This document shows, piece by piece, positions 1 to 64,000 of a DNA stretch of 64,000 nucleotides. This stretch comes from Ruminococcus sp. AF31-8BH (GTDB lineage Bacteria > Bacillota > Clostridia > Lachnospirales > Lachnospiraceae): assembly GCF_003460605.1 (NCBI RefSeq), contig NZ_QTVN01000007.1, positions 62,001-126,000 on the forward strand, read 5' to 3'. Both the position numbers and the translations under genes were made by a program. How positions within the stretch are numbered: position 1 is the stretch's first letter; every line of letters starts with the position of its first letter. Under the pieces are notes generated by a model. That model had not been told where the DNA came from. It made no database searches and saw only the letters and a list, made by a program, of their open reading frames with translations.

Positions 1-215
1 GAATCCCAGACGAAATGAAGCCGCATATTTTCCAGATGTTTTATACCGGGAAAACAACAGTTGCGGACAGTCACCGAAGTCTGGGACTTGGCCTGGCACT
101 TTGCCACTCTATTATAGAAGCCCATGACGGAACTCTGATACTGACTGACCATGATCCTCATGGATGTAATTTTACTTTTACTTTACCCTTAAGTGAGGTG
201 ACTTTAAATGAATAA
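1..215 (+). CDS. kdpD: Sensor histidine kinase KdpD, C-terminal fragment
   Basis: The gene enters from the left edge already in frame, with IPDE codons preceding the first ATG at 15. What remains is the end of a GHKL ATPase domain: a FYTGK segment (F box) and a GLGLALCHSIIEAHDG stretch (G2 box and following helix), which is very close to the KdpD kinase core. KdpD is the membrane sensor for potassium limitation or turgor that phosphorylates KdpE. Its stop overlaps the start of the response regulator by 8 bases, the usual kdpDE coupling. No kdpFABC pump gene follows in the window. Everything upstream of the G2 box lies outside the window, so the sensory part cannot be judged. Confidence 0.8.
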   Translation, partial: IPDEMKPHIFQMFYTGKTTVADSHRSLGLGLALCHSIIEAHDGTLILTDHDPHGCNFTFTLPLSEVTLNE

Positions 216-921
216 AGCATTAATTCTGGTGGTTGAGGATGACAGACCTATAAGAAACCTGATCATTACTACATTAAAGACACATGATTATAAATATCTG
301 GCAGCAGAAAACGGCTCATCGGCCATTCTGGAAGCGTCCTCCCATCATCCGGATATTGTTCTTCTGGATCTTGGACTTCCTGATATGGAAGGCGTAGAGG
401 TGATAAAAAAAATCCGTACCTGGTCCAACATGCCGATTATTGTGATCAGTGCCAGAAGTGAGGATACAGATAAAATTGAAGCTCTGGATGCAGGTGCGGA
501 CGACTATATTACGAAACCATTTTCCGTAGAGGAATTACTTGCGCGTATTCGCGTTACACAAAGGAGACTTGCAATCACGCAGACAGGTGAACAGCCGGAA
601 ACCTCTGTTTTTACAAATGGTGAATTGAAGATAGATTACAGCGCCGGCTGTGCATATCTGAAGGACGAAGAATTACATCTGACACCCATCGAATATAAGC
701 TGCTCTGTCTTTTATCCCGTAATGTAGGAAAAGTACTGACGCACACTTATATTACCCAGCAGATCTGGGGACGGTGCTCCGAAAATGACATTGCCTCCCT
801 TCGCGTTTTTATGGCAACACTGCGAAAAAAACTGGAACGGGAAAAAAATGGGATGCAATATATCCAGACGCATATTGGAATTGGGTATCGTATGATTAAT
901 AAAAGCCATTTCGCCGGATGA
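208..921 (+). CDS. kdpE: KdpE-like OmpR-family response regulator
   Basis: This 237-residue protein has an N-terminal receiver domain (acidic pair D11/D12, phospho-acceptor D54 in LLDLGLPD, conserved K in ITKPFS) and a C-terminal winged-helix DNA-binding domain of the OmpR/PhoB type. The latter carries LTPIEYKLL and IGIGYRM motifs. Length and domain order are normal for KdpE, which activates the high-affinity K+ uptake operon after phosphorylation by KdpD. The start codon overlaps the 3' end of the kinase gene, so translation is probably coupled. A strong terminator follows, so in this locus kdpDE is not co-transcribed with a pump operon downstream. Confidence 0.85.
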   Translation: MNKALILVVEDDRPIRNLIITTLKTHDYKYLAAENGSSAILEASSHHPDIVLLDLGLPDMEGVEVIKKIRTWSNMPIIVISARSEDTDKIEALDAGADDYITKPFSVEELLARIRVTQRRLAITQTGEQPETSVFTNGELKIDYSAGCAYLKDEELHLTPIEYKLLCLLSRNVGKVLTHTYITQQIWGRCSENDIASLRVFMATLRKKLEREKNGMQYIQTHIGIGYRMINKSHFAG

Positions 922-938
922 TATTCTGTGATATGATT

Positions 939-991
939 CCCCTTAAGCAGACAAGGTAAATAACCAAAATCTGCTTAAGGGGATTTTTTTT
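939..991 (+). terminator. Rho-independent terminator of kdpDE
   Basis: A perfect 13-bp stem (CCCCTTAAGCAGA at 939-951 pairing with 970-982) has an 18-base loop and is followed by ATTTTTTTTT. It ends the kdpDE unit before the sigma-factor gene. Confidence 0.92.
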
Positions 992-1073
992 CTGAAATCA
1001 GGGATATTTTTGGTTTTTATCCGTCTAATCTATGTAAATAAAAAAGCTGGCCGGCATGAAAGGTGGTAACGAA

Positions 1074-1559
1074 TTGACAAAAGAAGAACTTGGACAGTTG
1101 ATTCTTTCTTCAGAACGACAACTATATGCAACTGCAAAAACAATCCTTGCGGATGATCAGGATTGTGCCGATGCAATACAGGAATCAATTGTAAAAGCAT
1201 TTACAAAAATTCATACATTAAAAAAGGATCGTTACGCAAAAACATGGCTGATACGAATACTGATCAACGAATGCTATAACATTGCGAGGCAAAAGAAAAT
1301 GAGTGAGCAGTTAGATGAGTCCTATGTTGAAAATCTGACCTGGCACGAGGAACATTATGACTACAGCGAGCTTTATAAAGCAGTCAATACCCTTAAGGAA
1401 GAACTGAGAGTACCGGTTATTTTGTACTACATGGAAGAATTCAGTGTAAAAGAGGTTGCACAGATTCTTGACATATCAGAAGGCGCGGTACAAAAGAGAC
1501 TTGCAAGAGCCAGGGAAAAACTAAAAAAAGTCGTTCAATTAGAGGAGATATTTGCATGA
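1074..1559 (+). CDS. ECF-type RNA polymerase sigma factor
   Basis: About 161 residues with the two expected parts: region 2 (DCADAIQESIVKAF, then WLIRILINECYNIAR) and region 4 (LREEL..PVILYYMEEFSVKEVAQILDISEGAVQKRLARAREKLK). The size suits a group IV sigma-70 factor. An in-frame ATG at 1056 exists, but the Shine-Dalgarno-like AAAGGTGG at 1059-1066 sits 7 bases before the TTG at 1074. That gives the common N-terminus MTKEELG, so TTG is preferred. The stop overlaps the next start (ATGA), coupling it to the gene beside it, which looks like its anti-sigma factor. Confidence 0.85.
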   Translation: MTKEELGQLILSSERQLYATAKTILADDQDCADAIQESIVKAFTKIHTLKKDRYAKTWLIRILINECYNIARQKKMSEQLDESYVENLTWHEEHYDYSELYKAVNTLKEELRVPVILYYMEEFSVKEVAQILDISEGAVQKRLARAREKLKKVVQLEEIFA

Positions 1560-2992
1560 GATTAGACGGATTAAAAAATGATTTGCCGGAAACACCGGAT
1601 TTTATTCACAATATGATACAGGAAGAGGTTGCAAGACAGACAAAAATAACGAATATGGTTCCAATGAAAAAGAGACACAAATATAAATGGAAAATGGGAC
1701 ATGCTGCAGCTGTTGCGTTAATTTGTATAATGGGAACATCTGCGGCAGCCTATGCAGGAACCAAGCTGTATTACATGTATTTGGAGCATAGGGGGGAATA
1801 TAGTGTTGCCACAGGAATTAATGTGGACGAAGGCGCAAAGAAGACAAAGCTTCCCAAAGAAATAAAAGATATAGAAATTTCAGCCGGATATATTCCTGAG
1901 GGAATGGAATGGATGGATGACTACAAGCTAAGTTATTCGGACACACCATACCTGGGCGGTATTTCCATATCCTCTGTGCTTATAGATCAGGATGATCTGG
2001 GCAAGACATGGATCGATAAAGGGGTTATTGAAAGCGAAGAACTGACCTTTGGTGAACATGAGGGCGTATATGTGAAGCTGTTGGACCTGAAACAGGACAA
2101 ATCCTTTGATAAACGGATATATCTGTTTTATCCGGAAGAATATCGGGTATTCACTATTTACTTTGGCGATGATGTTACAAAGGAAGATGCCATTAAATTT
2201 GCTGAAAATATGACCATCACAGAGAAAGAAGACCTAATTGAAACAAAGGGACTGCAAACCTGGAGTGATATGGTAAATCCTGTGGCAGATACAGGCGAAA
2301 TCAGAAACAAAGTTGCGGAGGATCAGATCACCATAAATGGCATTGGGGATACCATGGCGTTAGAAGCAATGTATGAGGATACAGAAGGAAATACGGATAT
2401 TTCCGATGGGATTTCGGTTTGTGCAGACAGCATTCAGGTTTTGGATAACCTTAGCGTACTTGAGGGAGCAGACATTCCGGAAGAATGGAAAACGGCTGTT
2501 ACAGGTGATGGCAAGCTCAAACAGAACCATTTATCTTATGTTAAATCCGGTGACGGAGAAAATACATTGGACAAAGTTGTAGACGAAGCAGCTGTAAATC
2601 AGAAGCTGGTTTATGCACAGGTTACCTATACCAACAATACAGATGCTGAAATGAGAAATATTTTATATCATGGCAGCCTGGTGACAATCAAACATGAAAA
2701 CGGTTCGTACAGGATTTATCTCCCATCTGAAGAGCCTGGTGATGGCTACGATTATTACATGGAAGATGGCGTGGCAAAAACAGGCTCCATGACATATTGC
2801 AGTGCGGTGGAAGATTATGGAAACGGCGGCAATTATATTGGAGCATTGGCTCCGGGAGAATCTGTTCAGGTGGTGATGGCATGGATCGTGGATGAAACGG
2901 ACCTGGATAACCTGTATCTGAATCTGAATTCAGATGGCGGCTTTGTTGAATTTACAGATTCAATGCTAAAGGGAGGACTGGTTTCCTTCTAA
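1556..2992 (+). CDS. Membrane anti-sigma factor with DUF4179/DUF4367-like extracellular part
   Basis: The 478-residue protein overlaps the sigma gene by 4 bases. A basic cytoplasmic N-terminus (about residues 1-46) with helical character would bind the sigma factor. One membrane segment follows (about residues 50-68, AAAVALICIMGTSAAAYAG). The rest is a large extracytoplasmic region containing the motif AGYIPEGMEWMD, seen in DUF4367-type anti-sigma domains, and a C-terminal beta-rich part. Such proteins hold their sigma factor inactive until an envelope signal is sensed. The function follows from gene pairing and topology; the family assignment of the outer domain is a judgement by eye. Confidence 0.75.
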   Translation: MRLDGLKNDLPETPDFIHNMIQEEVARQTKITNMVPMKKRHKYKWKMGHAAAVALICIMGTSAAAYAGTKLYYMYLEHRGEYSVATGINVDEGAKKTKLPKEIKDIEISAGYIPEGMEWMDDYKLSYSDTPYLGGISISSVLIDQDDLGKTWIDKGVIESEELTFGEHEGVYVKLLDLKQDKSFDKRIYLFYPEEYRVFTIYFGDDVTKEDAIKFAENMTITEKEDLIETKGLQTWSDMVNPVADTGEIRNKVAEDQITINGIGDTMALEAMYEDTEGNTDISDGISVCADSIQVLDNLSVLEGADIPEEWKTAVTGDGKLKQNHLSYVKSGDGENTLDKVVDEAAVNQKLVYAQVTYTNNTDAEMRNILYHGSLVTIKHENGSYRIYLPSEEPGDGYDYYMEDGVAKTGSMTYCSAVEDYGNGGNYIGALAPGESVQVVMAWIVDETDLDNLYLNLNSDGGFVEFTDSMLKGGLVSF

Positions 2993-2997
2993 ATCAT

Positions 2998-3041
2998 AAA
3001 GCTGGTGCCGGATTTTATAATAGTCCGGCATCGGCTTTTTG
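2998..3041. terminator. Bidirectional terminator between the anti-sigma gene and the LacI gene
   Basis: AAGCTGGTGCCGGA at 2999-3012 pairs with TCCGGCATCGGCTT further on, with one mismatch, then T5. The two flanking genes converge here, so it can serve both strands. Confidence 0.8.
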
Positions 3042-3062
3042 ACCTTTTGCCCCTGGTATCTT

Positions 3063-4085
3063 CTATATGGAGTCGCGGGCTATCAGTATTACATCCAGAA
3101 GAGCCTCTTTCCCTGTATATGCAGCTGGATTTTCAATTGCTTTTAAAAGCTCTGAAACAGCCAGCTCAGCTTTTTTCTCCATGTCCTGGTGAATGGTAGT
3201 AAGCCTTGGAACTGTAAGACGGGCATATGTAATATCGTCAAATCCCGCAATTCCAATATCTGCAGGAATGCAAACACCTCTGGTGGCAAGATAACTGATA
3301 GCCTCTATTGCATAAAAATCAGACAGAAAAAAGACCGCAGTTTTTTGAGGAAAAGGAATCCGTCGTATTAATTGCTGATAGAAGCTTTCTCTGGTGAGAG
3401 TGGTTTCTCCGATATTGATAAAACGGATTTTTTTGCTGCTGTTTTTTTCTGTAAGCCTGGCAAACATTTCTCTTGCCCCGTTCCAGCGTGTCTGATCAAT
3501 ACCATAATCACTGGTTGCACAGACAAAGATATCGTGATAGCCACATCCCAGAATATATTCGATCATACGGGAACCGCCGGTGAAATCATCCAAACCAATG
3601 TTAGTTACAAAAGGGCTGCCCTGAGAGCTTCCATAGGCATCAATAGAAATAACTGGCTTGTGAATCAGAGACCAGATCTTATTGCAGTCATTTCGAGAAA
3701 AGGATAAGGCAACAACACCATCAATATTCCATGCCATTACAGTGTGGAAAACTTTATTTACATCATCTGTAGAATACAGCATGATATAATATCCCTGCAT
3801 TTGCAGCTTTTCTTCAATAAATCCGATGATTTTCCCATAAAATGGATCAGATATTATAGAATTTTCATATTTTCTATGTGCATGTATGACCAGAGCAATC
3901 ATTCTGGAGCTGGTGTTATTTAATACGTTCAGTCCTAATTTTTGCACATATCCCATTTCCTGAATCAATTTTTCAATTAATTCTATTGTAGCAGGAGACA
4001 CCTTCTTTGTCTTTCCGTGAATTACATTTGATACTGTAGTAGTACTTACTCCGGCACGATTTGCAATATCTTTGATTGTTGTCAT
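3063..4085 (-). CDS. LacI-family transcriptional regulator of the alpha-glucosidase gene
   Basis: This 340-residue protein begins with a LacI helix-turn-helix (TIKDIANRAGVSTTTVSNVIHG), then the hinge helix and a periplasmic-binding-protein-like effector domain ending in the typical GFDDITYARLTVPRLTTIHQ. It is transcribed away from the GH31 gene. Two near-identical palindromes with a central TA step lie in the 279-base gap, as expected for its operators. The natural inducer is probably an alpha-glucoside such as maltose or isomaltose, inferred only from the neighbouring enzyme. Confidence 0.88.
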   Translation of the reverse strand: MTTIKDIANRAGVSTTTVSNVIHGKTKKVSPATIELIEKLIQEMGYVQKLGLNVLNNTSSRMIALVIHAHRKYENSIISDPFYGKIIGFIEEKLQMQGYYIMLYSTDDVNKVFHTVMAWNIDGVVALSFSRNDCNKIWSLIHKPVISIDAYGSSQGSPFVTNIGLDDFTGGSRMIEYILGCGYHDIFVCATSDYGIDQTRWNGAREMFARLTEKNSSKKIRFINIGETTLTRESFYQQLIRRIPFPQKTAVFFLSDFYAIEAISYLATRGVCIPADIGIAGFDDITYARLTVPRLTTIHQDMEKKAELAVSELLKAIENPAAYTGKEALLDVILIARDSI

Positions 4086-4182
4086 ATAAATACTTCCTAT
4101 AATTGATTTATCAAATTATAACAAAGCTTTTGGCGCTTGTCAAAAGTACACAAAAACAAAAATATTCTATTATACATTAAGT

Positions 4183-4258
4183 AGGTTATATACATAACCT
4201 ATTGACGAATGACAAACATGATGATATGTTTATTTTACATAAGTTATGTACATAACTT
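4183..4258 (+). promoter_or_regulatory. Promoter of the GH31 gene flanked by two LacI-type operators
   Basis: TTGACG at 4202-4207 and TATGTT at 4225-4230 are separated by exactly 17 bases. Operator 1, AGGTTATATACATAACCT (4183-4200), abuts the -35 box. Operator 2, AAGTTATGTACATAACTT (4241-4258), is a perfect 18-base palindrome just after the predicted start site. The centres are 58 bp apart. Both share the core GTTAT-N4-ATAAC, so one dimeric repressor, most simply the divergent LacI protein, should bind both. Confidence 0.75.
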
Positions 4259-4364
4259 AGTGAAAATTATGGATAGCCTGCGATTTCAGATAAATTACTG
4301 TTAAGACCCCATAAAGTAAGAGTCTGCAGAATTTGTTCTGAAGCCAGATGAAAGGAAGAATGAG

Positions 4365-6356
4365 ATGATCAGAAAATACCGATATGGCACGCCATTTGAT
4401 ACAGAGGCCTTGATTAAGAATGTTGACAGCGCGAATGGAGAATTTCCCTACGGAAAAATCAGTCTGGACAATGGCTTTGATTTTACATATATAATGGATG
4501 AGGATGATATCGTCTATGGGCTTGGAGAAGCGAACCGTGGAATCAACAAAAGAGGATATTGTTATATCAGCAATTGTACAGATGAGCCCAATCATACGGA
4601 AGACAAGCGCTCTTTGTATGGCGCACATAACTTTATCATTATAAGCGGCAAAACTACATTTGGTCTGTTTTTCGATTATCCATCAGCAATTACCTTTGAC
4701 ATCGGATACACCAGAATGGATACCTTAAAGGTTTCTTGTGGAGCGGCTGACCTGGATGTATATGTGCTTGAAGGGGAGTCTGCCTATGACATTGTGAAGC
4801 AGTTTCGTCATGTAATCGGACGCAGCTACATTCCTCCGAAATTTGCTTTTGGTTTCGGCCAGAGCAGATGGGGCTACACTACAATGGAAGATTTTCGCAA
4901 GGTGGCAGCAGGATACCGTGAGAATCATATCCCATTAGACATGATCTATATGGATATTGATTATATGGATGCTTATAAGGACTTCACCGTAAACCCGGAA
5001 AATTTCCCTGATTTTCCTGCATTTGTAAAGGAAATGAAAGAACAGGATCTTTATCTGATCCCTATCATTGATGCTGGTGTGAAGGTTGAAAATGGCTATG
5101 ATGTTTACGAGGAAGGGGTAGAAAACCGTTACTTCTGTCAGAGAGAGGACGGAAGTGACTTCGTTGCGGCAGTATGGCCTGGGGATACCCATTTTCCAGA
5201 CGTTCTAAATCAGGATGCCAGAAGGTGGTTCGGGGACAAATACCGTATTCTTATTGACCAGGGCATCGAAGGTTTCTGGAACGACATGAACGAGCCGGCT
5301 ATTTTTTATTCCTCTGAGGGACTGGAAGAGGCAAAAAAGCTTGCCGGAGAATTTGCACAGGATCAGGATGGCAGGATTCATGTCTGGGAAATGCAGGGCA
5401 AACTAAACGGGATTGCCAATAATTCAGAGGATTACTGTAGATTTTATCACAATGTAAATGGTGAAAAGATCCGTCATGATAAGGTACACAATCTCTTCGG
5501 CTATAACATGACAAGAGCAGCCGGAGAAGCCTTCCGGCGTATTGATCCGCAAAAGCGCTTCCTGATGTTTTCCAGATCCTCCTATATCGGAATGCACCGC
5601 TACGGTGGAATCTGGATGGGAGATAACAAGTCCTGGTGGTCACATATTCTTCTGAACCTGAAAATGCTTCCGTCTTTGAATATGTGCGGCTTTTTGTATA
5701 CAGGTGCGGATCTTGGAGGATTTGGTGCAGATACAACCAGAGATCTGGTGCTTCGCCATATGGCACTTGGTGTGTTTACGCCTCTTATGCGAAACCATGC
5801 AGCTCTTGGAACAAGAGAGCAGGAATGCTACCAGTTTGAGGATATTGAGGATTTTCGCAATGTTGTAAATGTCAGATACCGCCTGGTACCGTATCTGTAC
5901 AGTGAGTACATGAAGGCTGCATTAAATGATGATATGTATTTTAAACCTCTTGGCTTCGTTTACCCGGATGACAAGATGGCGGTCCGGATAGAGGATCAGC
6001 TGATTCTTGGAAACGAGATTATGATCGCTCCTGTTTACCAGCAGAATGCAAGAGGACGATACGTATATCTGCCTGAGGAAATGAAGTTTGTAAAATTCCT
6101 TGCCGATGGAACTATTTCGGAAGAGGTTCTGCAAAAAGGTGTTCATTATGTAGACATTGCATTAAATGAGGTTCCTCTCTTTATCCGCAATCACAAATGT
6201 ATCCCTGTTGCTGAAGCCGCCCAGTGCGTAAAGGACATTGACACAGCAAAGCTGCAGCTTCTTGGCTATGATGGCAGCAGCTATCTTCTGTACGAGGATG
6301 ATGGAATCCATAAGGAATATGAAAACCCGGAGAATTACAGGAAATTAACAAAATAA
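4365..6356 (+). CDS. Glycoside hydrolase family 31 alpha-glucosidase
   Basis: A 663-residue cytoplasmic enzyme (no signal peptide). It shows the GH31 order: N-terminal beta-sandwich, GFGQSRWGYTTM, IPLDMIYMDIDYM, and the catalytic signature GFWNDMNEPAIF, whose aspartate D307 is the expected nucleophile. RSSYIGMHRYGGIWMGDN follows and then the C-terminal sandwich. It would release glucose from alpha-linked oligosaccharides. GH31 also contains alpha-xylosidases and other activities, so the exact substrate is open. The ribosome site GAAAGGAAG precedes the ATG. The divergent LacI gene and paired operators point to substrate-induced expression. No sugar transporter lies beside it. Confidence 0.9.
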   Translation: MIRKYRYGTPFDTEALIKNVDSANGEFPYGKISLDNGFDFTYIMDEDDIVYGLGEANRGINKRGYCYISNCTDEPNHTEDKRSLYGAHNFIIISGKTTFGLFFDYPSAITFDIGYTRMDTLKVSCGAADLDVYVLEGESAYDIVKQFRHVIGRSYIPPKFAFGFGQSRWGYTTMEDFRKVAAGYRENHIPLDMIYMDIDYMDAYKDFTVNPENFPDFPAFVKEMKEQDLYLIPIIDAGVKVENGYDVYEEGVENRYFCQREDGSDFVAAVWPGDTHFPDVLNQDARRWFGDKYRILIDQGIEGFWNDMNEPAIFYSSEGLEEAKKLAGEFAQDQDGRIHVWEMQGKLNGIANNSEDYCRFYHNVNGEKIRHDKVHNLFGYNMTRAAGEAFRRIDPQKRFLMFSRSSYIGMHRYGGIWMGDNKSWWSHILLNLKMLPSLNMCGFLYTGADLGGFGADTTRDLVLRHMALGVFTPLMRNHAALGTREQECYQFEDIEDFRNVVNVRYRLVPYLYSEYMKAALNDDMYFKPLGFVYPDDKMAVRIEDQLILGNEIMIAPVYQQNARGRYVYLPEEMKFVKFLADGTISEEVLQKGVHYVDIALNEVPLFIRNHKCIPVAEAAQCVKDIDTAKLQLLGYDGSSYLLYEDDGIHKEYENPENYRKLTK

Positions 6357-6389
6357 GCAGGTGCTTAGTGAAGCAGTTGTTACCAGGAC

Positions 6390-6567
6390 GTGAGTTCACA
6401 ATGTATATTCATCGCAGGTCGTCGCAACACTTCGCCGAGCTAACTGCCAACTGCGACTAAACATCTCAGGAGAGCCTTCGATGTTAAGTCTTCGTAGACA
6501 GTGGATCTCGTCTCCGTTAAGAGCGCTCCTGAAATGACCTGCTCACGAATATACATTGTGAACTCAC
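6390..6567 (+). repeat. 178-bp palindromic repeat element, copy 1
   Basis: It is bounded by imperfect terminal inverted repeats of about 31 bases starting GTGAGTTCACAATGTAT. Further inverted pairs lie inside (CTCAGGAGAGC against GCGCTCCTGA). A second copy of the same length, 38161-38338, lies in opposite orientation with only five mismatches by my count. A 5' flank resembling TTAGTGAAGCA is also shared. It has no coding capacity and looks like a MITE or a palindromic RNA-type repeat. Confidence 0.8.
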
Positions 6568-6645
6568 TGGTTTCATCTACTGCAGATGCAATCTGCTGGC
6601 AACAAGCTTGAAAAAAGCATATGTCCGCTATTATGGCGAACTGCT

Positions 6646-6811
6646 CTAGAGCGTGTTTGAAAAATCATTCCCACAATCTGCACGCCCCACTTTGCGGTAT
6701 ATTTTGCCCGAATTCAGTTGCCGTAGCCCGCTACGGCGCCCTCATCCGGACAAAATCTCCCACAAATTGTGACGCACATCTTGCAGAAAGCCTTTTTCAA
6801 ACACGCTCTAG
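6646..6811. mobile_element. MITE-like element with CTAGAGCGTGTTTGAAAAA terminal inverted repeats
   Basis: The ends CTAGAGCGTGTTTGA and TCAAACACGCTCTAG are perfect inverted repeats, and the inverted match continues inside with a central GCCGTAGcccgCTACGGC hairpin. At 166 bp it is non-coding. Its right end merges into the ribosome-binding site of the next small gene. A shortened relative lies at 43111-43174. The 79 bases between the two elements here show nothing recognisable. Confidence 0.75.
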
Positions 6812-6823
6812 GAGGTGGAAAGA

Positions 6824-6976
6824 ATGAATTGGAAAGAATTATGGATGACACTTTTTGGAACCTGTGAATGGCTCGGACTCAATATGGGATTCTGGGTATC
6901 TATGGCTGCTGTGCTGCTGATTGTGATTATCATGAATGCCATATTCTGGGGAATGAAAACAAACCGCTGCAAATAG
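6824..6976 (+). CDS. 50-residue single-pass membrane protein next to cstA
   Basis: An excellent AGGAGGTGG ribosome site (6810-6818) precedes ATG. The peptide runs MNWKELWMTLFG... and has one hydrophobic helix (about residues 22-43, rich in Val/Ile/Met) and a short basic tail. It converges on the CstA transporter gene and shares a bidirectional terminator with it. Its consistent initiation signal and membrane character suggest a real gene, possibly an accessory subunit of the transporter. That role is inferred only from proximity. A MITE-like element sits directly upstream, so its native promoter may have been displaced. Confidence 0.6.
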   Translation: MNWKELWMTLFGTCEWLGLNMGFWVSMAAVLLIVIIMNAIFWGMKTNRCK

Positions 6977-6992
6977 CTGCAGCGGTTTGTTT
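6958..6992. terminator. Bidirectional terminator between the 50-residue gene and cstA
   Basis: AACAAACCGCTGCA (6958-6971) pairs perfectly with TGCAGCGGTTTGTT (6978-6991). The left arm overlaps the last codons of the small gene, which is common for compact bidirectional terminators. Confidence 0.85.
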
Positions 6993-7028
6993 GAAGAAAT
7001 CTGTCAGTCTATGCTGATTTTACTGATT

Positions 7029-8720
7029 TTACTGCTTTTTAACCTCTGGTTTTTCCAAAAGCTTTTTAATACCCTGGATTGCTACCAGTACGCCAAGTAT
7101 TAACAGCAGGACTGCAAATATCAGCTGTAAAGAATTTCCAAGATCAAGACCGGTGGTAACAAATGCCTTGGAAAGCTTTACAATTGTCATGCCAAGTGCT
7201 GTAAAGGTTACTGCCATCATGAATACCATTGGAACCCAGAGCATCCAGCCCTGACGTTTTGTCTTCTTTAAAAATACTGCACAGGCTACAAGCGCAAGCA
7301 CAGATAACAGCTGGTTTGCAGAACCAAACAATGGCCAGATTTCTGCGTAACCCACTTTTGTAAGCAGATAGGCCAGTACAAGTGTGATAATCGTTGCAAA
7401 ATATTTATTAGTCATCACCTTTAAAAACGGGTTCATATTTTCTTCATCTGTATCAGAATCAAGGAAAAACTCCTGGAAAGAGAGACGTCCTACTCGTGCT
7501 ACAGAGTCAAGTGATGTCAGTGCAAATGCAGATACGGCAAGGTTAATTAATGTAAACACTAATGAATGGGACAAACCAATTACAGAAAGGAAATTTGCAA
7601 TTGCACCTGCAAAAATCTGCGGCTGGGTTGTCAGTCCTTGTGCTGCCGCCTCACCATCTGCAAAAGATGCTACTGCAATCAGTGCGATGATGGCAAGCAT
7701 GCTTTCCATGAGCATTGCGCCAAATGAAACAGGGAGCATGTTCTTTTCATTTTTTATCTGTTTGGATGCAGTACCTGAGGATACCAGGGAATGGAACCCA
7801 GAAACCGCACCACAGGCAATGGTTACGAATAGAATCGGAAACATATACTGTCCATCAACATTAAAGCTTGTAAAAGCTTTTAGATTACAGGAAGGATTAG
7901 CAACAAATACACCAATTACCGCACCCACAATCATAAAAATAAGCAGATAACTGTTCAGATAATCACGTGGCTGAAGCAATGCCCATACAGGTGCAACACT
8001 GGCTACCAGGATGTATGCAAATATAATAAGGTGCCAGGTTCCAAGACTTATATACATCGGGAATTTAAGTCCCAGTGCAATTGCGGCTACCAGTAATACA
8101 ATCGCAAATGCTGTATTGATCCATTTATTGAATCTTGTGTATTTCAGGAAAAATCCAAGTCCAACAGCTTCTATTATGAATAACATGGAGGTAGTTGCGA
8201 CAGCTCCGTTTGCGGCTACCTTTGTAACTTCGCCTGCGTCGTTTGCGGCAAATCCATTAAAGGTTCCTGCTACTACGTCTGCGAATGCTGCAACAACCAG
8301 AATACAGAACAACCAGCAGAATAAAAGGAATAATTTTTTTCCTAATTTTCCAATATATGCTTCGATGATATACCCGATTGTACGTCCTTTGTTCTTTACA
8401 GATGCATACATGGAAGCAAAATCCTGAACTGCACCAAAAAATACACCGCCAATCAGAATCCACAGCATAACTGGAAGCCAACCAAAAATTGCAGCCTGGA
8501 TAGGTCCGTTGATCGGGCCTGCACCTGCAATTGAGGCAAACTGATGTCCGAATACAACATTAGTATCTGCAGGTACATAATCAACTCCGTCCTCCATCTC
8601 ATATGCCGGAGTTTTTGCTTTTGGATCAATTCCCCATTTGTTCTGCAGATAGCGGCCATACAGAAGATATGCGCCACCCAGAACTACAATGGCAATCACC
8701 ATCATCATAATTCCACTCAT
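7029..8720 (-). CDS. cstA: Carbon starvation protein CstA-family peptide/pyruvate transporter
   Basis: About 563 residues and strongly hydrophobic, with more than a dozen membrane segments. CstA signatures are present: PTNVVFGHQFASIAGAGPINGPIQAAIFGW near the N-terminus, GAVSGFHSLVSSGTASKQI in the middle and WPLFGSANQLLSVLAL near the end. CstA proteins import peptides or pyruvate during carbon limitation. An earlier in-frame start at 8780 would add 20 residues. The GAGGAG site 7 bases before the codon at 8720 favours MSGIMMMVIAIVV as the real N-terminus. The upstream untranslated region holds a perfect 15-base palindrome. Confidence 0.9.
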   Translation of the reverse strand: MSGIMMMVIAIVVLGGAYLLYGRYLQNKWGIDPKAKTPAYEMEDGVDYVPADTNVVFGHQFASIAGAGPINGPIQAAIFGWLPVMLWILIGGVFFGAVQDFASMYASVKNKGRTIGYIIEAYIGKLGKKLFLLFCWLFCILVVAAFADVVAGTFNGFAANDAGEVTKVAANGAVATTSMLFIIEAVGLGFFLKYTRFNKWINTAFAIVLLVAAIALGLKFPMYISLGTWHLIIFAYILVASVAPVWALLQPRDYLNSYLLIFMIVGAVIGVFVANPSCNLKAFTSFNVDGQYMFPILFVTIACGAVSGFHSLVSSGTASKQIKNEKNMLPVSFGAMLMESMLAIIALIAVASFADGEAAAQGLTTQPQIFAGAIANFLSVIGLSHSLVFTLINLAVSAFALTSLDSVARVGRLSFQEFFLDSDTDEENMNPFLKVMTNKYFATIITLVLAYLLTKVGYAEIWPLFGSANQLLSVLALVACAVFLKKTKRQGWMLWVPMVFMMAVTFTALGMTIVKLSKAFVTTGLDLGNSLQLIFAVLLLILGVLVAIQGIKKLLEKPEVKKQ

Positions 8721-8772
8721 AATCTTTCTCCTCGTCTTTCTTTGAATATAGAATATATTAAAAACGCCCTTG

Positions 8773-8787
8773 TTATCCAACGGATAA
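8773..8787. promoter_or_regulatory. Palindrome TTATCCAACGGATAA upstream of cstA
   Basis: A perfect 6-bp inverted repeat with a 3-base centre lies about 55 bases upstream of the chosen cstA start, in a 321-base intergenic stretch (8721-9041) that is otherwise AT-rich and featureless. It could be an operator; the binding factor is unknown. Confidence 0.35.
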
Positions 8788-9041
8788 TAAAGGCGGAAAT
8801 TTTCTTTATTAATTATCTAATGTTTTACTACTTTTTTTATAAAAATTCAAGAAGTATTTTGTATATGATTGATAATTTTACTCTAATGTTTTTGTGGAAT
8901 TTTTCAATAAAAAGAATTAAGAGAAAAAATGGGAATGAACAGATTTGAGTTTTGGTTGTGAAATAGAAGAAATGAGATTAAAATAAGGAATCGGAGCAGG
9001 AGACGAAATTGTTTTTGGAAGAGATTAGAAGGAGCAAAAAA

Positions 9042-9512
9042 ATGATCATCAGAAAAGCAGAAGAAAAAGACATTCCGAGAATTATTGAACTGTTGGGACA
9101 GGTGCTGCAGATTCATGCAGACATAAGACCTGATATTTTTATTCCCGGTACTACAAAATATACAGCAGACGAACTGACTGAGCTTTTAAAAAACGAAAAA
9201 AATCCAATATATGTTGCCGCCAATGAAGCTGATATTTGTGTAGGATATGCATTTTGTCAATTACGGGAACAACCTTTTTCAAATAATATGGTGCCGTTTA
9301 AATCCCTTTTTATAGATGACCTGTGTGTGGACCAACAAGCACGAGGACAGCATATCGGTGAAAGATTATTCGAACATGTAAAAAATGAGGCAAAGCAAAA
9401 GGGATGCTATGAAGTAACCTTGAATGTATGGACAGGAAATATTTCAGCAGAAAAATTCTATGAAAAGATGGGAATGAAAACAAAAGAAAAACAGATGGAA
9501 TATATTTTATAA
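9042..9512 (+). CDS. GNAT-family N-acetyltransferase
   Basis: About 156 residues with the acetyl-CoA fold: a start MIIRKAEEKDIPRIIELL, the central strand FIDDLCVDQQARGQHIGERLF with the Q/R-x-x-G-x-G/A-type pyrophosphate loop (ARGQHIG), and the C-terminal LNVWTGNISAEKFYEKMGM typical of RimI/GNAT proteins. The start at 9042 is chosen because AGAAGGAGC lies just upstream; a TTG at 9009 has no such site. The substrate is unknown. It stands alone, followed by a strong terminator. Confidence 0.85.
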   Translation: MIIRKAEEKDIPRIIELLGQVLQIHADIRPDIFIPGTTKYTADELTELLKNEKNPIYVAANEADICVGYAFCQLREQPFSNNMVPFKSLFIDDLCVDQQARGQHIGERLFEHVKNEAKQKGCYEVTLNVWTGNISAEKFYEKMGMKTKEKQMEYIL

Positions 9513-9551
9513 ATTGCAAAAAAAGGCATTGATAAATCAAAACATAACAAA

Positions 9552-9594
9552 TAAAGTCGGTGCGGGATTTTCATATCCTGTACCGACTTTATTT
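9552..9594. terminator. Bidirectional terminator after the acetyltransferase
   Basis: AAAGTCGGTGCGGGAT pairs with ATCCTGTACCGACTTT (one mismatch), with flanking A and T runs. It separates two convergent genes. Confidence 0.88.
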
Positions 9595-11396
9595 CAATTT
9601 GTGATATTTCCTGCTGTTCGCTTTGAAAATTTATCGCTGTAAGAAAATTTATCGCTGTAATGAATGTGCATGTCTTTCCAGTCCATAAACATTACATAAA
9701 ATACTCTGCCGTATTGTTGATTCTCTACGATTCTGCCATGGTCAAGCACAGAAAGATAGGATCCGTCAGCTTTCCGAAGATGAAAATGAATATAGTCATT
9801 TTCATTGCCATTATCAATCTGCTCCCAGATGCTTGCTTCGATCTGCTGTCGTTCATCTTCCCGGATCAGGTTGCGGAAGCTTCTCTTTGTAAGCCTAAAA
9901 AGTTCTTCCATATCTTTATATCCGGTCATATGGAGAAACTCATGGTTTGCATAGAAAAGCTCATCCTCTTTTTTATCCGCTTTGTAAATAATAAATGCAC
10001 CCGGAAGGTGTTCAGAGATATCCTTAAGTGCAAATCCAAGCTGCTTGCGAACTCTTGATTGAAGTCCTTCTTTGTATGCCATACATCCATTTTTTCCATG
10101 GAGCTTAACTTCATAAAGTGCCGCATCTGCACAGCGCATGAGCTGTAAACAGTTTGATGCAAAGTCCGGATATTCCGCATATCCAAGAGAAATATAAAAT
10201 GGATGTTCTTGCCCATTGCATGAGAATGTCTTTGGAATCCTGGTAAATTGCTGAAGCTGCTTCGCAGCGGCTTCACAGGCATTGTTTTGCAGAAGAATGC
10301 AAAATTCATCACCGCCGTTTCTGCCCAGCAACGCATCAGATGGAAAAAATGCTTTCATACTATCGGCCAGACTCTTTAATGCTTTGTCTCCATAGGCATG
10401 TCCATAGATATCATTAATTAATTTAAAGTCATCTATATCAAGGAATGCGGCTATGAAATGCGCTTTGGGATTTTCTGAAATCATCTTCTCTGCTAATTCA
10501 TTAAATCCATAGCGGTTGTAAATATTTGTAAGAGAATCTATGTGTGCCAGTATTTGAAATTTGTTTTTGTTTTCCTTAGATACTAACCATACCCTGGTAA
10601 GACCTGACAGAAGTAAGACAATAGAGGCAAAAAATCCGCTGGTTAAAGCTATAAATGCAGTATTTTGCCATCCACCTTCAGGCATTACCTCAAATTTCCA
10701 GTTTTCCTCACCTATTGTAAAATCATAAGAAACAGGATGAATTATTGAGCCATCTGACTGATAAACAACTTCATAAGTGTTATCCCAGGGAGCGACTGTT
10801 TTTGAAAGCTTATATTCATAGCCAAAGTCTGAGAGTGCACTGATCGAGTCCGAAAAAATATCTGGAACACGTAAAATAACAATAGTAAACCCCCAGAAAT
10901 ATTCCTGACCATTGTCATCCTTCAGATAAACCGGATTACGGACAGCAAGTCCATAGCCACCTTGCTTCAACTCGAAGGGACATTGTGTGATCAGGGTATG
11001 GTTATCTCTGGCATAACAGGAAATTTCTTGGCGGTCTTTATCATGGAGCAGGTCAATCTTACCTGCCTCATTTCCTTCGGCAGGATAAATATCTGTCACA
11101 ACACCATTGGGAGCGAGCTGAATACTTTCAATGGAGTCAGACATAATATTCTTTGCAACCGTATCAAACTGATTAAGCTCTCCATCTTCACTGATCAAAA
11201 TCTGTTTCAGAACATCCGTAATTTCTATTCCATTTGTAATTTCATTTTTTATACGTTCACCATAAGTAGTTGCATTTAATTGTGCCGTTGTGTGTTTTTG
11301 TTCTTCCTCATGGGCATTTGTTTTGTATACAATGAAACTGATAAGACATATGCCCAGCAAAAAAACGATAAAAGGCACAAGTGTTTTTTTCTTCAT
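9594..11396 (-). CDS. Membrane diguanylate cyclase with CHASE, GGDEF and PAS domains
   Basis: This 600-residue protein has a first membrane helix (about residues 7-25), an extracytoplasmic CHASE-like sensor (about 60-240, containing YPAEGNEAGKIDLLHD) and a second helix (about 248-270). A GGDEF domain follows with an intact GRNGGDEF active site and FLDIDDFKLINDIYGHAYGD substrate region, then a C-terminal PAS-like segment ending FMDWKDMHIHYSDKFS. It should make cyclic di-GMP in response to an external small molecule. No EAL domain is present. An exact 18-base tandem duplication at its 3' end adds six residues (SDKFSY repeated). Confidence 0.88.
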   Translation of the reverse strand: MKKKTLVPFIVFLLGICLISFIVYKTNAHEEEQKHTTAQLNATTYGERIKNEITNGIEITDVLKQILISEDGELNQFDTVAKNIMSDSIESIQLAPNGVVTDIYPAEGNEAGKIDLLHDKDRQEISCYARDNHTLITQCPFELKQGGYGLAVRNPVYLKDDNGQEYFWGFTIVILRVPDIFSDSISALSDFGYEYKLSKTVAPWDNTYEVVYQSDGSIIHPVSYDFTIGEENWKFEVMPEGGWQNTAFIALTSGFFASIVLLLSGLTRVWLVSKENKNKFQILAHIDSLTNIYNRYGFNELAEKMISENPKAHFIAAFLDIDDFKLINDIYGHAYGDKALKSLADSMKAFFPSDALLGRNGGDEFCILLQNNACEAAAKQLQQFTRIPKTFSCNGQEHPFYISLGYAEYPDFASNCLQLMRCADAALYEVKLHGKNGCMAYKEGLQSRVRKQLGFALKDISEHLPGAFIIYKADKKEDELFYANHEFLHMTGYKDMEELFRLTKRSFRNLIREDERQQIEASIWEQIDNGNENDYIHFHLRKADGSYLSVLDHGRIVENQQYGRVFYVMFMDWKDMHIHYSDKFSYSDKFSKRTAGNITN

Positions 11397-11502
11397 TTAC
11401 TTCACCTCGTGTTATACACCGTATATTAGATAACAAAGCATTATAGCATAGAAATTAAAAAATGGAATAAAATTTTCGTAAAAAATAAAATATTTTTTGG
11501 GG

Positions 11503-12176
11503 TCATTCTACATTTTTCAGAGCTTCATCCATTGGAATTTTACGGATTCTGCGGTATTCAAGAAGTGACACAGCTGCATAAGTTCCTATACCTATTACGA
11601 ACATTTCCAGATAAATCTTTGGATCGATCCAAAGTGCAATCCATCCTGAAACACTTGTCAGCATCATTTCCCTAAATAGAATCTCCATGACTGCTTTTTC
11701 AATGGGAAAACTTAATAAAAGCCAGAGAACTACCACGACCGATGTTGACCAGATGTATAATCTGCTGATTTCGCCATTTTGCTATCGGTACAAGGGTTGT
11801 CATCCAAAAAGCGTCTGCATTTCATATTGTCACATAAGTCGGCAGGCTATAGCTTCCATAATACATAGAGGCACACACATTCTTCATTACGGTGTATCCC
11901 GGAATATTTCCGATCAATGCTCCGAACAGGGTAATGATCACAGGAAGTGTCATATAATGCCTGATAAGTTCACCCTTTGTATAGCCGGATGCGCGCAGTG
12001 TTCCGATCACACCTGCTTCCTTTCGAATCGTATTGCTGATTGTAATTCTAAAGACAAAAGCCATAATTACTATGACAATATAAAGAAGCACGATCATCAT
12101 AGCTTTGTCACTTCCCATATCTTCCCCGGTAAAGTTGATTGCCTGATTCTGATAGCGTGGGACAAAGGCTTCCTAT
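11503..12176 (-). pseudogene. Remnant of an FtsX-type ABC transporter permease
   Basis: On the minus strand the debris reads first AFVPRYQNQAINFTGEDMGSD then KAMMIVLLYIVIVIMAFVF, an FtsX permease membrane segment, up to a TGA at 11824-11822 where a tryptophan codon is expected (YVTI-stop-NADAFWMTTLVP). After a frame change, the true C-terminus of such permeases follows (IYLEMFVIGIGTYAAVSLL, then RRIRKIPMDEALKNVE). The 5' end is missing (in-frame stop just upstream) and the middle of the protein is deleted. This shows a gene destroyed by truncation, a nonsense change, deletion and frameshift, directly beside the CRISPR locus. Confidence 0.75.
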
Positions 12177-12235
12177 GTTTTTGAAGATGTGATATACTTT
12201 ATTTCGCTAATCTGAACTTAACTGAATGACATTGA

Positions 12236-12352
12236 TTATGGAATATTTCTTCTTTTATTAGTGATGAAATATCGAATTTTAATACAGATTTATATTATCA
12301 AAATCCAGACTATCTGGAATGGTCGTATCGTGAAGGAAAATTATTGGATTAA
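12236..12352 (+). pseudogene. C-terminal relic of a DUF3791-type protein upstream of cas3
   Basis: Thirty-eight in-frame codons without a start encode LWNISSFISDEISNFNTDLY and then YQNPDYLEWSYREGKLLD. This matches the tail of the protein at 15302-15742 (ISNFNTDFYYQPRDYIAVCY...). Only the last quarter of the gene survives. From 12353 to the cas3 start a further unplaced reading frame (KIILLTVIAIPAGIAVLAKA) has no recognisable origin. A relative of the module now lying inside the cas operon therefore once stood on the other side of cas3. Confidence 0.6.
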
Positions 12353-12448
12353 AAATAATTTTACTGACTGTAATTGCAATACCGGCAGGAATTGCGGTAC
12401 TGGCAAAGGCAGAAGAAATTGTCCCGGATGAAACGAGGTGTTGTTACC

Positions 12449-14596
12449 ATGGAGTATATAGCGCATAAAGATAATGAAAGAGTACAGACAGTAAAAGAAC
12501 ACTTATATGGTACAGCTGAATTAGCAGGATTTTTTGCGGAAAGATTTGGGAAGAAGGAATGGGGTTATTGTTGTGGAATGTTACATGACCTTGGGAAATA
12601 TTCCAAAGAGTTTCAAAGAAAAATTCGAAATGATACAGGTGAAAGAGTAGATCATTCAACTGCAGGTGCGAAAGTCTGCAATGAAAAAGGCGGTTACTAT
12701 TCTATTTTAAGTTACTGTATTGCCGGACATCATGCCGGACTTCCAGACTATGGAAACACTGCAATAGGCAATAGCTTATGTGGAAGATATAATAAAAAAA
12801 TCTGTGATTTTAAAAATTATGAAAAGGAAATAGAAATTCCACAGCTTCATACGGATCCAATTGTGTTTGATCCAACAAAGAATCTGGATTTTTCATTAAG
12901 TGTTTTTGTAAGGATGTTATATTCATGTTTAGTAGATGCCGATTTTTTGGATACGGAAGCTTTTATGAAAAATGAAAATACTGGCCGTGTTGCGGGAGAA
13001 ACAATGCAGATTCTGGAGGAAAAATTAGAACAATATATTGAGCCTTGGTTAAGCAATGCTGAACTGGAAAGTATCAATGGAAGAAGAACAGAGATTTTAG
13101 CTCACTGTATGGAAATGGGGAAGCGAGAAAAGGGAATTTATCGCCTGACAGTTCCAACCGGAGGAGGGAAGACGATTGCTTCTCTGGCCTTTGCATTAAG
13201 ACATGCAGTGAAGCATCAGATGGATCGGATTATTTATGTGATTCCTTATACGAGTATAATTGAACAGAATGCCCAGGTGTTTCGGGAAATTCTTGGTGCA
13301 GAAAATGTATTGGAAAATCATTGCAATGTAGAATATAAAGATTCAGAAGAATTTTATCCAATGCAGCTTGCAAGTGAAAATTGGGATAAACCTGTAGTTG
13401 TGACAACAAATGTGCAGTTCTTTGAATCTTTATTTGGAAACAAATCATCAAAATGCAGGAAAATCCATAACATTGCAAACAGTGTTGTAATTTTTGATGA
13501 AGCACAAATGCTGCCGATGGATTATTTAAAACCTTGTATTTCTGTTTTACAGGAATTAGTCGATAATTATGCCTCAAGTATTGTTTTGTGTACTGCAACA
13601 CAGCCTGCGCTTGAAATGTTTTTCTCATCCAAAGATAAAATGATAGAATTATGTCCATGTGTGGAAGAACAATTTCGTTTCTTTGAGCGAGTTACTTATG
13701 AAAAAATAGGAAAAATTTCTCAAGACGAACTGATCATGCGAATGCAGGGAGATCAAAGTATACTTTGCATTGTGAATACGAAAAAAGCCGCACAGGAGCT
13801 GTACAAAAAGCTGCGGGAAGAAAGAAAAAATATATATCATTTATCCACAAACATGTATCCAAAACATAGAAAAAGAGTATTGAAATTAATTCGGGAGCGA
13901 CTGGATAATAATGAAAAATGTATTGTTGTTTCAACCAGTCTGGTAGAAGCTGGTGTAGACTTGGATTTTGACATTGTTTACAGGCAGATTGCAGGATTGG
14001 ATTCTCTGATTCAGGCAGCCGGAAGGTGCAACAGGAATGGAAAGAAGGACTTAGCGAAAAGTAAAGTTTATATTTTTGATTTCATTGACGAAAAGAAAGT
14101 GACAAATCAAAAATTGCAGATTGAAACAGCAGCATCTGTTATACAAGACTATGAAAAAGTAGATGACTTGACAGGGATTTCTGATTATTTTAAACGTCTT
14201 TATCATTATCGCGGAACCAGCCTGGATAAGAAAAACATCATGGGCGAATTTAAACAGATGCGGTTTAATTTTTCAAAAGTAGCAAAAGAGTTTAAGCTTA
14301 TTGAAGAAAACACAAAGATGATTTATATCAACAAAGAATTAAAAGCAGAAGAATTATTGAACGAATTGAAAACAAAGGGAGCATCGAAAGAAAGACTTCG
14401 AGAAGCCGGTCAATATTGTGTTCAGATTTATGGAGATGAAAGGAACGAAAACAGTTTATTTGATAAGCTGTACAGTAACGGAATGCTTCGGCCAATCTCA
14501 GAAGATATGCAGGATTTTTATGAACTGGTGTCGCAAAAACAGTATTCTGATGAGTGGGGATTGGATTTTTCAGTGGATGATGTGTTGATGATGTAA
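12449..14596 (+). CDS. cas3: Type I-C CRISPR helicase-nuclease Cas3
   Basis: About 715 residues. The N-terminal HD nuclease has CGMLHDLGKYSKEF, DHSTAGAKV and AGHHAGLPDY. The superfamily 2 helicase has Walker A VPTGGGKTIAS (K241), box II IFDEAQMLP, motif III CTATQPALE, motif V STSLVEAGVDLD and motif VI QAAGRCNRNG. All key residues look intact. Cas3 is recruited by target-bound Cascade and degrades the non-target strand. The start at 12449 follows a GAGGTG site; an upstream in-frame ATG at 12374 would translate through debris. Unusually, a hairpin terminator follows and the remaining cas genes have a separate promoter, so cas3 appears to be its own transcription unit. Confidence 0.95.
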   Translation: MEYIAHKDNERVQTVKEHLYGTAELAGFFAERFGKKEWGYCCGMLHDLGKYSKEFQRKIRNDTGERVDHSTAGAKVCNEKGGYYSILSYCIAGHHAGLPDYGNTAIGNSLCGRYNKKICDFKNYEKEIEIPQLHTDPIVFDPTKNLDFSLSVFVRMLYSCLVDADFLDTEAFMKNENTGRVAGETMQILEEKLEQYIEPWLSNAELESINGRRTEILAHCMEMGKREKGIYRLTVPTGGGKTIASLAFALRHAVKHQMDRIIYVIPYTSIIEQNAQVFREILGAENVLENHCNVEYKDSEEFYPMQLASENWDKPVVVTTNVQFFESLFGNKSSKCRKIHNIANSVVIFDEAQMLPMDYLKPCISVLQELVDNYASSIVLCTATQPALEMFFSSKDKMIELCPCVEEQFRFFERVTYEKIGKISQDELIMRMQGDQSILCIVNTKKAAQELYKKLREERKNIYHLSTNMYPKHRKRVLKLIRERLDNNEKCIVVSTSLVEAGVDLDFDIVYRQIAGLDSLIQAAGRCNRNGKKDLAKSKVYIFDFIDEKKVTNQKLQIETAASVIQDYEKVDDLTGISDYFKRLYHYRGTSLDKKNIMGEFKQMRFNFSKVAKEFKLIEENTKMIYINKELKAEELLNELKTKGASKERLREAGQYCVQIYGDERNENSLFDKLYSNGMLRPISEDMQDFYELVSQKQYSDEWGLDFSVDDVLMM

Positions 14597-14604
14597 TATT
14601 AAAT

Positions 14605-14683
14605 GGGGTGTATGAAAAAAATTCATACACCCTGTTTGCTTTAAAAAAAATATTAATATTTCAATCCACTGGTTCCCCAGACA
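14605..14683 (-). ncRNA. Candidate CreA/CreR-like RNA built on a degenerate CRISPR repeat
   Basis: Read on the minus strand from 14683, the sequence is (T)GTC, then a CTGG-GGAA-CCAG stem-loop, then GTGGATTGAAAT. The first three and last 12 bases are identical to the first array repeat, and a smaller base-paired stem replaces the original one. The 'spacer' that follows starts ATTAATAT and runs into T8, then an A/G-rich stretch, then the hairpin at 14606-14632. A near-consensus promoter (14690-14718) would place the start site exactly at the repeat. The spacer's first eight bases recur at 14773-14780 in the promoter of the DUF3990 gene. No expression evidence is available. Confidence 0.5.
14606..14632. 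terminator. Terminator-type hairpin between cas3 and the minus-strand ncRNA candidate
   Basis: GGGTGTATGAA (14606-14616) pairs perfectly with TTCATACACCC (14622-14632). It lies 9 bases after the cas3 stop. T-rich sequence follows on the plus strand and a T8 run fills the loop on the minus strand, so it could end transcripts from both sides. Confidence 0.7.
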
Positions 14684-14689
14684 AGCTTA

Positions 14690-14718
14690 AGTATACATGA
14701 ATTAATTTGTTTTTACAA
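14690..14718 (-). promoter_or_regulatory. Promoter driving the degenerate-repeat RNA
   Basis: On the minus strand TTGTAA (14718-14713), 17 bases, then TATACT (14695-14690). The predicted first base falls around 14683, at the first base of the repeat-like sequence. Spacing and box quality are good, in a region with no minus-strand protein gene to explain it. Confidence 0.55.
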
Positions 14719-14769
14719 TTGTATTTTTTATATCTTCATTAAAATTTTATATAACAAACACGAAAAGCA

Positions 14770-14798
14770 TTGATTAATATGTAGAAGTGTAGTATAGT
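14770..14798 (+). promoter_or_regulatory. Promoter of the DUF3990-DUF3791-cas5...cas2 operon
   Basis: TTGATT (14770-14775) and TATAGT (14793-14798) are separated by exactly 17 bases, 53 bases before the DUF3990 start. All genes from 14851 to 21058 follow on the same strand with tiny gaps or overlaps, so this single promoter can drive both the inserted pair and the Cascade/adaptation genes. The ATTAATAT octamer overlaps its -35 box. Confidence 0.65.
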
Positions 14799-14850
14799 GA
14801 GATTAAGAAATAGCAGTGAACCGTAGAAGCGATTAATAAGGAGACATTGT

Positions 14851-15318
14851 ATGGTTTTATATCATGGAGGCAATGACGTTGTAGAATTTCCGGAAATCAG
14901 AAAAGCACTGTATCATAAAGATTTTTATTTTGGCGTTTATTGTACAAAACTTCCGGAACAGGCAAAACGGTGGGCAACACGTTATGGAACATCAGGAGTA
15001 TTGAATTGCTATGAATATACACCTGATAATAAGTTGAAGTATCTGGTTTTTGACGAAATGACAGAGGAGTGGCTTGATTTTATCGTGCATTGCAGAAGTG
15101 GAAAATCACATACTTACGACATTGTGGAAGGACCTATGGCAGATGACACTATTTATAATTATATCCAGAATTATATAGATGGAAAAATTTCAAGAGCAGC
15201 TTTCTGGGAATTGGCAAAATTCAGTCATCCGACACATCAGATCAGTTTTCATACGATCTCTGCATTAGATACGCTAAAGTATGTGGGAAGTGAGGAAGTA
15301 TATGGGAACAAAAAATAA
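14851..15318 (+). CDS. DUF3990 protein, ART-like putative toxin of a pair nested in the cas operon
   Basis: The 155-residue protein begins LYHGGNDVVEFPEI and continues DFYFGVYCTKLPEQAKRWA, the signature of DUF3990, whose N-terminal pattern (YHG, then a Y-containing strand and a QA..WA helix) resembles ADP-ribosyltransferase folds. No signal peptide or membrane segment is present. AAGGAGA precedes the ATG. It overlaps the next gene by 17 bases and together with it lies between cas3 and cas5, where no known Cas protein of type I-C belongs. A toxin role is inferred from the fold resemblance and the pairing with DUF3791, not demonstrated. Confidence 0.7.
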   Translation: MVLYHGGNDVVEFPEIRKALYHKDFYFGVYCTKLPEQAKRWATRYGTSGVLNCYEYTPDNKLKYLVFDEMTEEWLDFIVHCRSGKSHTYDIVEGPMADDTIYNYIQNYIDGKISRAAFWELAKFSHPTHQISFHTISALDTLKYVGSEEVYGNKK

Positions 15319-15742
15319 TAATAGACTGTTTTATACATGTAGTCTGATTGAATATATTGGTCGTCAACAAAAAAGAAGTAGAAAAGAGGTGACAGATTTT
15401 CTTGGAAAAGAAAGAATTGCCAGGATTTATGAATATGCAGATGTTTTTCACTGTGAACCTATAGAAAAAGTTGCATATGAGTTTTCGGAAGAATGCAAAA
15501 TAGAAGAGGGGAATTTTGACAATGTATCTGAATGCCATTATAAAATCCCGGATTATTGGGATATTGGTGAAGTATATGAACGGTTAATCGAAGACAGCTA
15601 TTCAGATGATGAGATTTTAGAAGGACTGTGGGAGGTATATCACTCCTGGATCGATCAATGTATATCGAATTTCAATACAGATTTTTATTATCAGCCAAGG
15701 GATTATATAGCAGTTTGTTATAAGAAAGGAGAGGTATTATAA
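15302..15742 (+). CDS. DUF3791-type protein, putative partner of the DUF3990 protein
   Basis: About 146 residues. The N-terminal 70 residues (LFYTCSLIEYIGRQQKRSRK, then IYEYADVFHCEPIEKVAYEF) match the small DUF3791 pattern, in which a short helical protein with a D-V-x-H motif commonly neighbours DUF3990 genes. The C-terminal half (DIGEVYERLIED, then SNFNTDFYYQPRDYIAVCY) matches the relic at 12236-12352. The start at 15302 is preceded by GAGGAAG; an ATG at 15281 lies deeper inside the upstream gene. The stop is one base before the cas5 start, so the pair is translationally locked into the cas operon. It would be the antitoxin if the pair is a toxin-antitoxin system. Confidence 0.65.
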   Translation: MGTKNNNRLFYTCSLIEYIGRQQKRSRKEVTDFLGKERIARIYEYADVFHCEPIEKVAYEFSEECKIEEGNFDNVSECHYKIPDYWDIGEVYERLIEDSYSDDEILEGLWEVYHSWIDQCISNFNTDFYYQPRDYIAVCYKKGEVL

Positions 15743-15743
15743 G

Positions 15744-16406
15744 ATGGGGATTGGCGTAAAAGTAAAGGTATGGGGGGATTATGCCTTGTTTTCACGTCCC
15801 GAGCTTAAAGTGGAACGATGCTCTTATGATGTCATGACGCCGTCCGCAGCAAGAGGAATTCTGGAAGCAATTTACTGGCACCCCGGAATGCGTTGGATTA
15901 TCGATAAGATTTATGTGAAAAATCCGATTCGTTTTACAAGTGTTCGAAGAAATGAAGTAAAGAGCAAAGTTTCCAGGAGCAATGCTTTACAGGCATATAA
16001 CGGAGATGAGAGACCATTTTATATAAGCACAAAGGAAGACATTGTTCAGAGAGCATCTTTGATTTTATGTGATGTATGTTATGTGATAGAAGCCCATTTT
16101 GAATTGACCAATAAGGCAAATGAATCTGATAACGCAGGAAAATTTAAGGATATCATAATGCGAAGACTAAAACGGGGTGAATGCTATCACATGCCATATT
16201 TTGGATGCAGAGAGTTCCCGGCACAGTTTTGCTTATGTGAGGAAAATGACATAACGACTATATATAGTGAAGTACCAGAGAAGGATTTGGGATTCATGTT
16301 ATATGATATGGACTATAGTAATCTGGAGAATATTCAACCCATGTTTTTTAGAGCAGTTATGAAGAAAGGGGTATTAGATCTTACAGATTGTGAGGTGTTT
16401 CGATGA
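15744..16406 (+). CDS. cas5c: CRISPR-associated protein Cas5c (crRNA endonuclease, Csd5/Cas5d)
   Basis: A 220-residue RAMP protein of normal length. In type I-C there is no Cas6, and Cas5c itself cuts the precursor and keeps the 5' handle. Visible features are the N-terminal RAMP strand IGVKVKVWGDYALFSRPELK, the stretch YDVMTPSAARGILEAIYWHP, and the glycine-rich CYHMPYFGCREFPAQF near the C-terminus. It overlaps cas8c by 4 bases. It would also be the enzyme to process the repeat-like RNA at 14605-14683, if that stem is recognised. Confidence 0.93.
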   Translation: MGIGVKVKVWGDYALFSRPELKVERCSYDVMTPSAARGILEAIYWHPGMRWIIDKIYVKNPIRFTSVRRNEVKSKVSRSNALQAYNGDERPFYISTKEDIVQRASLILCDVCYVIEAHFELTNKANESDNAGKFKDIIMRRLKRGECYHMPYFGCREFPAQFCLCEENDITTIYSEVPEKDLGFMLYDMDYSNLENIQPMFFRAVMKKGVLDLTDCEVFR

Positions 16407-18151
16407 TTCTACAGGCTTTGGAAGAGTATTATGAAAATCTTCTCCAGCAAGGAAAAGTGGCAAAAGCAGGATGGTGTCAGGCTAAAGTGTCACACGTAAT
16501 TGAATTGAATGAGGACGGAACAATAAAAGGAATAGTCTCTTTGAAACAAGAAGAGGAAAGAGGGAAAAAGAAAGTCTTAATTGCTCCAATGCTTTTCGTT
16601 CCTGAGATGGTTATAAGATCTTCTGGAATCTCTGCAAATTTCTTGTGTGATAATGCGAAATATCTGCTTGGAATAGATGAAGATGGAACAAAATCAAGAA
16701 TAATGGATTGCTTTTTGGCAGCAAAGGATAAGCATCTATCAATTTTAGGTAAAGGAAAAGGTGCAATGGCAAAAGCTATCTGTGCTTATTTTAGAAACTG
16801 GAATCCGAAAACTGCAAAAGAGAATCCGATTTTAAGAGAATATTGGGAAGAGTTGAATGAGGGTGGGAACATTATTTTTGGCATGAGAGCTTTGGAGGCG
16901 CAAGAAGACGATGAAATAAAAGCTTTATGGGAAGAAGCGAGAAATGCAGAAAGCAACGATCAGCAAGGAATCTGTCTGGTAACCGGACAGAGAACGGATA
17001 TTTCACGTATTCATAAAGGGATAAAAGGGGTTCCGGGAGCACAGTCAAGTGGAGCTGCACTGGTTTCATTTAATGCACCGGCTTTCGAATCTTATGGCAA
17101 AGAACAAAGTTATAATGCACCGGTTGGTAAATATGCAGAGTTTGCATATACAACAGCACTCAACTATTTACTCAATCAAAGAGAATACTGTTTTCCGTTA
17201 GGCGATTCAATGATTGTATTCTGGGCAGAATCCGGAAAAGAAGAATATCAGAAAACTTTTATGTCATGGATGAATCCGCAAGTGGATAATCAAGAGGAAA
17301 TGAAAAAACTGTTCGGAAATCTGCAAAGAGGTATAAGGGTAGATGTGCAAGATATCCAGTTAAACATGGAGCAAAAATTCTATATTCTTTGTCTGGCACC
17401 AAATGTAGCAAGGCTTTCTGTGCGCTTTTTTTATCAAAATTCATTTGGTAATATTATGGAGAATTTGTCCAAGCATTATCAGAGAATGGAGATTGTAAAA
17501 CCTGCCTGGGTGGAATTGGACTATTTAGGTATTCAAAAAATGTTATTTGAAACGGTCAATCAAAAGTCAAAAGATAAAACTCCGATTCCCAGTATGGCGG
17601 CAATGGTGTTAAATGCAGTTCTTCAGAATAATAGATATCCGGCAACCTTGTATACTGATACATTGATTCGAATCCGTTCAGAACAGGGGAACATTACATG
17701 TGGAAGAGCGGCGATTATAAAAGCAGTTTTAATGAAGAATTACAATTGGAAGGAAGGCGAAAAATTCATGGGATTGAACGAGGATTGCAAAGAGACAGCT
17801 TATGTTCTTGGAAGATTGTTCGCGGTATTGGAATTTATTCAAAGAGAGGCGAATCCAGGAATTAATGCTACCATCAGAGATCGGTACTTTAATTCTGCCT
17901 GTGCAACACCGGCATCTGTATTCCCTATATTAATCAAATTAAAAAACAGTCATATGAAAAAAATAGAAAGGGAATCAGCAGGAACGAAGGTGTATTATGA
18001 AAAGCTGTTAACTGAACTTATAGGTAAAATAGAATTGTCTGAGAAAATGCAGGGATTTCCAAGTCGTCTTTCACTGGAAGAACAGGGGAAATTTATGCTG
18101 GGGTATTATCATCAGGTGCAGAAAAGGTACGAGAAGAAGGAGGAGAAGTAA
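16403..18151 (+). CDS. cas8c: Type I-C Cascade large subunit Cas8c (Csd1)
   Basis: 582 residues, the usual Csd1 size, starting MILQALEEYYENLLQQGK. Typical central motifs are visible: CLVTGQRTDISRIHKGIKGVPGAQSSGAALVSFN, AFESYGKEQSYNAPVG, and the C-terminal LGRLFAVLEFIQREANPG and RYFNSACATPASVFP. Cas8c recognises the PAM and anchors the complex on DNA; its 3' part usually also yields the small subunit Cas11c from an internal start. It overlaps cas5c by 4 bases, and its stop is immediately followed by the cas7 start, so all three Cascade genes are tightly coupled. Confidence 0.94.
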   Translation: MILQALEEYYENLLQQGKVAKAGWCQAKVSHVIELNEDGTIKGIVSLKQEEERGKKKVLIAPMLFVPEMVIRSSGISANFLCDNAKYLLGIDEDGTKSRIMDCFLAAKDKHLSILGKGKGAMAKAICAYFRNWNPKTAKENPILREYWEELNEGGNIIFGMRALEAQEDDEIKALWEEARNAESNDQQGICLVTGQRTDISRIHKGIKGVPGAQSSGAALVSFNAPAFESYGKEQSYNAPVGKYAEFAYTTALNYLLNQREYCFPLGDSMIVFWAESGKEEYQKTFMSWMNPQVDNQEEMKKLFGNLQRGIRVDVQDIQLNMEQKFYILCLAPNVARLSVRFFYQNSFGNIMENLSKHYQRMEIVKPAWVELDYLGIQKMLFETVNQKSKDKTPIPSMAAMVLNAVLQNNRYPATLYTDTLIRIRSEQGNITCGRAAIIKAVLMKNYNWKEGEKFMGLNEDCKETAYVLGRLFAVLEFIQREANPGINATIRDRYFNSACATPASVFPILIKLKNSHMKKIERESAGTKVYYEKLLTELIGKIELSEKMQGFPSRLSLEEQGKFMLGYYHQVQKRYEKKEEK

Positions 18152-19063
18152 ATGAGCGAAGTAATAAAAAACAGGTATGAGTTTGTAGTATTATTTGATG
18201 TGGAAAACGGAAATCCAAATGGAGATCCTGATGCAGGGAATATGCCAAGAATTGATCCGGAAAGTGGTTTGGGTCTTGTTACGGATGTTTGTATTAAGCG
18301 AAAAATCCGTAATTATATTGAAACAGTCAAAGAAGAGGAGAAAGGGTATAAAATTTATATCAAAGAAGATGCGCCGCTTAACAGAAGTGATCGGGAAGCC
18401 TGTAAAGAACTTGGGGTGGAAGAGAGCGACGATAAAAAGGTAACAGAAGCACTCAAAAAACTTAAGAAAAATGATCCAAATGTAGATCTTAAGTTAAGAG
18501 ATTACATGTGCGAGAATTTTTATGATATTCGTACATTTGGTGCTGTTATGACAACATTTGTCAAAGCTGCTTTGAATTGTGGACAAGTAAGAGGACCTGT
18601 GCAGATTGGTTTTGCCAGAAGTATTGATCCGATCATCAGTCAGGAAGTGACTATTACAAGAGTGGCGATTACAACAGAGAAAGATGCTGAAAATAAGAGC
18701 ACAGAGATGGGAAGAAAATGTATAGTTCCATATGGACTATATCGAGTAGAAGGATATATTTCTGCAAATCTGGCGAGAAAGGTAACAGGATTTTCAGAGG
18801 ATGATCTGGAGCTTTTATGGGATGCTATTATTAATATGTTTGAAAATGATCATTCAGCTGCAAGGGGAAAAATGGCAGTACGAGAACTGATTGTATTTAA
18901 ACACAGTAAAGAATTAGGAGACTGTCCGGCATATAAGCTGTTTGATGCAGTGGAAGTATCAAAAAAGGAGGATGTGGAGTATCCGAGAAAATACCAGGAT
19001 TATAAAGTGTGTGTTCATGAAGAAACGATTCCGGATTCAGTTGAAGTGAAAAGGATGATTTGA
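18152..19063 (+). CDS. cas7c: Type I-C Cascade backbone protein Cas7c (Csd2)
   Basis: 303 residues with the Csd2 N-terminus RYEFVVLFDVENGNPNGDPD, then DIRTFGAVMTTF and GQVRGPVQIGFARSIDPI, and the C-terminal NDHSAARGKMAVRELIVF. It forms the helical backbone along the crRNA. Length and motifs are complete. It starts directly after the cas8c stop behind an AAGGAGGAGA site and overlaps the cas4 start by one base. Confidence 0.95.
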   Translation: MSEVIKNRYEFVVLFDVENGNPNGDPDAGNMPRIDPESGLGLVTDVCIKRKIRNYIETVKEEEKGYKIYIKEDAPLNRSDREACKELGVEESDDKKVTEALKKLKKNDPNVDLKLRDYMCENFYDIRTFGAVMTTFVKAALNCGQVRGPVQIGFARSIDPIISQEVTITRVAITTEKDAENKSTEMGRKCIVPYGLYRVEGYISANLARKVTGFSEDDLELLWDAIINMFENDHSAARGKMAVRELIVFKHSKELGDCPAYKLFDAVEVSKKEDVEYPRKYQDYKVCVHEETIPDSVEVKRMI

Positions 19064-19728
19064 TGGAATATAAAGAAGATGACTATTTGATGTTGTCGGG
19101 AATACAACATTTTAAATTTTGCCGGAGGCAGTGGGCATTAATTCATATCGAACAACAATGGGCTGAAAATGTTCATACAGTTATTGGTGAGTTGATGCAT
19201 AAAAAAGTGCATGATCCGATGAGTAAAGAAAAACGAAAAGATACCATTATTGTAAGAGCTCTTCCAATAGCATCCAGAAAAATGGGCATTTCAGGAGAGT
19301 GTGATGTTGTAGAATTTCATAAGTGTGAGGATGGTATTTCGTTATTTGGACATCGAGGATTATATTCAGTATTTCCAGTAGAGTATAAAAAAGGAAAACC
19401 CAAAATTACAGAAGAGGACAAACTACAACTTACAGCGCAGGCAATGTGTTTGGAAGAAATGTTTTCGACTGAAATATCAGAAGGGGCAATTTTCTACGGG
19501 GAGACAAGAAGACGAGAAAATGTATTGTTTTCAAAAGAACTAAGAGATGAAGTAAAAGAGTTATTTGATGAAATGCATCAGTATTATAGCAGAGGCTATA
19601 CGCCGAAGGTGAAAACAGGCAAATCATGCAATAGTTGTTCATTAAAAGAAATATGTCTCCCTAAGTTAGAAAAGACGATTTCAGTGACCGCTTATATAAC
19701 GCAGTCATTAAGGGAGGATGCAAGGTGA
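19063..19728 (+). CDS. cas4: CRISPR adaptation nuclease Cas4
   Basis: About 221 residues, RecB-like nuclease with iron-sulfur cluster ligands: a first cysteine in HFKFCRRQWALIH and three near the end in CNSCSLKEICLPK. Nuclease motifs GISGECDVVEF and FPVEYKKGKP are present (the D and ExK catalytic residues). Cas4 selects and trims PAM-containing prespacers together with Cas1-Cas2. The ATG at 19063 overlaps the cas7 stop (TGATG); a TTG one codon earlier is less likely. It overlaps the GTG start of cas1 by 4 bases. Confidence 0.94.
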   Translation: MEYKEDDYLMLSGIQHFKFCRRQWALIHIEQQWAENVHTVIGELMHKKVHDPMSKEKRKDTIIVRALPIASRKMGISGECDVVEFHKCEDGISLFGHRGLYSVFPVEYKKGKPKITEEDKLQLTAQAMCLEEMFSTEISEGAIFYGETRRRENVLFSKELRDEVKELFDEMHQYYSRGYTPKVKTGKSCNSCSLKEICLPKLEKTISVTAYITQSLREDAR

Positions 19729-20756
19729 AAAAATTATTAAATACTTTATATGTGACATCTGAAAATAGTTATTTGGGATTGGAAGGAGAAACGATTGTAG
19801 TATATGACAATCAAACAGAGATTGGGCGGTTGCCATTACATAATTTGGAAGGTATCGTATCATTTGGATATCGGGGAACAAGTCCGGCACTGATGGGTGC
19901 TTGCGCAGAACGGAATATTTCTATATGTTATCTAAGCCCACAAGGAAAGTTTCTGGCAAGGGTATCTGGAAAAACAAGAGGAAATGTTCTTCTGCGTGAA
20001 CAACAATATAAGAGTTGTAAGGATGAAGATATAAGCTTGAAAATTGCAAAAAACTGTATTCTGGGTAAAGTATACAATGCAAGATGGATTTTAGAAAGAT
20101 CCTTACGCGACCATGAAATGCAAATTGATTCAGAACGCGTAAAAAAAGCGTCTTTGCAGCTAAAGGATGCGTTGGAATTAATACAGAATGCAGAGTCAAA
20201 AGAGCAGTTACGAGGGTATGAAGGTGAGGCAGCCAGCATTTATTTTGGTGTTTTTAATGAATTGATATTGCAACAGAAAAAAGATTTTACTTTTAGTGGC
20301 CGTAATAAAAGACCGCCATTAGATAATGTAAATGCGATGCTTTCGTTTGTTTATACCTTATTAACAAATCAAATTGCTTCAGCACTGGAAACTGTTGGTC
20401 TGGATCCATATGTTGGATATCTTCATACAGACCGACCGGGCAGAGTGTCACTGGCTCTTGATTTGATAGAAGAATTTCGAGCCGTTTATGCAGATCGCTT
20501 TGTATTATCCTTGATTAATAAGAAGATTGTAAATGGCAAAAATTTTTCACGAAAAGAAAATGGAGCAGTTTTGATGGATGATGATTTGCGCAAAAAGGTA
20601 TTAGTAGAATGGCAAAATAAAAAGAAAGAGGTTATTACACATCCATTTTTAAAAGAAAAAGTTGAATGGGGAATGCTGCCATATGTACAAGCTATGCTGC
20701 TTGCCAGATATTTGCGCGGTGATTTAGACGGATATCCGGTATTCCTTTGGAAATGA
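19725..20756 (+). CDS. cas1: CRISPR integrase Cas1
   Basis: 343 residues with a GTG start after a GGGAGG site. Conserved elements are GIVSFGYRGTSPALMGACAERNI in the N-terminal beta domain, and in the helical domain GYEGEAASIYFG (catalytic Glu), GYLHTDRPGRVSLALDLIEEFR (catalytic His) and the Asp/Glu cluster after it. All active-site residues appear present, so the adaptation module should be catalytically competent despite the tiny array. Confidence 0.95.
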   Translation: MKKLLNTLYVTSENSYLGLEGETIVVYDNQTEIGRLPLHNLEGIVSFGYRGTSPALMGACAERNISICYLSPQGKFLARVSGKTRGNVLLREQQYKSCKDEDISLKIAKNCILGKVYNARWILERSLRDHEMQIDSERVKKASLQLKDALELIQNAESKEQLRGYEGEAASIYFGVFNELILQQKKDFTFSGRNKRPPLDNVNAMLSFVYTLLTNQIASALETVGLDPYVGYLHTDRPGRVSLALDLIEEFRAVYADRFVLSLINKKIVNGKNFSRKENGAVLMDDDLRKKVLVEWQNKKKEVITHPFLKEKVEWGMLPYVQAMLLARYLRGDLDGYPVFLWK

Positions 20757-20767
20757 GGTAAATTGCT

Positions 20768-21058
20768 ATGCTCGTACTTATCACATATGATGTTAATACA
20801 GAAACTGTATCAGGAAAAAAACGGTTAAGAAAAGTGGCGAAACAATGTGAAAACTATGGCAGACGTGTTCAGAATTCGGTGTTTGAATGTATTTTAGACC
20901 AAGCGCAAAGTGTAGTGTTAAAACAAAGTTTAATTGATATTATTGATGAGAATGTAGATAGTTTACGCTTTTATTATTTAGACAATAAATACCAGACAAA
21001 AGTAGAACATGTTGGAGTTGAACATGGAATTGCGGTAGATCAGCCACTGATTCTATAA
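20768..21058 (+). CDS. cas2: CRISPR adaptation endoribonuclease-like protein Cas2
   Basis: 96 residues with the ferredoxin-like start MLVLITYDVNTETVSGKKRL, RVQNSVFECILD in the middle, and LRFYYLDNKYQTKVEHVGVE at the C-terminus, as usual for type I-C Cas2. It follows cas1 by 11 bases and is the last gene before the leader. Cas2 dimers bridge two Cas1 dimers during spacer integration. Confidence 0.95.
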   Translation: MLVLITYDVNTETVSGKKRLRKVAKQCENYGRRVQNSVFECILDQAQSVVLKQSLIDIIDENVDSLRFYYLDNKYQTKVEHVGVEHGIAVDQPLIL

Positions 21059-21236
21059 ATTACTGGTGCGAATGTGAAGTGCACATAAATTTATAAGGTG
21101 ATTCGCACCAGAAAAATAACTTAAAACTTTAGCTTTAAGTTTATTAATATATTATGCATTAATGGTTAAAGAATTAATTTGAGTAGTATTTGTCAATGTT
21201 TCACAATATAAATTTGAGGATTTGTGAAATATTGCT
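21059..21236 (+). promoter_or_regulatory. CRISPR leader
   Basis: 178 bases, AT-rich, between cas2 and the first repeat. CTGGTGCGAAT (21063-21073) and ATTCGCACCAG (21101-21111) form a perfect 11-bp inverted repeat enclosing GTGCACATAAA, the arrangement typical of type I-C leaders just after cas2. The last 100 bases are AT-rich and would hold the array promoter. The octamer ATTAATAT, which begins the spacer of the repeat-like RNA, also occurs here at 21143-21150. Confidence 0.75.
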
Positions 21237-21400
21237 GTCGCTCCCTTCGCGGGAGCGTGGATTGAAATGATGAAGAATAATTTTGAATTCGGGCTTTTTA
21301 TGGTCGCTCCCTTCGTGGGAGTGCGGATTGAAATCAGTGGAACGGAAGTAACGGAGATGTCATGCTCGGTCGCTCCCTTCATGGGAGCGTGAATTGAAAT
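21237..21400 (+). CRISPR. Short, degenerate type I-C CRISPR array (3 repeats, 2 spacers)
   Basis: Thirty-two-base repeats of the form GTCGCTCCCTTCGCGG... ending GATTGAAAT lie at 21237-21268, 21303-21334 and 21369-21400. Both spacers are 34 bases (21269-21302 and 21335-21368). All three repeats differ: repeat 2 has GTGGGAGTGCGGATT and repeat 3 has ATGGGAGCGTGAATT. In repeat 2 the stem is weakened. Repeat 1, next to the leader, is closest to consensus. The array ends abruptly in unrelated sequence. Confidence 0.95.
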
Positions 21401-21401
21401 A

Positions 21402-21572
21402 TGGGTTTCACAGGCAGAGTTTGCCAGATCCAGAATTGTATTTGATTTTGAAGATTCTTCTGCCCAGGCAGAGGCAGCAAAAAAAATGGAAAAATATGTA
21501 CAGGATAACAGTTTCAAAGGAATATCCCAAACAACCAATATATTGGAGACCAGATATATACCGACACACTAG
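21402..21572 (+). pseudogene. Unrecognised C-terminal coding remnant after the array
   Basis: An open frame of 56 codons without a start runs straight out of the last repeat (WVSQAEFARSRIVFDFEDSS and, later, KYVQDNSFKGISQTTNILET) to a TAG at 21570. Composition and a hydrophilic, helix-like pattern look like genuine protein. No family is recognised. It may be the tail of a gene truncated when the trailing part of the array was lost. The rest of the 492-base stretch to the next gene holds a terminator and the leader of the sensory operon. Confidence 0.3.
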
Positions 21573-21751
21573 TTTCAGAAGAACCAGCCGATGGCCGCAT
21601 TTAGTATATGCAGACGAAAAGTAAAGAACTTTTGGGTTTGAACTTCAAATTTTTAAGTGACAAACATAACTGCCTGTGATATTATAAAAACGATATAGAC
21701 GAAAATGATCAGGAAACAGTCATGCCAATACTGCGTGGGCTTTGGAAGCAG

Positions 21752-21788
21752 GAGAACAGTTCGAAAATATATCGACTGTTCTCTTTTT
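21752..21788 (+). terminator. Terminator-like hairpin before the sensory operon
   Basis: GAGAACAGT (21752-21760) pairs perfectly with ACTGTTCTC (21775-21783), followed by TTTTT. Confidence 0.75.
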
Positions 21789-21892
21789 GCTTTTTAAACA
21801 TTAACACGGTAAAGCTTTGCCTTCGCATAGTGAGACGGCGAAACACCGAAACGCAGACTACTGAACAGTGATAAAATGGAAAGGAACTGGAT

Positions 21893-22732
21893 ATGAGAAA
21901 AAATCGAAAGAGCAGCTCCCATACCCATGGAAATAGAATTTATATTATGGCATTTCTTCTGGCTGGCAGTTTTATACTGGGAGGATGCAGAATAATGAAA
22001 GAAAAAGCAGCAGAAAGTAAACAGCCGGAAATTGTTATCGGAATAGATTACTTCGAACCTTACAGCTATCAGACAAGCGACGGCGAATACAAAGGTGTTG
22101 ATGTGGAGCTTGCCAGGGAAGCCTTTCAGAGGCTGGGATATCAGCCCAGATTTGAGAATATAGTCTGGGAGGACAAGGATGAGCTGCTGGCTGATGGGAC
22201 AATAGACTGTCTGTGGAGCAGCTATTCCATGAACGGAAGAGAAGACAAATATCAGTGGGCAGGACCCTATCTGTACAGCCGTCAGATGGTGGTTGTAAGA
22301 GCCGAGAGTGAAATCCAGACGCTTCAGGAGCTGAAAGGGAAGAGGATTGCAGTGCAGGCTACTACAAAAGCAGAGGATCTTTTTCTTCATAAGATTGAAT
22401 CCGATCTTCCGCAGATGGAGCAGGTAAACTGCTTTTCTACCACAAATGAGCTTTATGCCGCACTTAGGAAAGATTATGCAGATGCAATTGCGGGACATGA
22501 GGCGATGCTTGGCAGCCTGGTGCAGGATGGTGAGGGGGCTTACCGTATGCTAAAGGAGAGTCCTTATAAATCAGAGCTTGGCGTTGCTTTTAAAAAAGGA
22601 ACCCACAAGGAAGCAGCAGCTGATCTTACAGAAACCCTCAAAGAGATGCAGGATGAGGGCATTACAGAAGAAATAGTTTCAAAATACGGATTGGATGCGG
22701 ATGAGATTCTGCCTGAAGGGGAAAGTAAATGA
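21893..22732 (+). CDS. Solute-binding lipoprotein, amino-acid (SBP family 3) type
   Basis: 279 residues. The lipoprotein signal (basic start, hydrophobic helix, [10 protein letters not shown] lipobox with Cys near residue 31) is followed by a family 3 binding fold ([74 protein letters not shown]). It should bind an amino acid-like ligand at the outer membrane face. There is no permease or ATPase gene here; instead it overlaps by 4 bases a hybrid histidine kinase, so it probably presents ligand to the sensor rather than to a transporter. Confidence 0.85.
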
Positions 22733-25305
22733 GCAGAAAGATAAGAAAGCAGATGCAGAAAAAGAGGTTTGATAAAAATGCATGTCTACTGGTGCTTATC
22801 CTGATTTTTTTCGGAATCCTGACCTTTCTTCTGCTGACAGCAAGTGATAATAATAAACTGAATAATACACTAAATGAGACATTTGATTTTGTAAAAACCC
22901 GGATTGAAAGGTATGAGATTTATAATACTAATGACCAGGTAAAGAGTCTGGTACGTCTTATGGACAAAACAACAGAATTAAGCCGGGTCATAGCACAGGA
23001 AGGCAATCTCAGCGAGGAGATGCTGGATGAATATGCAAGGGAACAGCGTCTGACAGGAATCCTTGTACTGGATCAGGACCAGAAGGTGGCAGAACAGACA
23101 GCGAAGGATGGAGATGCCATGCCGCTGTGGCAGAAGCTGATCGAATGTGATTATGTACATGATATTGCTGATCATCCGGAAAAGACCTATACAACCCGTC
23201 TGAGAAATGAAGGAAAGCTTTACGATTTTGCGGCAGTGGCAAGGCAGGACGCAGCAGGAATCCTGATCGCATATGCGCAGAAAGAGGAAGTAAATGAGCT
23301 TAACGGTGATCTGACCATGGCATCGTTGTTTTCCGATTTTCCCTTTGAGATGAATGGAAGTGTTGTAATCTGTGATGATAACAAGGTTGTCAGCACAAAT
23401 AAACAGGAGCTTACTTCTCGCTCTATAGAAGCTGCGAAGAGTCTGCATAAAAACCAATTTAAAGCAGATGTGAATAGAATTGTCCGCCTTCATTCAAAAA
23501 ACGGGATCTGGTATGGGCGTCAGGAGAAGATAAAGGACTACGATGCATATATCTTTTTCCCGAAGTATCAGGTGTACATCACACGGAATACGGTATGTAT
23601 GATTTATGTGCTGCTTGCACTGCTTCTTTTTTCACTTTACCGGGTGAGCAGGAGCAGAACAGAAAAGAGAAGTATCCTTCAGGATCAGAAAAGACTTCGC
23701 GTGATCGATGCACTTGGTCATGCATATTCCTCGATTTCTCTTGTGAATATAAAGACAGAGGAAATCGAGATCGTAAAAGCTTCAAAGAGCATGAAGCCGG
23801 ACCAGAAAGGGGATATGCTTTCCAAAGCACACCAGGAAGAGCTTATAAGGCAGGTTATTGCAGAGCCATTTCAGAAGGCATATCGGGAATTTATCAGTAT
23901 GAGTACTGTGGCAAAGCGTCTGGAGAAACGTGAGATGCTGAGCTTTACAGCTCAGACAGTGGATGAAAGATGGCTGACCATGATCATTGTGCCGCAGGGA
24001 TATGATAAAAACGGGAAACTATGTACCGTTCTGGTTGCAAACCGTGATGCCACAGAGGAAAAAGAGCGTGAGATAGAGCAGGATAAGAACCTGAGAAATG
24101 CACTTGCAGCTGCGGAGCATGCGAACAAGGCGAAAACAGTGTTTCTGAATAATATGTCCCATGATATCCGCACACCCATGAATGCGATCATCGGATTCAC
24201 AGCACTTGCGACAGCACATATTGATAATACAGAGCTTGTTCTGGATTATCTGAAAAAGATCCATACATCTGGCCAGCATCTGCTCAGTCTGATCAATGAT
24301 GTGCTGGATATGAGCAGAATTGAGAGTGGCTCTGTTGAAATTGAATATGCAGCGGTACACCTGCCGGATATTCTGAATGACCTGAAAACGATCATCCATG
24401 GCTCTTCATATTCCAGGCAGCAGAAGCTTACGATTGATACACAGGATATACTCCATGAAGATATTATTACCGACAAGCTGCGTCTGACACAGGTGCTTCT
24501 GAATATAAGCAGCAATGCGGTAAAGTTTACACCGGTCGGTGGCAGGATCAGCATTTGTGTTTCAGAGAAACCATGCAACAAAGATGGATTTACAACCGTG
24601 ATCTTCAGGGTGAAGGATAACGGAAGCGGAATGTCACCGGAGTTCCGAAAGCATGTGTTTGATTCTTTCTCAAGAGAGCATACCGTCACAGAGAATGGAA
24701 TCGGAGGAACCGGTCTTGGAATGGCAATCGCCAAAAATATTGTGGATATGATGGGCGGTACGATCCAGGTCGAAAGTGAAGTAGGAAAAGGAACGGAATT
24801 TATAGTTGCCCTTGAATGCGAAATAGCAGGAGAGGCAGTGAAACAGGAACCGGTTCCGGAGCAGGAAGAACTAATCAAGTGCGAAAATCAGAAGCCTCAT
24901 GCAGAAAGCAAGAGAAACTATAAAGGCAAAAAAGCTCTTCTTGTAGAGGATAATGAGCTGAACCGCGAGATTGCAACCGCGATCATAAAGGAAATTGGTC
25001 TGGATGTGGATATCGCAGAGGATGGCACGGATGCTGTGAATATGATGTCATCTGCAGAAGGCAGAAAATACGATCTGATTTTCATGGATATTCAGATGCC
25101 GAAGATGGATGGATATACTGCAACCAGGGAGATTCGTACGCTGGATGATCCAAAATGCGCAAATATACCGATCATTGCAATGACCGCAAATGCTTTTGAG
25201 GAAGACCGCAAAAAGGCAATCAAGGCAGGTATGAACGGCCATATTGCAAAACCAATCAGTGCAGATGCAATTCTGGAAAATCTGGATCAGATTTTCGGGA
25301 GATAA
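22729..25305 (+). CDS. Hybrid sensor histidine kinase with one receiver domain
   Basis: 858 residues. Membrane helix at about 15-40 ([19 protein letters not shown]), extracytoplasmic sensor (about 45-285), second helix (about 288-305), PAS-like linker, HisKA with [19 protein letters not shown] (H478), HATPase with [14 protein letters not shown] and [14 protein letters not shown], and a C-terminal receiver with [15 protein letters not shown] (D787). No DNA-binding or Hpt domain is attached. The operon position between two binding lipoproteins suggests that they feed it with a ligand signal. Confidence 0.88.
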
Positions 25306-25321
25306 AAAGGGAGGATTCGTA

Positions 25322-27172
25322 ATGCGAAAGAAAAAATGGAACAGAGTTTTGTCTGTACTTCTGGTGATGGTGACAGCCATATCACTTCTGTCAGGCTGCG
25401 GCGGAAAAAGTGCAGAAAAAGAAGATGCAGAAACTATCACGGTGTATTTATGGAGTACAAGCCTGTATGAAAAATATGCACCCTACATCCAGGAACAGCT
25501 TCCAGATATCAATGTTGAATTTGTAGTAGGTAATAATGATCTGGACTTTTATAAGTTTCTTGATGAAAACGGCGGATTGCCGGACATTATAACCTGCTGT
25601 CGTTTTTCCCTGCATGATGCAAGTCCCCTGAAGGGCAGTCTGATGGATCTTTCCACAACCAATGCGGCAGGGGCTGTCTATGATACATACCTCAGCAATT
25701 TTATGAATGAGGATGGCAGCATAAACTGGCTTCCTGTGTGCGCAGATGCCCATGGCTTTGTGGTGAACAGGGATCTTTTTGAAAAATATGATATTCCTCT
25801 TCCAACAGATTATGAGAGCTTTGTTTCTGCCTGCCAGTCATTTGAAGAGGTGGGAATCCGTGGGTTTACGGCAGACTATTATTATGATTACACCTGCATG
25901 GAAACACTGCAGGGCCTGTCTGCATCGGAGCTGTCTTCTAATGCCGGACGCAAGTGGCGTACCGCTTACAGTGATCCGGATAACACAAAGAGAGAAGGTC
26001 TGGATGATACAGTCTGGCCGGAGGCTTTTGAGCGCATGGAACAGTTTATCGAGGATACAGGTCTTGGCCAGGATGATCTGGATATGAATTATGATGATGT
26101 GATTGAGATGTTTCAAAGCGGTAAGCTTGCCATGTATTTTGGCAGCTCTGCCGGTGTAAAGATGTTCCAGGACCAGGGCATCAACACAACATTTCTTCCA
26201 TTCTTTCAACAGAACGGTGAAAAGTGGCTGATGACCACGCCGTATTTCCAGGTGGCTTTAAACCGTGATCTGACACAGGATGAAGCTCGCAGGAAAAAGG
26301 CAATGAAGGTATTGAACACAATGCTTTCAGAGGATGCGCAGAACCAGATCATTTATGATGGGCAGGATCTGTTAAGCTATAGCCAGAATGTAAACATCCA
26401 TCTTACGGAATATCTGAAGGATGTGAAGCCTGTGATCGAAGAAAACCATATGTATATCCGCATTGCGTCAAATGACTTTTTCTCTGTTTCCAAGGATGTA
26501 GTTTCCAGGATGATTTCAGGCGAATATGATGCCAAGCAGGCTTATCAGTCATTTAATTCTCAGCTTCTTGAGGAGGACGCTGCTTCTAAGGATATCGTGC
26601 TGGATTCACAAAAGTCTTATTCTAACCGCTTCCACAGCAGTGGAGGGAATGCTGCATACTCGGTTATGGCAAATACCCTGCGCGGCATTTACGGGACGGA
26701 TGTGCTGATCGCAACAGGAAACAGCTTTACAGGAAACGTACTCAAGGCTGGCTATACAGAAAAAATGGCCAGAAGCATGATCATGCCAAACAGCCTTTTG
26801 GCATACAGCAGCAAGATGAGCGGAGCCAAACTAAAAGAAACGGTCAGAAATTTCATAGAAGGCTACCAGGGCGGATTCAATCCCTTTAACCGTGGCTCTC
26901 TGCCAGTGGTCAGCGGTATTTCTGCGGAGGTCATGGAAACAGATGATGGCTATACATTAAGCAAGGTTACAAAGGATGGAAAATCAATTCAGGATAATGA
27001 TACTTTTACGGTAACCTGCCTTGCAATATCAAAGCATATGGAAGCATATCCGGCAGATGAAAATATGGTATTTGAGGGAGGGGACACCTTTGTGAAGGAT
27101 ACCTGGATAGAATATGTTTCAGATGAAAATGCTATTCTTGCAGAACCTGAAGACTACATTAATGTGAGATGA
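25322..27172 (+). CDS. Extracellular solute-binding lipoprotein (family 1) fused to a 5'-nucleotidase C-terminal-like domain
   Basis: 616 residues. A lipobox (ISLLSGC, Cys near residue 23) is followed by a family 1 binding fold (about 35-410: TVYLWSTSLYEKYAPYIQEQ, GLPDIITCCRF, KLAMYFGSSAGVKMF). The last 180 residues (NAAYSVMANTLRGIYGTDVL, RSMIMPNSLLAYSSKMSG, TKDGKSIQDNDTFTVTCLA) have the pattern of the 5_nucleotid_C domain of secreted nucleotidases, without the metallophosphatase domain. The start at 25322 follows AAGGGAGG. It overlaps the next kinase gene by 4 bases, again with no transporter genes, so a sensory role is more likely than import. Confidence 0.75.
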   Translation: MRKKKWNRVLSVLLVMVTAISLLSGCGGKSAEKEDAETITVYLWSTSLYEKYAPYIQEQLPDINVEFVVGNNDLDFYKFLDENGGLPDIITCCRFSLHDASPLKGSLMDLSTTNAAGAVYDTYLSNFMNEDGSINWLPVCADAHGFVVNRDLFEKYDIPLPTDYESFVSACQSFEEVGIRGFTADYYYDYTCMETLQGLSASELSSNAGRKWRTAYSDPDNTKREGLDDTVWPEAFERMEQFIEDTGLGQDDLDMNYDDVIEMFQSGKLAMYFGSSAGVKMFQDQGINTTFLPFFQQNGEKWLMTTPYFQVALNRDLTQDEARRKKAMKVLNTMLSEDAQNQIIYDGQDLLSYSQNVNIHLTEYLKDVKPVIEENHMYIRIASNDFFSVSKDVVSRMISGEYDAKQAYQSFNSQLLEEDAASKDIVLDSQKSYSNRFHSSGGNAAYSVMANTLRGIYGTDVLIATGNSFTGNVLKAGYTEKMARSMIMPNSLLAYSSKMSGAKLKETVRNFIEGYQGGFNPFNRGSLPVVSGISAEVMETDDGYTLSKVTKDGKSIQDNDTFTVTCLAISKHMEAYPADENMVFEGGDTFVKDTWIEYVSDENAILAEPEDYINVR

Positions 27173-30132
27173 GAAGAATGAATACTAAGAAGCGTAAAAC
27201 AAACAGAAAGAAAACTATTATAAAAAAACGATTCAGGCTGGCTGCTTTTATAGCTGCCTTTCTCGCAATCGCTTTGACTGTTTCCCAATATTTTAAGTTT
27301 GTGTCTGAAACAGTTTATGAGGAAAGTGTTTCTCATCTGACAGAGGTTTTTCATCAGTCTGACAATATGCTGCGGGAACTGGCAAATAAGAATCTGACAT
27401 ATCTTCATATGTGGGGGGAGTATCTGAAGGATACCTCCAGCGAAGATGAAATCCGTGATTATATAGAGAAAGCACAGGAGGATGCCGGATTTTTATATTT
27501 CTATTTTCTGTCAGCTGACGGTGATTATAAGATGGTATCAGGTGAAACCGGGTATCTTGGATTACAGGAAAACTTTGAAAATAAGATCCAGCAGGGAAAT
27601 GACGTGATCACAAATGCAGTTGTTCCCGGAAAATCCCAGATGCTTGTTTTTGCCAGCCCAAAGGCTCATGGAACCTATCAGGATTTCGAATATGATGCCA
27701 TTGCCATTGCTTATGAAAACGCAGATATTGTAAATGTACTGGATATTTCCGCTTTTAATGGAAATGCAAAGAGCTATGTTGTTCATCCGGACGGTCGTGT
27801 TGTGGTGGACCATTCCCTTGAGTCATGGGGAACTGCCTATAATTTCCTGGGTGTTCTAAGAGAGCATTCGGATATGTCCGAAAAAGAGATTCTTGAACTT
27901 TCAGAGAAGTTTAAGGAGGGACATACAGATGCGATGCTGGTAAATCTGGATGGAAGTAACTATTATCTGGTCTATGAAAAATCGGATATTCAGGACTGGG
28001 TATTTCTTGGACTTGTAAAGGCTGATATTGTCAATGCCAGTATGAACAGCCTGCAGCTTAGTACGCTTCTCCTTGTCGGCGCAGTCGTATTCTGCATTGC
28101 TGCCTTTCTTATCAGCCTTATTGTTCAAAAGGGCAGGATAAATCTTAAGAAAAAGGATACGGAGATCCTGTACAGGGATGAGCTGTTTCAGAAGCTGTCA
28201 ATGAATGTGGATGACGTTTTCCTGATGCTGGATGCAAAAACATATAAGGCAGATTACGTCAGCCCGAATGTGGAAAAGCTGTTGGGTATTACTGCAGAAC
28301 AGATCCGCAAGGATATTTGTATTCTGGGAAAACTCCATTCCGGGACATCTGAAGCTCCCGAGAAGAATTATCTGGAGAGAATCCAGGTTCATGAACAGCA
28401 GGAAGGGGATTTTGAATACGTTCATCAGAAAACAGGGGAACAGCGTTGGTTCCATAATGTTGCAATGTGCAGCGAGGTAAACGGAAAAAAGAAATATATC
28501 CTGGTTATGTCGGATCGTACCTCTGACAGGAAAATGAATCAGGCACTTTCTGAGGCAGTTCGCGCTGCAGAGACTGCAAGCCGGGCAAAGAGTACCTTCC
28601 TCTCCAACATGTCCCACGATATCCGGACCCCAATGAATGCGATTATTGGCTTTACCACCCTGGCTGTGAGCAACATTGACAATCAGAAAAGGGTACGGGA
28701 TTATCTTGGAAAGATCCTTTCCTCCAGCAACCATCTGCTTTCACTGATCAATGATATTCTGGATATGAGCCGTATTGAGAGCGGAAGGATCCAGTTGGAA
28801 GAAACGGAGGTCAGCCTGTCGGATGTGCTTCATGATCTGAAGACGATTATCAGCGGGCAGATCCATGCGAAGCAGCTGGAGCTTTACATGGATGCCATGG
28901 ATGTTACCAATGAGGATGTCTATTGTGATAAGACGCGGCTGAACCAGGTGCTTCTGAACCTTTTGTCCAATGCGGTTAAGTTTACTCCTGCAGGGGGAAC
29001 CATTTCTGTCCGGCTGAAACAGTATCCGGGGACACGAAAAGGCAGTGAGCTGTATGAGATCCGGGTAAAGGATAACGGAATCGGTATGAGCCAGGAATTT
29101 GTACAGAAGATTTTTTCTCCTTTTGAGAGGGAGCGGACCTCCACTGTGAGCAGGACTCAGGGTACAGGACTTGGCATGGCCATTACCAAGAATATCGTGA
29201 ATATGATGGGTGGTACCATTGAGGTTCAGACCGAACAGGGCAAAGGTACTGAATTTATTGTCTGTCTGCCATTCAGGATTCAGCCTGAGCACCACCATAC
29301 AGAAAAAATCGCAGAGCTGGAAGGCCTTAAGGCTTTGGTTGTAGACGACGATTTCAATACCTGTGACAGTGTAACAAAGATGCTGGTAAAGGTTGGAATG
29401 CGTTCCGAATGGACACTTTCCGGCAAGGAGGCTGTTCTTCGTGCAAGGCAGTCTCTGGAACTGGGTGATGCATTCCATGCTTATATTATTGACTGGCGTC
29501 TGCCGGATATGAACGGAATTGAGGTCACACGCCAGATCCGCAGCCTTGGTGACGATACGCCGATCATCATCCTGACTGCTTATGACTGGTCCGATATCGA
29601 AGCAGAAGCCAGGGCAGCAGGGGTAACTGCATTTTGTGCGAAGCCTTTGTTTATGTCAGATATCAGAGAGACTTTAATGACTGCTATCGGTCGGATGCAG
29701 GCAGAGGCAGAAGAGGCAGTCCTTCCGGCAGCAGGCTCAGATTTCAGAGGCAGATGCATACTGCTTGTGGAAGACAACGAACTGAACAGCGAAATTGCGG
29801 TGGAAATCCTTAAAGAATATGGCTTTCTGGTTGATACCGCAGAAAATGGAGCAGAGGCGGTGGAGAAGGTTAAGAATTCAGCACCAGGGGATTATGATCT
29901 GGTGCTGATGGATGTGCAGATGCCGGTAATGAACGGATATGAAGCCACCAAGCAGATCCGTGCACTGGATGAGCCTGCACTGGCAAAAATCACAATCCTT
30001 GCCATGACGGCAAATGCCTTTGATGAGGACAGAAAAAGAGCTCTGGAATGTGGTATGAATGGATTTTTATCCAAGCCTATTGTTATAGAGGAATTGATCT
30101 GTGCATTACAAAATAATTTAAAGAATCTGTGA
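27169..30132 (+). CDS. Hybrid sensor histidine kinase with dCache-like sensor, PAS and two receivers
   Basis: 987 residues. First membrane helix (about 25-42), large extracytoplasmic Cache-like sensor (about 45-285), second helix (about 288-315), PAS-like region (about 340-450: DDVFLMLDAKTYKADYVSPN), His[21 protein letters not shown] (H483), HATPase ([18 protein letters not shown]). Receiver 1 follows, with an atypical IIDWRLPDMNG (D775), and receiver 2 with LVLMDVQMPVMNGY (D915). The start overlaps the previous stop; a second ATG three codons later is possible. No output domain is present, so the phosphate must be passed to a regulator elsewhere. Confidence 0.87.
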   Translation: MRRMNTKKRKTNRKKTIIKKRFRLAAFIAAFLAIALTVSQYFKFVSETVYEESVSHLTEVFHQSDNMLRELANKNLTYLHMWGEYLKDTSSEDEIRDYIEKAQEDAGFLYFYFLSADGDYKMVSGETGYLGLQENFENKIQQGNDVITNAVVPGKSQMLVFASPKAHGTYQDFEYDAIAIAYENADIVNVLDISAFNGNAKSYVVHPDGRVVVDHSLESWGTAYNFLGVLREHSDMSEKEILELSEKFKEGHTDAMLVNLDGSNYYLVYEKSDIQDWVFLGLVKADIVNASMNSLQLSTLLLVGAVVFCIAAFLISLIVQKGRINLKKKDTEILYRDELFQKLSMNVDDVFLMLDAKTYKADYVSPNVEKLLGITAEQIRKDICILGKLHSGTSEAPEKNYLERIQVHEQQEGDFEYVHQKTGEQRWFHNVAMCSEVNGKKKYILVMSDRTSDRKMNQALSEAVRAAETASRAKSTFLSNMSHDIRTPMNAIIGFTTLAVSNIDNQKRVRDYLGKILSSSNHLLSLINDILDMSRIESGRIQLEETEVSLSDVLHDLKTIISGQIHAKQLELYMDAMDVTNEDVYCDKTRLNQVLLNLLSNAVKFTPAGGTISVRLKQYPGTRKGSELYEIRVKDNGIGMSQEFVQKIFSPFERERTSTVSRTQGTGLGMAITKNIVNMMGGTIEVQTEQGKGTEFIVCLPFRIQPEHHHTEKIAELEGLKALVVDDDFNTCDSVTKMLVKVGMRSEWTLSGKEAVLRARQSLELGDAFHAYIIDWRLPDMNGIEVTRQIRSLGDDTPIIILTAYDWSDIEAEARAAGVTAFCAKPLFMSDIRETLMTAIGRMQAEAEEAVLPAAGSDFRGRCILLVEDNELNSEIAVEILKEYGFLVDTAENGAEAVEKVKNSAPGDYDLVLMDVQMPVMNGYEATKQIRALDEPALAKITILAMTANAFDEDRKRALECGMNGFLSKPIVIEELICALQNNLKNL

Positions 30133-30168
30133 CGGTTAATGATCCGATAAGCTATGGAGAAAAGAACA

Positions 30169-33069
30169 ATGTATAAAAGCAGAAAAAAATCAGCCGCACT
30201 ATGCGCGGGGATATTTCTGGCCTTGGGAATGTGGATGATATTGTCAGTATGTTGCCTGGCTGCTGAAATGAATCATGATGAAAAGCAGCCACAGATGGCA
30301 GGTCAGGAGGAAGTGGCGCAGCAGAAACTTATCCGCATGGGCTCCTTTGAGGATACCTTTGATTATGTGGATGAAAATGGTATCAGAAGAGGATTTGGCT
30401 ACGAACTTATGCAGGCTCTGGCAGGCTATACCGGATGGAAGTTTGAGTATGTGAAATGTGACTGGTCCAACTGTTTTGATAAGCTTGAAAATGGTGAGAT
30501 TGATGTGATGGGGGATATTTCTTACACCGATGAACGGGCACAAAGGATGCTCTTTTCAGAGGAGCCTATGGGTGAGGAAAAATATATCCTCTATGCGGAT
30601 TTATCACACACGGATATTGAAACATCTGATTTCAAGTCTATGGACGGGAAACGGGTAGGTGTGCTCTTAGGTACAGAGCCTGAAATCATGCTGACAGAAT
30701 GGGAAAATAAAAACGGCATACATACAGAGCATGTAAATGTGAATAATAATGAAGATGTAGAAAAGAAATTAGCGAATCATGAGATCGATTGCTTTGTATC
30801 GCTGGAGGAATCCATCTGGTCTGAACAGGGAATATCATCCGTTACCACGGTTGGTAAAGCAGGCATATATTTTGCAATAAATAAAGAGCGCAGCGATATC
30901 AAGGCCGAGCTTGATTTTGCTATGCTTCAGCTGAATCAAAACAGTCCTTTTTTTAAGGCTGATCTGTATAAGAAGTATTTTACCCTTGATTATAGTCAGA
31001 GCCTTACAGGGAAAGAAAAGTCATGGCTGGAAGAGCATGGTGACATTCGGATCGGCTTTTTGGACAATGCTCCGGCGGTTTTTTCCATGGATGAAGAGAC
31101 CGGAAAGCTTACCGGTACGCTGGCGGAATATATTTCTTATGCCAAGGACTGTCTGGGAAATCAGACGTTAGAATTTAATATGCAGGCATACGATGATTAT
31201 GACGAAATGCTCCAGTCGTTACAGGAGGGTGAAATTGACGCAATCTTTTATGTCAGCAGGAATCCTGATTTTGCAGAAAAAAAAGGCTATGCACTTACCA
31301 ATACAGCCTGGACCTACAGCCTGATGGCAGTAACGGATGAGAAATACTTTAATGAGAATGAAGTGCATACAGTAGCTGTGCCAAAGGAAAAAGAAGCCTT
31401 AAAACAGCATATTATTTTCAGTTATCCCAATTGGAAGCTGGTTGAGTACGATTCGCTTGCCGATGCGGCAGATATGGTCACCCATGAAAAAGCAGACTGT
31501 TTTCTTCTGGGAACCAGTCAGGCACTGAAATACGATAACAATCGAGATTTCAAAAGTGTTCCCCTTACCAAAACAATGGAGGCATGCTTTGCAGTAAAAG
31601 GCGGAGAGGGCCCCCTTTTATCCATACTGAACAAAACCCTGAAGACTATGCCCTCTGACATGCTTACAAGTGCCCTTGCTATCTATGACAGTACAGCAGA
31701 TAAGGTAACACTTTATGATTTTATAAAAGACAATATGCTTGCTGTTTTTGTCACTGCAGGATTATTTTCACTTAGCATAATCGGCATTATCCTCATGCTT
31801 TTAAGAAAGGCAAGGAAAGCAGAAGCAGTGGCAATGCTTGCGGCAAGTGATACACAAAAGCTTAATGACAAGCTGGAAATCGCTCTGAAAAAAGCAGAGG
31901 ATGCCAGCCTTGCAAAGACCCGCTTTCTTCACAACATGTCCCATGACATCCGTACTCCTATGAATGCAATTCTGGGCTATACACAGCTTATGGAGGATGA
32001 ACTGAAAGGAAAAGAGCTGCCTGAAACCTTAGATCATTTGAAGAAGCTGAAGCAATCCGGAAATCTTCTTCTGTCAATCCTGAACAATGTACTTGACATG
32101 GCCCGGATTGAGAGCGGCAAGATGGAGATTGATGAGAGCTATGGTCAGATTAAAGAGATCCAGCAGACTTTGCTGGAAATATTTGATGATGAAGCAAAGA
32201 AAAAGAATATTGCATTTCATTACACAGTGAATGTAGAGCATGAGCATGTGCTCACAGATATTACCAAGGTAAAAGCAATTTTTGCCAATATCCTGAGCAA
32301 TGCCATAAAATATACCCCATCCGGTGGTTCTGTTACGGTAAACGTAGATGAATTGCCATGCGATGAGCCTGGGTACATGATTGCGAGGACCAGTGTGAGC
32401 GATACAGGAATCGGTATGAGTCAGGAGTATCTGACAAGGATTTTTGAGGCATTCACACGTGAGCAAAACACCACAAAAAGCAAAATCGCAGGAAGCGGAC
32501 TTGGAATGTCAATCGTAAAAAAATATGTGGAGCTCCTCGGCGGAACGATAAATGTGGAAAGTGAGCCTGGAAAGGGCAGTATATTTACCGTTACACTAAA
32601 ACACCGGATAGCAGATGAAGGCTATTATAAAAAAATGCACGTTGAAACTCCTGGAACAGGCAGTGAAATCCTTGCAGGAAAGAATATCCTTTTGGCAGAG
32701 GACAATGATTTGAATGCAGAGATTGCAGTGGCAATACTCGAGCGTTTCGGCCTTAAAGCAGAACGTGTGGAAGATGGCATTCAGTGTGTAAACAGGATAA
32801 AAAAGATGCCTGCGGGAACCTATGATATGATACTCATGGATATTCAGATGCCCAAAATGGACGGCTATCAGGCAACACAGGAAATCAGGCACCTGCCAGA
32901 CCAGGATAAGGCCTGTATACCCATCGTCGCAATGACTGCGAATGTATTTGAAGAAGATAAAAGAGAGGCTGCTGCTGCCGGAATGAATGGCCATATAGCA
33001 AAGCCGATCCAGGCTGATGATCTGCTGCCCACATTGGTGGAAATCATAGGGCAGCAAGCTTACAAATAA
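30169..33069 (+). CDS. BvgS/EvgS-like hybrid histidine kinase with two periplasmic-binding-type sensor domains
   Basis: 966 residues. Signal or anchor helix, then two tandem SBP family 3 domains (first: GIRRGFGYELMQALAGYTGW, GEIDVMGDISYTDERA; second: IRIGFLDNAPAVF, EGEIDAIFYVSRNPDF). A membrane helix follows (about 525-545: AVFVTAGLFSLSIIGIILML), then His[21 protein letters not shown] (H592), HATPase GSGLGMSIVKKYVELLGG and a receiver [12 protein letters not shown] (D891). The ATG at 30154 has no ribosome site; GGAG lies 9 bases before 30169. It is the last of the sensory genes and the only one with binding domains fused to the kinase. Confidence 0.87.
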   Translation: MYKSRKKSAALCAGIFLALGMWMILSVCCLAAEMNHDEKQPQMAGQEEVAQQKLIRMGSFEDTFDYVDENGIRRGFGYELMQALAGYTGWKFEYVKCDWSNCFDKLENGEIDVMGDISYTDERAQRMLFSEEPMGEEKYILYADLSHTDIETSDFKSMDGKRVGVLLGTEPEIMLTEWENKNGIHTEHVNVNNNEDVEKKLANHEIDCFVSLEESIWSEQGISSVTTVGKAGIYFAINKERSDIKAELDFAMLQLNQNSPFFKADLYKKYFTLDYSQSLTGKEKSWLEEHGDIRIGFLDNAPAVFSMDEETGKLTGTLAEYISYAKDCLGNQTLEFNMQAYDDYDEMLQSLQEGEIDAIFYVSRNPDFAEKKGYALTNTAWTYSLMAVTDEKYFNENEVHTVAVPKEKEALKQHIIFSYPNWKLVEYDSLADAADMVTHEKADCFLLGTSQALKYDNNRDFKSVPLTKTMEACFAVKGGEGPLLSILNKTLKTMPSDMLTSALAIYDSTADKVTLYDFIKDNMLAVFVTAGLFSLSIIGIILMLLRKARKAEAVAMLAASDTQKLNDKLEIALKKAEDASLAKTRFLHNMSHDIRTPMNAILGYTQLMEDELKGKELPETLDHLKKLKQSGNLLLSILNNVLDMARIESGKMEIDESYGQIKEIQQTLLEIFDDEAKKKNIAFHYTVNVEHEHVLTDITKVKAIFANILSNAIKYTPSGGSVTVNVDELPCDEPGYMIARTSVSDTGIGMSQEYLTRIFEAFTREQNTTKSKIAGSGLGMSIVKKYVELLGGTINVESEPGKGSIFTVTLKHRIADEGYYKKMHVETPGTGSEILAGKNILLAEDNDLNAEIAVAILERFGLKAERVEDGIQCVNRIKKMPAGTYDMILMDIQMPKMDGYQATQEIRHLPDQDKACIPIVAMTANVFEEDKREAAAAGMNGHIAKPIQADDLLPTLVEIIGQQAYK

Positions 33070-33095
33070 TATGTTTTCTGAAAGGAACAGGCAAT

Positions 33096-33620
33096 ATGGT
33101 ATATACTTGCCGCTATAAATCGCCGCTTGGAGAGATTCTGCTGGCAGCAGACGAAATTGGACTGACCGGACTATGGTTCGAAGGAGAAAAATACTTTGCC
33201 GACAATCTGCCAGAGGAACACAAGTCTCAGGAAACGCAGGTTCTTTCCGAAACGAAACACTGGCTGGATATTTATTTTACTGGTAAAGAACCTGACTTTT
33301 TTCCGCCATTGCATCCGATGGGATCTATATTTCGACAGTCTGTATGGGATATCCTCCTGCAGATTCCCTACGGACAGACCACAACCTATGGAGAAATTGC
33401 GCACCGGCTTGCCAGAAAACAGGGACTTTCCAAAATGTCTGCACAGGCAGTTGGCGGTGCTGTCGGACATAATGAAATTTCGATTATCATTCCCTGCCAC
33501 CGCGTAGTAGGCACAAATGGAAGCCTGACAGGGTATGCAGGAGGAGTTGCCAAAAAAATATGGCTGCTTGAACTGGAGCATACGGATATGAGCCATCTGT
33601 TTGTTCCGGGGAAAAGATGA
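33096..33620 (+). CDS. ogt: Methylated-DNA--protein-cysteine S-methyltransferase
   Basis: 174 residues. The repair active site is IIPCHRVVG with acceptor C134, followed by GSLTGYAGGVAKKIWLLELE. The upstream helix-turn-helix (VWDILLQIPYGQTTTYGEIA) is also typical. It removes methyl groups from O6-alkylguanine in DNA in a single-turnover reaction. GAAAGGAAC precedes the ATG. It lies 26 bases after the last sensor kinase gene and could be read from the same transcript, although the functions are unrelated. Confidence 0.92.
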   Translation: MVYTCRYKSPLGEILLAADEIGLTGLWFEGEKYFADNLPEEHKSQETQVLSETKHWLDIYFTGKEPDFFPPLHPMGSIFRQSVWDILLQIPYGQTTTYGEIAHRLARKQGLSKMSAQAVGGAVGHNEISIIIPCHRVVGTNGSLTGYAGGVAKKIWLLELEHTDMSHLFVPGKR

Positions 33621-33650
33621 CCGGAAGCTATGGTCTATATGCAGCTTCGT

Positions 33651-34783
33651 TTAAATCGATTGAACAAATTCCTCCACATAATGCAGGGCAGCTCCGATTG
33701 CCGGTGTATACTGCCCATTAGTACCCACCAGTATCTGTGCTTTATCCAGCATGAATGGTGCAGCCCTGTGAAGACGCTCTGTCAGATAATCAATATCTTC
33801 CTCTGTAAAATAAGGTGCAAGATAGCCGCTGAGGATGATGGGTGCATCAACAATAAGGTTAAGATTCTTCGTGGCAAATGCCAGATGGTTTAAAAAATCT
33901 TTCCAGATCTGTATGATCTGGGGGGATTTTTTTTCGCGCAAAAGAGGGAAAAACTCTTTGATGGGCATACCTGCAGCCTGTTCCAGTGCATTGGCAGAAC
34001 AGTAGGTTTCCAGACAGCCACGGCTGCCGCAATAACAAAGTGGCCCATCAGGATTGATACACATATGTTCAAAGGTTCCGCTGTGCATAGAGAGTCCCTG
34101 ATGAATCTGATGATTCGTGATGATACCGCCGCCCAGATTTCGGTTCAGCAGGATGATAACAGCACTGTCAAGCACTGGATGCCTCCATAGCTCAAGGAAC
34201 GCAGCCGATTTGGAATCATGCTCCAGATAACAGGGATAAGGAAGATATCTGGAAAAGTCATCCAGCTTCATGCCTGCATTATTCATGATATCTCCATATA
34301 GTACAGTAGTATGATCCGGAGAGGTGATGCCCTGTGTGGCAATGGAGATGCCAAGTACTTTGTCATTGTCATACTGGTGTGACAAAAGGAATTCCTTTAT
34401 CGCGTCTGTAACCTGTTTATAGTAATCCGGTGTGTCAGAATAGGGATGCGAAATGGTATCTGTATAGAAAGCATTTCCATACAGATCTACAGCAGTAATA
34501 TGAAACATTTCTTTTAAAATACCGACACCAATGGAAATTTTGAAATCTGACACAATCTGAATGGCGTTTGCTTTTCTTCCACCGGTGGATTCAAAAAAGC
34601 CATTTTTTTCTATAAGACCTTCCTGCTCCAGAAGGTTCAGATTCTGGCTGACAGTGGATAAACCCATCTGTAGCTCCTGAACGATCTGCAGCTTGGAGGT
34701 CGTTTTTTTCTGTAAATATATTGGTAAACCTTTGATTTATTTATTTTCTTGAGACTTATGTTGGTCAATCCCTTTTCGCTCAT
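33651..34783 (-). CDS. ROK-family transcriptional regulator with a frame break in an A7 run
   Basis: From the ATG at 34783 (AGGAGA upstream), the first codons read MSEKGLTNISLKKINKSKVY then QYIYRKK. The frame breaks in a run of seven A at 34703-34709. One base back, it continues TTSKLQIVQELQMGLSTVSQNL, the winged-helix recognition region, and then the whole ROK sugar-kinase-like domain (SIATQGITSP, LEHDSKSAAFLELW, RNLGGGI, CHxCxC-like zinc segment CYCGSRGCLETYC). A single -1 slip or one extra A restores a full regulator. This may be a pseudogene, a slippage-controlled gene or a sequence error. It is divergent from the dehydrogenase/GntP genes, its likely targets. Confidence 0.8.
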
Positions 34784-35039
34784 AATGTTCTCCTGATTAT
34801 GTTGTAAGATAATGTTAAGTTCCAAACTTATTGTAGCATAGAACGAAAAAAAAGCAATACAAAGGAATCACATTGAAATGGTAAAAATAGACAAAAAAGT
34901 TCTTTGAAAATTATTATTTCTGTCAATAGATTTTTAAAAAAAAGATATATACTCAACTTACGATTGAGATATAAGCGTAAGTAAAAGACATAACAACAAA
35001 TGAGAAGTATAGTAAGAAGACAAACTAGGAGGATATAAC

Positions 35040-36316
35040 ATGAAGTTATCAATGAATGGAATTAAGGAACAGGAAGCATGGAATAAGGCAGGAATCACCC
35101 TTCCGGGCTATGATGTGGCAGCAGTTTCTGAGAAAGCAAAGAAAGAACCAGGATGGGTTCATTTTGGTATCGGAAATATTTTCCGCATATTTATCGGCGG
35201 GATTGCAGATGGCCTTCTGGAGGATGGAATTCTGGATCGTGGTATTACCTGTGTGGAAACCTTTGATTATGATGTGGTAGATAAGATTTATGATCCCTAT
35301 GACAATCTGGGATTAAGTGTAATCCTGCATGGCGATGGTACACGTGAATACAAAGTGATTGGAGCCTTAGCAGAAGCAGTGAAAGCACAGTCCTCTGATA
35401 AAGCACAGTGGAATCGGCTGAAGGAGATCTTTACCAGTAAATCCTTGCAGATGGTTTCTTTTACGATCACAGAGAAAGGATATGCATTGCAGAAAGCGGA
35501 TGGAACATGGTTCCCGTTTGTTGAGGCAGATATCAAGAACGGACCGGATAAGGCGTGTGGTGCTATGGCAGTTCTGGTTGCAATGCTTTATGAAAGATAT
35601 AAAGCTGGCAGATATCCGATTGCACTGGTTTCTATGGATAACTGTTCACAAAATGGCGCAAAGCTTAGAGAGTCCGTTCTGACAATGACAGAAGAGTGGA
35701 AGAAGGCAGGATTTGTTGATGAGGGATTTGTGAACTATGTAAGTGACGAGAAGGTAGTGGCTTTTCCATGGACAATGATCGACAAGATCACACCTCGTCC
35801 AAGTGAGCAGATTGCAGCAGACCTTGAAAATATGGGTGTTGAGAATATGCAGCCGGTGATCACAGGTAAGAAGACATATATTGCGCCATTTGTCAATGCC
35901 GAGAAACCGCAGTATCTGGTAATTGAGGACAGCTTTCCAAATGGCCGCCCGGCTCTGGAAAAAGGCTTTGGCGTATATATGGCAGACAGAAACACCGTGA
36001 ATCTTCCAGACTGACAGCTATACCTCTTGGAATTGCAGGATGGCTCAGATATATGCTTGGTGTAGACGATGAAGGAAATAAATTTGAGCTTGCACCGGAT
36101 CCGATGAATGAGGAGCTGCAGGAACAGTTTAAGGATATTGCAGCAGGTAAACCTGAGACTTTCACAGATCAGTTAAAACCAATTCTTTCCAATGAGCGTC
36201 TGTTCTTTACGGATCTTTATAAAGATGGTGTGGGAGAGAAGATTGAGGATATGTTCCGTGAGATGCTTGCAGGACCTGGAGCTGTAAGAGCAACGATACA
36301 CAAATATGTTGGATGA
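35040..36316 (+). pseudogene. uxuB: Mannitol dehydrogenase/fructuronate reductase-family gene with an internal deletion
   Basis: The 5' part (324 codons) is a normal polyol/hexuronate dehydrogenase of the UxuB/MtlD type: WVHFGIGNIFRIFIGGIADGL at the NAD site, FTITEKGYAL, VSMDNCSQNGAKL. It ends at TGA 36012 after YMADRNTVN. From about 35998 another frame continues the family C-terminus, SSRLTAIPLGIAGWLRYMLG, to 36316. About 130 codons that usually include the catalytic lysine-asparagine region are missing, and the join is out of frame. The enzyme is therefore almost certainly inactive. The gene symbol gives the closest pathway role, not a proven substrate. Confidence 0.8.
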
Positions 36317-36363
36317 TTTTCGCCGGACAGAGACTATAACTGATTTTCAGGAGGAAAATAAAA

Positions 36364-37722
36364 ATGACAGAAGCGGCATTTGCGGCTGAGCCATCAAGGC
36401 TGTTGATCGCAGCAGCGGCAGGTATTGTATTGTTACTGCTGCTTATTATCAAGTTTAAACTTCACCCGGTATTATCCCTGCTGATCTCAGCTCTGGTTAT
36501 AGGCCTTGGAGCCGGCATGCCGGTTCCGACTCTGGTTAGCACAGTAGAGAAGGGTGCAGGTGAAACTCTGCAGGGGATTGTATTGCTGATCGGACTTGGA
36601 TCTTTATTTGGAGGAATTCTGGAGGTGTCAGGAGGAGCACAGTGTGTTGCCCAGACACTGATAAACAGGTTTGGTGAGAAGAAAGCCGGAATCGCACTTG
36701 GAATCACGGGACTGGTAGTTGGTACAACTGTGTTTTTTGAGGCAGGTGTTGTGATTCTGATTCCACTGGCATTCGGACTTGCCAGAAAAACAAAAAAATC
36801 CACATTATATTATGTGATTCCTTTATTGGCAGGTCTTGCAACAGGATTTGCATTTATTCCGCCATCAGCAGGCTCTGTGCTTGTTGCAAATATGCTCAAT
36901 GTGGATTTGGGGGTTATGATTGCAGTGGGTGTGCCGGTTGGTATTCTCTCTCTGATCTTTGCCGGGATTTTGTGGTCAAAATTTATCGGTAGCCGTATTC
37001 ATACAGGACTTCCGTTTAATATCCAGGAGGTCAGGGAAGAAGAGGAAGCAAATCTTCCTGCATTCTCTACTGTGCTGTGTATTATCCTTGTTCCGCTGGT
37101 TTTAATTTTATGCAATACACTTTCTGCATATATTCCGGGAATTGATGCTATCCGTCCTGCACTGGAATTTCTCGGAACACCATTTGTGGCATTGATCATA
37201 GCTGTATTATCTGCCATGTATTTTCTTGGCAAAAAGCATGGCTATGACGGAGAACAGTTAAAGAAGATCATGGACCGTTCCCTGCGCCCCACAGGACAGA
37301 TTTTGCTTGTTATTACAGGTGGAGGAATTATCCGCTGGGTATTGCAGGACTGTGGTATGTGTGACATCATCGGACCGGCACTGGAGAAGAGCGGTCTTCC
37401 GCTGGTGCTTGTGGCATTTCTGATTGCAGCATTAATCCGTGCATCAGTAGGTGCAGCAGTAGTGGCTATGACAATGGCAGCCGGTATTATGGCAGCTATG
37501 CCAGGAGTGGCAGGATTATCTCCTGTTTATCTGGCTGCCATGGTCTGTGCTATCAATGGAGGCGCAACAGCATTCAGCCATGTGAATGATTCCGGATTCT
37601 GGCTGGTAAGCTCCCTGCTTGAGATAGATGAGAAGACAACCTTAAAATCATGGACAATGATGGAAACGATTATAGGCTTTACAGGACTGATCTGTGCAAT
37701 TGTAATCAGTCTGTTTGCCTAA
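36364..37722 (+). CDS. GntP-family gluconate/hexonate:H+ symporter
   Basis: 452 residues, hydrophobic throughout with 12 or more membrane helices. Family motifs are visible: GAGMPVPTLVSTVEKGAGETLQGIVLLIGLGSLFGGILEVSGGAQ, GTTVFFEAGVVILIPLAF, FIPPSAGSVLVANML, and the C-terminal INGGATAFSHVNDSGFW. AGGAGG precedes the ATG. It would import gluconate or a related sugar acid. It is intact although the dehydrogenase upstream is broken and the regulator frame-shifted. A highly palindromic repeat follows directly. Confidence 0.9.
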   Translation: MTEAAFAAEPSRLLIAAAAGIVLLLLLIIKFKLHPVLSLLISALVIGLGAGMPVPTLVSTVEKGAGETLQGIVLLIGLGSLFGGILEVSGGAQCVAQTLINRFGEKKAGIALGITGLVVGTTVFFEAGVVILIPLAFGLARKTKKSTLYYVIPLLAGLATGFAFIPPSAGSVLVANMLNVDLGVMIAVGVPVGILSLIFAGILWSKFIGSRIHTGLPFNIQEVREEEEANLPAFSTVLCIILVPLVLILCNTLSAYIPGIDAIRPALEFLGTPFVALIIAVLSAMYFLGKKHGYDGEQLKKIMDRSLRPTGQILLVITGGGIIRWVLQDCGMCDIIGPALEKSGLPLVLVAFLIAALIRASVGAAVVAMTMAAGIMAAMPGVAGLSPVYLAAMVCAINGGATAFSHVNDSGFWLVSSLLEIDEKTTLKSWTMMETIIGFTGLICAIVISLFA

Positions 37723-37748
37723 GATGAATTTAGTGAAGCAAGACGGAC

Positions 37749-37930
37749 GCGTTCCTCCAGGTGTGCCGGGGCAGCCAATGACGAATTTCGGGATTTGGCT
37801 CCGTCGCCTATTGACAGGTGGGGAAGCAAACTCGCCCTATCGGGCTCAGACAGTGCATCCCCACCTGTCGCTTACTCACCAAATTCCCGAAATTCGCCAA
37901 CCGTCTGTCCCGGCACACCTGGGGGAACGC
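37749..37930. repeat. 182-bp long-hairpin repeat downstream of gntP
   Basis: The outer arms GCGTTCCTCCAGGTGTGCC... and ...GGCACACCTGGGGGAACGC pair almost perfectly. A second arm pair is GAATTTCGGGATTTGG with CCAAATTCCCGAAATTC, and an inner pair GACAGGTGGGGA with TCCCCACCTGTC. The whole element folds into one long hairpin and codes for nothing credible. It may also act as terminator for gntP. Confidence 0.75.
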
Positions 37931-38160
37931 TGGCTATTGAAAACTATTCCCGCAATCCGCACATCCGAATATTGCAACGCACAGCGGTGAATTAACGGCT
38001 AAGGGCGCACCTGAAATGACCTGCTTAGGAGTAACAGGTGTCCAGAGGCTGTGCATCGGCTGGAATTCCCCTTAATGCCAGTAAATAAGTACCAGTCTGA
38101 ATTTCCTCTCAGTGCCAGTGAAGAAGTATCGTTTTAGCACATTCTCCTTACCAGTAACCA

Positions 38161-38338
38161 GTGAGTTCGCAATGTATATTCGTGAGCAGGTCATTCCAGG
38201 AGCGATCTTAACGGAGACGAGATCCACTGTCTACGGAGACTTAACATCGAAGGCTCTCCTGAGATGTTTAGTCGCAGTTGACAGTTAGCTCGGCGAAGTG
38301 TTGCGACGACCTGCGATGAATATACATTGTGAACTCAC
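38161..38338 (-). repeat. 178-bp palindromic repeat element, copy 2 (inverted relative to copy 1)
   Basis: It matches 6390-6567 on the opposite strand over its full length with five mismatches by my count. It is flanked on the right by CGTCCTGCAAACGATTGCTTCACTAAA-type sequence shared in part with the left flank of copy 1. The 13-base TTTAGTGAAGCAA at 37729-37741 and its reverse complement at 38352-38364 bracket this element and the 182-bp hairpin together. The 230 bases between the two repeats show nothing recognisable. Confidence 0.8.
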
Positions 38339-38489
38339 GTCCTGCAAACGATTGCTTCACTAAATCCCGCTACAATTTATTATGACAAAGAAAAAACCGA
38401 TTAGAAGACTATTTGTAGAGTTTTTATCGGGAAAACAGAATTTGATAGTGAAATTTCAAAAACGATGTGATGCAAAAACTATTCATAAG

Positions 38490-38531
38490 AACAGGATTCA
38501 TGTATAAAATCATGCATGAGTCCTGTTTTTG
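38490..38531 (+). terminator. Terminator-like hairpin before the acetyltransferase gene
   Basis: ACAGGATTCATG (38491-38502) pairs with CATGAGTCCTGT (38515-38526) with one mismatch, then TTTT. No convincing gene precedes it. Confidence 0.7.
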
Positions 38532-38579
38532 TGGTATTATTAAAAAACTATGTGCATTGGATATCAGATGGAGGTACCT

Positions 38580-39164
38580 ATGACAGAAAGAGAAAAAATG
38601 CTGGCAGGAGAACTATATGATTGTGGAGATGCGGAACTGCTGACACAATGGCATAAGGCAAAAGATTTAGTAAGAGATTATAATCAGACAAATTCTGCAG
38701 ATGCGGATGAAAAAGAAAGAATTCTGAAAGAACTTCTTGGAGGAAAAGGCAAAAATTTATGGATAACAGCTCCTTTTTACGTTGACTACGGTAACAATAT
38801 TTATTTCGGAAACAACTGTGAAGTAAATATGAACTGTACTTTTCTTGATGACAATGTAATTCGTATCGGGGATAACGCCTTAATTGCACCAAATGTACAG
38901 ATTTATACGGCATTTCATCCAACAAATGCCATAGATCGCTTTGGGATACCTAAAGAAGACGGATCATTTGAATTTTGTAAAACGCAAACAGCATCAGTTA
39001 TCATTGGAAACAATGTATGGGTTGGTGGCGGAGCTATTATTTTGCCAGGCGTTACCATCGGAGATAATGTTGTGATCGGAGCAGGCAGTGTTGTAACAAA
39101 AAATATTCCCGACAATGTGATTGCTGCAGGCAGTCCCTGCAGAGTGATCCGTAGGAATCAGTAA
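38580..39164 (+). CDS. maa: Sugar (maltose/galactoside) O-acetyltransferase
   Basis: About 194 residues. An N-terminal Mac domain (MTEREKMLAGELYDCGDAEL) is followed by a left-handed beta-helix of hexapeptide repeats (ITAPFYVDYGNNIYFGNNCEVNMN, VWVGGGAIILPGVTIGDNVVIGAGSVV) with the catalytic His in YTAFHPTN. It acetylates sugars with acetyl-CoA, usually seen as detoxification of non-metabolised sugars. The start at 38580 follows GGAGG; an ATG at 38550 lies before it without a site. Confidence 0.9.
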   Translation: MTEREKMLAGELYDCGDAELLTQWHKAKDLVRDYNQTNSADADEKERILKELLGGKGKNLWITAPFYVDYGNNIYFGNNCEVNMNCTFLDDNVIRIGDNALIAPNVQIYTAFHPTNAIDRFGIPKEDGSFEFCKTQTASVIIGNNVWVGGGAIILPGVTIGDNVVIGAGSVVTKNIPDNVIAAGSPCRVIRRNQ

Positions 39165-39209
39165 CAAACACATTTTATCCAGATAACTATACAAGTGGGA
39201 GGTTATTAT

Positions 39210-39680
39210 ATGTGTGAAATACAGAAGAAAATCGAATTACTACAGAAAATTGCACATCGATTTAATGAGGCAAATATAGAGTGGGCTTTAGGCGCATCTA
39301 TGCTGCTGTACTTTAAGGGGATTATTTCTGAATTTCATGATATTGATTTAATGGTCTCTGTTCATGATGCTGAACAGGTCCGGACTATTTTATCAGAAAT
39401 GGGAGAACTTCACGCACCAGTTTCTGCTCCTGATCCAATGTATCGTACAAAGGTATTTATGGAATTCATCATTGATTCTGTAGATATTGATGTTATGGCT
39501 GGATTTTCAATTGTAAGCGAAGGGAAGGTTTATGATTGTTCTCTTGACAAAGAACAAATCGTGGAAAGAATGACGCTTGGAACAGAAGTCATTCCTTTGC
39601 AATCCCTACAATTATGGTGTAAATACTATCGGCTGATGGGCAGAAGCGAAAAAGCTGACATGATTGAAAGAATGCTGTAG
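39210..39680 (+). CDS. Nucleotidyltransferase-fold protein
   Basis: About 156 residues. The segment IEWALGASMLLYFKGIISEF, HDIDLMVS (G-S-x-x plus D-x-D) is the core of minimal nucleotidyltransferases, and VDIDVMAGF supplies the third acidic residue. The C-terminal helix pair (LQLWCKYYRLMGRSEKADMI) resembles AbiEii/aminoglycoside-adenylyltransferase-like small proteins. No HEPN partner is adjacent, so it is not an obvious MNT/HEPN toxin-antitoxin. GGGAGG precedes the ATG at 39210. The substrate is unknown. Confidence 0.6.
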   Translation: MCEIQKKIELLQKIAHRFNEANIEWALGASMLLYFKGIISEFHDIDLMVSVHDAEQVRTILSEMGELHAPVSAPDPMYRTKVFMEFIIDSVDIDVMAGFSIVSEGKVYDCSLDKEQIVERMTLGTEVIPLQSLQLWCKYYRLMGRSEKADMIERML

Positions 39681-39753
39681 ACTGCAAGATGTGATCTATC
39701 CATATCGAAATAAATTTTTGAAATAAGTAAAGCATAATATACGGAGAAAAAAT

Positions 39754-40269
39754 ATGAACATTCTAGTTGTGATTGATATGCAGAACGATTTTATTGACGG
39801 AGCACTTGGCACACCAGAGGCCGAAGCCATTGTTCCAAATGTAGTAGATAAAGTAAAGAATTTTAATGGGCTTGTGCTGGCAACGAGAGATACTCACGGC
39901 GAAGATTACCTTCAGACTCAGGAGGGCAGGATGCTTCCTGTAGAGCACTGCATTCGTGGCACCTATGGCTGGGAAATCCGGGAAGAGATTGCAGAGCTTC
40001 TGGAATCTCTTCCCATTGATAAGCCAACCTTTGGAAGCGAAACCTTGGGGAAAGTGTTAAAGGAATTTAATAAATCAGAGCCCATCGACAGTATTACATT
40101 GGTTGGTCTTTGCACGGATATCTGCGTAATTTCCAACGCCATGCTGCTGAAAGCATTTTTGCCGGAAGTGCCAGTTATTGTGGATTCCCTCTGTTGTGCA
40201 GGTGTGACAGCAGATAGCCATGAACGGGCTCTGGAGGCTATGAAAGCGTGTCAGGTCGAGGTTGTCTGA
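39754..40269 (+). CDS. Isochorismatase-family cysteine hydrolase (nicotinamidase-like)
   Basis: 171 residues with the catalytic triad signature: D8 in VVIDMQNDF, a lysine in the mid-region (KPTFGSE) and C124 in GLCTDICVISNAMLLK. The metal-site-like TRDTHGEDYL and the PVIVDSLCCAGVT strand fit pyrazinamidase/nicotinamidase relatives, which are about this length or slightly longer. It would hydrolyse an amide such as nicotinamide in NAD recycling; other amides are possible. It stands alone. Confidence 0.82.
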   Translation: MNILVVIDMQNDFIDGALGTPEAEAIVPNVVDKVKNFNGLVLATRDTHGEDYLQTQEGRMLPVEHCIRGTYGWEIREEIAELLESLPIDKPTFGSETLGKVLKEFNKSEPIDSITLVGLCTDICVISNAMLLKAFLPEVPVIVDSLCCAGVTADSHERALEAMKACQVEVV

Positions 40270-40447
40270 GCCAAGGGAATGTAGTATGAAGTACAAAACT
40301 ACAGAATAAGAAAAATCCCATGTCAAAGAAGCTTTGCATACCTGTTTTTCCCGCTGTAAAAGGCAAATTGCTTTTCATTTGGCAGGAATTTTTATATAAT
40401 CCAAGTGAGAAAGCAAAACCGATTGGAAGAACAGGAGACAAGCAAAT

Positions 40448-40885
40448 ATGAACATTGGAACGCAGATATTAAAAATACGAAAAGAAAAGGGGCTGACCCA
40501 GGAGGAATTTGGAAAAATATTTCATGTTACCAGACAGACTGTGTCTAATTGGGAGAATGAAAAGAGCTATCCGGATCTGCAGATTCTCATAGACATCAGC
40601 AACCGTTTTGATATTTCTCTCGACATCTTAATAAAGGAAGATGCCAAAATGGTAAAAACCATGGATAAAGAAAGAGTGCTTGGATCATTAAAACGGGAAA
40701 AGTCCGTTATTGATTTTTTTACAGGTGCAGGAACTGGAGTTGTAATCACCTGCCTGTTTTCAGCTGATACAATGGCAAGAACAGTTACCATTGTATTAGG
40801 CGTGATCATGATCGGAATTGGATGGTATCGCGAAGCAAAATACGACAAAAGATTGTTCAGATATATGAATGATGAAGAACGGTAG
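40448..40885 (+). CDS. XRE-family regulator with two C-terminal membrane helices
   Basis: 145 residues: an N-terminal helix-turn-helix (IGTQILKIRKEKGLTQEEFG, VTRQTVSNWENEKSYPDLQ), then two hydrophobic segments (about 88-105 and 108-125). Membrane-anchored XRE proteins of this sort often regulate an adjacent membrane or secretion gene. It lies 9 bases before the signal peptidase start and is clearly co-transcribed. AGGAGA precedes the ATG. Confidence 0.85.
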   Translation: MNIGTQILKIRKEKGLTQEEFGKIFHVTRQTVSNWENEKSYPDLQILIDISNRFDISLDILIKEDAKMVKTMDKERVLGSLKREKSVIDFFTGAGTGVVITCLFSADTMARTVTIVLGVIMIGIGWYREAKYDKRLFRYMNDEER

Positions 40886-40894
40886 GTGGAGAGC

Positions 40895-41452
40895 ATGAAA
40901 ATCTGGCGTGAACTGTTAGGCTATGTGAAAGTGATTGTAATAGTAGTGGTGATTACTCTGGTTATCAATAATGTTGTTTTGATTAACGCAAAAATCCCTT
41001 CACCCTCCATGGAAAAAACACTTATGGTGAAGGACCGTCTTTTCGGTTTTCGGCTTGCGTATGGAATTAATCTTGATCTGTTTGGTTATAAAATCTCTGA
41101 AAAGTTCAAGGATCCGGAGCGTTTTGATATTGTAATATTTAAATACCCAGATGATGAAAGCCGTCTTTTTATCAAAAGAGTGATCGGACTGCCGGGAGAG
41201 GTAGTGGAAATTAAGGATGGGAAGGTTTATATTGATGGTTCTCCCACTCCATTGGATGACTCTTTCATTCCGGAGAAAATGGTCGGAAGCTATGGCCCGT
41301 ATACAGTTCCGGAAAATTGTTATTTCATGCTTGGTGATAACCGGAATGATTCGAAAGATTCACGTTCATGGAAAAACAAATTCGTGCGATTTGACCAGCT
41401 TGTGGGAAAAGCTGTTGTAAGATACTATCCGTCTTTTAAGTGGTTACGGTAG
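40895..41452 (+). CDS. lepB: Type I signal peptidase
   Basis: 185 residues, one N-terminal membrane helix, then the catalytic serine in IPSPSMEKTL (S38) and general-base lysine in RLFIKRVIGLPGE (K94), plus GDNRNDSKDSR box E. It cleaves signal peptides from exported proteins. The ATG at 40895 is preferred over the GTG at 40886, because GGTGGAG overlaps the latter and serves as ribosome site. Co-transcription with an XRE-membrane regulator suggests conditional expression of an accessory peptidase. Confidence 0.92.
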   Translation: MKIWRELLGYVKVIVIVVVITLVINNVVLINAKIPSPSMEKTLMVKDRLFGFRLAYGINLDLFGYKISEKFKDPERFDIVIFKYPDDESRLFIKRVIGLPGEVVEIKDGKVYIDGSPTPLDDSFIPEKMVGSYGPYTVPENCYFMLGDNRNDSKDSRSWKNKFVRFDQLVGKAVVRYYPSFKWLR

Positions 41453-41570
41453 AGTTGAGGGGTTAGCGTTATAGGATTGGACTAAGGAAGATTGATTGAT
41501 GAGAAAAAAGTTGACACATACTACATCTTGTTAAATGGCCTTTTTGCTGCAAAAAACAAAAATTAAAAAA

Positions 41571-41625
41571 ATGCCAGAAAGTCAGTCAAGACATGTTAGT
41601 TCATCTTGCCTGACAATTCTGGCAT
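41571..41625. terminator. Long inverted repeat between lepB and sdpI
   Basis: ATGCCAGAA...CAAGA pairs with TCTTGCCTGAC..TTCTGGCAT over about 20 bp with two mismatches. It separates convergent genes and probably terminates both. Confidence 0.65.
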
Positions 41626-41678
41626 GGCAAAAATTAAATCAATTGATGAGTCGGAACATTTTCCCGGCGTTCCTGATG

Positions 41679-42713
41679 CTATTCTAATTCATTTGACATC
41701 TTTTCGCAAATAGTCTGATAGATTTCCTTTGTCTCTGAATCATTTGCACCATTTACGACCAATATTTTTCCATCTATGCTCATGACTACATATGAATGAC
41801 AGGATGAATGGGTATACCGGATATAGTCTCCATAGACATCATTTCTAAAATTTCCCATAGCATATTTAAGATTTCCTAAACCATTGGTTCTATAATCGTT
41901 CCGGTTCTGAGATGGATTTTCTTCATATGAGATACTGTCAATCTGCGTATAGTCTACTGTATAATCGCTCCAGCCTTGTGCCTCAATAGTAAAATCTCTA
42001 TCCTCGAAACGAATTTCAATACTTCCCAAGAACAACGTCCATATAACGAATATAATGGTTAAAATGGCTATGCTTCCGTATACCACAATTGTTTTTTTGC
42101 TATACTGAATTTTTAATTTTTCTCCGGTCGCTATCTTTTTCCTATAAAAGAGATAAGAATAGAGAATGCTGATGATTGCAGCTGCCATAATGCTTATAAT
42201 ATACAAAACAAGGGCTGCCATATTTTCCTCAAAAAGACCACAGAGCATACACAGAATACCTGCTGCCATCCATAGCTTCCCACTGAATCTATGAGTTGCA
42301 TTCCAGTTTTCTTCATCCTGCAATGTCCATATAACCCGGATCCCTATCGTATTGTTCTGTTTTACCTTTGGCAGATAATTTCCTATAACCATGAACAGTA
42401 AGCCTGTTCCATAATACATGAATGCCATAAACAGGTTCTCCATGCCAGCCCCGGTATTTACCAATCTGGAAATGCCATTATAAAGCAATGTAATAACAGG
42501 TACCATCCATATAGCCATCCCTATAACCTTAGGGCTCTGTTGTCGGCTTCTGTTATCATAAAATATGATTGCTACAAATATACAGTGCGTTACTACAAAA
42601 AGTACATTTATCCATTTGCCGTGTGTACTCGTAAAACCTACCAGGACTCCTGCAAGAATTACCAGTATAGAGCTGATTAATGAACCTCTATATTTTTTTA
42701 TCATTTCCTTCAT
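41679..42713 (-). CDS. sdpI: SdpI-family membrane immunity-like protein
   Basis: 344 residues. N-terminal DUF1648-like helices (about 10-100), then the SdpI domain marked by NYLPKVKQNNTIGIRVIWTL, ENWNATHRFSGKLW, two further helices, and a C-terminal soluble PH-like part (IEIRFEDRDFTIEAQGWSDY). Bacillus SdpI protects from the SdpC toxin and works with the ArsR-type repressor SdpR. Here the overlap with an ArsR gene copies that pair, but no toxin gene (sdpABC) is present in the window. It may give immunity against neighbours' toxins or sense membrane stress. Confidence 0.8.
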   Translation of the reverse strand: MKEMIKKYRGSLISSILVILAGVLVGFTSTHGKWINVLFVVTHCIFVAIIFYDNRSRQQSPKVIGMAIWMVPVITLLYNGISRLVNTGAGMENLFMAFMYYGTGLLFMVIGNYLPKVKQNNTIGIRVIWTLQDEENWNATHRFSGKLWMAAGILCMLCGLFEENMAALVLYIISIMAAAIISILYSYLFYRKKIATGEKLKIQYSKKTIVVYGSIAILTIIFVIWTLFLGSIEIRFEDRDFTIEAQGWSDYTVDYTQIDSISYEENPSQNRNDYRTNGLGNLKYAMGNFRNDVYGDYIRYTHSSCHSYVVMSIDGKILVVNGANDSETKEIYQTICEKMSNELE

Positions 42714-42981
42714 CGTCCGATGCTCCTTTCAAATCTGTTATCCACAGCATGACATCTTCCAATACGGAAGTGTTTAATTCATAATAAATAAACTTTCCTT
42801 CTCTTTGGTTTCGGATCAAATCAGCTTCCTTCAATATTGCCAGATGTCTTGATATGGATGCTCCCGTTACTGAAAAATGTTCGCAGATTTCTCCGGCTGA
42901 AAGCCGTCCATTCTTCAATAAGTTCAAAATCTCACGTCGTATTGGATCAGCCAGTGCTTTTAATGTATCTTGTATACCCAA
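42688..42981 (-). CDS. sdpR: ArsR-family repressor (SdpR-like)
   Basis: 97 residues, winged helix: DTLKALADPIRREILNLLKN, LSAGEICEHFSVTGASISRHLAILKEADLI, REGKFIYYELNTSVLED. No metal-binding cysteines of the ArsR/SmtB type are seen, as in SdpR. It is the first gene of a two-gene operon, overlapping sdpI by 26 bases. Its promoter carries an inverted repeat, which fits autorepression relieved by SdpI sequestration. Confidence 0.88.
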   Translation of the reverse strand: MGIQDTLKALADPIRREILNLLKNGRLSAGEICEHFSVTGASISRHLAILKEADLIRNQREGKFIYYELNTSVLEDVMLWITDLKGASDDEGNDKKI

Positions 42982-43005
42982 AAATTCATCACATCCCTTT
43001 ATTTA

Positions 43006-43058
43006 ACATTTAACCTAATTGCTAAATGTATTATAATGTAAGGGATATTATTTGTCAA
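43006..43058 (-). promoter_or_regulatory. sdpRI promoter with ArsR-type operator
   Basis: Minus-strand TTGACA (43058-43053), 17 bases, TATAAT (43035-43030): a perfect consensus promoter. Directly downstream lies the operator ACATTTA-N10-TAAATGT (43006-43029), a perfect inverted repeat over the start site, as expected for autorepression. Confidence 0.8.
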
Positions 43059-43110
43059 GAACCAGTTACTTAAAAAAACAAACTGTTTTATTTTTAGAAA
43101 AAATTTCAGA

Positions 43111-43174
43111 AAAAAAGGCTTTCTGCAAGATGTGCGTCACAATTTGCAGAAAGCCATTTTCAAAGCCGTTCTAG
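43111..43174. repeat. Shortened relative of the 6646-6811 element
   Basis: GGCTTTCTGCAAGATGTGCG..., reading into TTTGCAGAAAGCC and ending ...CCGTTCTAG, corresponds to the right end of the element at 6646-6811 (reverse strand). Only the terminal part remains, folded as a 12-bp hairpin (43117-43155). Confidence 0.65.
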
Positions 43175-43211
43175 TGCAACATTATTTGCTATATGAGTAT
43201 CAAAATAAATA

Positions 43212-43337
43212 ATGAACCTATTGACACTACTAGGAGATAGTTCATTGGAACGAGATAAAGAGAAATACCAGTATTCCTATGAAGATATTATTGAGATGTT
43301 GCAGGCTAATGTAAAGCTTACAGATGTTCATAAATAA
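43212..43337 (+). CDS. Small hypothetical protein (41 residues), possibly a remnant
   Basis: An open frame MNLLTLLGDSSLERDKEKYQ... ending DIIEMLQANVKLTDVHK. No Shine-Dalgarno sequence is visible. The charged helical C-terminal half looks protein-like, but the N-terminus may be accidental. It lies between a repeat relic and an IS relic, so it may be the tail of a disrupted gene. No family is recognised. Confidence 0.25.
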   Translation: MNLLTLLGDSSLERDKEKYQYSYEDIIEMLQANVKLTDVHK

Positions 43338-43355
43338 ATCCTTTCGTTTATCATA

Positions 43356-43806
43356 GGCTCCTCCCACTGCCTTTAGGCGGTGGGAGGAGCCTTGTAAATC
43401 GTTATCTATTATCCCTGACTCTCGATATATTTTTGTATAGTTGCTGATGACACTTCTCCAATGCTACAAGCAAAATAACCATCTGACCAAAATATTTTTT
43501 TCTTCCAATACTGTTTTGATAAGACCGAATTATACTTTTGGCATAAGTATTATGTTGTTTCCTGCTTTACAATTTTAACAATGTCGCATACTCTATCCGT
43601 TGCATCATAACTTAACAAAAAATGTATATGGTCTTTGTCTGTTTCCATAGCAATTATTTCGTAGCTACGAGTATTGGCTATATCGAGAATCTTTTGTTTC
43701 ACATCATCAGCAATAGAGCCTTTTAGTAGTTGTTTGCGGTATTTGGTTACAAGAACTATATGTACTTTCAGACTGTATTTTCGTCTGTTATGACGATTAG
43801 AAGAGG
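43356..43806 (-). mobile_element. IS200/IS605-family element, degraded
   Basis: The transposase remnant is followed on its 3' side by a 16-bp hairpin with a 4-base loop (GGCTCCTCCCACTGCC at 43356-43371 against 43376-43391), the kind of subterminal palindrome used by single-strand transposases. The left boundary cannot be placed exactly. No tnpB is present. Confidence 0.7.
43409..43803 (-). pseudogene. tnpA: IS200-type Y1 transposase TnpA, interrupted by a stop and lacking a start
   Basis: The minus strand reads NRHNRRKYSLKVHIVLVTKY, then the HUH motif in DKDHIHFLLSYDATDR. KIVKQETT is followed by an in-frame TAA where a tyrosine codon is usual; the same frame then continues YLCQKYNSVLSKQYWKKKIF and ends with the catalytic-tyrosine helix ATIQKYIESQG. 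A single nonsense change therefore breaks an otherwise complete protein. No initiation codon is visible before NRHN, so the 5' end is also lost. Confidence 0.78.
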
Positions 43807-43811
43807 AAAAA

Positions 43812-44243
43812 GTGTCAGGTCCCTTTTATGCAATGAAATTTCCTCTGGGAGTAGGAAACACTACCAGGCATGATGACATTTATTATGAGCAGAGGAAGAT
43901 CATTACCAATATTGCAGACAGGGAAAACTGTATTATTGTGGGCAGATGCGCAGATTACACTTTGCAGGATCATGATAATATTTTGAAAATTTATATTTAT
44001 GCGCCTTATGAAGCGCGAATGCGAAACTGCGTAGATATATTGAAAATGAAGCCGGACGCTGCGAAAAAAATGATTTCTGACGTAGACAAAGCCCGTGCAT
44101 CATACCACAAACATTACGCCGGATATCTGCCGGGAGATTACGAACATATGGATTTCACAATCAACAGCGCCTCCCTGGGAATCGACCACAGCGCAGAGGT
44201 GATCCGTGACATTGTTCTGAAAAAGTTTGGGGATATGATGTAG
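43812..44243 (+). pseudogene. 5'-truncated cytidylate kinase-like protein gene
   Basis: The frame encodes NIADRENCIIVGRCADYTL, KIYIYAPYEARMRNC and YHKHYAGYLPGDYEHMDFTI, which match the middle and end of cytidylate kinase-like family proteins (normally about 200 residues with an N-terminal GSGGREIG phosphate loop). That loop and the first about 70 residues are missing; the sequence instead begins at the boundary of the IS200 relic. Insertion of that element is the simplest cause. The remaining product should be inactive. Confidence 0.7.
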
Positions 44244-44362
44244 GGAAAATTTTTGATTGCCTTTACGGAAATCAGGTTTCATGGTATCATAATTTTATTG
44301 TTAGAGTGATGGTATCTTGGAACCTTTTTTCTGTAAAAAGATATTTCCAGAAAGGAGCCTGC

Positions 44363-44661
44363 ATGGGAGAAAGAGTATTTAATATAACTGGTCCGTGTGT
44401 TCCGCTTCTTTATACTGGAGAAGAAATACCGTATCAGTTTAATAATCCGGAAATTGATCTTGGCACCATGTATGGAATTCTCAAAGAAAAGGAACAAAAG
44501 CTTTGGAGCAATTGAAAACATATCTGTCAATCAAACAGCAGAAAACAGGATATTTGCTTAGTTTTTGTGATAATGTGAAATCGCCGAGAGAAGATAAGAA
44601 ATTTGAAATGGATGGATATACCATATACGAAACAATAGTAGCGTATAGAGATAAAGCATAA
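44363..44661 (+). pseudogene. Remnant of an AAA-ATPase/PD-(D/E)XK nuclease-like gene
   Basis: The start MGERVFNITGPCVP after AAAGGAGCC looks like the N-terminus of the large AAA-ATPase-like proteins that begin in this way (GPC.P). The reading frame then continues NPEIDLGTMYGILKEKEQKL to a stop at 44513. Beyond it, another frame gives LKTYLSIKQQKTGYLLSFCD and DGYTIYETIVAYRDKA, like the nuclease C-terminus of that family. More than 400 residues are missing. The identification is tentative. Confidence 0.4.
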
Positions 44662-44673
44662 ATCGGAGGGCAG

Positions 44674-46218
44674 TTAATTCTGCTCTCCGATTTTGGATGA
44701 TAAGAGGTCGATGAGCCATACCAGGAGGATCAGGCCAAGCAGGATGGCGCCGGCTTTTGACCAGGCGTATTGGTTCATGGAAAAGATAAGGGGGGCGCCG
44801 ATTCCGCCTGCGCCCACAAGGCCAAGGACGGAAGCCTCACGGATGTTCACGTCGAAACGGTAGAGCACAATAGAGGTGAAAACCGGTTTCAGCTGTGGCA
44901 GCACACTGTGGCAGATGGCTGGCAAAGGGCGTACACCCATGGCAAGCAGCGCATGGTAGGGACGCATGTCCAGGGCGTCCAGGCTTTCGGTAAAGCGTTT
45001 GGTGAGAAGTCCGATGCTGCACACTGCCAGAGTAAGGACTCCGGTAAAAGCCCCAGGGCCTGATACGCGGATGAAAATCAGTCCGTATACCAGAAATGGC
45101 ACAGACCGGATTCCCATGATCAGCAGATTAAAAAGAAAGCAGACCGGAGCAGGCACAAATCTTCTGGTATTCAAAAAAGCCAGCGGAATCGAGAGAACTG
45201 CTCCAATTACTGTTCCAATAAATGCAATGCACACAGTTTCCAAAAGCAGATAAAAAAGCCCGTCTTTTCCTGTGGAGAAAAAGAAGCTCCAGTCCGGATG
45301 CAGGAATCCGTCCAGCATATTTCTCAAAGTTTGCGGGCTGGTGCGGGAAAAATCCGGCGGGGAAAGAGTTACCGTACAAATAACAAATACAGCGGCAAGA
45401 AACAGAACCAGCAGTCTGGCATGTTCTTTTTTTATCCTTCGTTCTCCGCGAACCAGCGAAGCCAGATAACGGCTGAAATATTCAATCGCGCACACGGTAA
45501 GGAACAGCATGAGGAGAATCATGCCAACCTTGTCGAATTCCAGCCAGGAGATTTTCTCATTAAGCAGCAGACCGATTCCACCGGCACCCACATATCCAAG
45601 GATGGAGCTGTGGCGCACATTGGCCTCAAGGAGATAAAGTGCATTGGTGAGAAATCCAGGGGCAATGTCCGGAATAACAGCATGCACATATGCCTGGAAA
45701 CGGGAAACTCCCATGGAGCAAAGGGCCAGGTAAGGCTTTGGATCAGCTGCGCTGATGTCCTCATAAGTCAGCTTTGTCATAATGGCAAAGGTATACAAGG
45801 TAATTGCAAAAGTACCGGCAAAGGTTCCAAGCCCGAACAAAAAAGTGGCAGTCAGCGCCAGAATCAGGGCTGGAAATGAACGGAGAACCTGAATAAGGAT
45901 TCGGAGAATCCGCCGTAAAGCTGCCGGAAATTTCAGGTTTGCCGCGGCAAAGGGAGCAGCCGCAATGGCGAAAAACGCTCCCAGTACGGTACCAGTCACA
46001 GACATCTGTATGGTATAAAAAAGGGGCAGAAGGATTTTTCGGATATAGGAAAAATCTGGTGGGATCATGTCTGCCACAAGATCGGTAAGATGGCTCCTGC
46101 GCTTCCAGAAGGCAGCGAGGTCACAGCCAGTAAACCTGGCAGCCAGGAAAAACAGAAAGAGGAAGCTTATTGGAACCGCCCATCTTTTGGCATTGTTTAT
46201 AATGCTGCGTTTGTTCAT
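44674..46218 (-). CDS. phnE: Phosphonate-type ABC transporter permease, two PhnE modules fused
   Basis: 514 residues, about twice a normal PhnE. Each half has its own set of membrane helices and its own cytoplasmic coupling loop: YLALCSMGVSRFQAYVHAVIP with SSILGYVGAGGIG in the first, and YHALLAMGVRPLPAICHSVLPQ with ASVLGLVGAGGIGAPL in the second. A fused pseudo-dimer can form the whole membrane channel. It starts 3 bases after phnC. Substrate could be phosphonate, phosphite, phosphate ester or another oxyanion. Confidence 0.88.
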   Translation of the reverse strand: MNKRSIINNAKRWAVPISFLFLFFLAARFTGCDLAAFWKRRSHLTDLVADMIPPDFSYIRKILLPLFYTIQMSVTGTVLGAFFAIAAAPFAAANLKFPAALRRILRILIQVLRSFPALILALTATFLFGLGTFAGTFAITLYTFAIMTKLTYEDISAADPKPYLALCSMGVSRFQAYVHAVIPDIAPGFLTNALYLLEANVRHSSILGYVGAGGIGLLLNEKISWLEFDKVGMILLMLFLTVCAIEYFSRYLASLVRGERRIKKEHARLLVLFLAAVFVICTVTLSPPDFSRTSPQTLRNMLDGFLHPDWSFFFSTGKDGLFYLLLETVCIAFIGTVIGAVLSIPLAFLNTRRFVPAPVCFLFNLLIMGIRSVPFLVYGLIFIRVSGPGAFTGVLTLAVCSIGLLTKRFTESLDALDMRPYHALLAMGVRPLPAICHSVLPQLKPVFTSIVLYRFDVNIREASVLGLVGAGGIGAPLIFSMNQYAWSKAGAILLGLILLVWLIDLLSSKIGEQN

Positions 46219-46221
46219 GGA

Positions 46222-46986
46222 TCACACCTCATTTTTCCTGACTGTGTTTTCAGGGTTGGTGTAGATCTTTTCTGTAATTTCCTCAGTCAGCTCTGTTGCT
46301 TTCCCATCAAATACAACTTTCCCATTCTTAAGCCCAATAAGCCGCTGGGAAAACTCCCTGGAAAATTCCAGATTATGACTGTTCATCAGAATGGTCACAC
46401 CTTCTGTCTCATGAATGCTTCTCAGGAGCTCAAGAATCTGCCGCCCAGTCACAGGGTCCAGAGAAGCGACCGGTTCATCTGCCAGCAAAATACCTGGGTG
46501 ACGCATCAGGGCTCTTGCAATGGCAGCACGCTGTTTCTGACCGCCGGAAAGGTTTTTCACTGGCTCCTCTGCCTTGTCAAGAAGTCCTACCCGGTCCAGA
46601 AGCTGCAGAGCTTCCGCTTCGCGATTTTTTCCATAAAGCCCCAGCACACCGGAGAAAAATCCAAGGTCCGGAAGGCTGGCGGTGAGCACATTTTCCAGGC
46701 AGGTGGAATTCTCCACAAGACAAAAATCCTGATAAATGGTAGCAATGGATGTTTGAAGGCGGCGCTTTTGCCTGCCGTGCAGAGATTGGAAGGGGATTCC
46801 ATCCAGAAGAATCTGTCCGCTGGTGCAGGGGAGCATTCCGTTTAAAATACGGAACAAAGTGGTTTTACCTGCCCCGGAAGGTCCGATCACAGAGACAAAT
46901 TCCCCCTGTGAGACTGCGAAAGTTACATCTGCAAGTGCCATTGTATGATTAAATTCCTTTTTTACATGCTGAATTTGTAAATTCAT
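46222..46986 (-). CDS. phnC: Phosphonate-type ABC transporter ATP-binding protein
   Basis: About 254 residues with all nucleotide-binding motifs: Walker A GPSGAGKTT, Q loop YQDF, signature LSGGQKQR, Walker B ILLADEP, and the switch histidine in MNSHNLE. It is close to PhnC in length and in the IATIYQDFCLVENSTCLENVLTA segment. An ATG at 47004 is in frame but lacks a site; GAGGTC lies upstream of 46986. Confidence 0.9.
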   Translation of the reverse strand: MNLQIQHVKKEFNHTMALADVTFAVSQGEFVSVIGPSGAGKTTLFRILNGMLPCTSGQILLDGIPFQSLHGRQKRRLQTSIATIYQDFCLVENSTCLENVLTASLPDLGFFSGVLGLYGKNREAEALQLLDRVGLLDKAEEPVKNLSGGQKQRAAIARALMRHPGILLADEPVASLDPVTGRQILELLRSIHETEGVTILMNSHNLEFSREFSQRLIGLKNGKVVFDGKATELTEEITEKIYTNPENTVRKNEV

Positions 46987-47019
46987 AAATGAAAATGACC
47001 TCATTTTATAACAAAAATG

Positions 47020-47060
47020 ACTGCCGAGGCAAACGCACTGAAAGGCTCTGACCCGGCAGT
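47020..47060 (-). promoter_or_regulatory. Intercistronic hairpin between phnD and phnC
   Basis: On the minus strand ACTGCCG (47060-47054) pairs with CGGCAGT (47026-47020), followed by CATTTTTGTT. It is a partial-terminator type structure that could lower expression of the membrane genes relative to the abundant binding protein, a common pattern in ABC operons. Confidence 0.45.
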
Positions 47061-47085
47061 TATGATTTTCAAAAAATTCTATTTA

Positions 47086-48117
47086 TTATTCCATAGATTT
47101 CAGCAGCTCCTGGGCCTCACGCTCTCCGTCATAGTTCGCGTCATCGCCCCACTCATAGCCAACCTGGCTGAATACGCTGATAATATCTTTTCCCTCGTCT
47201 GTGTTTGCAATCTCAATGAAAGAATCCCCAAGTGCCTGGCGGAAATCCTCATCCTGCATTACATCAGAGGTTTTGCTGTATGCGATCATATCGTTATAAA
47301 TCTTGTCCGTAACGCCGATTACGCCCGTCTGATTCACCATTTCATCGGTGCCGCCGAAGGTTTCCTGCCATTCTGGAGCATATTTGGTGCGGATGTGTCC
47401 GTAGGAAACCATAACATCTGCCTGTCCGGAAGCAAGACGTGCAAGAGAAGTGGTGTAGGAATCAGACTCCACAGCATTTGCAAGATCGCTGATGCCTTTT
47501 CCATATTTCTCATTCAGCCATAAGCTTGGGTAAATGTAGCCGGAAGCAGAGGTCGGTCCCATCACTGCCCATGTGGCATCATTTAAATCATCCCAGGTGA
47601 GCTCCTCGCCATTGTTTACTTTTTCCAGCAGAGCCTGGCCTTTTTCACTTGGTCCGGCGAGAATGATGGAACGGTAGTAGGTAGACATTTCGTCTGTATT
47701 TTCCTCAATGGTGCCGTCGTTCCAGTCTTTGGGATCGTCGGAATCCTTGTTGATGGCGTAGCGAAGTGCGGTAAGAAGAACGTCGCAGTCATCAGAAAAC
47801 AGTACATAGTTGCCGCCTGAAATAAAGCCGATATCTGCACTGCCTGCGCTTAATGCCTGTCCCACAGCGGTGTAGCTTGTGCCAACTGTCATGTCCACAT
47901 TTTCTACATCATAGCCCTTGGTGAGAAGGGTTTCCTTCAGTAAGTCCTCAAGGGGTTCTGTGGCTGTTGTGATGGTGTCGGAATCCGCATAGGGAGAAAA
48001 TGCGATTTTCAAAGAGTCGATAGTCTTTGTGTCATCTGCAAATACAGTGACTGCGCTTCCTGCGGTAAGTCCCAGGCACAATGCCATGGAAAGTGCGGAT
48101 ACAATGTGTTTCTTCAT
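47086..48117 (-). CDS. phnD: Phosphonate-type ABC transporter substrate-binding protein
   Basis: About 343 residues. The signal peptide is MKKHIVSALSMALCLGLTAG... cleaved near VFA-DD; no lipobox cysteine is seen, which is unusual for a Gram-positive binding protein. The PhnD fold is marked by SLKIAFSPYADSD, SAGSADIGFISGGNYVLF, WAVMGPTSASGYIYPSLWL and LASGQADVMVSYGHIRTKY. GGAGG lies just before the ATG at 48117; the longer reading to 48228 runs through the attenuator. It is the first gene of the operon. Confidence 0.9.
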   Translation of the reverse strand: MKKHIVSALSMALCLGLTAGSAVTVFADDTKTIDSLKIAFSPYADSDTITTATEPLEDLLKETLLTKGYDVENVDMTVGTSYTAVGQALSAGSADIGFISGGNYVLFSDDCDVLLTALRYAINKDSDDPKDWNDGTIEENTDEMSTYYRSIILAGPSEKGQALLEKVNNGEELTWDDLNDATWAVMGPTSASGYIYPSLWLNEKYGKGISDLANAVESDSYTTSLARLASGQADVMVSYGHIRTKYAPEWQETFGGTDEMVNQTGVIGVTDKIYNDMIAYSKTSDVMQDEDFRQALGDSFIEIANTDEGKDIISVFSQVGYEWGDDANYDGEREAQELLKSME

Positions 48118-48169
48118 AATGAAATACCTCCATGCCCTTATTGGGTGATATATTTCTGCTGAAAGAAAT

Positions 48170-48197
48170 AAAAAAAATACATGCCTCTCAGCATGTA
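48170..48197 (-). terminator. Leader terminator in front of phnD
   Basis: On the minus strand TACATGC tgaga GGCATGTA is followed by TTTTTTTT: a compact intrinsic terminator located about 50 bases before the phnD start and after a structured leader. Such a position indicates premature termination control. Confidence 0.75.
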
Positions 48198-48310
48198 CCG
48201 AAAATGACTTTCGAGCAGACGCTGACAATCCACCTGTAATTTCAGGTGAACAGGTTTCGGTCGATCCTGACGGGATCCTCTCAACCCGGACCTACGGGCT
48301 CCCTCGCAAT
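48198..48310 (-). promoter_or_regulatory. Riboswitch-like structured leader of the phn operon, resembling a TPP aptamer
   Basis: Reading the minus strand: GGGA, hairpin CCCG...CGGG, TTGAGAGGA, TCCC, then ACCTGTTCACCTG..., CAGGTG, GGATTGTCAGCG. This repeats the order P2-P3-CUGAGA-P2'-CCUG...GGAUAAU-CCAGCG of thiamine pyrophosphate riboswitches. The second half has changes at positions that are usually invariant and an inserted hairpin. A separate CGAAAgtcatTTTCGG hairpin and the terminator follow. The class is uncertain; an attenuating leader is likely. Confidence 0.35.
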
Positions 48311-48475
48311 CTGGTGTAGCGAACACGAAGTAACCGCCACATTGACTTGCCTGATTTTTCATATGCTGCGTTGTCGTCAATCGGCGTAGCCACCGCTACG
48401 CCTCATTCCTCCGTCTTGCATATGAGAAAATCATCCTGCGTCAATGCGGCAGATACTTCGTGTTCACTGCACCAG
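48311..48475. repeat. 165-bp palindromic MITE-like element
   Basis: CTGGTGTAGCGAACACG at the left and CGTGTTCACTGCACCAG at the right are inverted repeats with two mismatches. Further arms pair inside (CATTGAC with GTCAATG, CATATGC with GCATATG), and the apex is GGCGTAGCCaccGCTACGCC. The central CGTAGC/GCTACG hairpin is also present at the apex of the 6646-6811 element, suggesting one type of element. The 188 bases from here to the next frame show nothing clear. Confidence 0.72.
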
Positions 48476-48663
48476 TTTTTCGTCATCAAAAAGTCTGACC
48501 GCAACACCAGGGCGCTCCCCCTGACACTGCATTCCGTTAACCGGGTAAATTGTAACATACCTTGTTGGGAAATGCAAGAAGGGATGTTGGCGCTTTACAG
48601 AAAAAATAATAGATTGAGAATTAGAATGGAAAAGGCTATAATAAGAAGAACTGGAATGAGGAT

Positions 48664-48897
48664 GTGGTCAGGAAAGGAATTGGTGAGGTTATGGGTGGAA
48701 AAGTTCTTGAACTGGAAACAGAAAGGCTTCGTGCAGAAGGGCAGGTAGTTGGAAAAGAAATCGGAAAAGCAGAGGGCGAGGAACGTTTAAGCATTCTGAT
48801 TAATCATTTGATACTGGACGGAAGAAATGACGAAATTCAGTCAGTTGTTACGAATGCAGAAATCAGAAGAAAATTATATAAAGAATATGGGATGTGA
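48664..48897 (+). pseudogene. C-terminal fragment of an Rpn-family (PD-(D/E)XK) transposase-like protein
   Basis: The frame reads GEVMGGKVLELETERLRAEG, then GKEIGKAEGEERLSILINHL and IRRKLYKEYGM. The repeated G-x-x-x-G-x-x-E-G hinge and final helix are typical of the tails of Rpn/DUF4351-like nucleases. The catalytic N-terminal domain is absent, and no start codon with a ribosome site is visible. Identification rests on the tail pattern only. Confidence 0.4.
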
Positions 48898-49068
48898 TTC
48901 CATCAATTTAAAATTTGGTGAGAGGATGGAAAAAGCAATGGGCTGTCGAAAAAGACGGCCCATTTGAAAATGAAGCAGCATAAGCTTTGGTTCTGTAAAA
49001 CATCAGAAAATAAATGTTTGAATTTTACTGTTAGAGAGGAAAAGCAGAGGAAAGTAGGAAGTAACCAT

Positions 49069-49779
49069 ATGATTACAATTGCAATTGTAGAAGATGATAA
49101 GGAATATCGCAGCCAGTATAGAGATTATCTGAAGCAGATGGAAGCACAGATGGGGGAGAGCTTTCAGATCAGGGAATTTGAAGATGGGGATGGGATTCTG
49201 GAGAATTACAGGGCGGACTATGACATTATTCTAATGGATATTGAGATGAGCTTTGTGAACGGAATGGAAGCCGCAGAGGAAATCCGGAAGCTGGACCATG
49301 AAGTAGTCATTATTTTCATTACCAATATGCCACAGTATGTGATGGATGGTTATAAGGTGCAGGCATTTGACTACATTTTGAAGCCTATCACTTATTATGC
49401 TTTTTCCAGAACTCTGCTGCAGGCTATGGAGCGGATGGCTGCCAGAAACCGCCAGTACACTACCATTCCTATCAAAAACGGAATTCAGCGCATTGACATC
49501 CGGGAGCTGGTATATGTGGAAGTAATGGATCATGACCTGATTTATTACACGATAAGTGAAAAATACGTGACGCGTGGATCGATGAAAGAGGCAGAAGAGC
49601 TTCTGAAGGATTTCCATTTTTTCCGCTGCAACAAATGCTATCTGATCAATCTGGCTTACGTGGAACGTGTCCAGAATAATGATGTGCTTCTGGGAAAATA
49701 TGTAGTTGCAGTTACCAGGCCAAGGCGGAAGCAGTTGATGGACGCTATTAATAATTATCTGAATGAAATATCAAAATAA
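49069..49779 (+). CDS. LytTR-family response regulator (AgrA-like)
   Basis: 236 residues. The receiver (IAIVEDDKEYRSQYRDYLKQ, phospho-acceptor D57 in ILMDIEM, ITNMPQYVMDGYKVQAFDYI) is followed by a LytTR DNA-binding domain (TIPIKNGIQRIDIRELVYVE, FHFFRCNKCYLINLAYVERV, RRKQLMDAINNYL). The start at 49069 gives the standard receiver N-terminus; the upstream in-frame codons do not look coding. It pairs with the GHKL kinase 15 bases downstream and precedes the beta-glucosidase cluster, whose promoter carries spaced direct repeats of LytTR type. Confidence 0.9.
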   Translation: MITIAIVEDDKEYRSQYRDYLKQMEAQMGESFQIREFEDGDGILENYRADYDIILMDIEMSFVNGMEAAEEIRKLDHEVVIIFITNMPQYVMDGYKVQAFDYILKPITYYAFSRTLLQAMERMAARNRQYTTIPIKNGIQRIDIRELVYVEVMDHDLIYYTISEKYVTRGSMKEAEELLKDFHFFRCNKCYLINLAYVERVQNNDVLLGKYVVAVTRPRRKQLMDAINNYLNEISK

Positions 49780-49794
49780 TAGGAGACACTGTGG

Positions 49795-51150
49795 ATGTAT
49801 CAAAACATTTATAATTATTTTTTTGAGTACGATTTATCAAAAACGCCAGGCTTTACTTATGTGCTGGCAAATTTTCTGGGAGTAATCATTTATACGGCTT
49901 TTAATCCAAGAAGGCGCAAAAATATATGGGCATATGCGGAACTGCTGATTTTGGGGTTAATGTATCTGGTCTATAATTTTTTTACCAGAGATATATCAAC
50001 AGTCCTGTTCATTCCAAGTATTATGATAGCATTTATGTTTACTGCTCTTATGATCTATGCAGTATGCGATATGAACCGCCGGAATGTAATTTACTATGCA
50101 GTGCGCGCATATACATTCGGAGAACTTGCAGGGGCACTTGGATGGCAGCTTGTATGTTATGTATTTGAGAATCGAAGAGTTTCCTACTCCGCTGCCATTC
50201 AATGTCTGATTACAGTGGGAACAGTAGCTGTGTTGTTCGTGATTGTTCTTCTGGCAGAAAAAAGGATAAATCGTGATCAGAAACATATTCACATAGAAAA
50301 AAGGGAAGTGATTCTTTCGGCAGTAATGTGTATCTGTATGATTGCTGCAAGTAATTTAAGCTATGTGAGCTCCAGTACACCGTTTTCCAGCAGAATTCCA
50401 AGCGACATTTATATTATCAGGACAATCGTAGATCTTGCAGGAGTCAGCATTCTTACAGCATATCATATTATTTTAAAAGAGTCCCATGAAAAAATGGAAA
50501 TGGCACAGATGGCAGCATTGAACAGAATGCAGTTTGCAAATTACCAGATATCCAGAACCAGTGTGGATTTGATCAATCAGAAGTATCACGATTTGAAGCA
50601 TCAGATCGAATTTCTGAAAAGAGAAATTTCTGAAGAAGACAAGCTTGCCTATTTAAGCGGAATGGAAAGAGAGATTCAGCAGTATGAAGCTGAGAATAAA
50701 ACCGGGAACAATATTCTGGATACAATCCTTACGACCAAAAGTCTTCTTTGCCAGGAGAAAAATATTCAGATCACCTGCGTTGCGGATGGAAAAGCCCTGA
50801 ACTTTTTAAATTCCATGGATATATGCTCATTATTTGGAAATGCTCTGGATAATGCGATTACAAGCACAGAAAAGATAGAAAATCCAGAGAAAAGACTGAT
50901 TCATGTAATGGTTTCCAGGGAAAAAGGTTTTCTAAGAATTAAGATAGAAAACAGTTTTCAGGGAGAACTGAAAATGAAAAACCAATTGCCGGTTACCACC
51001 AAGGAGGATCGGCGATACCATGGCTTTGGAGTGAAAAGTATGAAAGAAATTGCAGAAAAATACAAAGGGTCTCTGACCGTATCAGCAAAGGATGGCTGGT
51101 TCGAGCTTCGTATTCTGATTCCAATACCGGAAAGCATGGATGAAATATAA
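49795..51150 (+). CDS. GHKL sensor histidine kinase (AgrC-like)
   Basis: 451 residues. Six or seven N-terminal membrane helices (to about residue 220), then a DHp-like segment with KYHDLKHQIEF (H265), then a GHKL ATPase: N box FGNALDNAITS, and the GFGVKSMKEIAEKYKGSL G box. This matches the quorum-sensing/peptide-sensing AgrC type. No AgrB/AgrD-like peptide genes are present in the window, so the ligand is unknown. Confidence 0.88.
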   Translation: MYQNIYNYFFEYDLSKTPGFTYVLANFLGVIIYTAFNPRRRKNIWAYAELLILGLMYLVYNFFTRDISTVLFIPSIMIAFMFTALMIYAVCDMNRRNVIYYAVRAYTFGELAGALGWQLVCYVFENRRVSYSAAIQCLITVGTVAVLFVIVLLAEKRINRDQKHIHIEKREVILSAVMCICMIAASNLSYVSSSTPFSSRIPSDIYIIRTIVDLAGVSILTAYHIILKESHEKMEMAQMAALNRMQFANYQISRTSVDLINQKYHDLKHQIEFLKREISEEDKLAYLSGMEREIQQYEAENKTGNNILDTILTTKSLLCQEKNIQITCVADGKALNFLNSMDICSLFGNALDNAITSTEKIENPEKRLIHVMVSREKGFLRIKIENSFQGELKMKNQLPVTTKEDRRYHGFGVKSMKEIAEKYKGSLTVSAKDGWFELRILIPIPESMDEI

Positions 51151-51241
51151 TGGTAAAATTGCATAAAATATAAAAAGAAAAATGCGCATAATGCACAATA
51201 AAAATAGAGAGAAATAAAATGTAATTGAATAGAATGTTAGA

Positions 51242-51281
51242 TTACGCTAAAAAAAGATGGTTTACGTCAAAAAAATATATA
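51242..51281 (+). promoter_or_regulatory. Tandem direct repeats and promoter upstream of the GH3 operon
   Basis: TTACGCTAAAAAAA (51242-51255) and TTACGTCAAAAAAA (51262-51275) are direct repeats spaced 20 bases, about two helical turns, followed by a TATATAA -10-like box (51275-51281) with no good -35. This is the layout of LytTR-activated promoters, and a LytTR regulator gene lies 1.5 kb upstream. Confidence 0.45.
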
Positions 51282-51334
51282 ACAGGTTCTGAGGTGATAT
51301 AATCCGCTTACACAAGAAAAAGGAGGATTCATCT

Positions 51335-54300
51335 ATGAAACAGAAAAATGTGATGCGCGGACTGGCTGGCTTATCGGCTACCCTTCTGGCAATAAGCGGT
51401 GCCGCAACAGCAGTTGCATCCACACGTGCGGATTTTATCAATTCAAAACTTGGAACATCCAGTTTTAAGCTGGTTGAAAAAGGAGATGGAACGGGCGATT
51501 CCATTTATTTTGATTCGGAATTTTCTTCTGTTCAGGATCTGATTGATGCAAAAAAACAGTTTGCCGAAGAAATCAGTGAAGAGGGCAGTGTTCTTTTTAA
51601 AAATATCAATGCTGCGCTGCCCATTAACAAAGCAAGTGAAAAAGTAACATTGTGGGGAATGAATTCCCATGTGCCAACTCTGGGAGGCGAAATTGGTTCC
51701 TCTGTTGCAGGTCCGGACGATGCAGTCTTTTATGGACTGGAAGAAGCTCTGGCAGAAAAAGAATTTGATGTAAATCAGGATATGGTTGATTTTTATTCAA
51801 GCGATACAGCTGCACAGTATATGAGAATGGGCGGATTCGGTCAGCCGGGACATAGTCTGACACCAGGATTTGGTCCTATGTATGAAGTAAATACAGATTA
51901 TCCAATTGGTGAGATTCCGGCAAGTGAGTATTCAGATGAACTGTTAAAAAGTGCAGATGATACGGCTGCTGTTGTTGTAATTTCACGAGACAGTTCAGAA
52001 GCAGCTGATTATGAACCAAATATGGTAAATACAACATCTGGCGACAGTTTTGAACGGCCATTGGCGTTATCCGACTATGAGCGGCAGATGATCGCTCTTG
52101 CGAAGGAACACAGTACAAAAGTCATTGTGCTGATTAATTCAGATAACCCCATTGAAATTGAAGAGTTAAAGGAAGATGATGAGATTGATTCCATTCTTTG
52201 GACCGGTTTGCCTGGAATGTATGGATTTCTTGGCGTGGCAGATATACTTTGCGGAGATGCGAATCCCTCCGGACATATTTCCGATACATATGCAGTGAAT
52301 TCTCTGTCCGCTCCATCCATGGTAAATTTTGGAATTTATACTTATTCGAACAGTTCTGTTTCCGGGGAAAAGGATGGACTTACCGAGACCGATAAAGCAG
52401 ACTGGTTTGAAGTAGAGTCAGAAGGAATTTATAACGGATACAAATATTACGAAACACGTTATGAAGATTGTGTTCTCGGAAAGGGAAATGCAGATACCAC
52501 AGAAGGTTCCTCCACAGGAGAGGCATGGAATTATGCAGATGAAGTAAGTTATCCGTTTGGCTATGGTCTTTCTTATACTACTTTTGAACAGAAACTGGAA
52601 AAAGTAGAAGTACAGACAGGAAGTGTGGGAAAAGCCACTGTAACCGTTACCAATACCGGGGATACTGCTGGAAAAGACGCAGTACAGCTTTATGTACAGG
52701 CTCCTTATACAGAAGGAGGAGTAGAAAAATCTGCAATTCAGCTGGCAGGAATTTCCAAAACACAGATTCTGGAACCAGGAGAGTCTGAAACAGTGGAAAT
52801 TGAAATCAATCCTGCATATTTTGCGAGCTATGACGAAACCGCAGTGAAAGCAGATGGAACAGCTGGTGCATGGGTTCTGGATGAAGGTGACTATTATTTT
52901 GCTCTTGGAAATGGCGCCCATGAAGCACTGAATAATGTTCTTGCGAAGAAAACAGGATCCGAGGAAGGGCTTGTATCTGTAAATGATGATGCTGTGATCA
53001 ATGCGGATAATGTACAGATATGGAATCTGGCAGCAAAAGATATGGAAACATATTCTGCAAATGTACAGAATGCATTACAGGATTGTGACATTAATAAAGT
53101 CATTGAAGACACAGTAGAATATACAACCAGAACAGACTGGCGCAAGGGCTGGACCGCTGTTACAAGCATTACTCCAACAGAAGAGATGATGGAAGGTCTT
53201 AGAAACAGCAGAACAGAACTTACGGAAAATGGTTCAGGAACAACCTGGGATAAAGATAACGGGCTGAAATTAATTGATATGATGATTATCGATGAAAATG
53301 GAAATTATTCCGGTGCGATTGATATTAATGATCCTATGTGGGATCAGCTTATTGAGCAGATGTCTTTGGACGAGGCCATTCAGTTCATTGAGTATGGCGG
53401 TGACGACATTGAAAATATTGATTCCGTATTTCTTCCGAGAACATATGAACAGGATGGACCGATTGGTTTCTCTTATGATCAGGTAGCAGGATATAGTGCA
53501 AGATGGTCAAAGGATTTATCAGATGAGCCTACTTATGTAGCAGAGGATGATGAAAATGCAGATACTTCCATGGTAAGTTTCCCAACAGAGGTAGTGGTAG
53601 CTGCGACATTTAACACAGATCTTCTGGAACGCGAGGGAGAACTGCTGGGCGAAGATGGATTATGGTCTAACATCAGTGTTATCAATGCACCAGGATTAAA
53701 CCTTCACAGAGCAGTATATTGTGCAAGAAACTTTGAGTACTATTCCGAGGATTCCATGCTTACCAATATTCTTGGAAAAGCAATCTGTAAGGGTGCCCAG
53801 TCAAAGGGGCTTGTGGCAGCAGTAAAGCATTTTGCCTATAATCATCAGGAAACGAACCGTTCCGGAATGTCTGTGTTCTTTACGGAGCAGGCTGCAAGGG
53901 AAAATGAACTCAGAGGCTTCCAGGGAGCAATGGCAGAGAATATTGCCGGAGGTGCTATGACAGCCTTTAATCGTATGGGAGTTGATTATTCTGGTGCCAA
54001 GAAGAGTCTTTTGGAGCAAATTACAAGAACTGAATGGGGCTTTACTGGCGCTTATGTGACAGATATGATCAATGGTGCCGACTATATGAACTGGAGAGAT
54101 ATTGTATTTAATGGCGGCGGTATGGCACTTACCTCTTCTGCATATTCAAGTTCTGAAATTGGACTGATGGAAGATGTAAAAGCAGAGATTGCAAAAGATA
54201 CAGCTTTCCAGGAAGCTTTAAAGCAGAACATCAAATACTGGCTTTATAATCTTGTGAAATCCAATGCAATGAATGGAATTACAAATACAAGTGTAATGGA

Positions 54301-54409
54301 ATCTGTAACTCCATGGTGGCAGATAGCATTCTATGGTGTGGACGCATTCCTGGCATTACTGACATTGTTATTTATTGTAGTGTATGCGAAAAAGTTAAAG
54401 AAAGCATAA
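51335..54409 (+). CDS. Membrane-anchored glycoside hydrolase family 3 enzyme with permuted domain order
   Basis: 1024 residues. An N-terminal hydrophobic segment (about 8-28) and a C-terminal helix (about 998-1018, VDAFLALLTLLFIVVYA) anchor it. The GH3 C-terminal alpha/beta domain and fibronectin-like domain come first (VTLWGMNSHVPTLGGEIGSS, SYPFGYGLSYTTFEQKLE). The TIM-barrel domain comes last (NAPGLNLHRAVYCARNFEYY, GLVAAVKHFAYNHQETNRSG, GFTGAYVTDMINGADY, presumed nucleophile D910). The usual order is the reverse; permuted enzymes are known from Ruminococcus and Butyrivibrio. Likely a beta-glucosidase acting at the cell surface. Confidence 0.88.
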   Translation: MKQKNVMRGLAGLSATLLAISGAATAVASTRADFINSKLGTSSFKLVEKGDGTGDSIYFDSEFSSVQDLIDAKKQFAEEISEEGSVLFKNINAALPINKASEKVTLWGMNSHVPTLGGEIGSSVAGPDDAVFYGLEEALAEKEFDVNQDMVDFYSSDTAAQYMRMGGFGQPGHSLTPGFGPMYEVNTDYPIGEIPASEYSDELLKSADDTAAVVVISRDSSEAADYEPNMVNTTSGDSFERPLALSDYERQMIALAKEHSTKVIVLINSDNPIEIEELKEDDEIDSILWTGLPGMYGFLGVADILCGDANPSGHISDTYAVNSLSAPSMVNFGIYTYSNSSVSGEKDGLTETDKADWFEVESEGIYNGYKYYETRYEDCVLGKGNADTTEGSSTGEAWNYADEVSYPFGYGLSYTTFEQKLEKVEVQTGSVGKATVTVTNTGDTAGKDAVQLYVQAPYTEGGVEKSAIQLAGISKTQILEPGESETVEIEINPAYFASYDETAVKADGTAGAWVLDEGDYYFALGNGAHEALNNVLAKKTGSEEGLVSVNDDAVINADNVQIWNLAAKDMETYSANVQNALQDCDINKVIEDTVEYTTRTDWRKGWTAVTSITPTEEMMEGLRNSRTELTENGSGTTWDKDNGLKLIDMMIIDENGNYSGAIDINDPMWDQLIEQMSLDEAIQFIEYGGDDIENIDSVFLPRTYEQDGPIGFSYDQVAGYSARWSKDLSDEPTYVAEDDENADTSMVSFPTEVVVAATFNTDLLEREGELLGEDGLWSNISVINAPGLNLHRAVYCARNFEYYSEDSMLTNILGKAICKGAQSKGLVAAVKHFAYNHQETNRSGMSVFFTEQAARENELRGFQGAMAENIAGGAMTAFNRMGVDYSGAKKSLLEQITRTEWGFTGAYVTDMINGADYMNWRDIVFNGGGMALTSSAYSSSEIGLMEDVKAEIAKDTAFQEALKQNIKYWLYNLVKSNAMNGITNTSVMESVTPWWQIAFYGVDAFLALLTLLFIVVYAKKLKKA

Positions 54410-54425
54410 GAAGGAGGAAGTCAGA

Positions 54426-54836
54426 ATGAAAAAAACAACAGGTGAAAAAAAGATTGGATTTTATCTGGTCATGGCGGCAGCAGTTCTTTCTCTGGTGAGT
54501 ATGCTGATTTATCGTACAGTTCTCAGTCAGTTGGGAATGGTATATGGATTATCGGTAATTCCGGCAATAGTAGCTGTACTGGTATTAGCCGGAATGAAAA
54601 TGACTGGCGCAAAAGAACTTCTCAACTGGGCTGGACCTGTTAATGCTGTGGTAACTGCACTTACTGCTATTATCAGCTGCAGTATTATGCTGGATGCATT
54701 TGGACTTGTAGTTTCCGGATTATATCAGTTCAGCCAGATCCGGTCGTATGTGATCTATGCGGCTGTAGTGGCAATTGCAATGATTTTAAATGTTGCGGCA
54801 GGTTTTACCGGGATTGTAGAGGAAAATGAAATTTAA
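54426..54836 (+). CDS. Small four-helix membrane protein of the GH3 operon
   Basis: 136 residues with four hydrophobic helices (about 11-30, 36-55, 62-97, 103-125) and charged ends. No family is recognised. AAGGAGG lies before the ATG, and the gene starts 16 bases after the permuted GH3 gene, so both are co-expressed. It could be a membrane partner of that anchored enzyme; this is inference from position. Confidence 0.65.
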   Translation: MKKTTGEKKIGFYLVMAAAVLSLVSMLIYRTVLSQLGMVYGLSVIPAIVAVLVLAGMKMTGAKELLNWAGPVNAVVTALTAIISCSIMLDAFGLVVSGLYQFSQIRSYVIYAAVVAIAMILNVAAGFTGIVEENEI

Positions 54837-54837
54837 A

Positions 54838-54866
54838 CATTACCGGGGAGAACGCAGCCGGTAATG
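54838..54866 (+). repeat. Hairpin after the small membrane protein gene
   Basis: CATTACCGG (54838-54846) pairs perfectly with CCGGTAATG (54858-54866). No T run follows; it is probably a 3'-end stabilising or pausing structure ahead of the terminator. Confidence 0.5.
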
Positions 54867-54879
54867 CTTAATGACGAAA

Positions 54880-54926
54880 AAGACCTGGCAATGATAATAC
54901 AGTTTTATCTTTGCCAGGCCTTTTGT
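54880..54926 (+). terminator. Terminator between the two GH3 transcription units
   Basis: CCTGGCAA (54884-54891) pairs with TTGCCAGG (54911-54918), followed by CCTTTTG. The flanking A and T residues extend the stem. Confidence 0.7.
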
Positions 54927-54949
54927 ATCTGGATATGTTATGGTAAAGG

Positions 54950-57349
54950 ATGAGATATAAGGTGGAATTAAAAAATAAAAATATTATAAATAAAATGACA
55001 CTAAAAGAGAAGGCATTGCTGTTAAGTGGAAAGGGAATGTGGAAAACATATGATTTTGAGGCATATGGGATACCAGCTTTTTTTCTGTCAGATGGTCCTC
55101 ATGGTATGAGAACCCAGGAAGGACAGGGGGACTGGCTGGGAATTAATAAAAGTAAAGCTGCAACTTGTTTTCCAACAGCTGCAACAATTGCAAATAGCTG
55201 GGATCCAGAGCTGGCTGAGGAAGTTGCGTCAGCATTGGGAGAGGAAGCAGTCTCTTTTGGAGTAGACATGATTCTGGGACCTGGAATGAATATAAAGAGA
55301 AGTCCGCTTTGCGGCAGAAATTTTGAATATTTTAGTGAAGACCCGTATCTTGCAGGTGAACTGGGAGCTGCTTATGTAAAAGGAATTCAGAGCAAAGGCC
55401 CGGCTGCATGCCCAAAGCATTTCGCCGTTAACAGTCAGGAACTTCGAAGAATGTCAAATAATTCAGTAGTAGATGAAAGAACTTTGCGTGAAATATATAC
55501 AGCGGCTTTTGAGACAACAGTGAAGAAAGCTGCCCCAAAGGCAATCATGTCTTCTTACAATCAGATAAATGGCGTATATGCAAACGAAAACCAAGATTTA
55601 TTGCAGAAATTATTAAGAGATACATTCGGATTTCATGGAATTGTGGTATCTGACTGGGGGGCAAGCAACGACCATACAGAGGGCGTAAGATGCGGAAGTA
55701 ATCTTGAAATGCCAGGAAATTCCGGAACAACAGCGAAAGAACTGGTAAGAGCTGTGCAAAAAGGCAGACTGGATGAAAAGATACTGGACAAACGTATTGA
55801 TGAAATTTTGACAACAATGCTTCCGGTTCATCAGTTAGTCGAAATGGGGAAAAAGAGTTTTGATGCGGAAGAGCATTATAAGCTTGCAAGAAAAGCAGCT
55901 GCCCAAAGCATTGTACTTCTGAAAAATCAGGATAATATTTTACCTTTGTCCGAAAATAAAACAGTAGCGGTAATAGGAGAGTTTGCAGAGAAGGCAAGAT
56001 ATCAGGGCGCAGGCTCTTCTCTTGTGAATCCAACAAAAGTAGAGAATATCATGGACATTATAGATGGATATTCCTTTAAAAAAGTAATATATGAACCAGG
56101 ATATCACAGAAACCAAAAGACAGATCACAGGCTGCTTGAGTGTGCAAAAAAGGCAGCAGCAGAGGCAGATACAGTATTACTGTTTGTTGGGCTTGACGAG
56201 GCAAGTGAGTCAGAAGGAATGGATCGTGTTCATATGAAAATGCCGCAAAACCAGCTGGAACTTATAAATGCAGTTACTGGAATGAATACGGAAACGGTTG
56301 TGATCGTATCTGCCGGAAGTGTGGTGGAAATGCCATGGATCCGAAAAGTAAAAGCAGTTGTGCACGGCTACCTTGGCGGACAGGCAGGCGCGTCTGCAAT
56401 GTTGGATGTGATTACAGGAAAAACAAATCCGTCTGGAAAATTAAATGAAACCTACCCGATTTGTTATGAAGATACTCCGGCGTATGCCTATTATCCGGGA
56501 AAAGAGAGAAACAGCGAGTACAGGGAAGGTTTATACGTTGGATACCGTTACTATGATACAGTGAAAAAAGAGGTTCTTTTTCCATTTGGATACGGATTGA
56601 GTTACACGGATTTTACATATTCGGATTTAAGCGTATCAGAAAAAGGAGTAAGCTTTTGTATTACCAATACGGGAAATTTTGCTGGCGCTGAAATTGCTCA
56701 ACTCTATATTGAGAAAGAAGCCCCGGAAGTTTTCAGGCCTGCGCATGAACTGAAAGGATTTTCTAAAGTATTTCTTAAGCCAGGAGAGACTGGAAGAATT
56801 GAGATTCCATTTGAAGAAAGGACATTTGCATATTTTAATGTACAAACAGGAGAATGGGAAATTGAAGAAGGAAACTATAAAATTCTGATAGCGAAAAATT
56901 CCAGAGAATGTGTTTTACAGGAAAATGTTTATCAAAAAGGAACAGGAGCCAAAAATCCATACAAAGTTCATCTTAGCGAGTACGAAACAGGACATGTAGA
57001 GCAGGTTTCAGATGATTCATATGAAAAACTTCTTGGATATAAAATTCCAGATGGAGCATGGAATGGTGAATTAGAAAAAAATGATGCTTTTTGTCAGCTG
57101 TATTATGCAAAGGGAACAGTTGGAAGAATCATTTATAGGATACTTGATAAAATGATGAAAAAAAGTGAAAAGAAGGGGGAAGCAAATCTGGATATATTAT
57201 TTTTCTATAATATGCCTTTTAGAGGCCTGATCAATACAACTCATGGAATTTTTACAAGTGGAATGGTGGATGGATTTGTCAAAATCGTGAATGGACATCT
57301 TTTAACTGGATTGGGGAAAATGCTCTGGTCTGCTATTGCAAGAAAATGA
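54950..57349 (+). CDS. Glycoside hydrolase family 3 beta-glucosidase, cytoplasmic
   Basis: 799 residues, normal GH3 order. Barrel domain: FLSDGPHGMRTQEGQGDWLG, GPGMNIKRSPLCGRNFEYFS, PKHFAVNSQELRRMSNNSVV, and the nucleophile motif GIVVSDWGASNDHTEG (D235). Alpha/beta domain: GAGSSLVNPTKVENI, VFVGLDEASESEGMDRV, with the acid/base region. Fibronectin-like domain: PFGYGLSYTDFTYSDL, ending in a family-typical extension. No signal peptide. It would hydrolyse beta-glucosides imported by the adjacent GPH transporter. The initiation context is weak (ATGAGATATAAGGTGG); an alternative start is not evident. Confidence 0.9.
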   Translation: MRYKVELKNKNIINKMTLKEKALLLSGKGMWKTYDFEAYGIPAFFLSDGPHGMRTQEGQGDWLGINKSKAATCFPTAATIANSWDPELAEEVASALGEEAVSFGVDMILGPGMNIKRSPLCGRNFEYFSEDPYLAGELGAAYVKGIQSKGPAACPKHFAVNSQELRRMSNNSVVDERTLREIYTAAFETTVKKAAPKAIMSSYNQINGVYANENQDLLQKLLRDTFGFHGIVVSDWGASNDHTEGVRCGSNLEMPGNSGTTAKELVRAVQKGRLDEKILDKRIDEILTTMLPVHQLVEMGKKSFDAEEHYKLARKAAAQSIVLLKNQDNILPLSENKTVAVIGEFAEKARYQGAGSSLVNPTKVENIMDIIDGYSFKKVIYEPGYHRNQKTDHRLLECAKKAAAEADTVLLFVGLDEASESEGMDRVHMKMPQNQLELINAVTGMNTETVVIVSAGSVVEMPWIRKVKAVVHGYLGGQAGASAMLDVITGKTNPSGKLNETYPICYEDTPAYAYYPGKERNSEYREGLYVGYRYYDTVKKEVLFPFGYGLSYTDFTYSDLSVSEKGVSFCITNTGNFAGAEIAQLYIEKEAPEVFRPAHELKGFSKVFLKPGETGRIEIPFEERTFAYFNVQTGEWEIEEGNYKILIAKNSRECVLQENVYQKGTGAKNPYKVHLSEYETGHVEQVSDDSYEKLLGYKIPDGAWNGELEKNDAFCQLYYAKGTVGRIIYRILDKMMKKSEKKGEANLDILFFYNMPFRGLINTTHGIFTSGMVDGFVKIVNGHLLTGLGKMLWSAIARK

Positions 57350-57358
57350 GGTTGAAAA

Positions 57359-58807
57359 ATGGCTAAAATTTTGAATAAGAATTTTGAAGACAGTAAACTT
57401 CCGCAATCCAAAATTACCGGAGAAGAAGTCAATATGCCGGAGATTTTATTAGGGTATTTTATCGGACCATTTGGAGCTGTTCTGTCTTCTGGAATTTTTA
57501 CCAGTATTTTGCAGAACTACTTTACAGATGTATTAAGGTTAAATCTTGGTTTTCTGACAGGATTGCAGCTGGTGTCTACAATTTTTATTATCGCAGCAAA
57601 TCTGATCGTAGGCCAATTGATCGAGAGAACGAAGTGTATGGCAGGGAAAGCAAGACCGTGGATCCTGCTTTCTGCATTCACGATATCTGTATCTTCTGTT
57701 TTAATGTTTGTAGTACCATTTCAAGGGACGATGAAATATATATGGATTGCAGTTGCGTATAATCTGTTTTACAGTGTGGCATATCCGATTTACAGTACGG
57801 CGAATTCTGTGCTGGTTTCGGTATCAACAAGGAACAGCCAGAAAAGGGGAACACTTGCAGCTGCTGGAAATATTGCAGGCCTTGGCGCAATGGGAATTGG
57901 TTCCATGGTATTTCCAATGCTTGTGTCTTTTTCATTAAAAGAAAATCAGTATAAATGGTTCTGTACAATGGCTGTAGTTGCTGTTTTCTCTGCATTTACA
58001 ATTTATCTGCAGTATTGTTATACACGGGAGAGAGTGACTGAAGAACTTTTTAAAACAGCAAAAGATTCTGATTTGGAAAAAGAGAGGATATCTGTGAAAA
58101 AACAGATAAAAGCAGCTGCAGGGGAGAAAATGTGGTGGCTTGTCATGGTGTTCTATCTGCTGTTTCAGTGGAGTGGAGCTATGAAAAATGGTTCCATGTC
58201 TTATTTTTGTAAATGGGTGCTTGATAATACATTTTTGGGCACAGCGGATGCGTGGGGGGCTTCTCAGTCAATTTTAAGTATTATGGGAGCTGTTCCAATG
58301 GCTATGGCGGCAGTAGTTGTGATTCCTCTTTGCAATAAGTTTGGAAAAAGAAATGTTTGTGCGGCGGGAATGATATTTGGCGGTATTGGCGGAGTTATTG
58401 CACTGCTTGGGAAAGATCAGATGATACCGGTGGCAGTTGGCGTGGCTTTAAAATGCCTTGGCTCCTCTCCGGTATGCTATATGATTCTTGCAATGTTATC
58501 TGATGTTATAGATTACATAGAGAAGAAAAACTCTATCAGAACAGATGGATTTACCATGTCGATTTACAGCTCGATCGCAGTTGCGGGAACCCCTGTTTGC
58601 AATGCGGTTTTCAGTGCTTTGCTTAACTGGGCAGGATATGATCAGACTGCTGATATTGCAATGGGGGCGGCAGCACAGAATACAGGCGTGAGAAGTGTAA
58701 TATCTGTAAGCTACATTGGAGCAGAGACAGCGGCTTATTTTATATGTGCAATTCTGATTTTTTTCTTTACAGTGGAGAAGAAATTAAAGGAAGAGCAACA
58801 TTCTTGA
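57359..58807 (+). CDS. GPH-family (MFS) glycoside:cation symporter
   Basis: 482 residues, about 12 membrane helices. Family marks are ILLGYFIGPFGAVLSSGIF, LIVGQLIERTKCMAGKARPWIL (the conserved D/E-R..-G-K/R-xRPW loop), and the central NGSMSYFCKWVLDNTFLGTA, with a long cytosolic loop between the halves. GPH carriers import glycosides with Na+ or H+. It lies 10 bases after the second GH3 gene; import of a beta-glucoside is inferred from that. Confidence 0.9.
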   Translation: MAKILNKNFEDSKLPQSKITGEEVNMPEILLGYFIGPFGAVLSSGIFTSILQNYFTDVLRLNLGFLTGLQLVSTIFIIAANLIVGQLIERTKCMAGKARPWILLSAFTISVSSVLMFVVPFQGTMKYIWIAVAYNLFYSVAYPIYSTANSVLVSVSTRNSQKRGTLAAAGNIAGLGAMGIGSMVFPMLVSFSLKENQYKWFCTMAVVAVFSAFTIYLQYCYTRERVTEELFKTAKDSDLEKERISVKKQIKAAAGEKMWWLVMVFYLLFQWSGAMKNGSMSYFCKWVLDNTFLGTADAWGASQSILSIMGAVPMAMAAVVVIPLCNKFGKRNVCAAGMIFGGIGGVIALLGKDQMIPVAVGVALKCLGSSPVCYMILAMLSDVIDYIEKKNSIRTDGFTMSIYSSIAVAGTPVCNAVFSALLNWAGYDQTADIAMGAAAQNTGVRSVISVSYIGAETAAYFICAILIFFFTVEKKLKEEQHS

Positions 58808-58821
58808 GAGGGAAAAGTATT

Positions 58822-59889
58822 ATGAAAGCTGGAAAAATTGTGAAAATAACAGTAAGCGTGATTGTACTTGGGGGACTGGCTGCGGCAGGAAATTATTTTA
58901 TCGGAAGAGACGGCAGCTACTATCAGACTGCAAAAGATGGAAGCCAGACGTATGCATATATAAATGAGAAAAATTCTTTCGGACATATTGTAAAGCATCC
59001 GGCATTTTCTGATTTTTCTGATTTTATTATTCCCTGGAAGGATCGTTGGAACAGTCTTGTAATGCCGTATCAGACACTTCGGAGTGTATGTGACATGAAT
59101 CACTATAATACGAAAGCTATCATAAATGGGTTTAATTTCATGCTAGACGTATGCGAAAATCAGCAGCAGGTGTTTTACCGCTATTATTCTGAAGCAGAAA
59201 TGAAAGAGGATCAGACCCTTGAAGCTTGCGGATTATTTTTTATTCCCGGAGAAAAAAATGCACCTTTTGCTTTTGTGGTACCAGGCGGCGGCTTTACTGC
59301 TGTATGTTCTTTTGGGGAGGGATTTCCGGTGGCACAAAAGCTTCATGAAGAAGGATATAATGTATTTATTCTTCAATACAGGGTAGCAACCGGACAGACA
59401 ACCACGAACGAGCTGATCAAAAGCCAGGAAGCGATTGCAAATCAGGATTTTGGAAAAGCAATGGGATATATTCTGGATCATGCGGATAAGTTCCAGGTGT
59501 CTTCTGAGAATTATTCTGTCTGGGGATTTTCGGCAGGCGGAAGGCTTTCGCAGCTATGGGGCCTGGATAATGAGTATGGCTACCAAAGGTATGGGCTTCC
59601 GTCTCCTGCAGCGGCAATGCTTGCATATTCTGGCTGGTATGATGAGGACTTTGCAGGATGCTATGGAACACAGCCGCCGACCTTCTTTGCTTATGTAAAA
59701 GAGGATAAGGTTATTGGAGAACAGAATGTGAAGGATATCGAAAAGACGATTGATATCATGAAGAATCTGGACAAAGACATTGAAGTGCGCGCCTACGACC
59801 ATGCATATCACGGCTTCGGCACCGGAGCCGGAACAGACGCAGACGGCTGGATGGACGAGGCAATTTCGTTTTGGGAAAAGGAAATGTAA
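58822..59889 (+). CDS. Membrane-anchored alpha/beta-hydrolase (acetyl-xylan or sugar esterase-like)
   Basis: About 355 residues with an N-terminal membrane anchor (about 5-23). The hydrolase fold shows the oxyanion region FVVPGGGFTAVCSFGEGFPV, the nucleophile elbow VWGFSAGGRLSQL, and the catalytic histidine in YDHAYHGFGTGAG, in the style of the BD-FAE/Axe2 esterases used with plant glycans. The start at 58822 follows GAGAGGG; a frame from 58744 overlaps the transporter and is unlikely. It is the last gene of the operon and would remove acyl groups from oligosaccharides at the outer membrane face. Confidence 0.82.
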   Translation: MKAGKIVKITVSVIVLGGLAAAGNYFIGRDGSYYQTAKDGSQTYAYINEKNSFGHIVKHPAFSDFSDFIIPWKDRWNSLVMPYQTLRSVCDMNHYNTKAIINGFNFMLDVCENQQQVFYRYYSEAEMKEDQTLEACGLFFIPGEKNAPFAFVVPGGGFTAVCSFGEGFPVAQKLHEEGYNVFILQYRVATGQTTTNELIKSQEAIANQDFGKAMGYILDHADKFQVSSENYSVWGFSAGGRLSQLWGLDNEYGYQRYGLPSPAAAMLAYSGWYDEDFAGCYGTQPPTFFAYVKEDKVIGEQNVKDIEKTIDIMKNLDKDIEVRAYDHAYHGFGTGAGTDADGWMDEAISFWEKEM

Positions 59890-59903
59890 ATAGGGATTTC
59901 ATA

Positions 59904-59938
59904 AAAAAGGGCGGCGGGAATAATCCGGCCGCCCTTTG
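59904..59938. terminator. Bidirectional terminator between the esterase gene and metY
   Basis: AAAGGGCGGC pairs with GGCCGCCCTTT across a GC-rich inner loop; A and T runs flank it. The two genes converge here. Confidence 0.85.
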
Positions 59939-59951
59939 GTATATGGAAAAG

Positions 59952-61238
59952 TTATTTAATTGCATCCAGTGCATTTGAAATATCAGCAATCAAATCCTCT
60001 TTGTCCTCAAGACCAAGGCTGATGCGGATCAGTTCGGCTGGTACGCCGGCTTCGATGAGCTGCTCGTCGGTCATCTGTCTGTGGGTGGAGGTGGCTGGGT
60101 TCAGGCAGCAGGTTCTTGCGTCTGCGACATGTGTCTCAATGGCACCAAGCTTTAAGTTCTGCATGAAAGTGGAAGCTGCTTCGCGTCCGCCCTTTAAGCC
60201 AAATGAAACAACGCCGCATCCGCCGTTTGGCAGATATTTCTGAGCTCTTTCATAATACTTGTTGGAAGGAAGACCCGGGTAATTCACATAGGCAACCTTC
60301 GGATGCTTCTCCAGGAATTCTGCAACGGCCTGGCCGTTTTCTACATGCTTCGGCATGCGGACATGTAAGGACTCCAGTCCAAGATTCAGGATAAAGGCAT
60401 TATTGGGAGATTGCATAGAACCAAAATCACGCATCAGCTGTGCAGTACATTTGGTAATGAATGCGCCCTCTTTGCCAAATTTCTCAGCATAGGTGATTCC
60501 GTGATAGCTTTCATCCGGAGTGCAAAGTCCCGGATATTTGTCAGCATGAGCCATCCAGTCGAAATTACCGCTGTCTACAATGGCACCGCCAAGTGCTGCA
60601 CCGTGGCCGTCCATATACTTGGTGGTAGAGTGGGTAACAATATCAGCACCCCACTCAAACGGGCGGCAGTTTACTGGTGTGGGGAATGTATTGTCTACTA
60701 CAAGGGGAACCCCATGCGCATGAGCAACCTTTGCAAACAGTTCAATATCCAGGACTGTCAGTGCCGGGTTGGCAATGGTTTCTCCAAACATGACTTTGGT
60801 GTTCGGCTTGAATGCCGCGTTTAATTCTTCTTCTGTAGCGTCTGGGGAAACGAAGGTTGCTGTGATTCCCATCTTTGCCATAGTGACGGAAATCAGGTTG
60901 AAGGTTCCGCCGTAAATGGAGGAAGAGGCCACAATGTGGTCTCCGCATTCGCAGATATTAAACAGAGCCATGAAGTTAGCGGCTTGTCCGGAAGAAGTAA
61001 GCATAGCCGCTGTGCCGCCTTCCATGGCTGCAATTTTGGCTGCTACATGGTCATTGGTTGGATTCTGAAGGCGGGAATAAAAATATCCTTCTGCCTCAAG
61101 GTCAAACAGCTTGCCCATGTCCTCGCTGGTATCGTATTTAAATGTTGTTGACTGAATGATCGGAATCTGTCTCGGCTCCCCATTTCCAGGCTTATAACCT
61201 GCCTGCACACATTTTGTTCCCATTCTGTAATCGTTCAT
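59952..61238 (-). CDS. metY: O-acetylhomoserine sulfhydrylase (MetY family, PLP enzyme)
   Basis: About 428 residues, Cys/Met metabolism PLP family: YFYSRLQNPTNDHVAAKIAAMEGG, SSGQAANFMALFN, DNTFPTPVNCRPFEWGADIV, PLP-binding lysine K207 in HSTTKYMDGHGAALGG, and the C-terminal GAIETHVADARTCCLNPAT, which is typical for MetY. It forms homocysteine from O-acetylhomoserine and sulfide (methionine synthesis). GGAGG precedes the codon at 61238; longer frames read through the leader hairpin. A strong hairpin lies in the 5' leader. Confidence 0.88.
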   Translation of the reverse strand: MNDYRMGTKCVQAGYKPGNGEPRQIPIIQSTTFKYDTSEDMGKLFDLEAEGYFYSRLQNPTNDHVAAKIAAMEGGTAAMLTSSGQAANFMALFNICECGDHIVASSSIYGGTFNLISVTMAKMGITATFVSPDATEEELNAAFKPNTKVMFGETIANPALTVLDIELFAKVAHAHGVPLVVDNTFPTPVNCRPFEWGADIVTHSTTKYMDGHGAALGGAIVDSGNFDWMAHADKYPGLCTPDESYHGITYAEKFGKEGAFITKCTAQLMRDFGSMQSPNNAFILNLGLESLHVRMPKHVENGQAVAEFLEKHPKVAYVNYPGLPSNKYYERAQKYLPNGGCGVVSFGLKGGREAASTFMQNLKLGAIETHVADARTCCLNPATSTHRQMTDEQLIEAGVPAELIRISLGLEDKEDLIADISNALDAIK

Positions 61239-61265
61239 TATGTACCTCCTCATCTGGTAAAATAA

Positions 61266-61295
61266 GCTCCCTGTGCAAAAATGTTCACAGGGAGC
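61266..61295 (-). promoter_or_regulatory. Leader hairpin upstream of metY
   Basis: GCTCCCTGTG (61266-61275) pairs perfectly with CACAGGGAGC (61286-61295), and on the minus strand is followed by TTATTTTACC and then the metY ribosome site. It looks like a terminator or attenuator in the leader. No S-box or T-box body is recognised in the remaining 130 bases before the divergent gene. Confidence 0.5.
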
Positions 61296-61427
61296 AATCA
61301 CATAGGAATATAGTACCATCTTTAGTGGGATTTGGCAATGGTGGGTAGACATTTTCGTTGCCGTTACACGCATTGTGTGGTATGATTTTTTTATAGATAA
61401 AATATTATCTGTAAAAGGAGAGAAAAG

Positions 61428-61706
61428 ATGGAAGCGCTTATATGGGAAACAGCTGAGGAACTTGATAAAAATTTGGCACTGCGAGTGCGCAAAATACGAA
61501 AACGCCGCAAGATTTCCCAGCAGAAGCTGGCTGATTTAAGCGGTGTAAGCTACGGTTCCATAAAACGTTTTGAAACCAGCGGACAGATTTCCCTGCTGGC
61601 TCTGACTAAAATTGCCATGGCACTTGATATGGCAGACGAACTGCGGAACATTTTTTCCCAGGTACCGTACAGAAATATTCAGGAGGTAATAAATGAAAGC
61701 AGATAG
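61428..61706 (+). CDS. HipB-like XRE-family DNA-binding protein without a HipA partner
   Basis: 92 residues. ALRVRKIRKRRKISQQKLADLSGVSYGSIKRFETSGQISLLALTKIAMALD is the helix-turn-helix of HipB-type antitoxins, and the tail PYRNIQEVINES is also typical. In HipAB loci a kinase gene follows at once. Here GGAGG and an ATG do follow, at 61682-61695, but the frame is only 16 codons (MKADSLPDSRAMVSYS). It is therefore either an orphan regulator or the remainder of a broken module. Confidence 0.78.
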   Translation: MEALIWETAEELDKNLALRVRKIRKRRKISQQKLADLSGVSYGSIKRFETSGQISLLALTKIAMALDMADELRNIFSQVPYRNIQEVINESR

Positions 61707-61861
61707 TTTACCGGATAGTAGAGCCATGGTGAGTTACAGCTGAAGAATATTTTTGTTAGTGGAAATTATTTGATATTACTGACATTGTTGCAATTGGCAA
61801 TTTGAGCAAATGGGTGTAAAATGACGTTAAATGGATTTTTATTAAAGGAAGGTGAAAATGT

Positions 61862-63406
61862 ATGAAGGAAAATTGCAGGAAAGTCACTTCCTGCCCGTTT
61901 TACTCACTGTTTTTGGCGCTTCTGGCAGTGCTGCTGATGGGAATTCCGGCGGTGTCTGTACAGGCAGCAGGAGTGAAAACACCCGGCAAAGTGAATATTA
62001 CCAGTGTGAAAATGACTGGAAACAACAAGGTAACCATTAATTGGAAAAAAGCTTCGAATGCTACGAAGTACCGGATTTACTATAAGCAGTCTGGTGCCAG
62101 GTCCTGGAAAGCAATAGCAGATGTGAGTTCCGGGAAAACAAGCTATACCCATACTTCTAATAACAGGAATCCTCTGGCAGGCGGAAAGAAATATGTATAC
62201 ACGGTAAGGGCTTACAATAAGACAAGCCGCAAATGGGGTACATACGATAAAAATGGAAAAGGCGTGACAGTTCCCATTGTGCCGGGCAAAGTGAAGCTGG
62301 TTTCTGTAAAGGCAAATGTGTACAATAAGGTAACGGTAACCTGGAACAAAACTTCCAATGCCTCTTCCTACCGAATCTACTACAAGAAGGCAAATGCAAA
62401 GAACTGGACCAGGGTTACCGACGTAAAGGGCAGTCTGAGAAGCTACGTGCATAAAAGCAGCAAAAGTGCCGCATTAATAGCTGGAACCCAATATGTGTAC
62501 ACAGTCAGAGCCTACAACAGTTGCTCAAAAAAGTGGGGCTCCTATGATGCAAAAGGCATTACGGTAAAAGTGCCTGCCAAACCTGCAGCAAAGCCAACAG
62601 TTCCGCCAACGCCGCAGCCGACGGCAACTCCGATTCCAACCCAGGCTCCGTCAGCAAACACAGTGACAGCCCATGGCGTAACCTTTGATATGAGTTATTT
62701 TCCCGAAACAGCAATAGTAGGCGATGATATGGAATGCCTGTCAGTTATTCCGAAAAGTACAATTAAGCCGACAGATATTACCTATAAAATTGCAAATGGA
62801 AATGCACAGCAGCTTTGTTCCCCGGCAACACCAAATCTGCATTTAGGTTATGGAACCGAATATGAATCTGATTATTATGTATCAGACTGGAAAAACATGG
62901 TTGCTTATATAAAGACTTCTTATGAGCCGGAAATGTATCTGGAACACAGAGTTGAAATTTACAATCAGCTGCAGGCCGGTACTTTTCCAGTAAGTGTTTA
63001 TTACAAAAATACGTTGCTTAGAACCTGCCAGGTAACCGTAACAGGGGCAGACAGCAAAGTGGTAAAATACCGGAAATGGATGAATGAACTTGAGCAGAAA
63101 GCCTGGACAAGCGGCATGACTGTGATGGAAAAATTAACTGCCATAAAGAAATACATTTATGACAATTATACCTACACAACCGATGGCGTGATGTGCAATG
63201 CAGGCGCACAGGCGCTTCTGTATGCAGCCAGAGACTTGGGACTTACTGCAAGATACCGTTTTGTAGGTCCTCAGTATGACTACGAAAAAGGCTACGGTGA
63301 TGTCTATTACCATTTCGGCTCTGCATTTTGCGGAGGGCATGTGTGCACGATCATCACAATGGATGGCAAAGATTATATTATGGAAACCCAGGGACACGAG
63401 GGTTAA
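61862..63406 (+). CDS. Secreted protein with two fibronectin III-like repeats and a transglutaminase-like domain
   Basis: 514 residues. A signal peptide (about 1-36, cut near VQA-AG) leads to two Fn3-like repeats (about 40-135 and 137-235) that share KVNI/KLVSVK, NASSYRIYYK and YVYTVRAYN motifs. A Pro/Thr linker follows (about 238-262), then an unassigned beta domain and a C-terminal transglutaminase-like fold: C445 in MCNAGAQALLYAARDLGLTARY, H493 in GGHVCTIITMDGKDY, acidic residue in METQG. It may be a cell-surface cysteine peptidase or cross-linking enzyme. GGAAGGTG precedes the ATG. Confidence 0.75.
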   Translation: MKENCRKVTSCPFYSLFLALLAVLLMGIPAVSVQAAGVKTPGKVNITSVKMTGNNKVTINWKKASNATKYRIYYKQSGARSWKAIADVSSGKTSYTHTSNNRNPLAGGKKYVYTVRAYNKTSRKWGTYDKNGKGVTVPIVPGKVKLVSVKANVYNKVTVTWNKTSNASSYRIYYKKANAKNWTRVTDVKGSLRSYVHKSSKSAALIAGTQYVYTVRAYNSCSKKWGSYDAKGITVKVPAKPAAKPTVPPTPQPTATPIPTQAPSANTVTAHGVTFDMSYFPETAIVGDDMECLSVIPKSTIKPTDITYKIANGNAQQLCSPATPNLHLGYGTEYESDYYVSDWKNMVAYIKTSYEPEMYLEHRVEIYNQLQAGTFPVSVYYKNTLLRTCQVTVTGADSKVVKYRKWMNELEQKAWTSGMTVMEKLTAIKKYIYDNYTYTTDGVMCNAGAQALLYAARDLGLTARYRFVGPQYDYEKGYGDVYYHFGSAFCGGHVCTIITMDGKDYIMETQGHEG

Positions 63407-63412
63407 AAAGAG

Positions 63413-63446
63413 GCTCCCATGATGAAGAATCATGGGAGCTGCTTTA
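63413..63446. terminator. Bidirectional terminator between the Fn3 protein and spoVAA
   Basis: GCTCCCATGAT (63413-63423) pairs perfectly with ATCATGGGAGC (63429-63439); T-rich flanks on both strands (minus strand CTCTTTTTAA). Confidence 0.85.
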
Positions 63447-63487
63447 ATGTATGGTGTTCTCTGTGATCCGGCAAAGTGTGAAGATAG

Positions 63488-64000
63488 TTATTTATTTTCC
63501 GAATTTCTTGAGTCGTCCTCCATGATGGTGGTATTTACGTCATCTTCGTAAAGGCGCATTTGTACCTGCATAGGTGTGGGGTCATCTGTAAGTTTCATTT
63601 TTCCAAAGTGATTGAAGAAGAACAGAACGCCAAACCCAATCCCGATGGAATAAGAAGCCTCCAAAACAGAAAAGCCGTCTGTTGCCTGCCCGGTGACCTG
63701 AGTGTAGATCTGCTCAAAAAGCGCCGGGACATCTACGTCATTGTTAAAGGTCATAATGGAAAAGCCTGCGCCGAAAAAGGTGGCGAGACACACGAAGATC
63801 ACCTTGCACCATCTGAGAACAACATTGACGCTGCCTTCCTTCTGATAAGTGATGATGAAGGTAGGCTCTCCAATGTTGGTGATGTCCAGGTCCGGTTCCT
63901 TTTGCTGGATGTCCTTGATTAAGTCCATGGCACAGATCACGTAGCGTCCTGGCTTATCCGGGTCCAGATTGGCTACCGGCATTACGCGCAGGCGGTTTAA
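63488..64000 (-). CDS. spoVAA: Stage V sporulation protein AA, N-terminus outside the window
   Basis: The frame is open to the right edge (LNRLRV precedes the first internal ATG at 63982). The C-terminal part has FIITYQKEGSVNVVLRWCKV, two membrane helices (about 55-80 and 105-125 from that ATG) with the SpoVAA pattern FFGAGFSIMTFNNDVDVPAL and SYSIGIGFGVLFFFNHFG. SpoVAA takes part in uptake of dipicolinate into the forespore, so its presence argues for a spore former. No spoVAB follows in the direction of transcription, where a terminator and a convergent gene lie. Confidence 0.85.
   Translation of the reverse strand, partial: LNRLRVMPVANLDPDKPGRYVICAMDLIKDIQQKEPDLDITNIGEPTFIITYQKEGSVNVVLRWCKVIFVCLATFFGAGFSIMTFNNDVDVPALFEQIYTQVTGQATDGFSVLEASYSIGIGFGVLFFFNHFGKMKLTDDPTPMQVQMRLYEDDVNTTIMEDDSRNSENK

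Follow-up and report, generated by a model that had tools for sequence, protein, structure and literature searches.

Introduction

Standalone CRISPR repeats aimed at the promoters of cas genes or of cargo genes, toxin-antitoxins included among the cargo, were reportedly predicted by computation by Shmakov et al. in 2023. Several small RNAs of related design have been described. RNAs of the CreR kind are reported for types I-B, I-E and V-A (PMC13131331), and for CreA RNAs a second, downstream degenerate repeat is described in most cases, with a single repeat also occurring (PMC9458426). The CrePA module is described as typically having a KilA-N protein toxin (PMC12737573). In the literature searched, no report of a CreR in type I-C was found, which is a weak negative with subscription papers lying mostly outside the search.

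The locus analysed here lies in a window of 64,000 nucleotides from Ruminococcus sp. AF31-8BH (contig NZ_QTVN01000007.1, positions 62,001 to 126,000 of the forward strand) and belongs to type I-C, with the cas3 stop at 14596, the start of a DUF3990 gene at 14851 and two divergent promoter-like sites between them. An original prediction had read in this gap an RNA of the CreA/CreR type aimed at the promoter of the downstream operon. The core of this claim is strongly supported by conservation, the PAM, the scores of own versus swapped guides and a six-base rhythm of mismatches, whereas three of its details had to be revised, namely the position of the target, for which the TTC site at 14735-14754 is now proposed, the role of the gene pair, which is not the only client, and the label given to the partner of the DUF3990 gene. 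We consider it likely that the unit in the stretch 14606-14771 makes a crRNA-like RNA which would guide type I-C Cascade to the operon promoter for repression.

Results

Downstream of the gap, the operon follows the order DUF3990-partner-cas5-cas8-cas7-cas4-cas1-cas2, with the pair of the DUF3990 gene and its partner in first place and a distance of 1 nt between the partner gene and cas5c (Table 1). The array at 21237-21400 holds three repeats only, each slightly unlike the others; array repeat 1 (21237-21268) reads GTCGCTCCCTTCGCGGGAGCGTGGATTGAAAT.

Table 1. Features of the type I-C locus, in window coordinates
Feature	Position	Strand	Remark
cas3	12449..14596	+	outside the predicted RNA-controlled operon in the layout of the window
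Hairpin of 11 bp, at which the guide RNA is predicted to end	14606..14632	-	
Guide region, 25 nt	14633..14657	-	first 17 nt (14657-14641) match the target
Solitary degenerate I-C repeat, 25 nt	14658..14682	-	GT, stem CTGG-GGAA-CCAG, handle TGGATTGAAAT
Predicted guide RNA promoter-like site	14690..14718	-	TTGTAA-N17-TATACT
TTC PAM of the predicted target	14735..14737	+	TTC rule across relatives
Predicted 34-nt protospacer	14738..14771	+	matched part 14738-14754
Promoter-like site of the DUF3990-to-cas2 operon	14770..14798	+	TTGATT-N17-TATAGT
DUF3990 protein, toxin-like	14851..15318	+	PADLOC PDC-M10A
Partner protein	15281..15742	+	PADLOC PDC-M10B; no Pfam match
cas5c, cas8c, cas7c, cas4, cas1, cas2	15744..21058	+	
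CRISPR array, three repeats	21237..21400	+	reference for repeat comparison

The elements from which the original prediction had composed the unit are all present, namely the minus-strand promoter-like TTGTAA-N17-TATACT (14718-14690), the stem-loop CTGG-GGAA-CCAG followed by a 3′ end in common with array repeat 1, and a closing hairpin. In comparison with array repeat 1, the repeat-like element at 14682-14658 has kept the handle, with GTGGATTGAAAT in common, and its stem is shorter (4 bp) and different. The guide that follows starts with ATTAATATTTTTTTTAA. One terminator-like hairpin was found, at 14632-14606, against a mean of 0.1 in shuffles; it may terminate the cas3 transcript on the opposite strand as well. 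Compared with its own shuffles, the predicted RNA of 81 nt has the better fold (z -3.55), with most pairs contributed by the end hairpin.

The best match to the guide is ATTAAaATTTTaTaTAA at 14738-14754, located immediately after TTC and mismatched at positions 6, 12 and 14. TTC is a PAM proven for type I-C in Xanthomonas, according to PMC8406640. When guide positions 1-5, 7-11 and 13-17 are scored, 14 out of 15 match, a level reached in none of 5000 dinucleotide shuffles of the stretch 14700-14850. A protospacer of the full 34 nt would extend to 14771, where it touches the operon's -35 box TTGATT (14770-14775). The guide has a partial match behind a PAM to a cas promoter that is itself a prediction.

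The original prediction had placed the target elsewhere, at the octamer ATTAATAT over the -35 box, and had itself pointed to a possible chance match and an unusual flank. The octamer exists at 14773-14780, but 400 of 5000 dinucleotide shuffles of 14700-14850 contain it too, and its PAM side reads TTG, while the TTC rule holds across the family. These misgivings were justified, and the octamer was dropped as the target in favour of the TTC site, with its 0 of 5000 shuffles; the likelihood that the octamer is the site that matters appears negligible.

A lone repeat with its own promoter-like site could also be a repeat mimic of the Racr or solitary-repeat type, a decoy that binds Cas proteins and has no need of a target, and a type I-C Racr is on record (PMC10651486). 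However, the unit belongs to cas loci of the host, with a guide that has its PAM-flanked match in the adjacent promoter region, so that a decoy function seems extremely improbable. As a separate observation, lone I-C-like repeats (GTCAGG...CCTGTGGATTGAAAT) common to several contigs were seen in viral contigs, with a near-identical unit in L127, L132 and L135 and another in L106, L117, L164 and L166. These viral repeats are possible RNA anti-CRISPRs or virus-borne guides.

The original prediction had proposed that the cas3-DUF3990 gap be compared in related genomes. Relatives were collected by a Cas5c search, from which the best 80 of 200 loci were taken, the nearest being Roseburia porci (L001) with a Cas5c identity of 86%. 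Units were searched for de novo as a lone GG[AG]TTGAANN outside arrays accompanied by a TTC-flanked site within 600 nt, requiring a match at all of guide positions 1-5 and at 8 or more of the ten positions 1-5 and 7-11. The repeat-like core proved to be kept, as 42 of the 80 relatives (best 80 of 200) hold one unit each, which together with the window gives 43 units. When TTC was exchanged for 11 other trinucleotides, the same search gave 0-4 hits, and five altered motifs gave 0-2. No unit was seen in 38 of these best 80 of 200 loci, with nine loci not judgeable for the RNA; L007 and L019 have an intact pair but no unit, and the cas3-DUF3990 gap of L021, one of the loci not judged, likewise shows none. 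The unit search, which covered handles of the GG[AG]TTGAA type, found no second one with a target of its own.

A perfect 4-bp stem was present in 36 of the 43 units, formed by ten different arm pairs, and absent in 7, as counted with G-U pairs allowed, with loops of 3-12 and with no chance control. In 36 of the 43 units the guide is followed by a hairpin of at least 6 bp, often weak, within 130 nt, and in 7 none of this length was found. In three loci, L013, L054 and L069, cas3 comes downstream of the unit, and there the predicted control would take in cas3 as well. One further unit, with a TTC match and 10 of 10 early positions matching, was found by a separate route in L201 (MT836695.1). This record (positions 1-9086) is labelled Bacteriophage sp. 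and carries cas3, the DUF3990 pair, cas5, cas8 and cas7, because of which it is probably a mislabelled bacterial fragment.

The relation between guide and target was further followed in a set unfiltered by match, comprising 33 loci (32 relatives and the window), in which the site was chosen by the scored positions, with positions 6, 12 and 18 onward left unscored. L075 was excluded, its motif hit having been judged spurious, as it lies inside an inverted repeat and was missed by the unit search. The single best site of a locus's own guide was TTC-flanked in 29 of the 33 loci, the exceptions being L004, L017, L036 and L052. The co-variation of seed and promoter, which the original prediction had suggested checking, is visible: own guides reach a mean score of 13.06 out of 15, compared with 8.96 for swapped guides, a value that represents the yield of choosing the best among many AT-rich sites, and the highest of 10000 permuted means was 10.24.

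The position profile was built from 32 loci, with L052 excluded, as no good TTC site was present in the stretch searched there, whereas the unit search found one. The match frequency is 1.00 at positions 1-5, falls to 0.22 at position 6, returns to 0.94-1.00 at positions 7-10 and 0.81 at position 11, and falls again to 0.12 at position 12. It then amounts to 0.62-0.81 at positions 13-17, 0.22 at position 18 and 0.12-0.44 beyond. Positions 6 and 12 took no part in the scoring, so the method did not produce their low values. In Class 1 complexes, the guide is described as having every sixth base flipped out (PMC11127173), and the six-base rhythm of mismatches is therefore the print that would be expected from a Cascade R-loop of about 17 nt. 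As side observations, 9 of the 10 early positions match in L004, L017 and L036, after which the match stops; in L004, read by eye, it restarts one base off, which would suit a minor insertion or deletion.

For the 36 units with an operon-strand target, differences in the guide go along with differences in the target at positions 1-5 and 7-11 (0.97 vs 0.04, figures that, like the match frequencies of positions 1-11 in this comparison, are partly built in by the filter of the unit search) and at positions 13-17, which are outside that filter (0.72 vs 0.35), and no such co-difference is seen at positions 18-34 (0.64 vs 0.64). In 17 near pairs, hand-chosen from the tree with some loci reused and not all of them closest sisters, 51 scored positions have changed in guide and target alike while still matching, and 8 on both sides otherwise; against the proposed function stand 31 that have changed in the target alone and 8 in the guide alone. 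Between the window and L001, both guide and target differ at positions 2 and 17, and between the close relatives L005 and L018 at positions 1, 4 and 11. Altogether, the 11-nt starts of the guides are distinct in 40 of the 43 units. The scores of own versus swapped guides and the mismatches at positions 6, 12 and 18 make it very probable that the RNA of the unit is a guide for Cascade, CreR being its closest likeness. The array of the window is short and the solitary repeat degenerate, as would suit an inert remnant of a CRISPR array, but the unit is kept in 42 of the best 80 of 200 relatives and own-guide matching is far above swapped matching, and a mere remnant is hardly conceivable.

Most units also agree in the geometry of their promoter-like sites. 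In 38 of 43 units the best such site for the guide RNA lies ahead of the handle, with 21-33 nt from the end of the -10 box to the GG, a spacing not fitted by L023, L035, L040, L052 and L067. On the target side, the -35 box of the operon starts 23-38 nt past the PAM in 30 of the 36 units with an operon-strand target; in the other six (L010, L012, L020, L027, L033 and L070) the best promoter-like site lies elsewhere. Seven units have the target in the opposite orientation. Among them, L037, L043, L045, L046 and L052 show an overlap of target and predicted -10 box; the target of L067 begins 3 nt past that box, and the one of L078 ends near a -35 box.

Such placement bears on the direction of the predicted control. 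In those 30 of the 36 operon-strand units the target extends to or into the -35 region and stops short of the -10 box, and a Cascade positioned directly ahead of that box could be imagined to activate or merely tune the promoter, with no repression. On the other hand, blocking fits the five opposite-orientation units, out of seven, whose target overlaps a predicted -10 box, as well as L067, where the target starts 3 nt past it, and the known CreA and CreR RNAs are described as repressing (PMC12737573, PMC13131331), which makes activation or mere tuning very unlikely and favours repression. In addition, a second TTC-flanked guide match (13 of 15) was noticed in the cas3-DUF3990 gap of L005 and L020, seeming by eye to lie over the -35 box of the RNA's own promoter-like site; it may possibly serve self-control of the RNA.

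For the two genes that open the operon, PADLOC gives the names PDC-M10A and PDC-M10B, from a collection of models for known and candidate defence systems, PDC standing for phage defence candidate. PDC-M10 is unmentioned in the literature found by one mixed search. The original prediction had named the second gene DUF3791, and this name has been refuted: the partner ORF, whose likely start is an in-frame ATG further on, near 15302, lacks any Pfam match at a threshold as permissive as E = 10, and its comparison with the DUF3791 protein of plasmid pBF9343 gave no BLASTP alignment and a profile match probability of 0.6%, which is not meaningful. The partner was modelled, with good confidence, as all helical. 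More distant DUF3990 proteins (39% identity) do occur beside a DUF3791 gene on Bacteroides plasmids. In pBF9343 (L202, 2555-4615), a conjugative Bacteroides plasmid, such a DUF3791-DUF3990 pair was observed near a gene of the zeta toxin family.

DUF3990 is assigned to the Pfam ADP-ribosyltransferase clan in PMC7955679, and in PMC4524185 it makes up the C-terminal part of an Rhs effector, followed downstream by a small gene for which an immunity function is predicted. The pair is probably an ADP-ribosylating toxin with a putative ART fold and its antitoxin, the least certain step of our interpretation. Three loci retain the RNA unit and its target with a damaged pair: in L016 the partner remains and DUF3990 is gone, in L017 only a partner-like C-terminal end is left (read by eye), and in L030 both genes are shortened. 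The lone partner in L016 fits an antitoxin role, although a single case proves little.

An intact DUF3990 within the cas locus was found in 27 of the best 80 of 200 relatives and in the window. With the nine unjudged loci omitted, 22 loci have the pair and the unit, 2 the pair without the unit, 21 the unit without an intact pair and 27 neither. Fisher's test for association of pair and unit, ignoring kinship, gives p = 8.6e-5. A tree-aware test of pair and RNA was not significant, with 5 supported pairs of which on average 1.9 changed the same way and none the opposite way; the quick Cas5/8/7 tree, with 25 of its 78 inner branches weakly supported, implies at least 13 changes of the pair and at least 16 of the RNA.

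These counts speak to whether the unit is mainly an antitoxin RNA, that is, the CreA of a CrePA- or CreTA-like module that silences the DUF3990 pair and makes Cascade indispensable, with autoregulation of cas as a by-product of the shared promoter. The unit accompanies the intact pair in 22 of 24 judged loci, an association with a low Fisher p value when kinship is disregarded, and the DUF3990 domain is the one described at the C-terminus of the Rhs effector (PMC4524185). Yet for 21 of the 43 units the cas genes follow with no intact pair, units outlast the reduced or lost pair in L016, L017 and L030, and the tree-aware test, with its 5 supported pairs, is not significant; we regard an antitoxin RNA as unlikely. 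The original prediction had the RNA shut off the pair and autoregulate Cascade, and its second half can stay, while the pair as sole client does not agree with the 21 of 43 units lacking it intact. Because of these 21 units, the simplest reading is that the RNA would be mainly a Cascade autoregulator, which covers the pair where it is present.

Discussion

According to the mechanism that we propose, the RNA would be transcribed from its own promoter-like site, processed by Cas5c and loaded into Cascade. Cascade carrying this RNA would then sit at the operon promoter and block RNA polymerase, setting its own level. Self-targeting and killing by the I-C system of Xanthomonas is described as requiring a guide of at least 27 nt behind TTC (PMC8406640), and since the match here reaches only about 17 nt, with skipped bases, binding without cutting by Cas3 would be expected.

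When free Cascade drops, be it through ordinary crRNAs, anti-CRISPRs or mutation, the operon would rise. Because the pair forms the first two genes and lies 1 nt before cas5c, it should rise with the operon, and the cas genes and the DUF3990/partner pair would increase jointly once Cascade is lost or blocked. Release of the pair upon loss of Cascade would accordingly follow from the layout, and the freed pair could act as a fallback defence. More tentatively, and with somewhat more doubt than confidence, we suggest that in type I-C Lachnospiraceae a single RNA with a lone repeat couples the autoregulation of CRISPR to a built-in suicide switch. Through this RNA, Cascade would gauge its own free level, and any anti-CRISPR disabling it would call up, from the same promoter, both newly made Cascade and a pair of ADP-ribosylating toxin and antitoxin.

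If true, these proposals would extend RNA-guided autoregulation of Cascade to type I-C, and one RNA and one promoter would join CreR-type control to the release of a toxin-like pair. The comparative record is unusually clean, as the PAM, the six-base rhythm and the matching of guide and target are all visible from sequence. Similar RNAs could be searched for as a lone repeat handle with a nearby PAM-flanked match that skips every sixth base.

In relation to the systems already described, the unit belongs to the same general kind as the standalone-repeat mini-arrays of Shmakov et al. With Racr RNAs it has in common the single repeat with its own promoter, and one of these is a type I-C example; they are, however, repeat mimics encoded by viruses or plasmids, whereas the window unit is found in host cas loci and has a promoter-matching guide. 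CreTA, composed of a CreA RNA and the RNA toxin CreT, offers in its haloarchaeal case a degenerate repeat, a TTC PAM and a partial promoter match, but the genes controlled here would encode proteins and include cas genes. In CrePA, where the CreA RNA is combined with the KilA-N toxin CreP, the likeness consists in a toxin-like protein gene predicted to be restrained by RNA and Cascade and freed by anti-CRISPRs; here, in contrast, DUF3990 and its partner have no KilA-N domain, and the pair shares its promoter with the cas genes.

From its sequence features alone, the unit is filed as one that would work like CreR. As in CreR, a repeat-like element lies beside the cas genes and outside the array, and its guide partly matches a predicted cas promoter behind a PAM. 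It differs in belonging to type I-C, in having a single upstream repeat, with a hairpin at the end and not a clear second repeat, and in that the promoter also drives the toxin-like pair in 22 of the 43 units. What would be new here is thus CreR-like control in type I-C, exerted on a promoter in common with a toxin-like pair.
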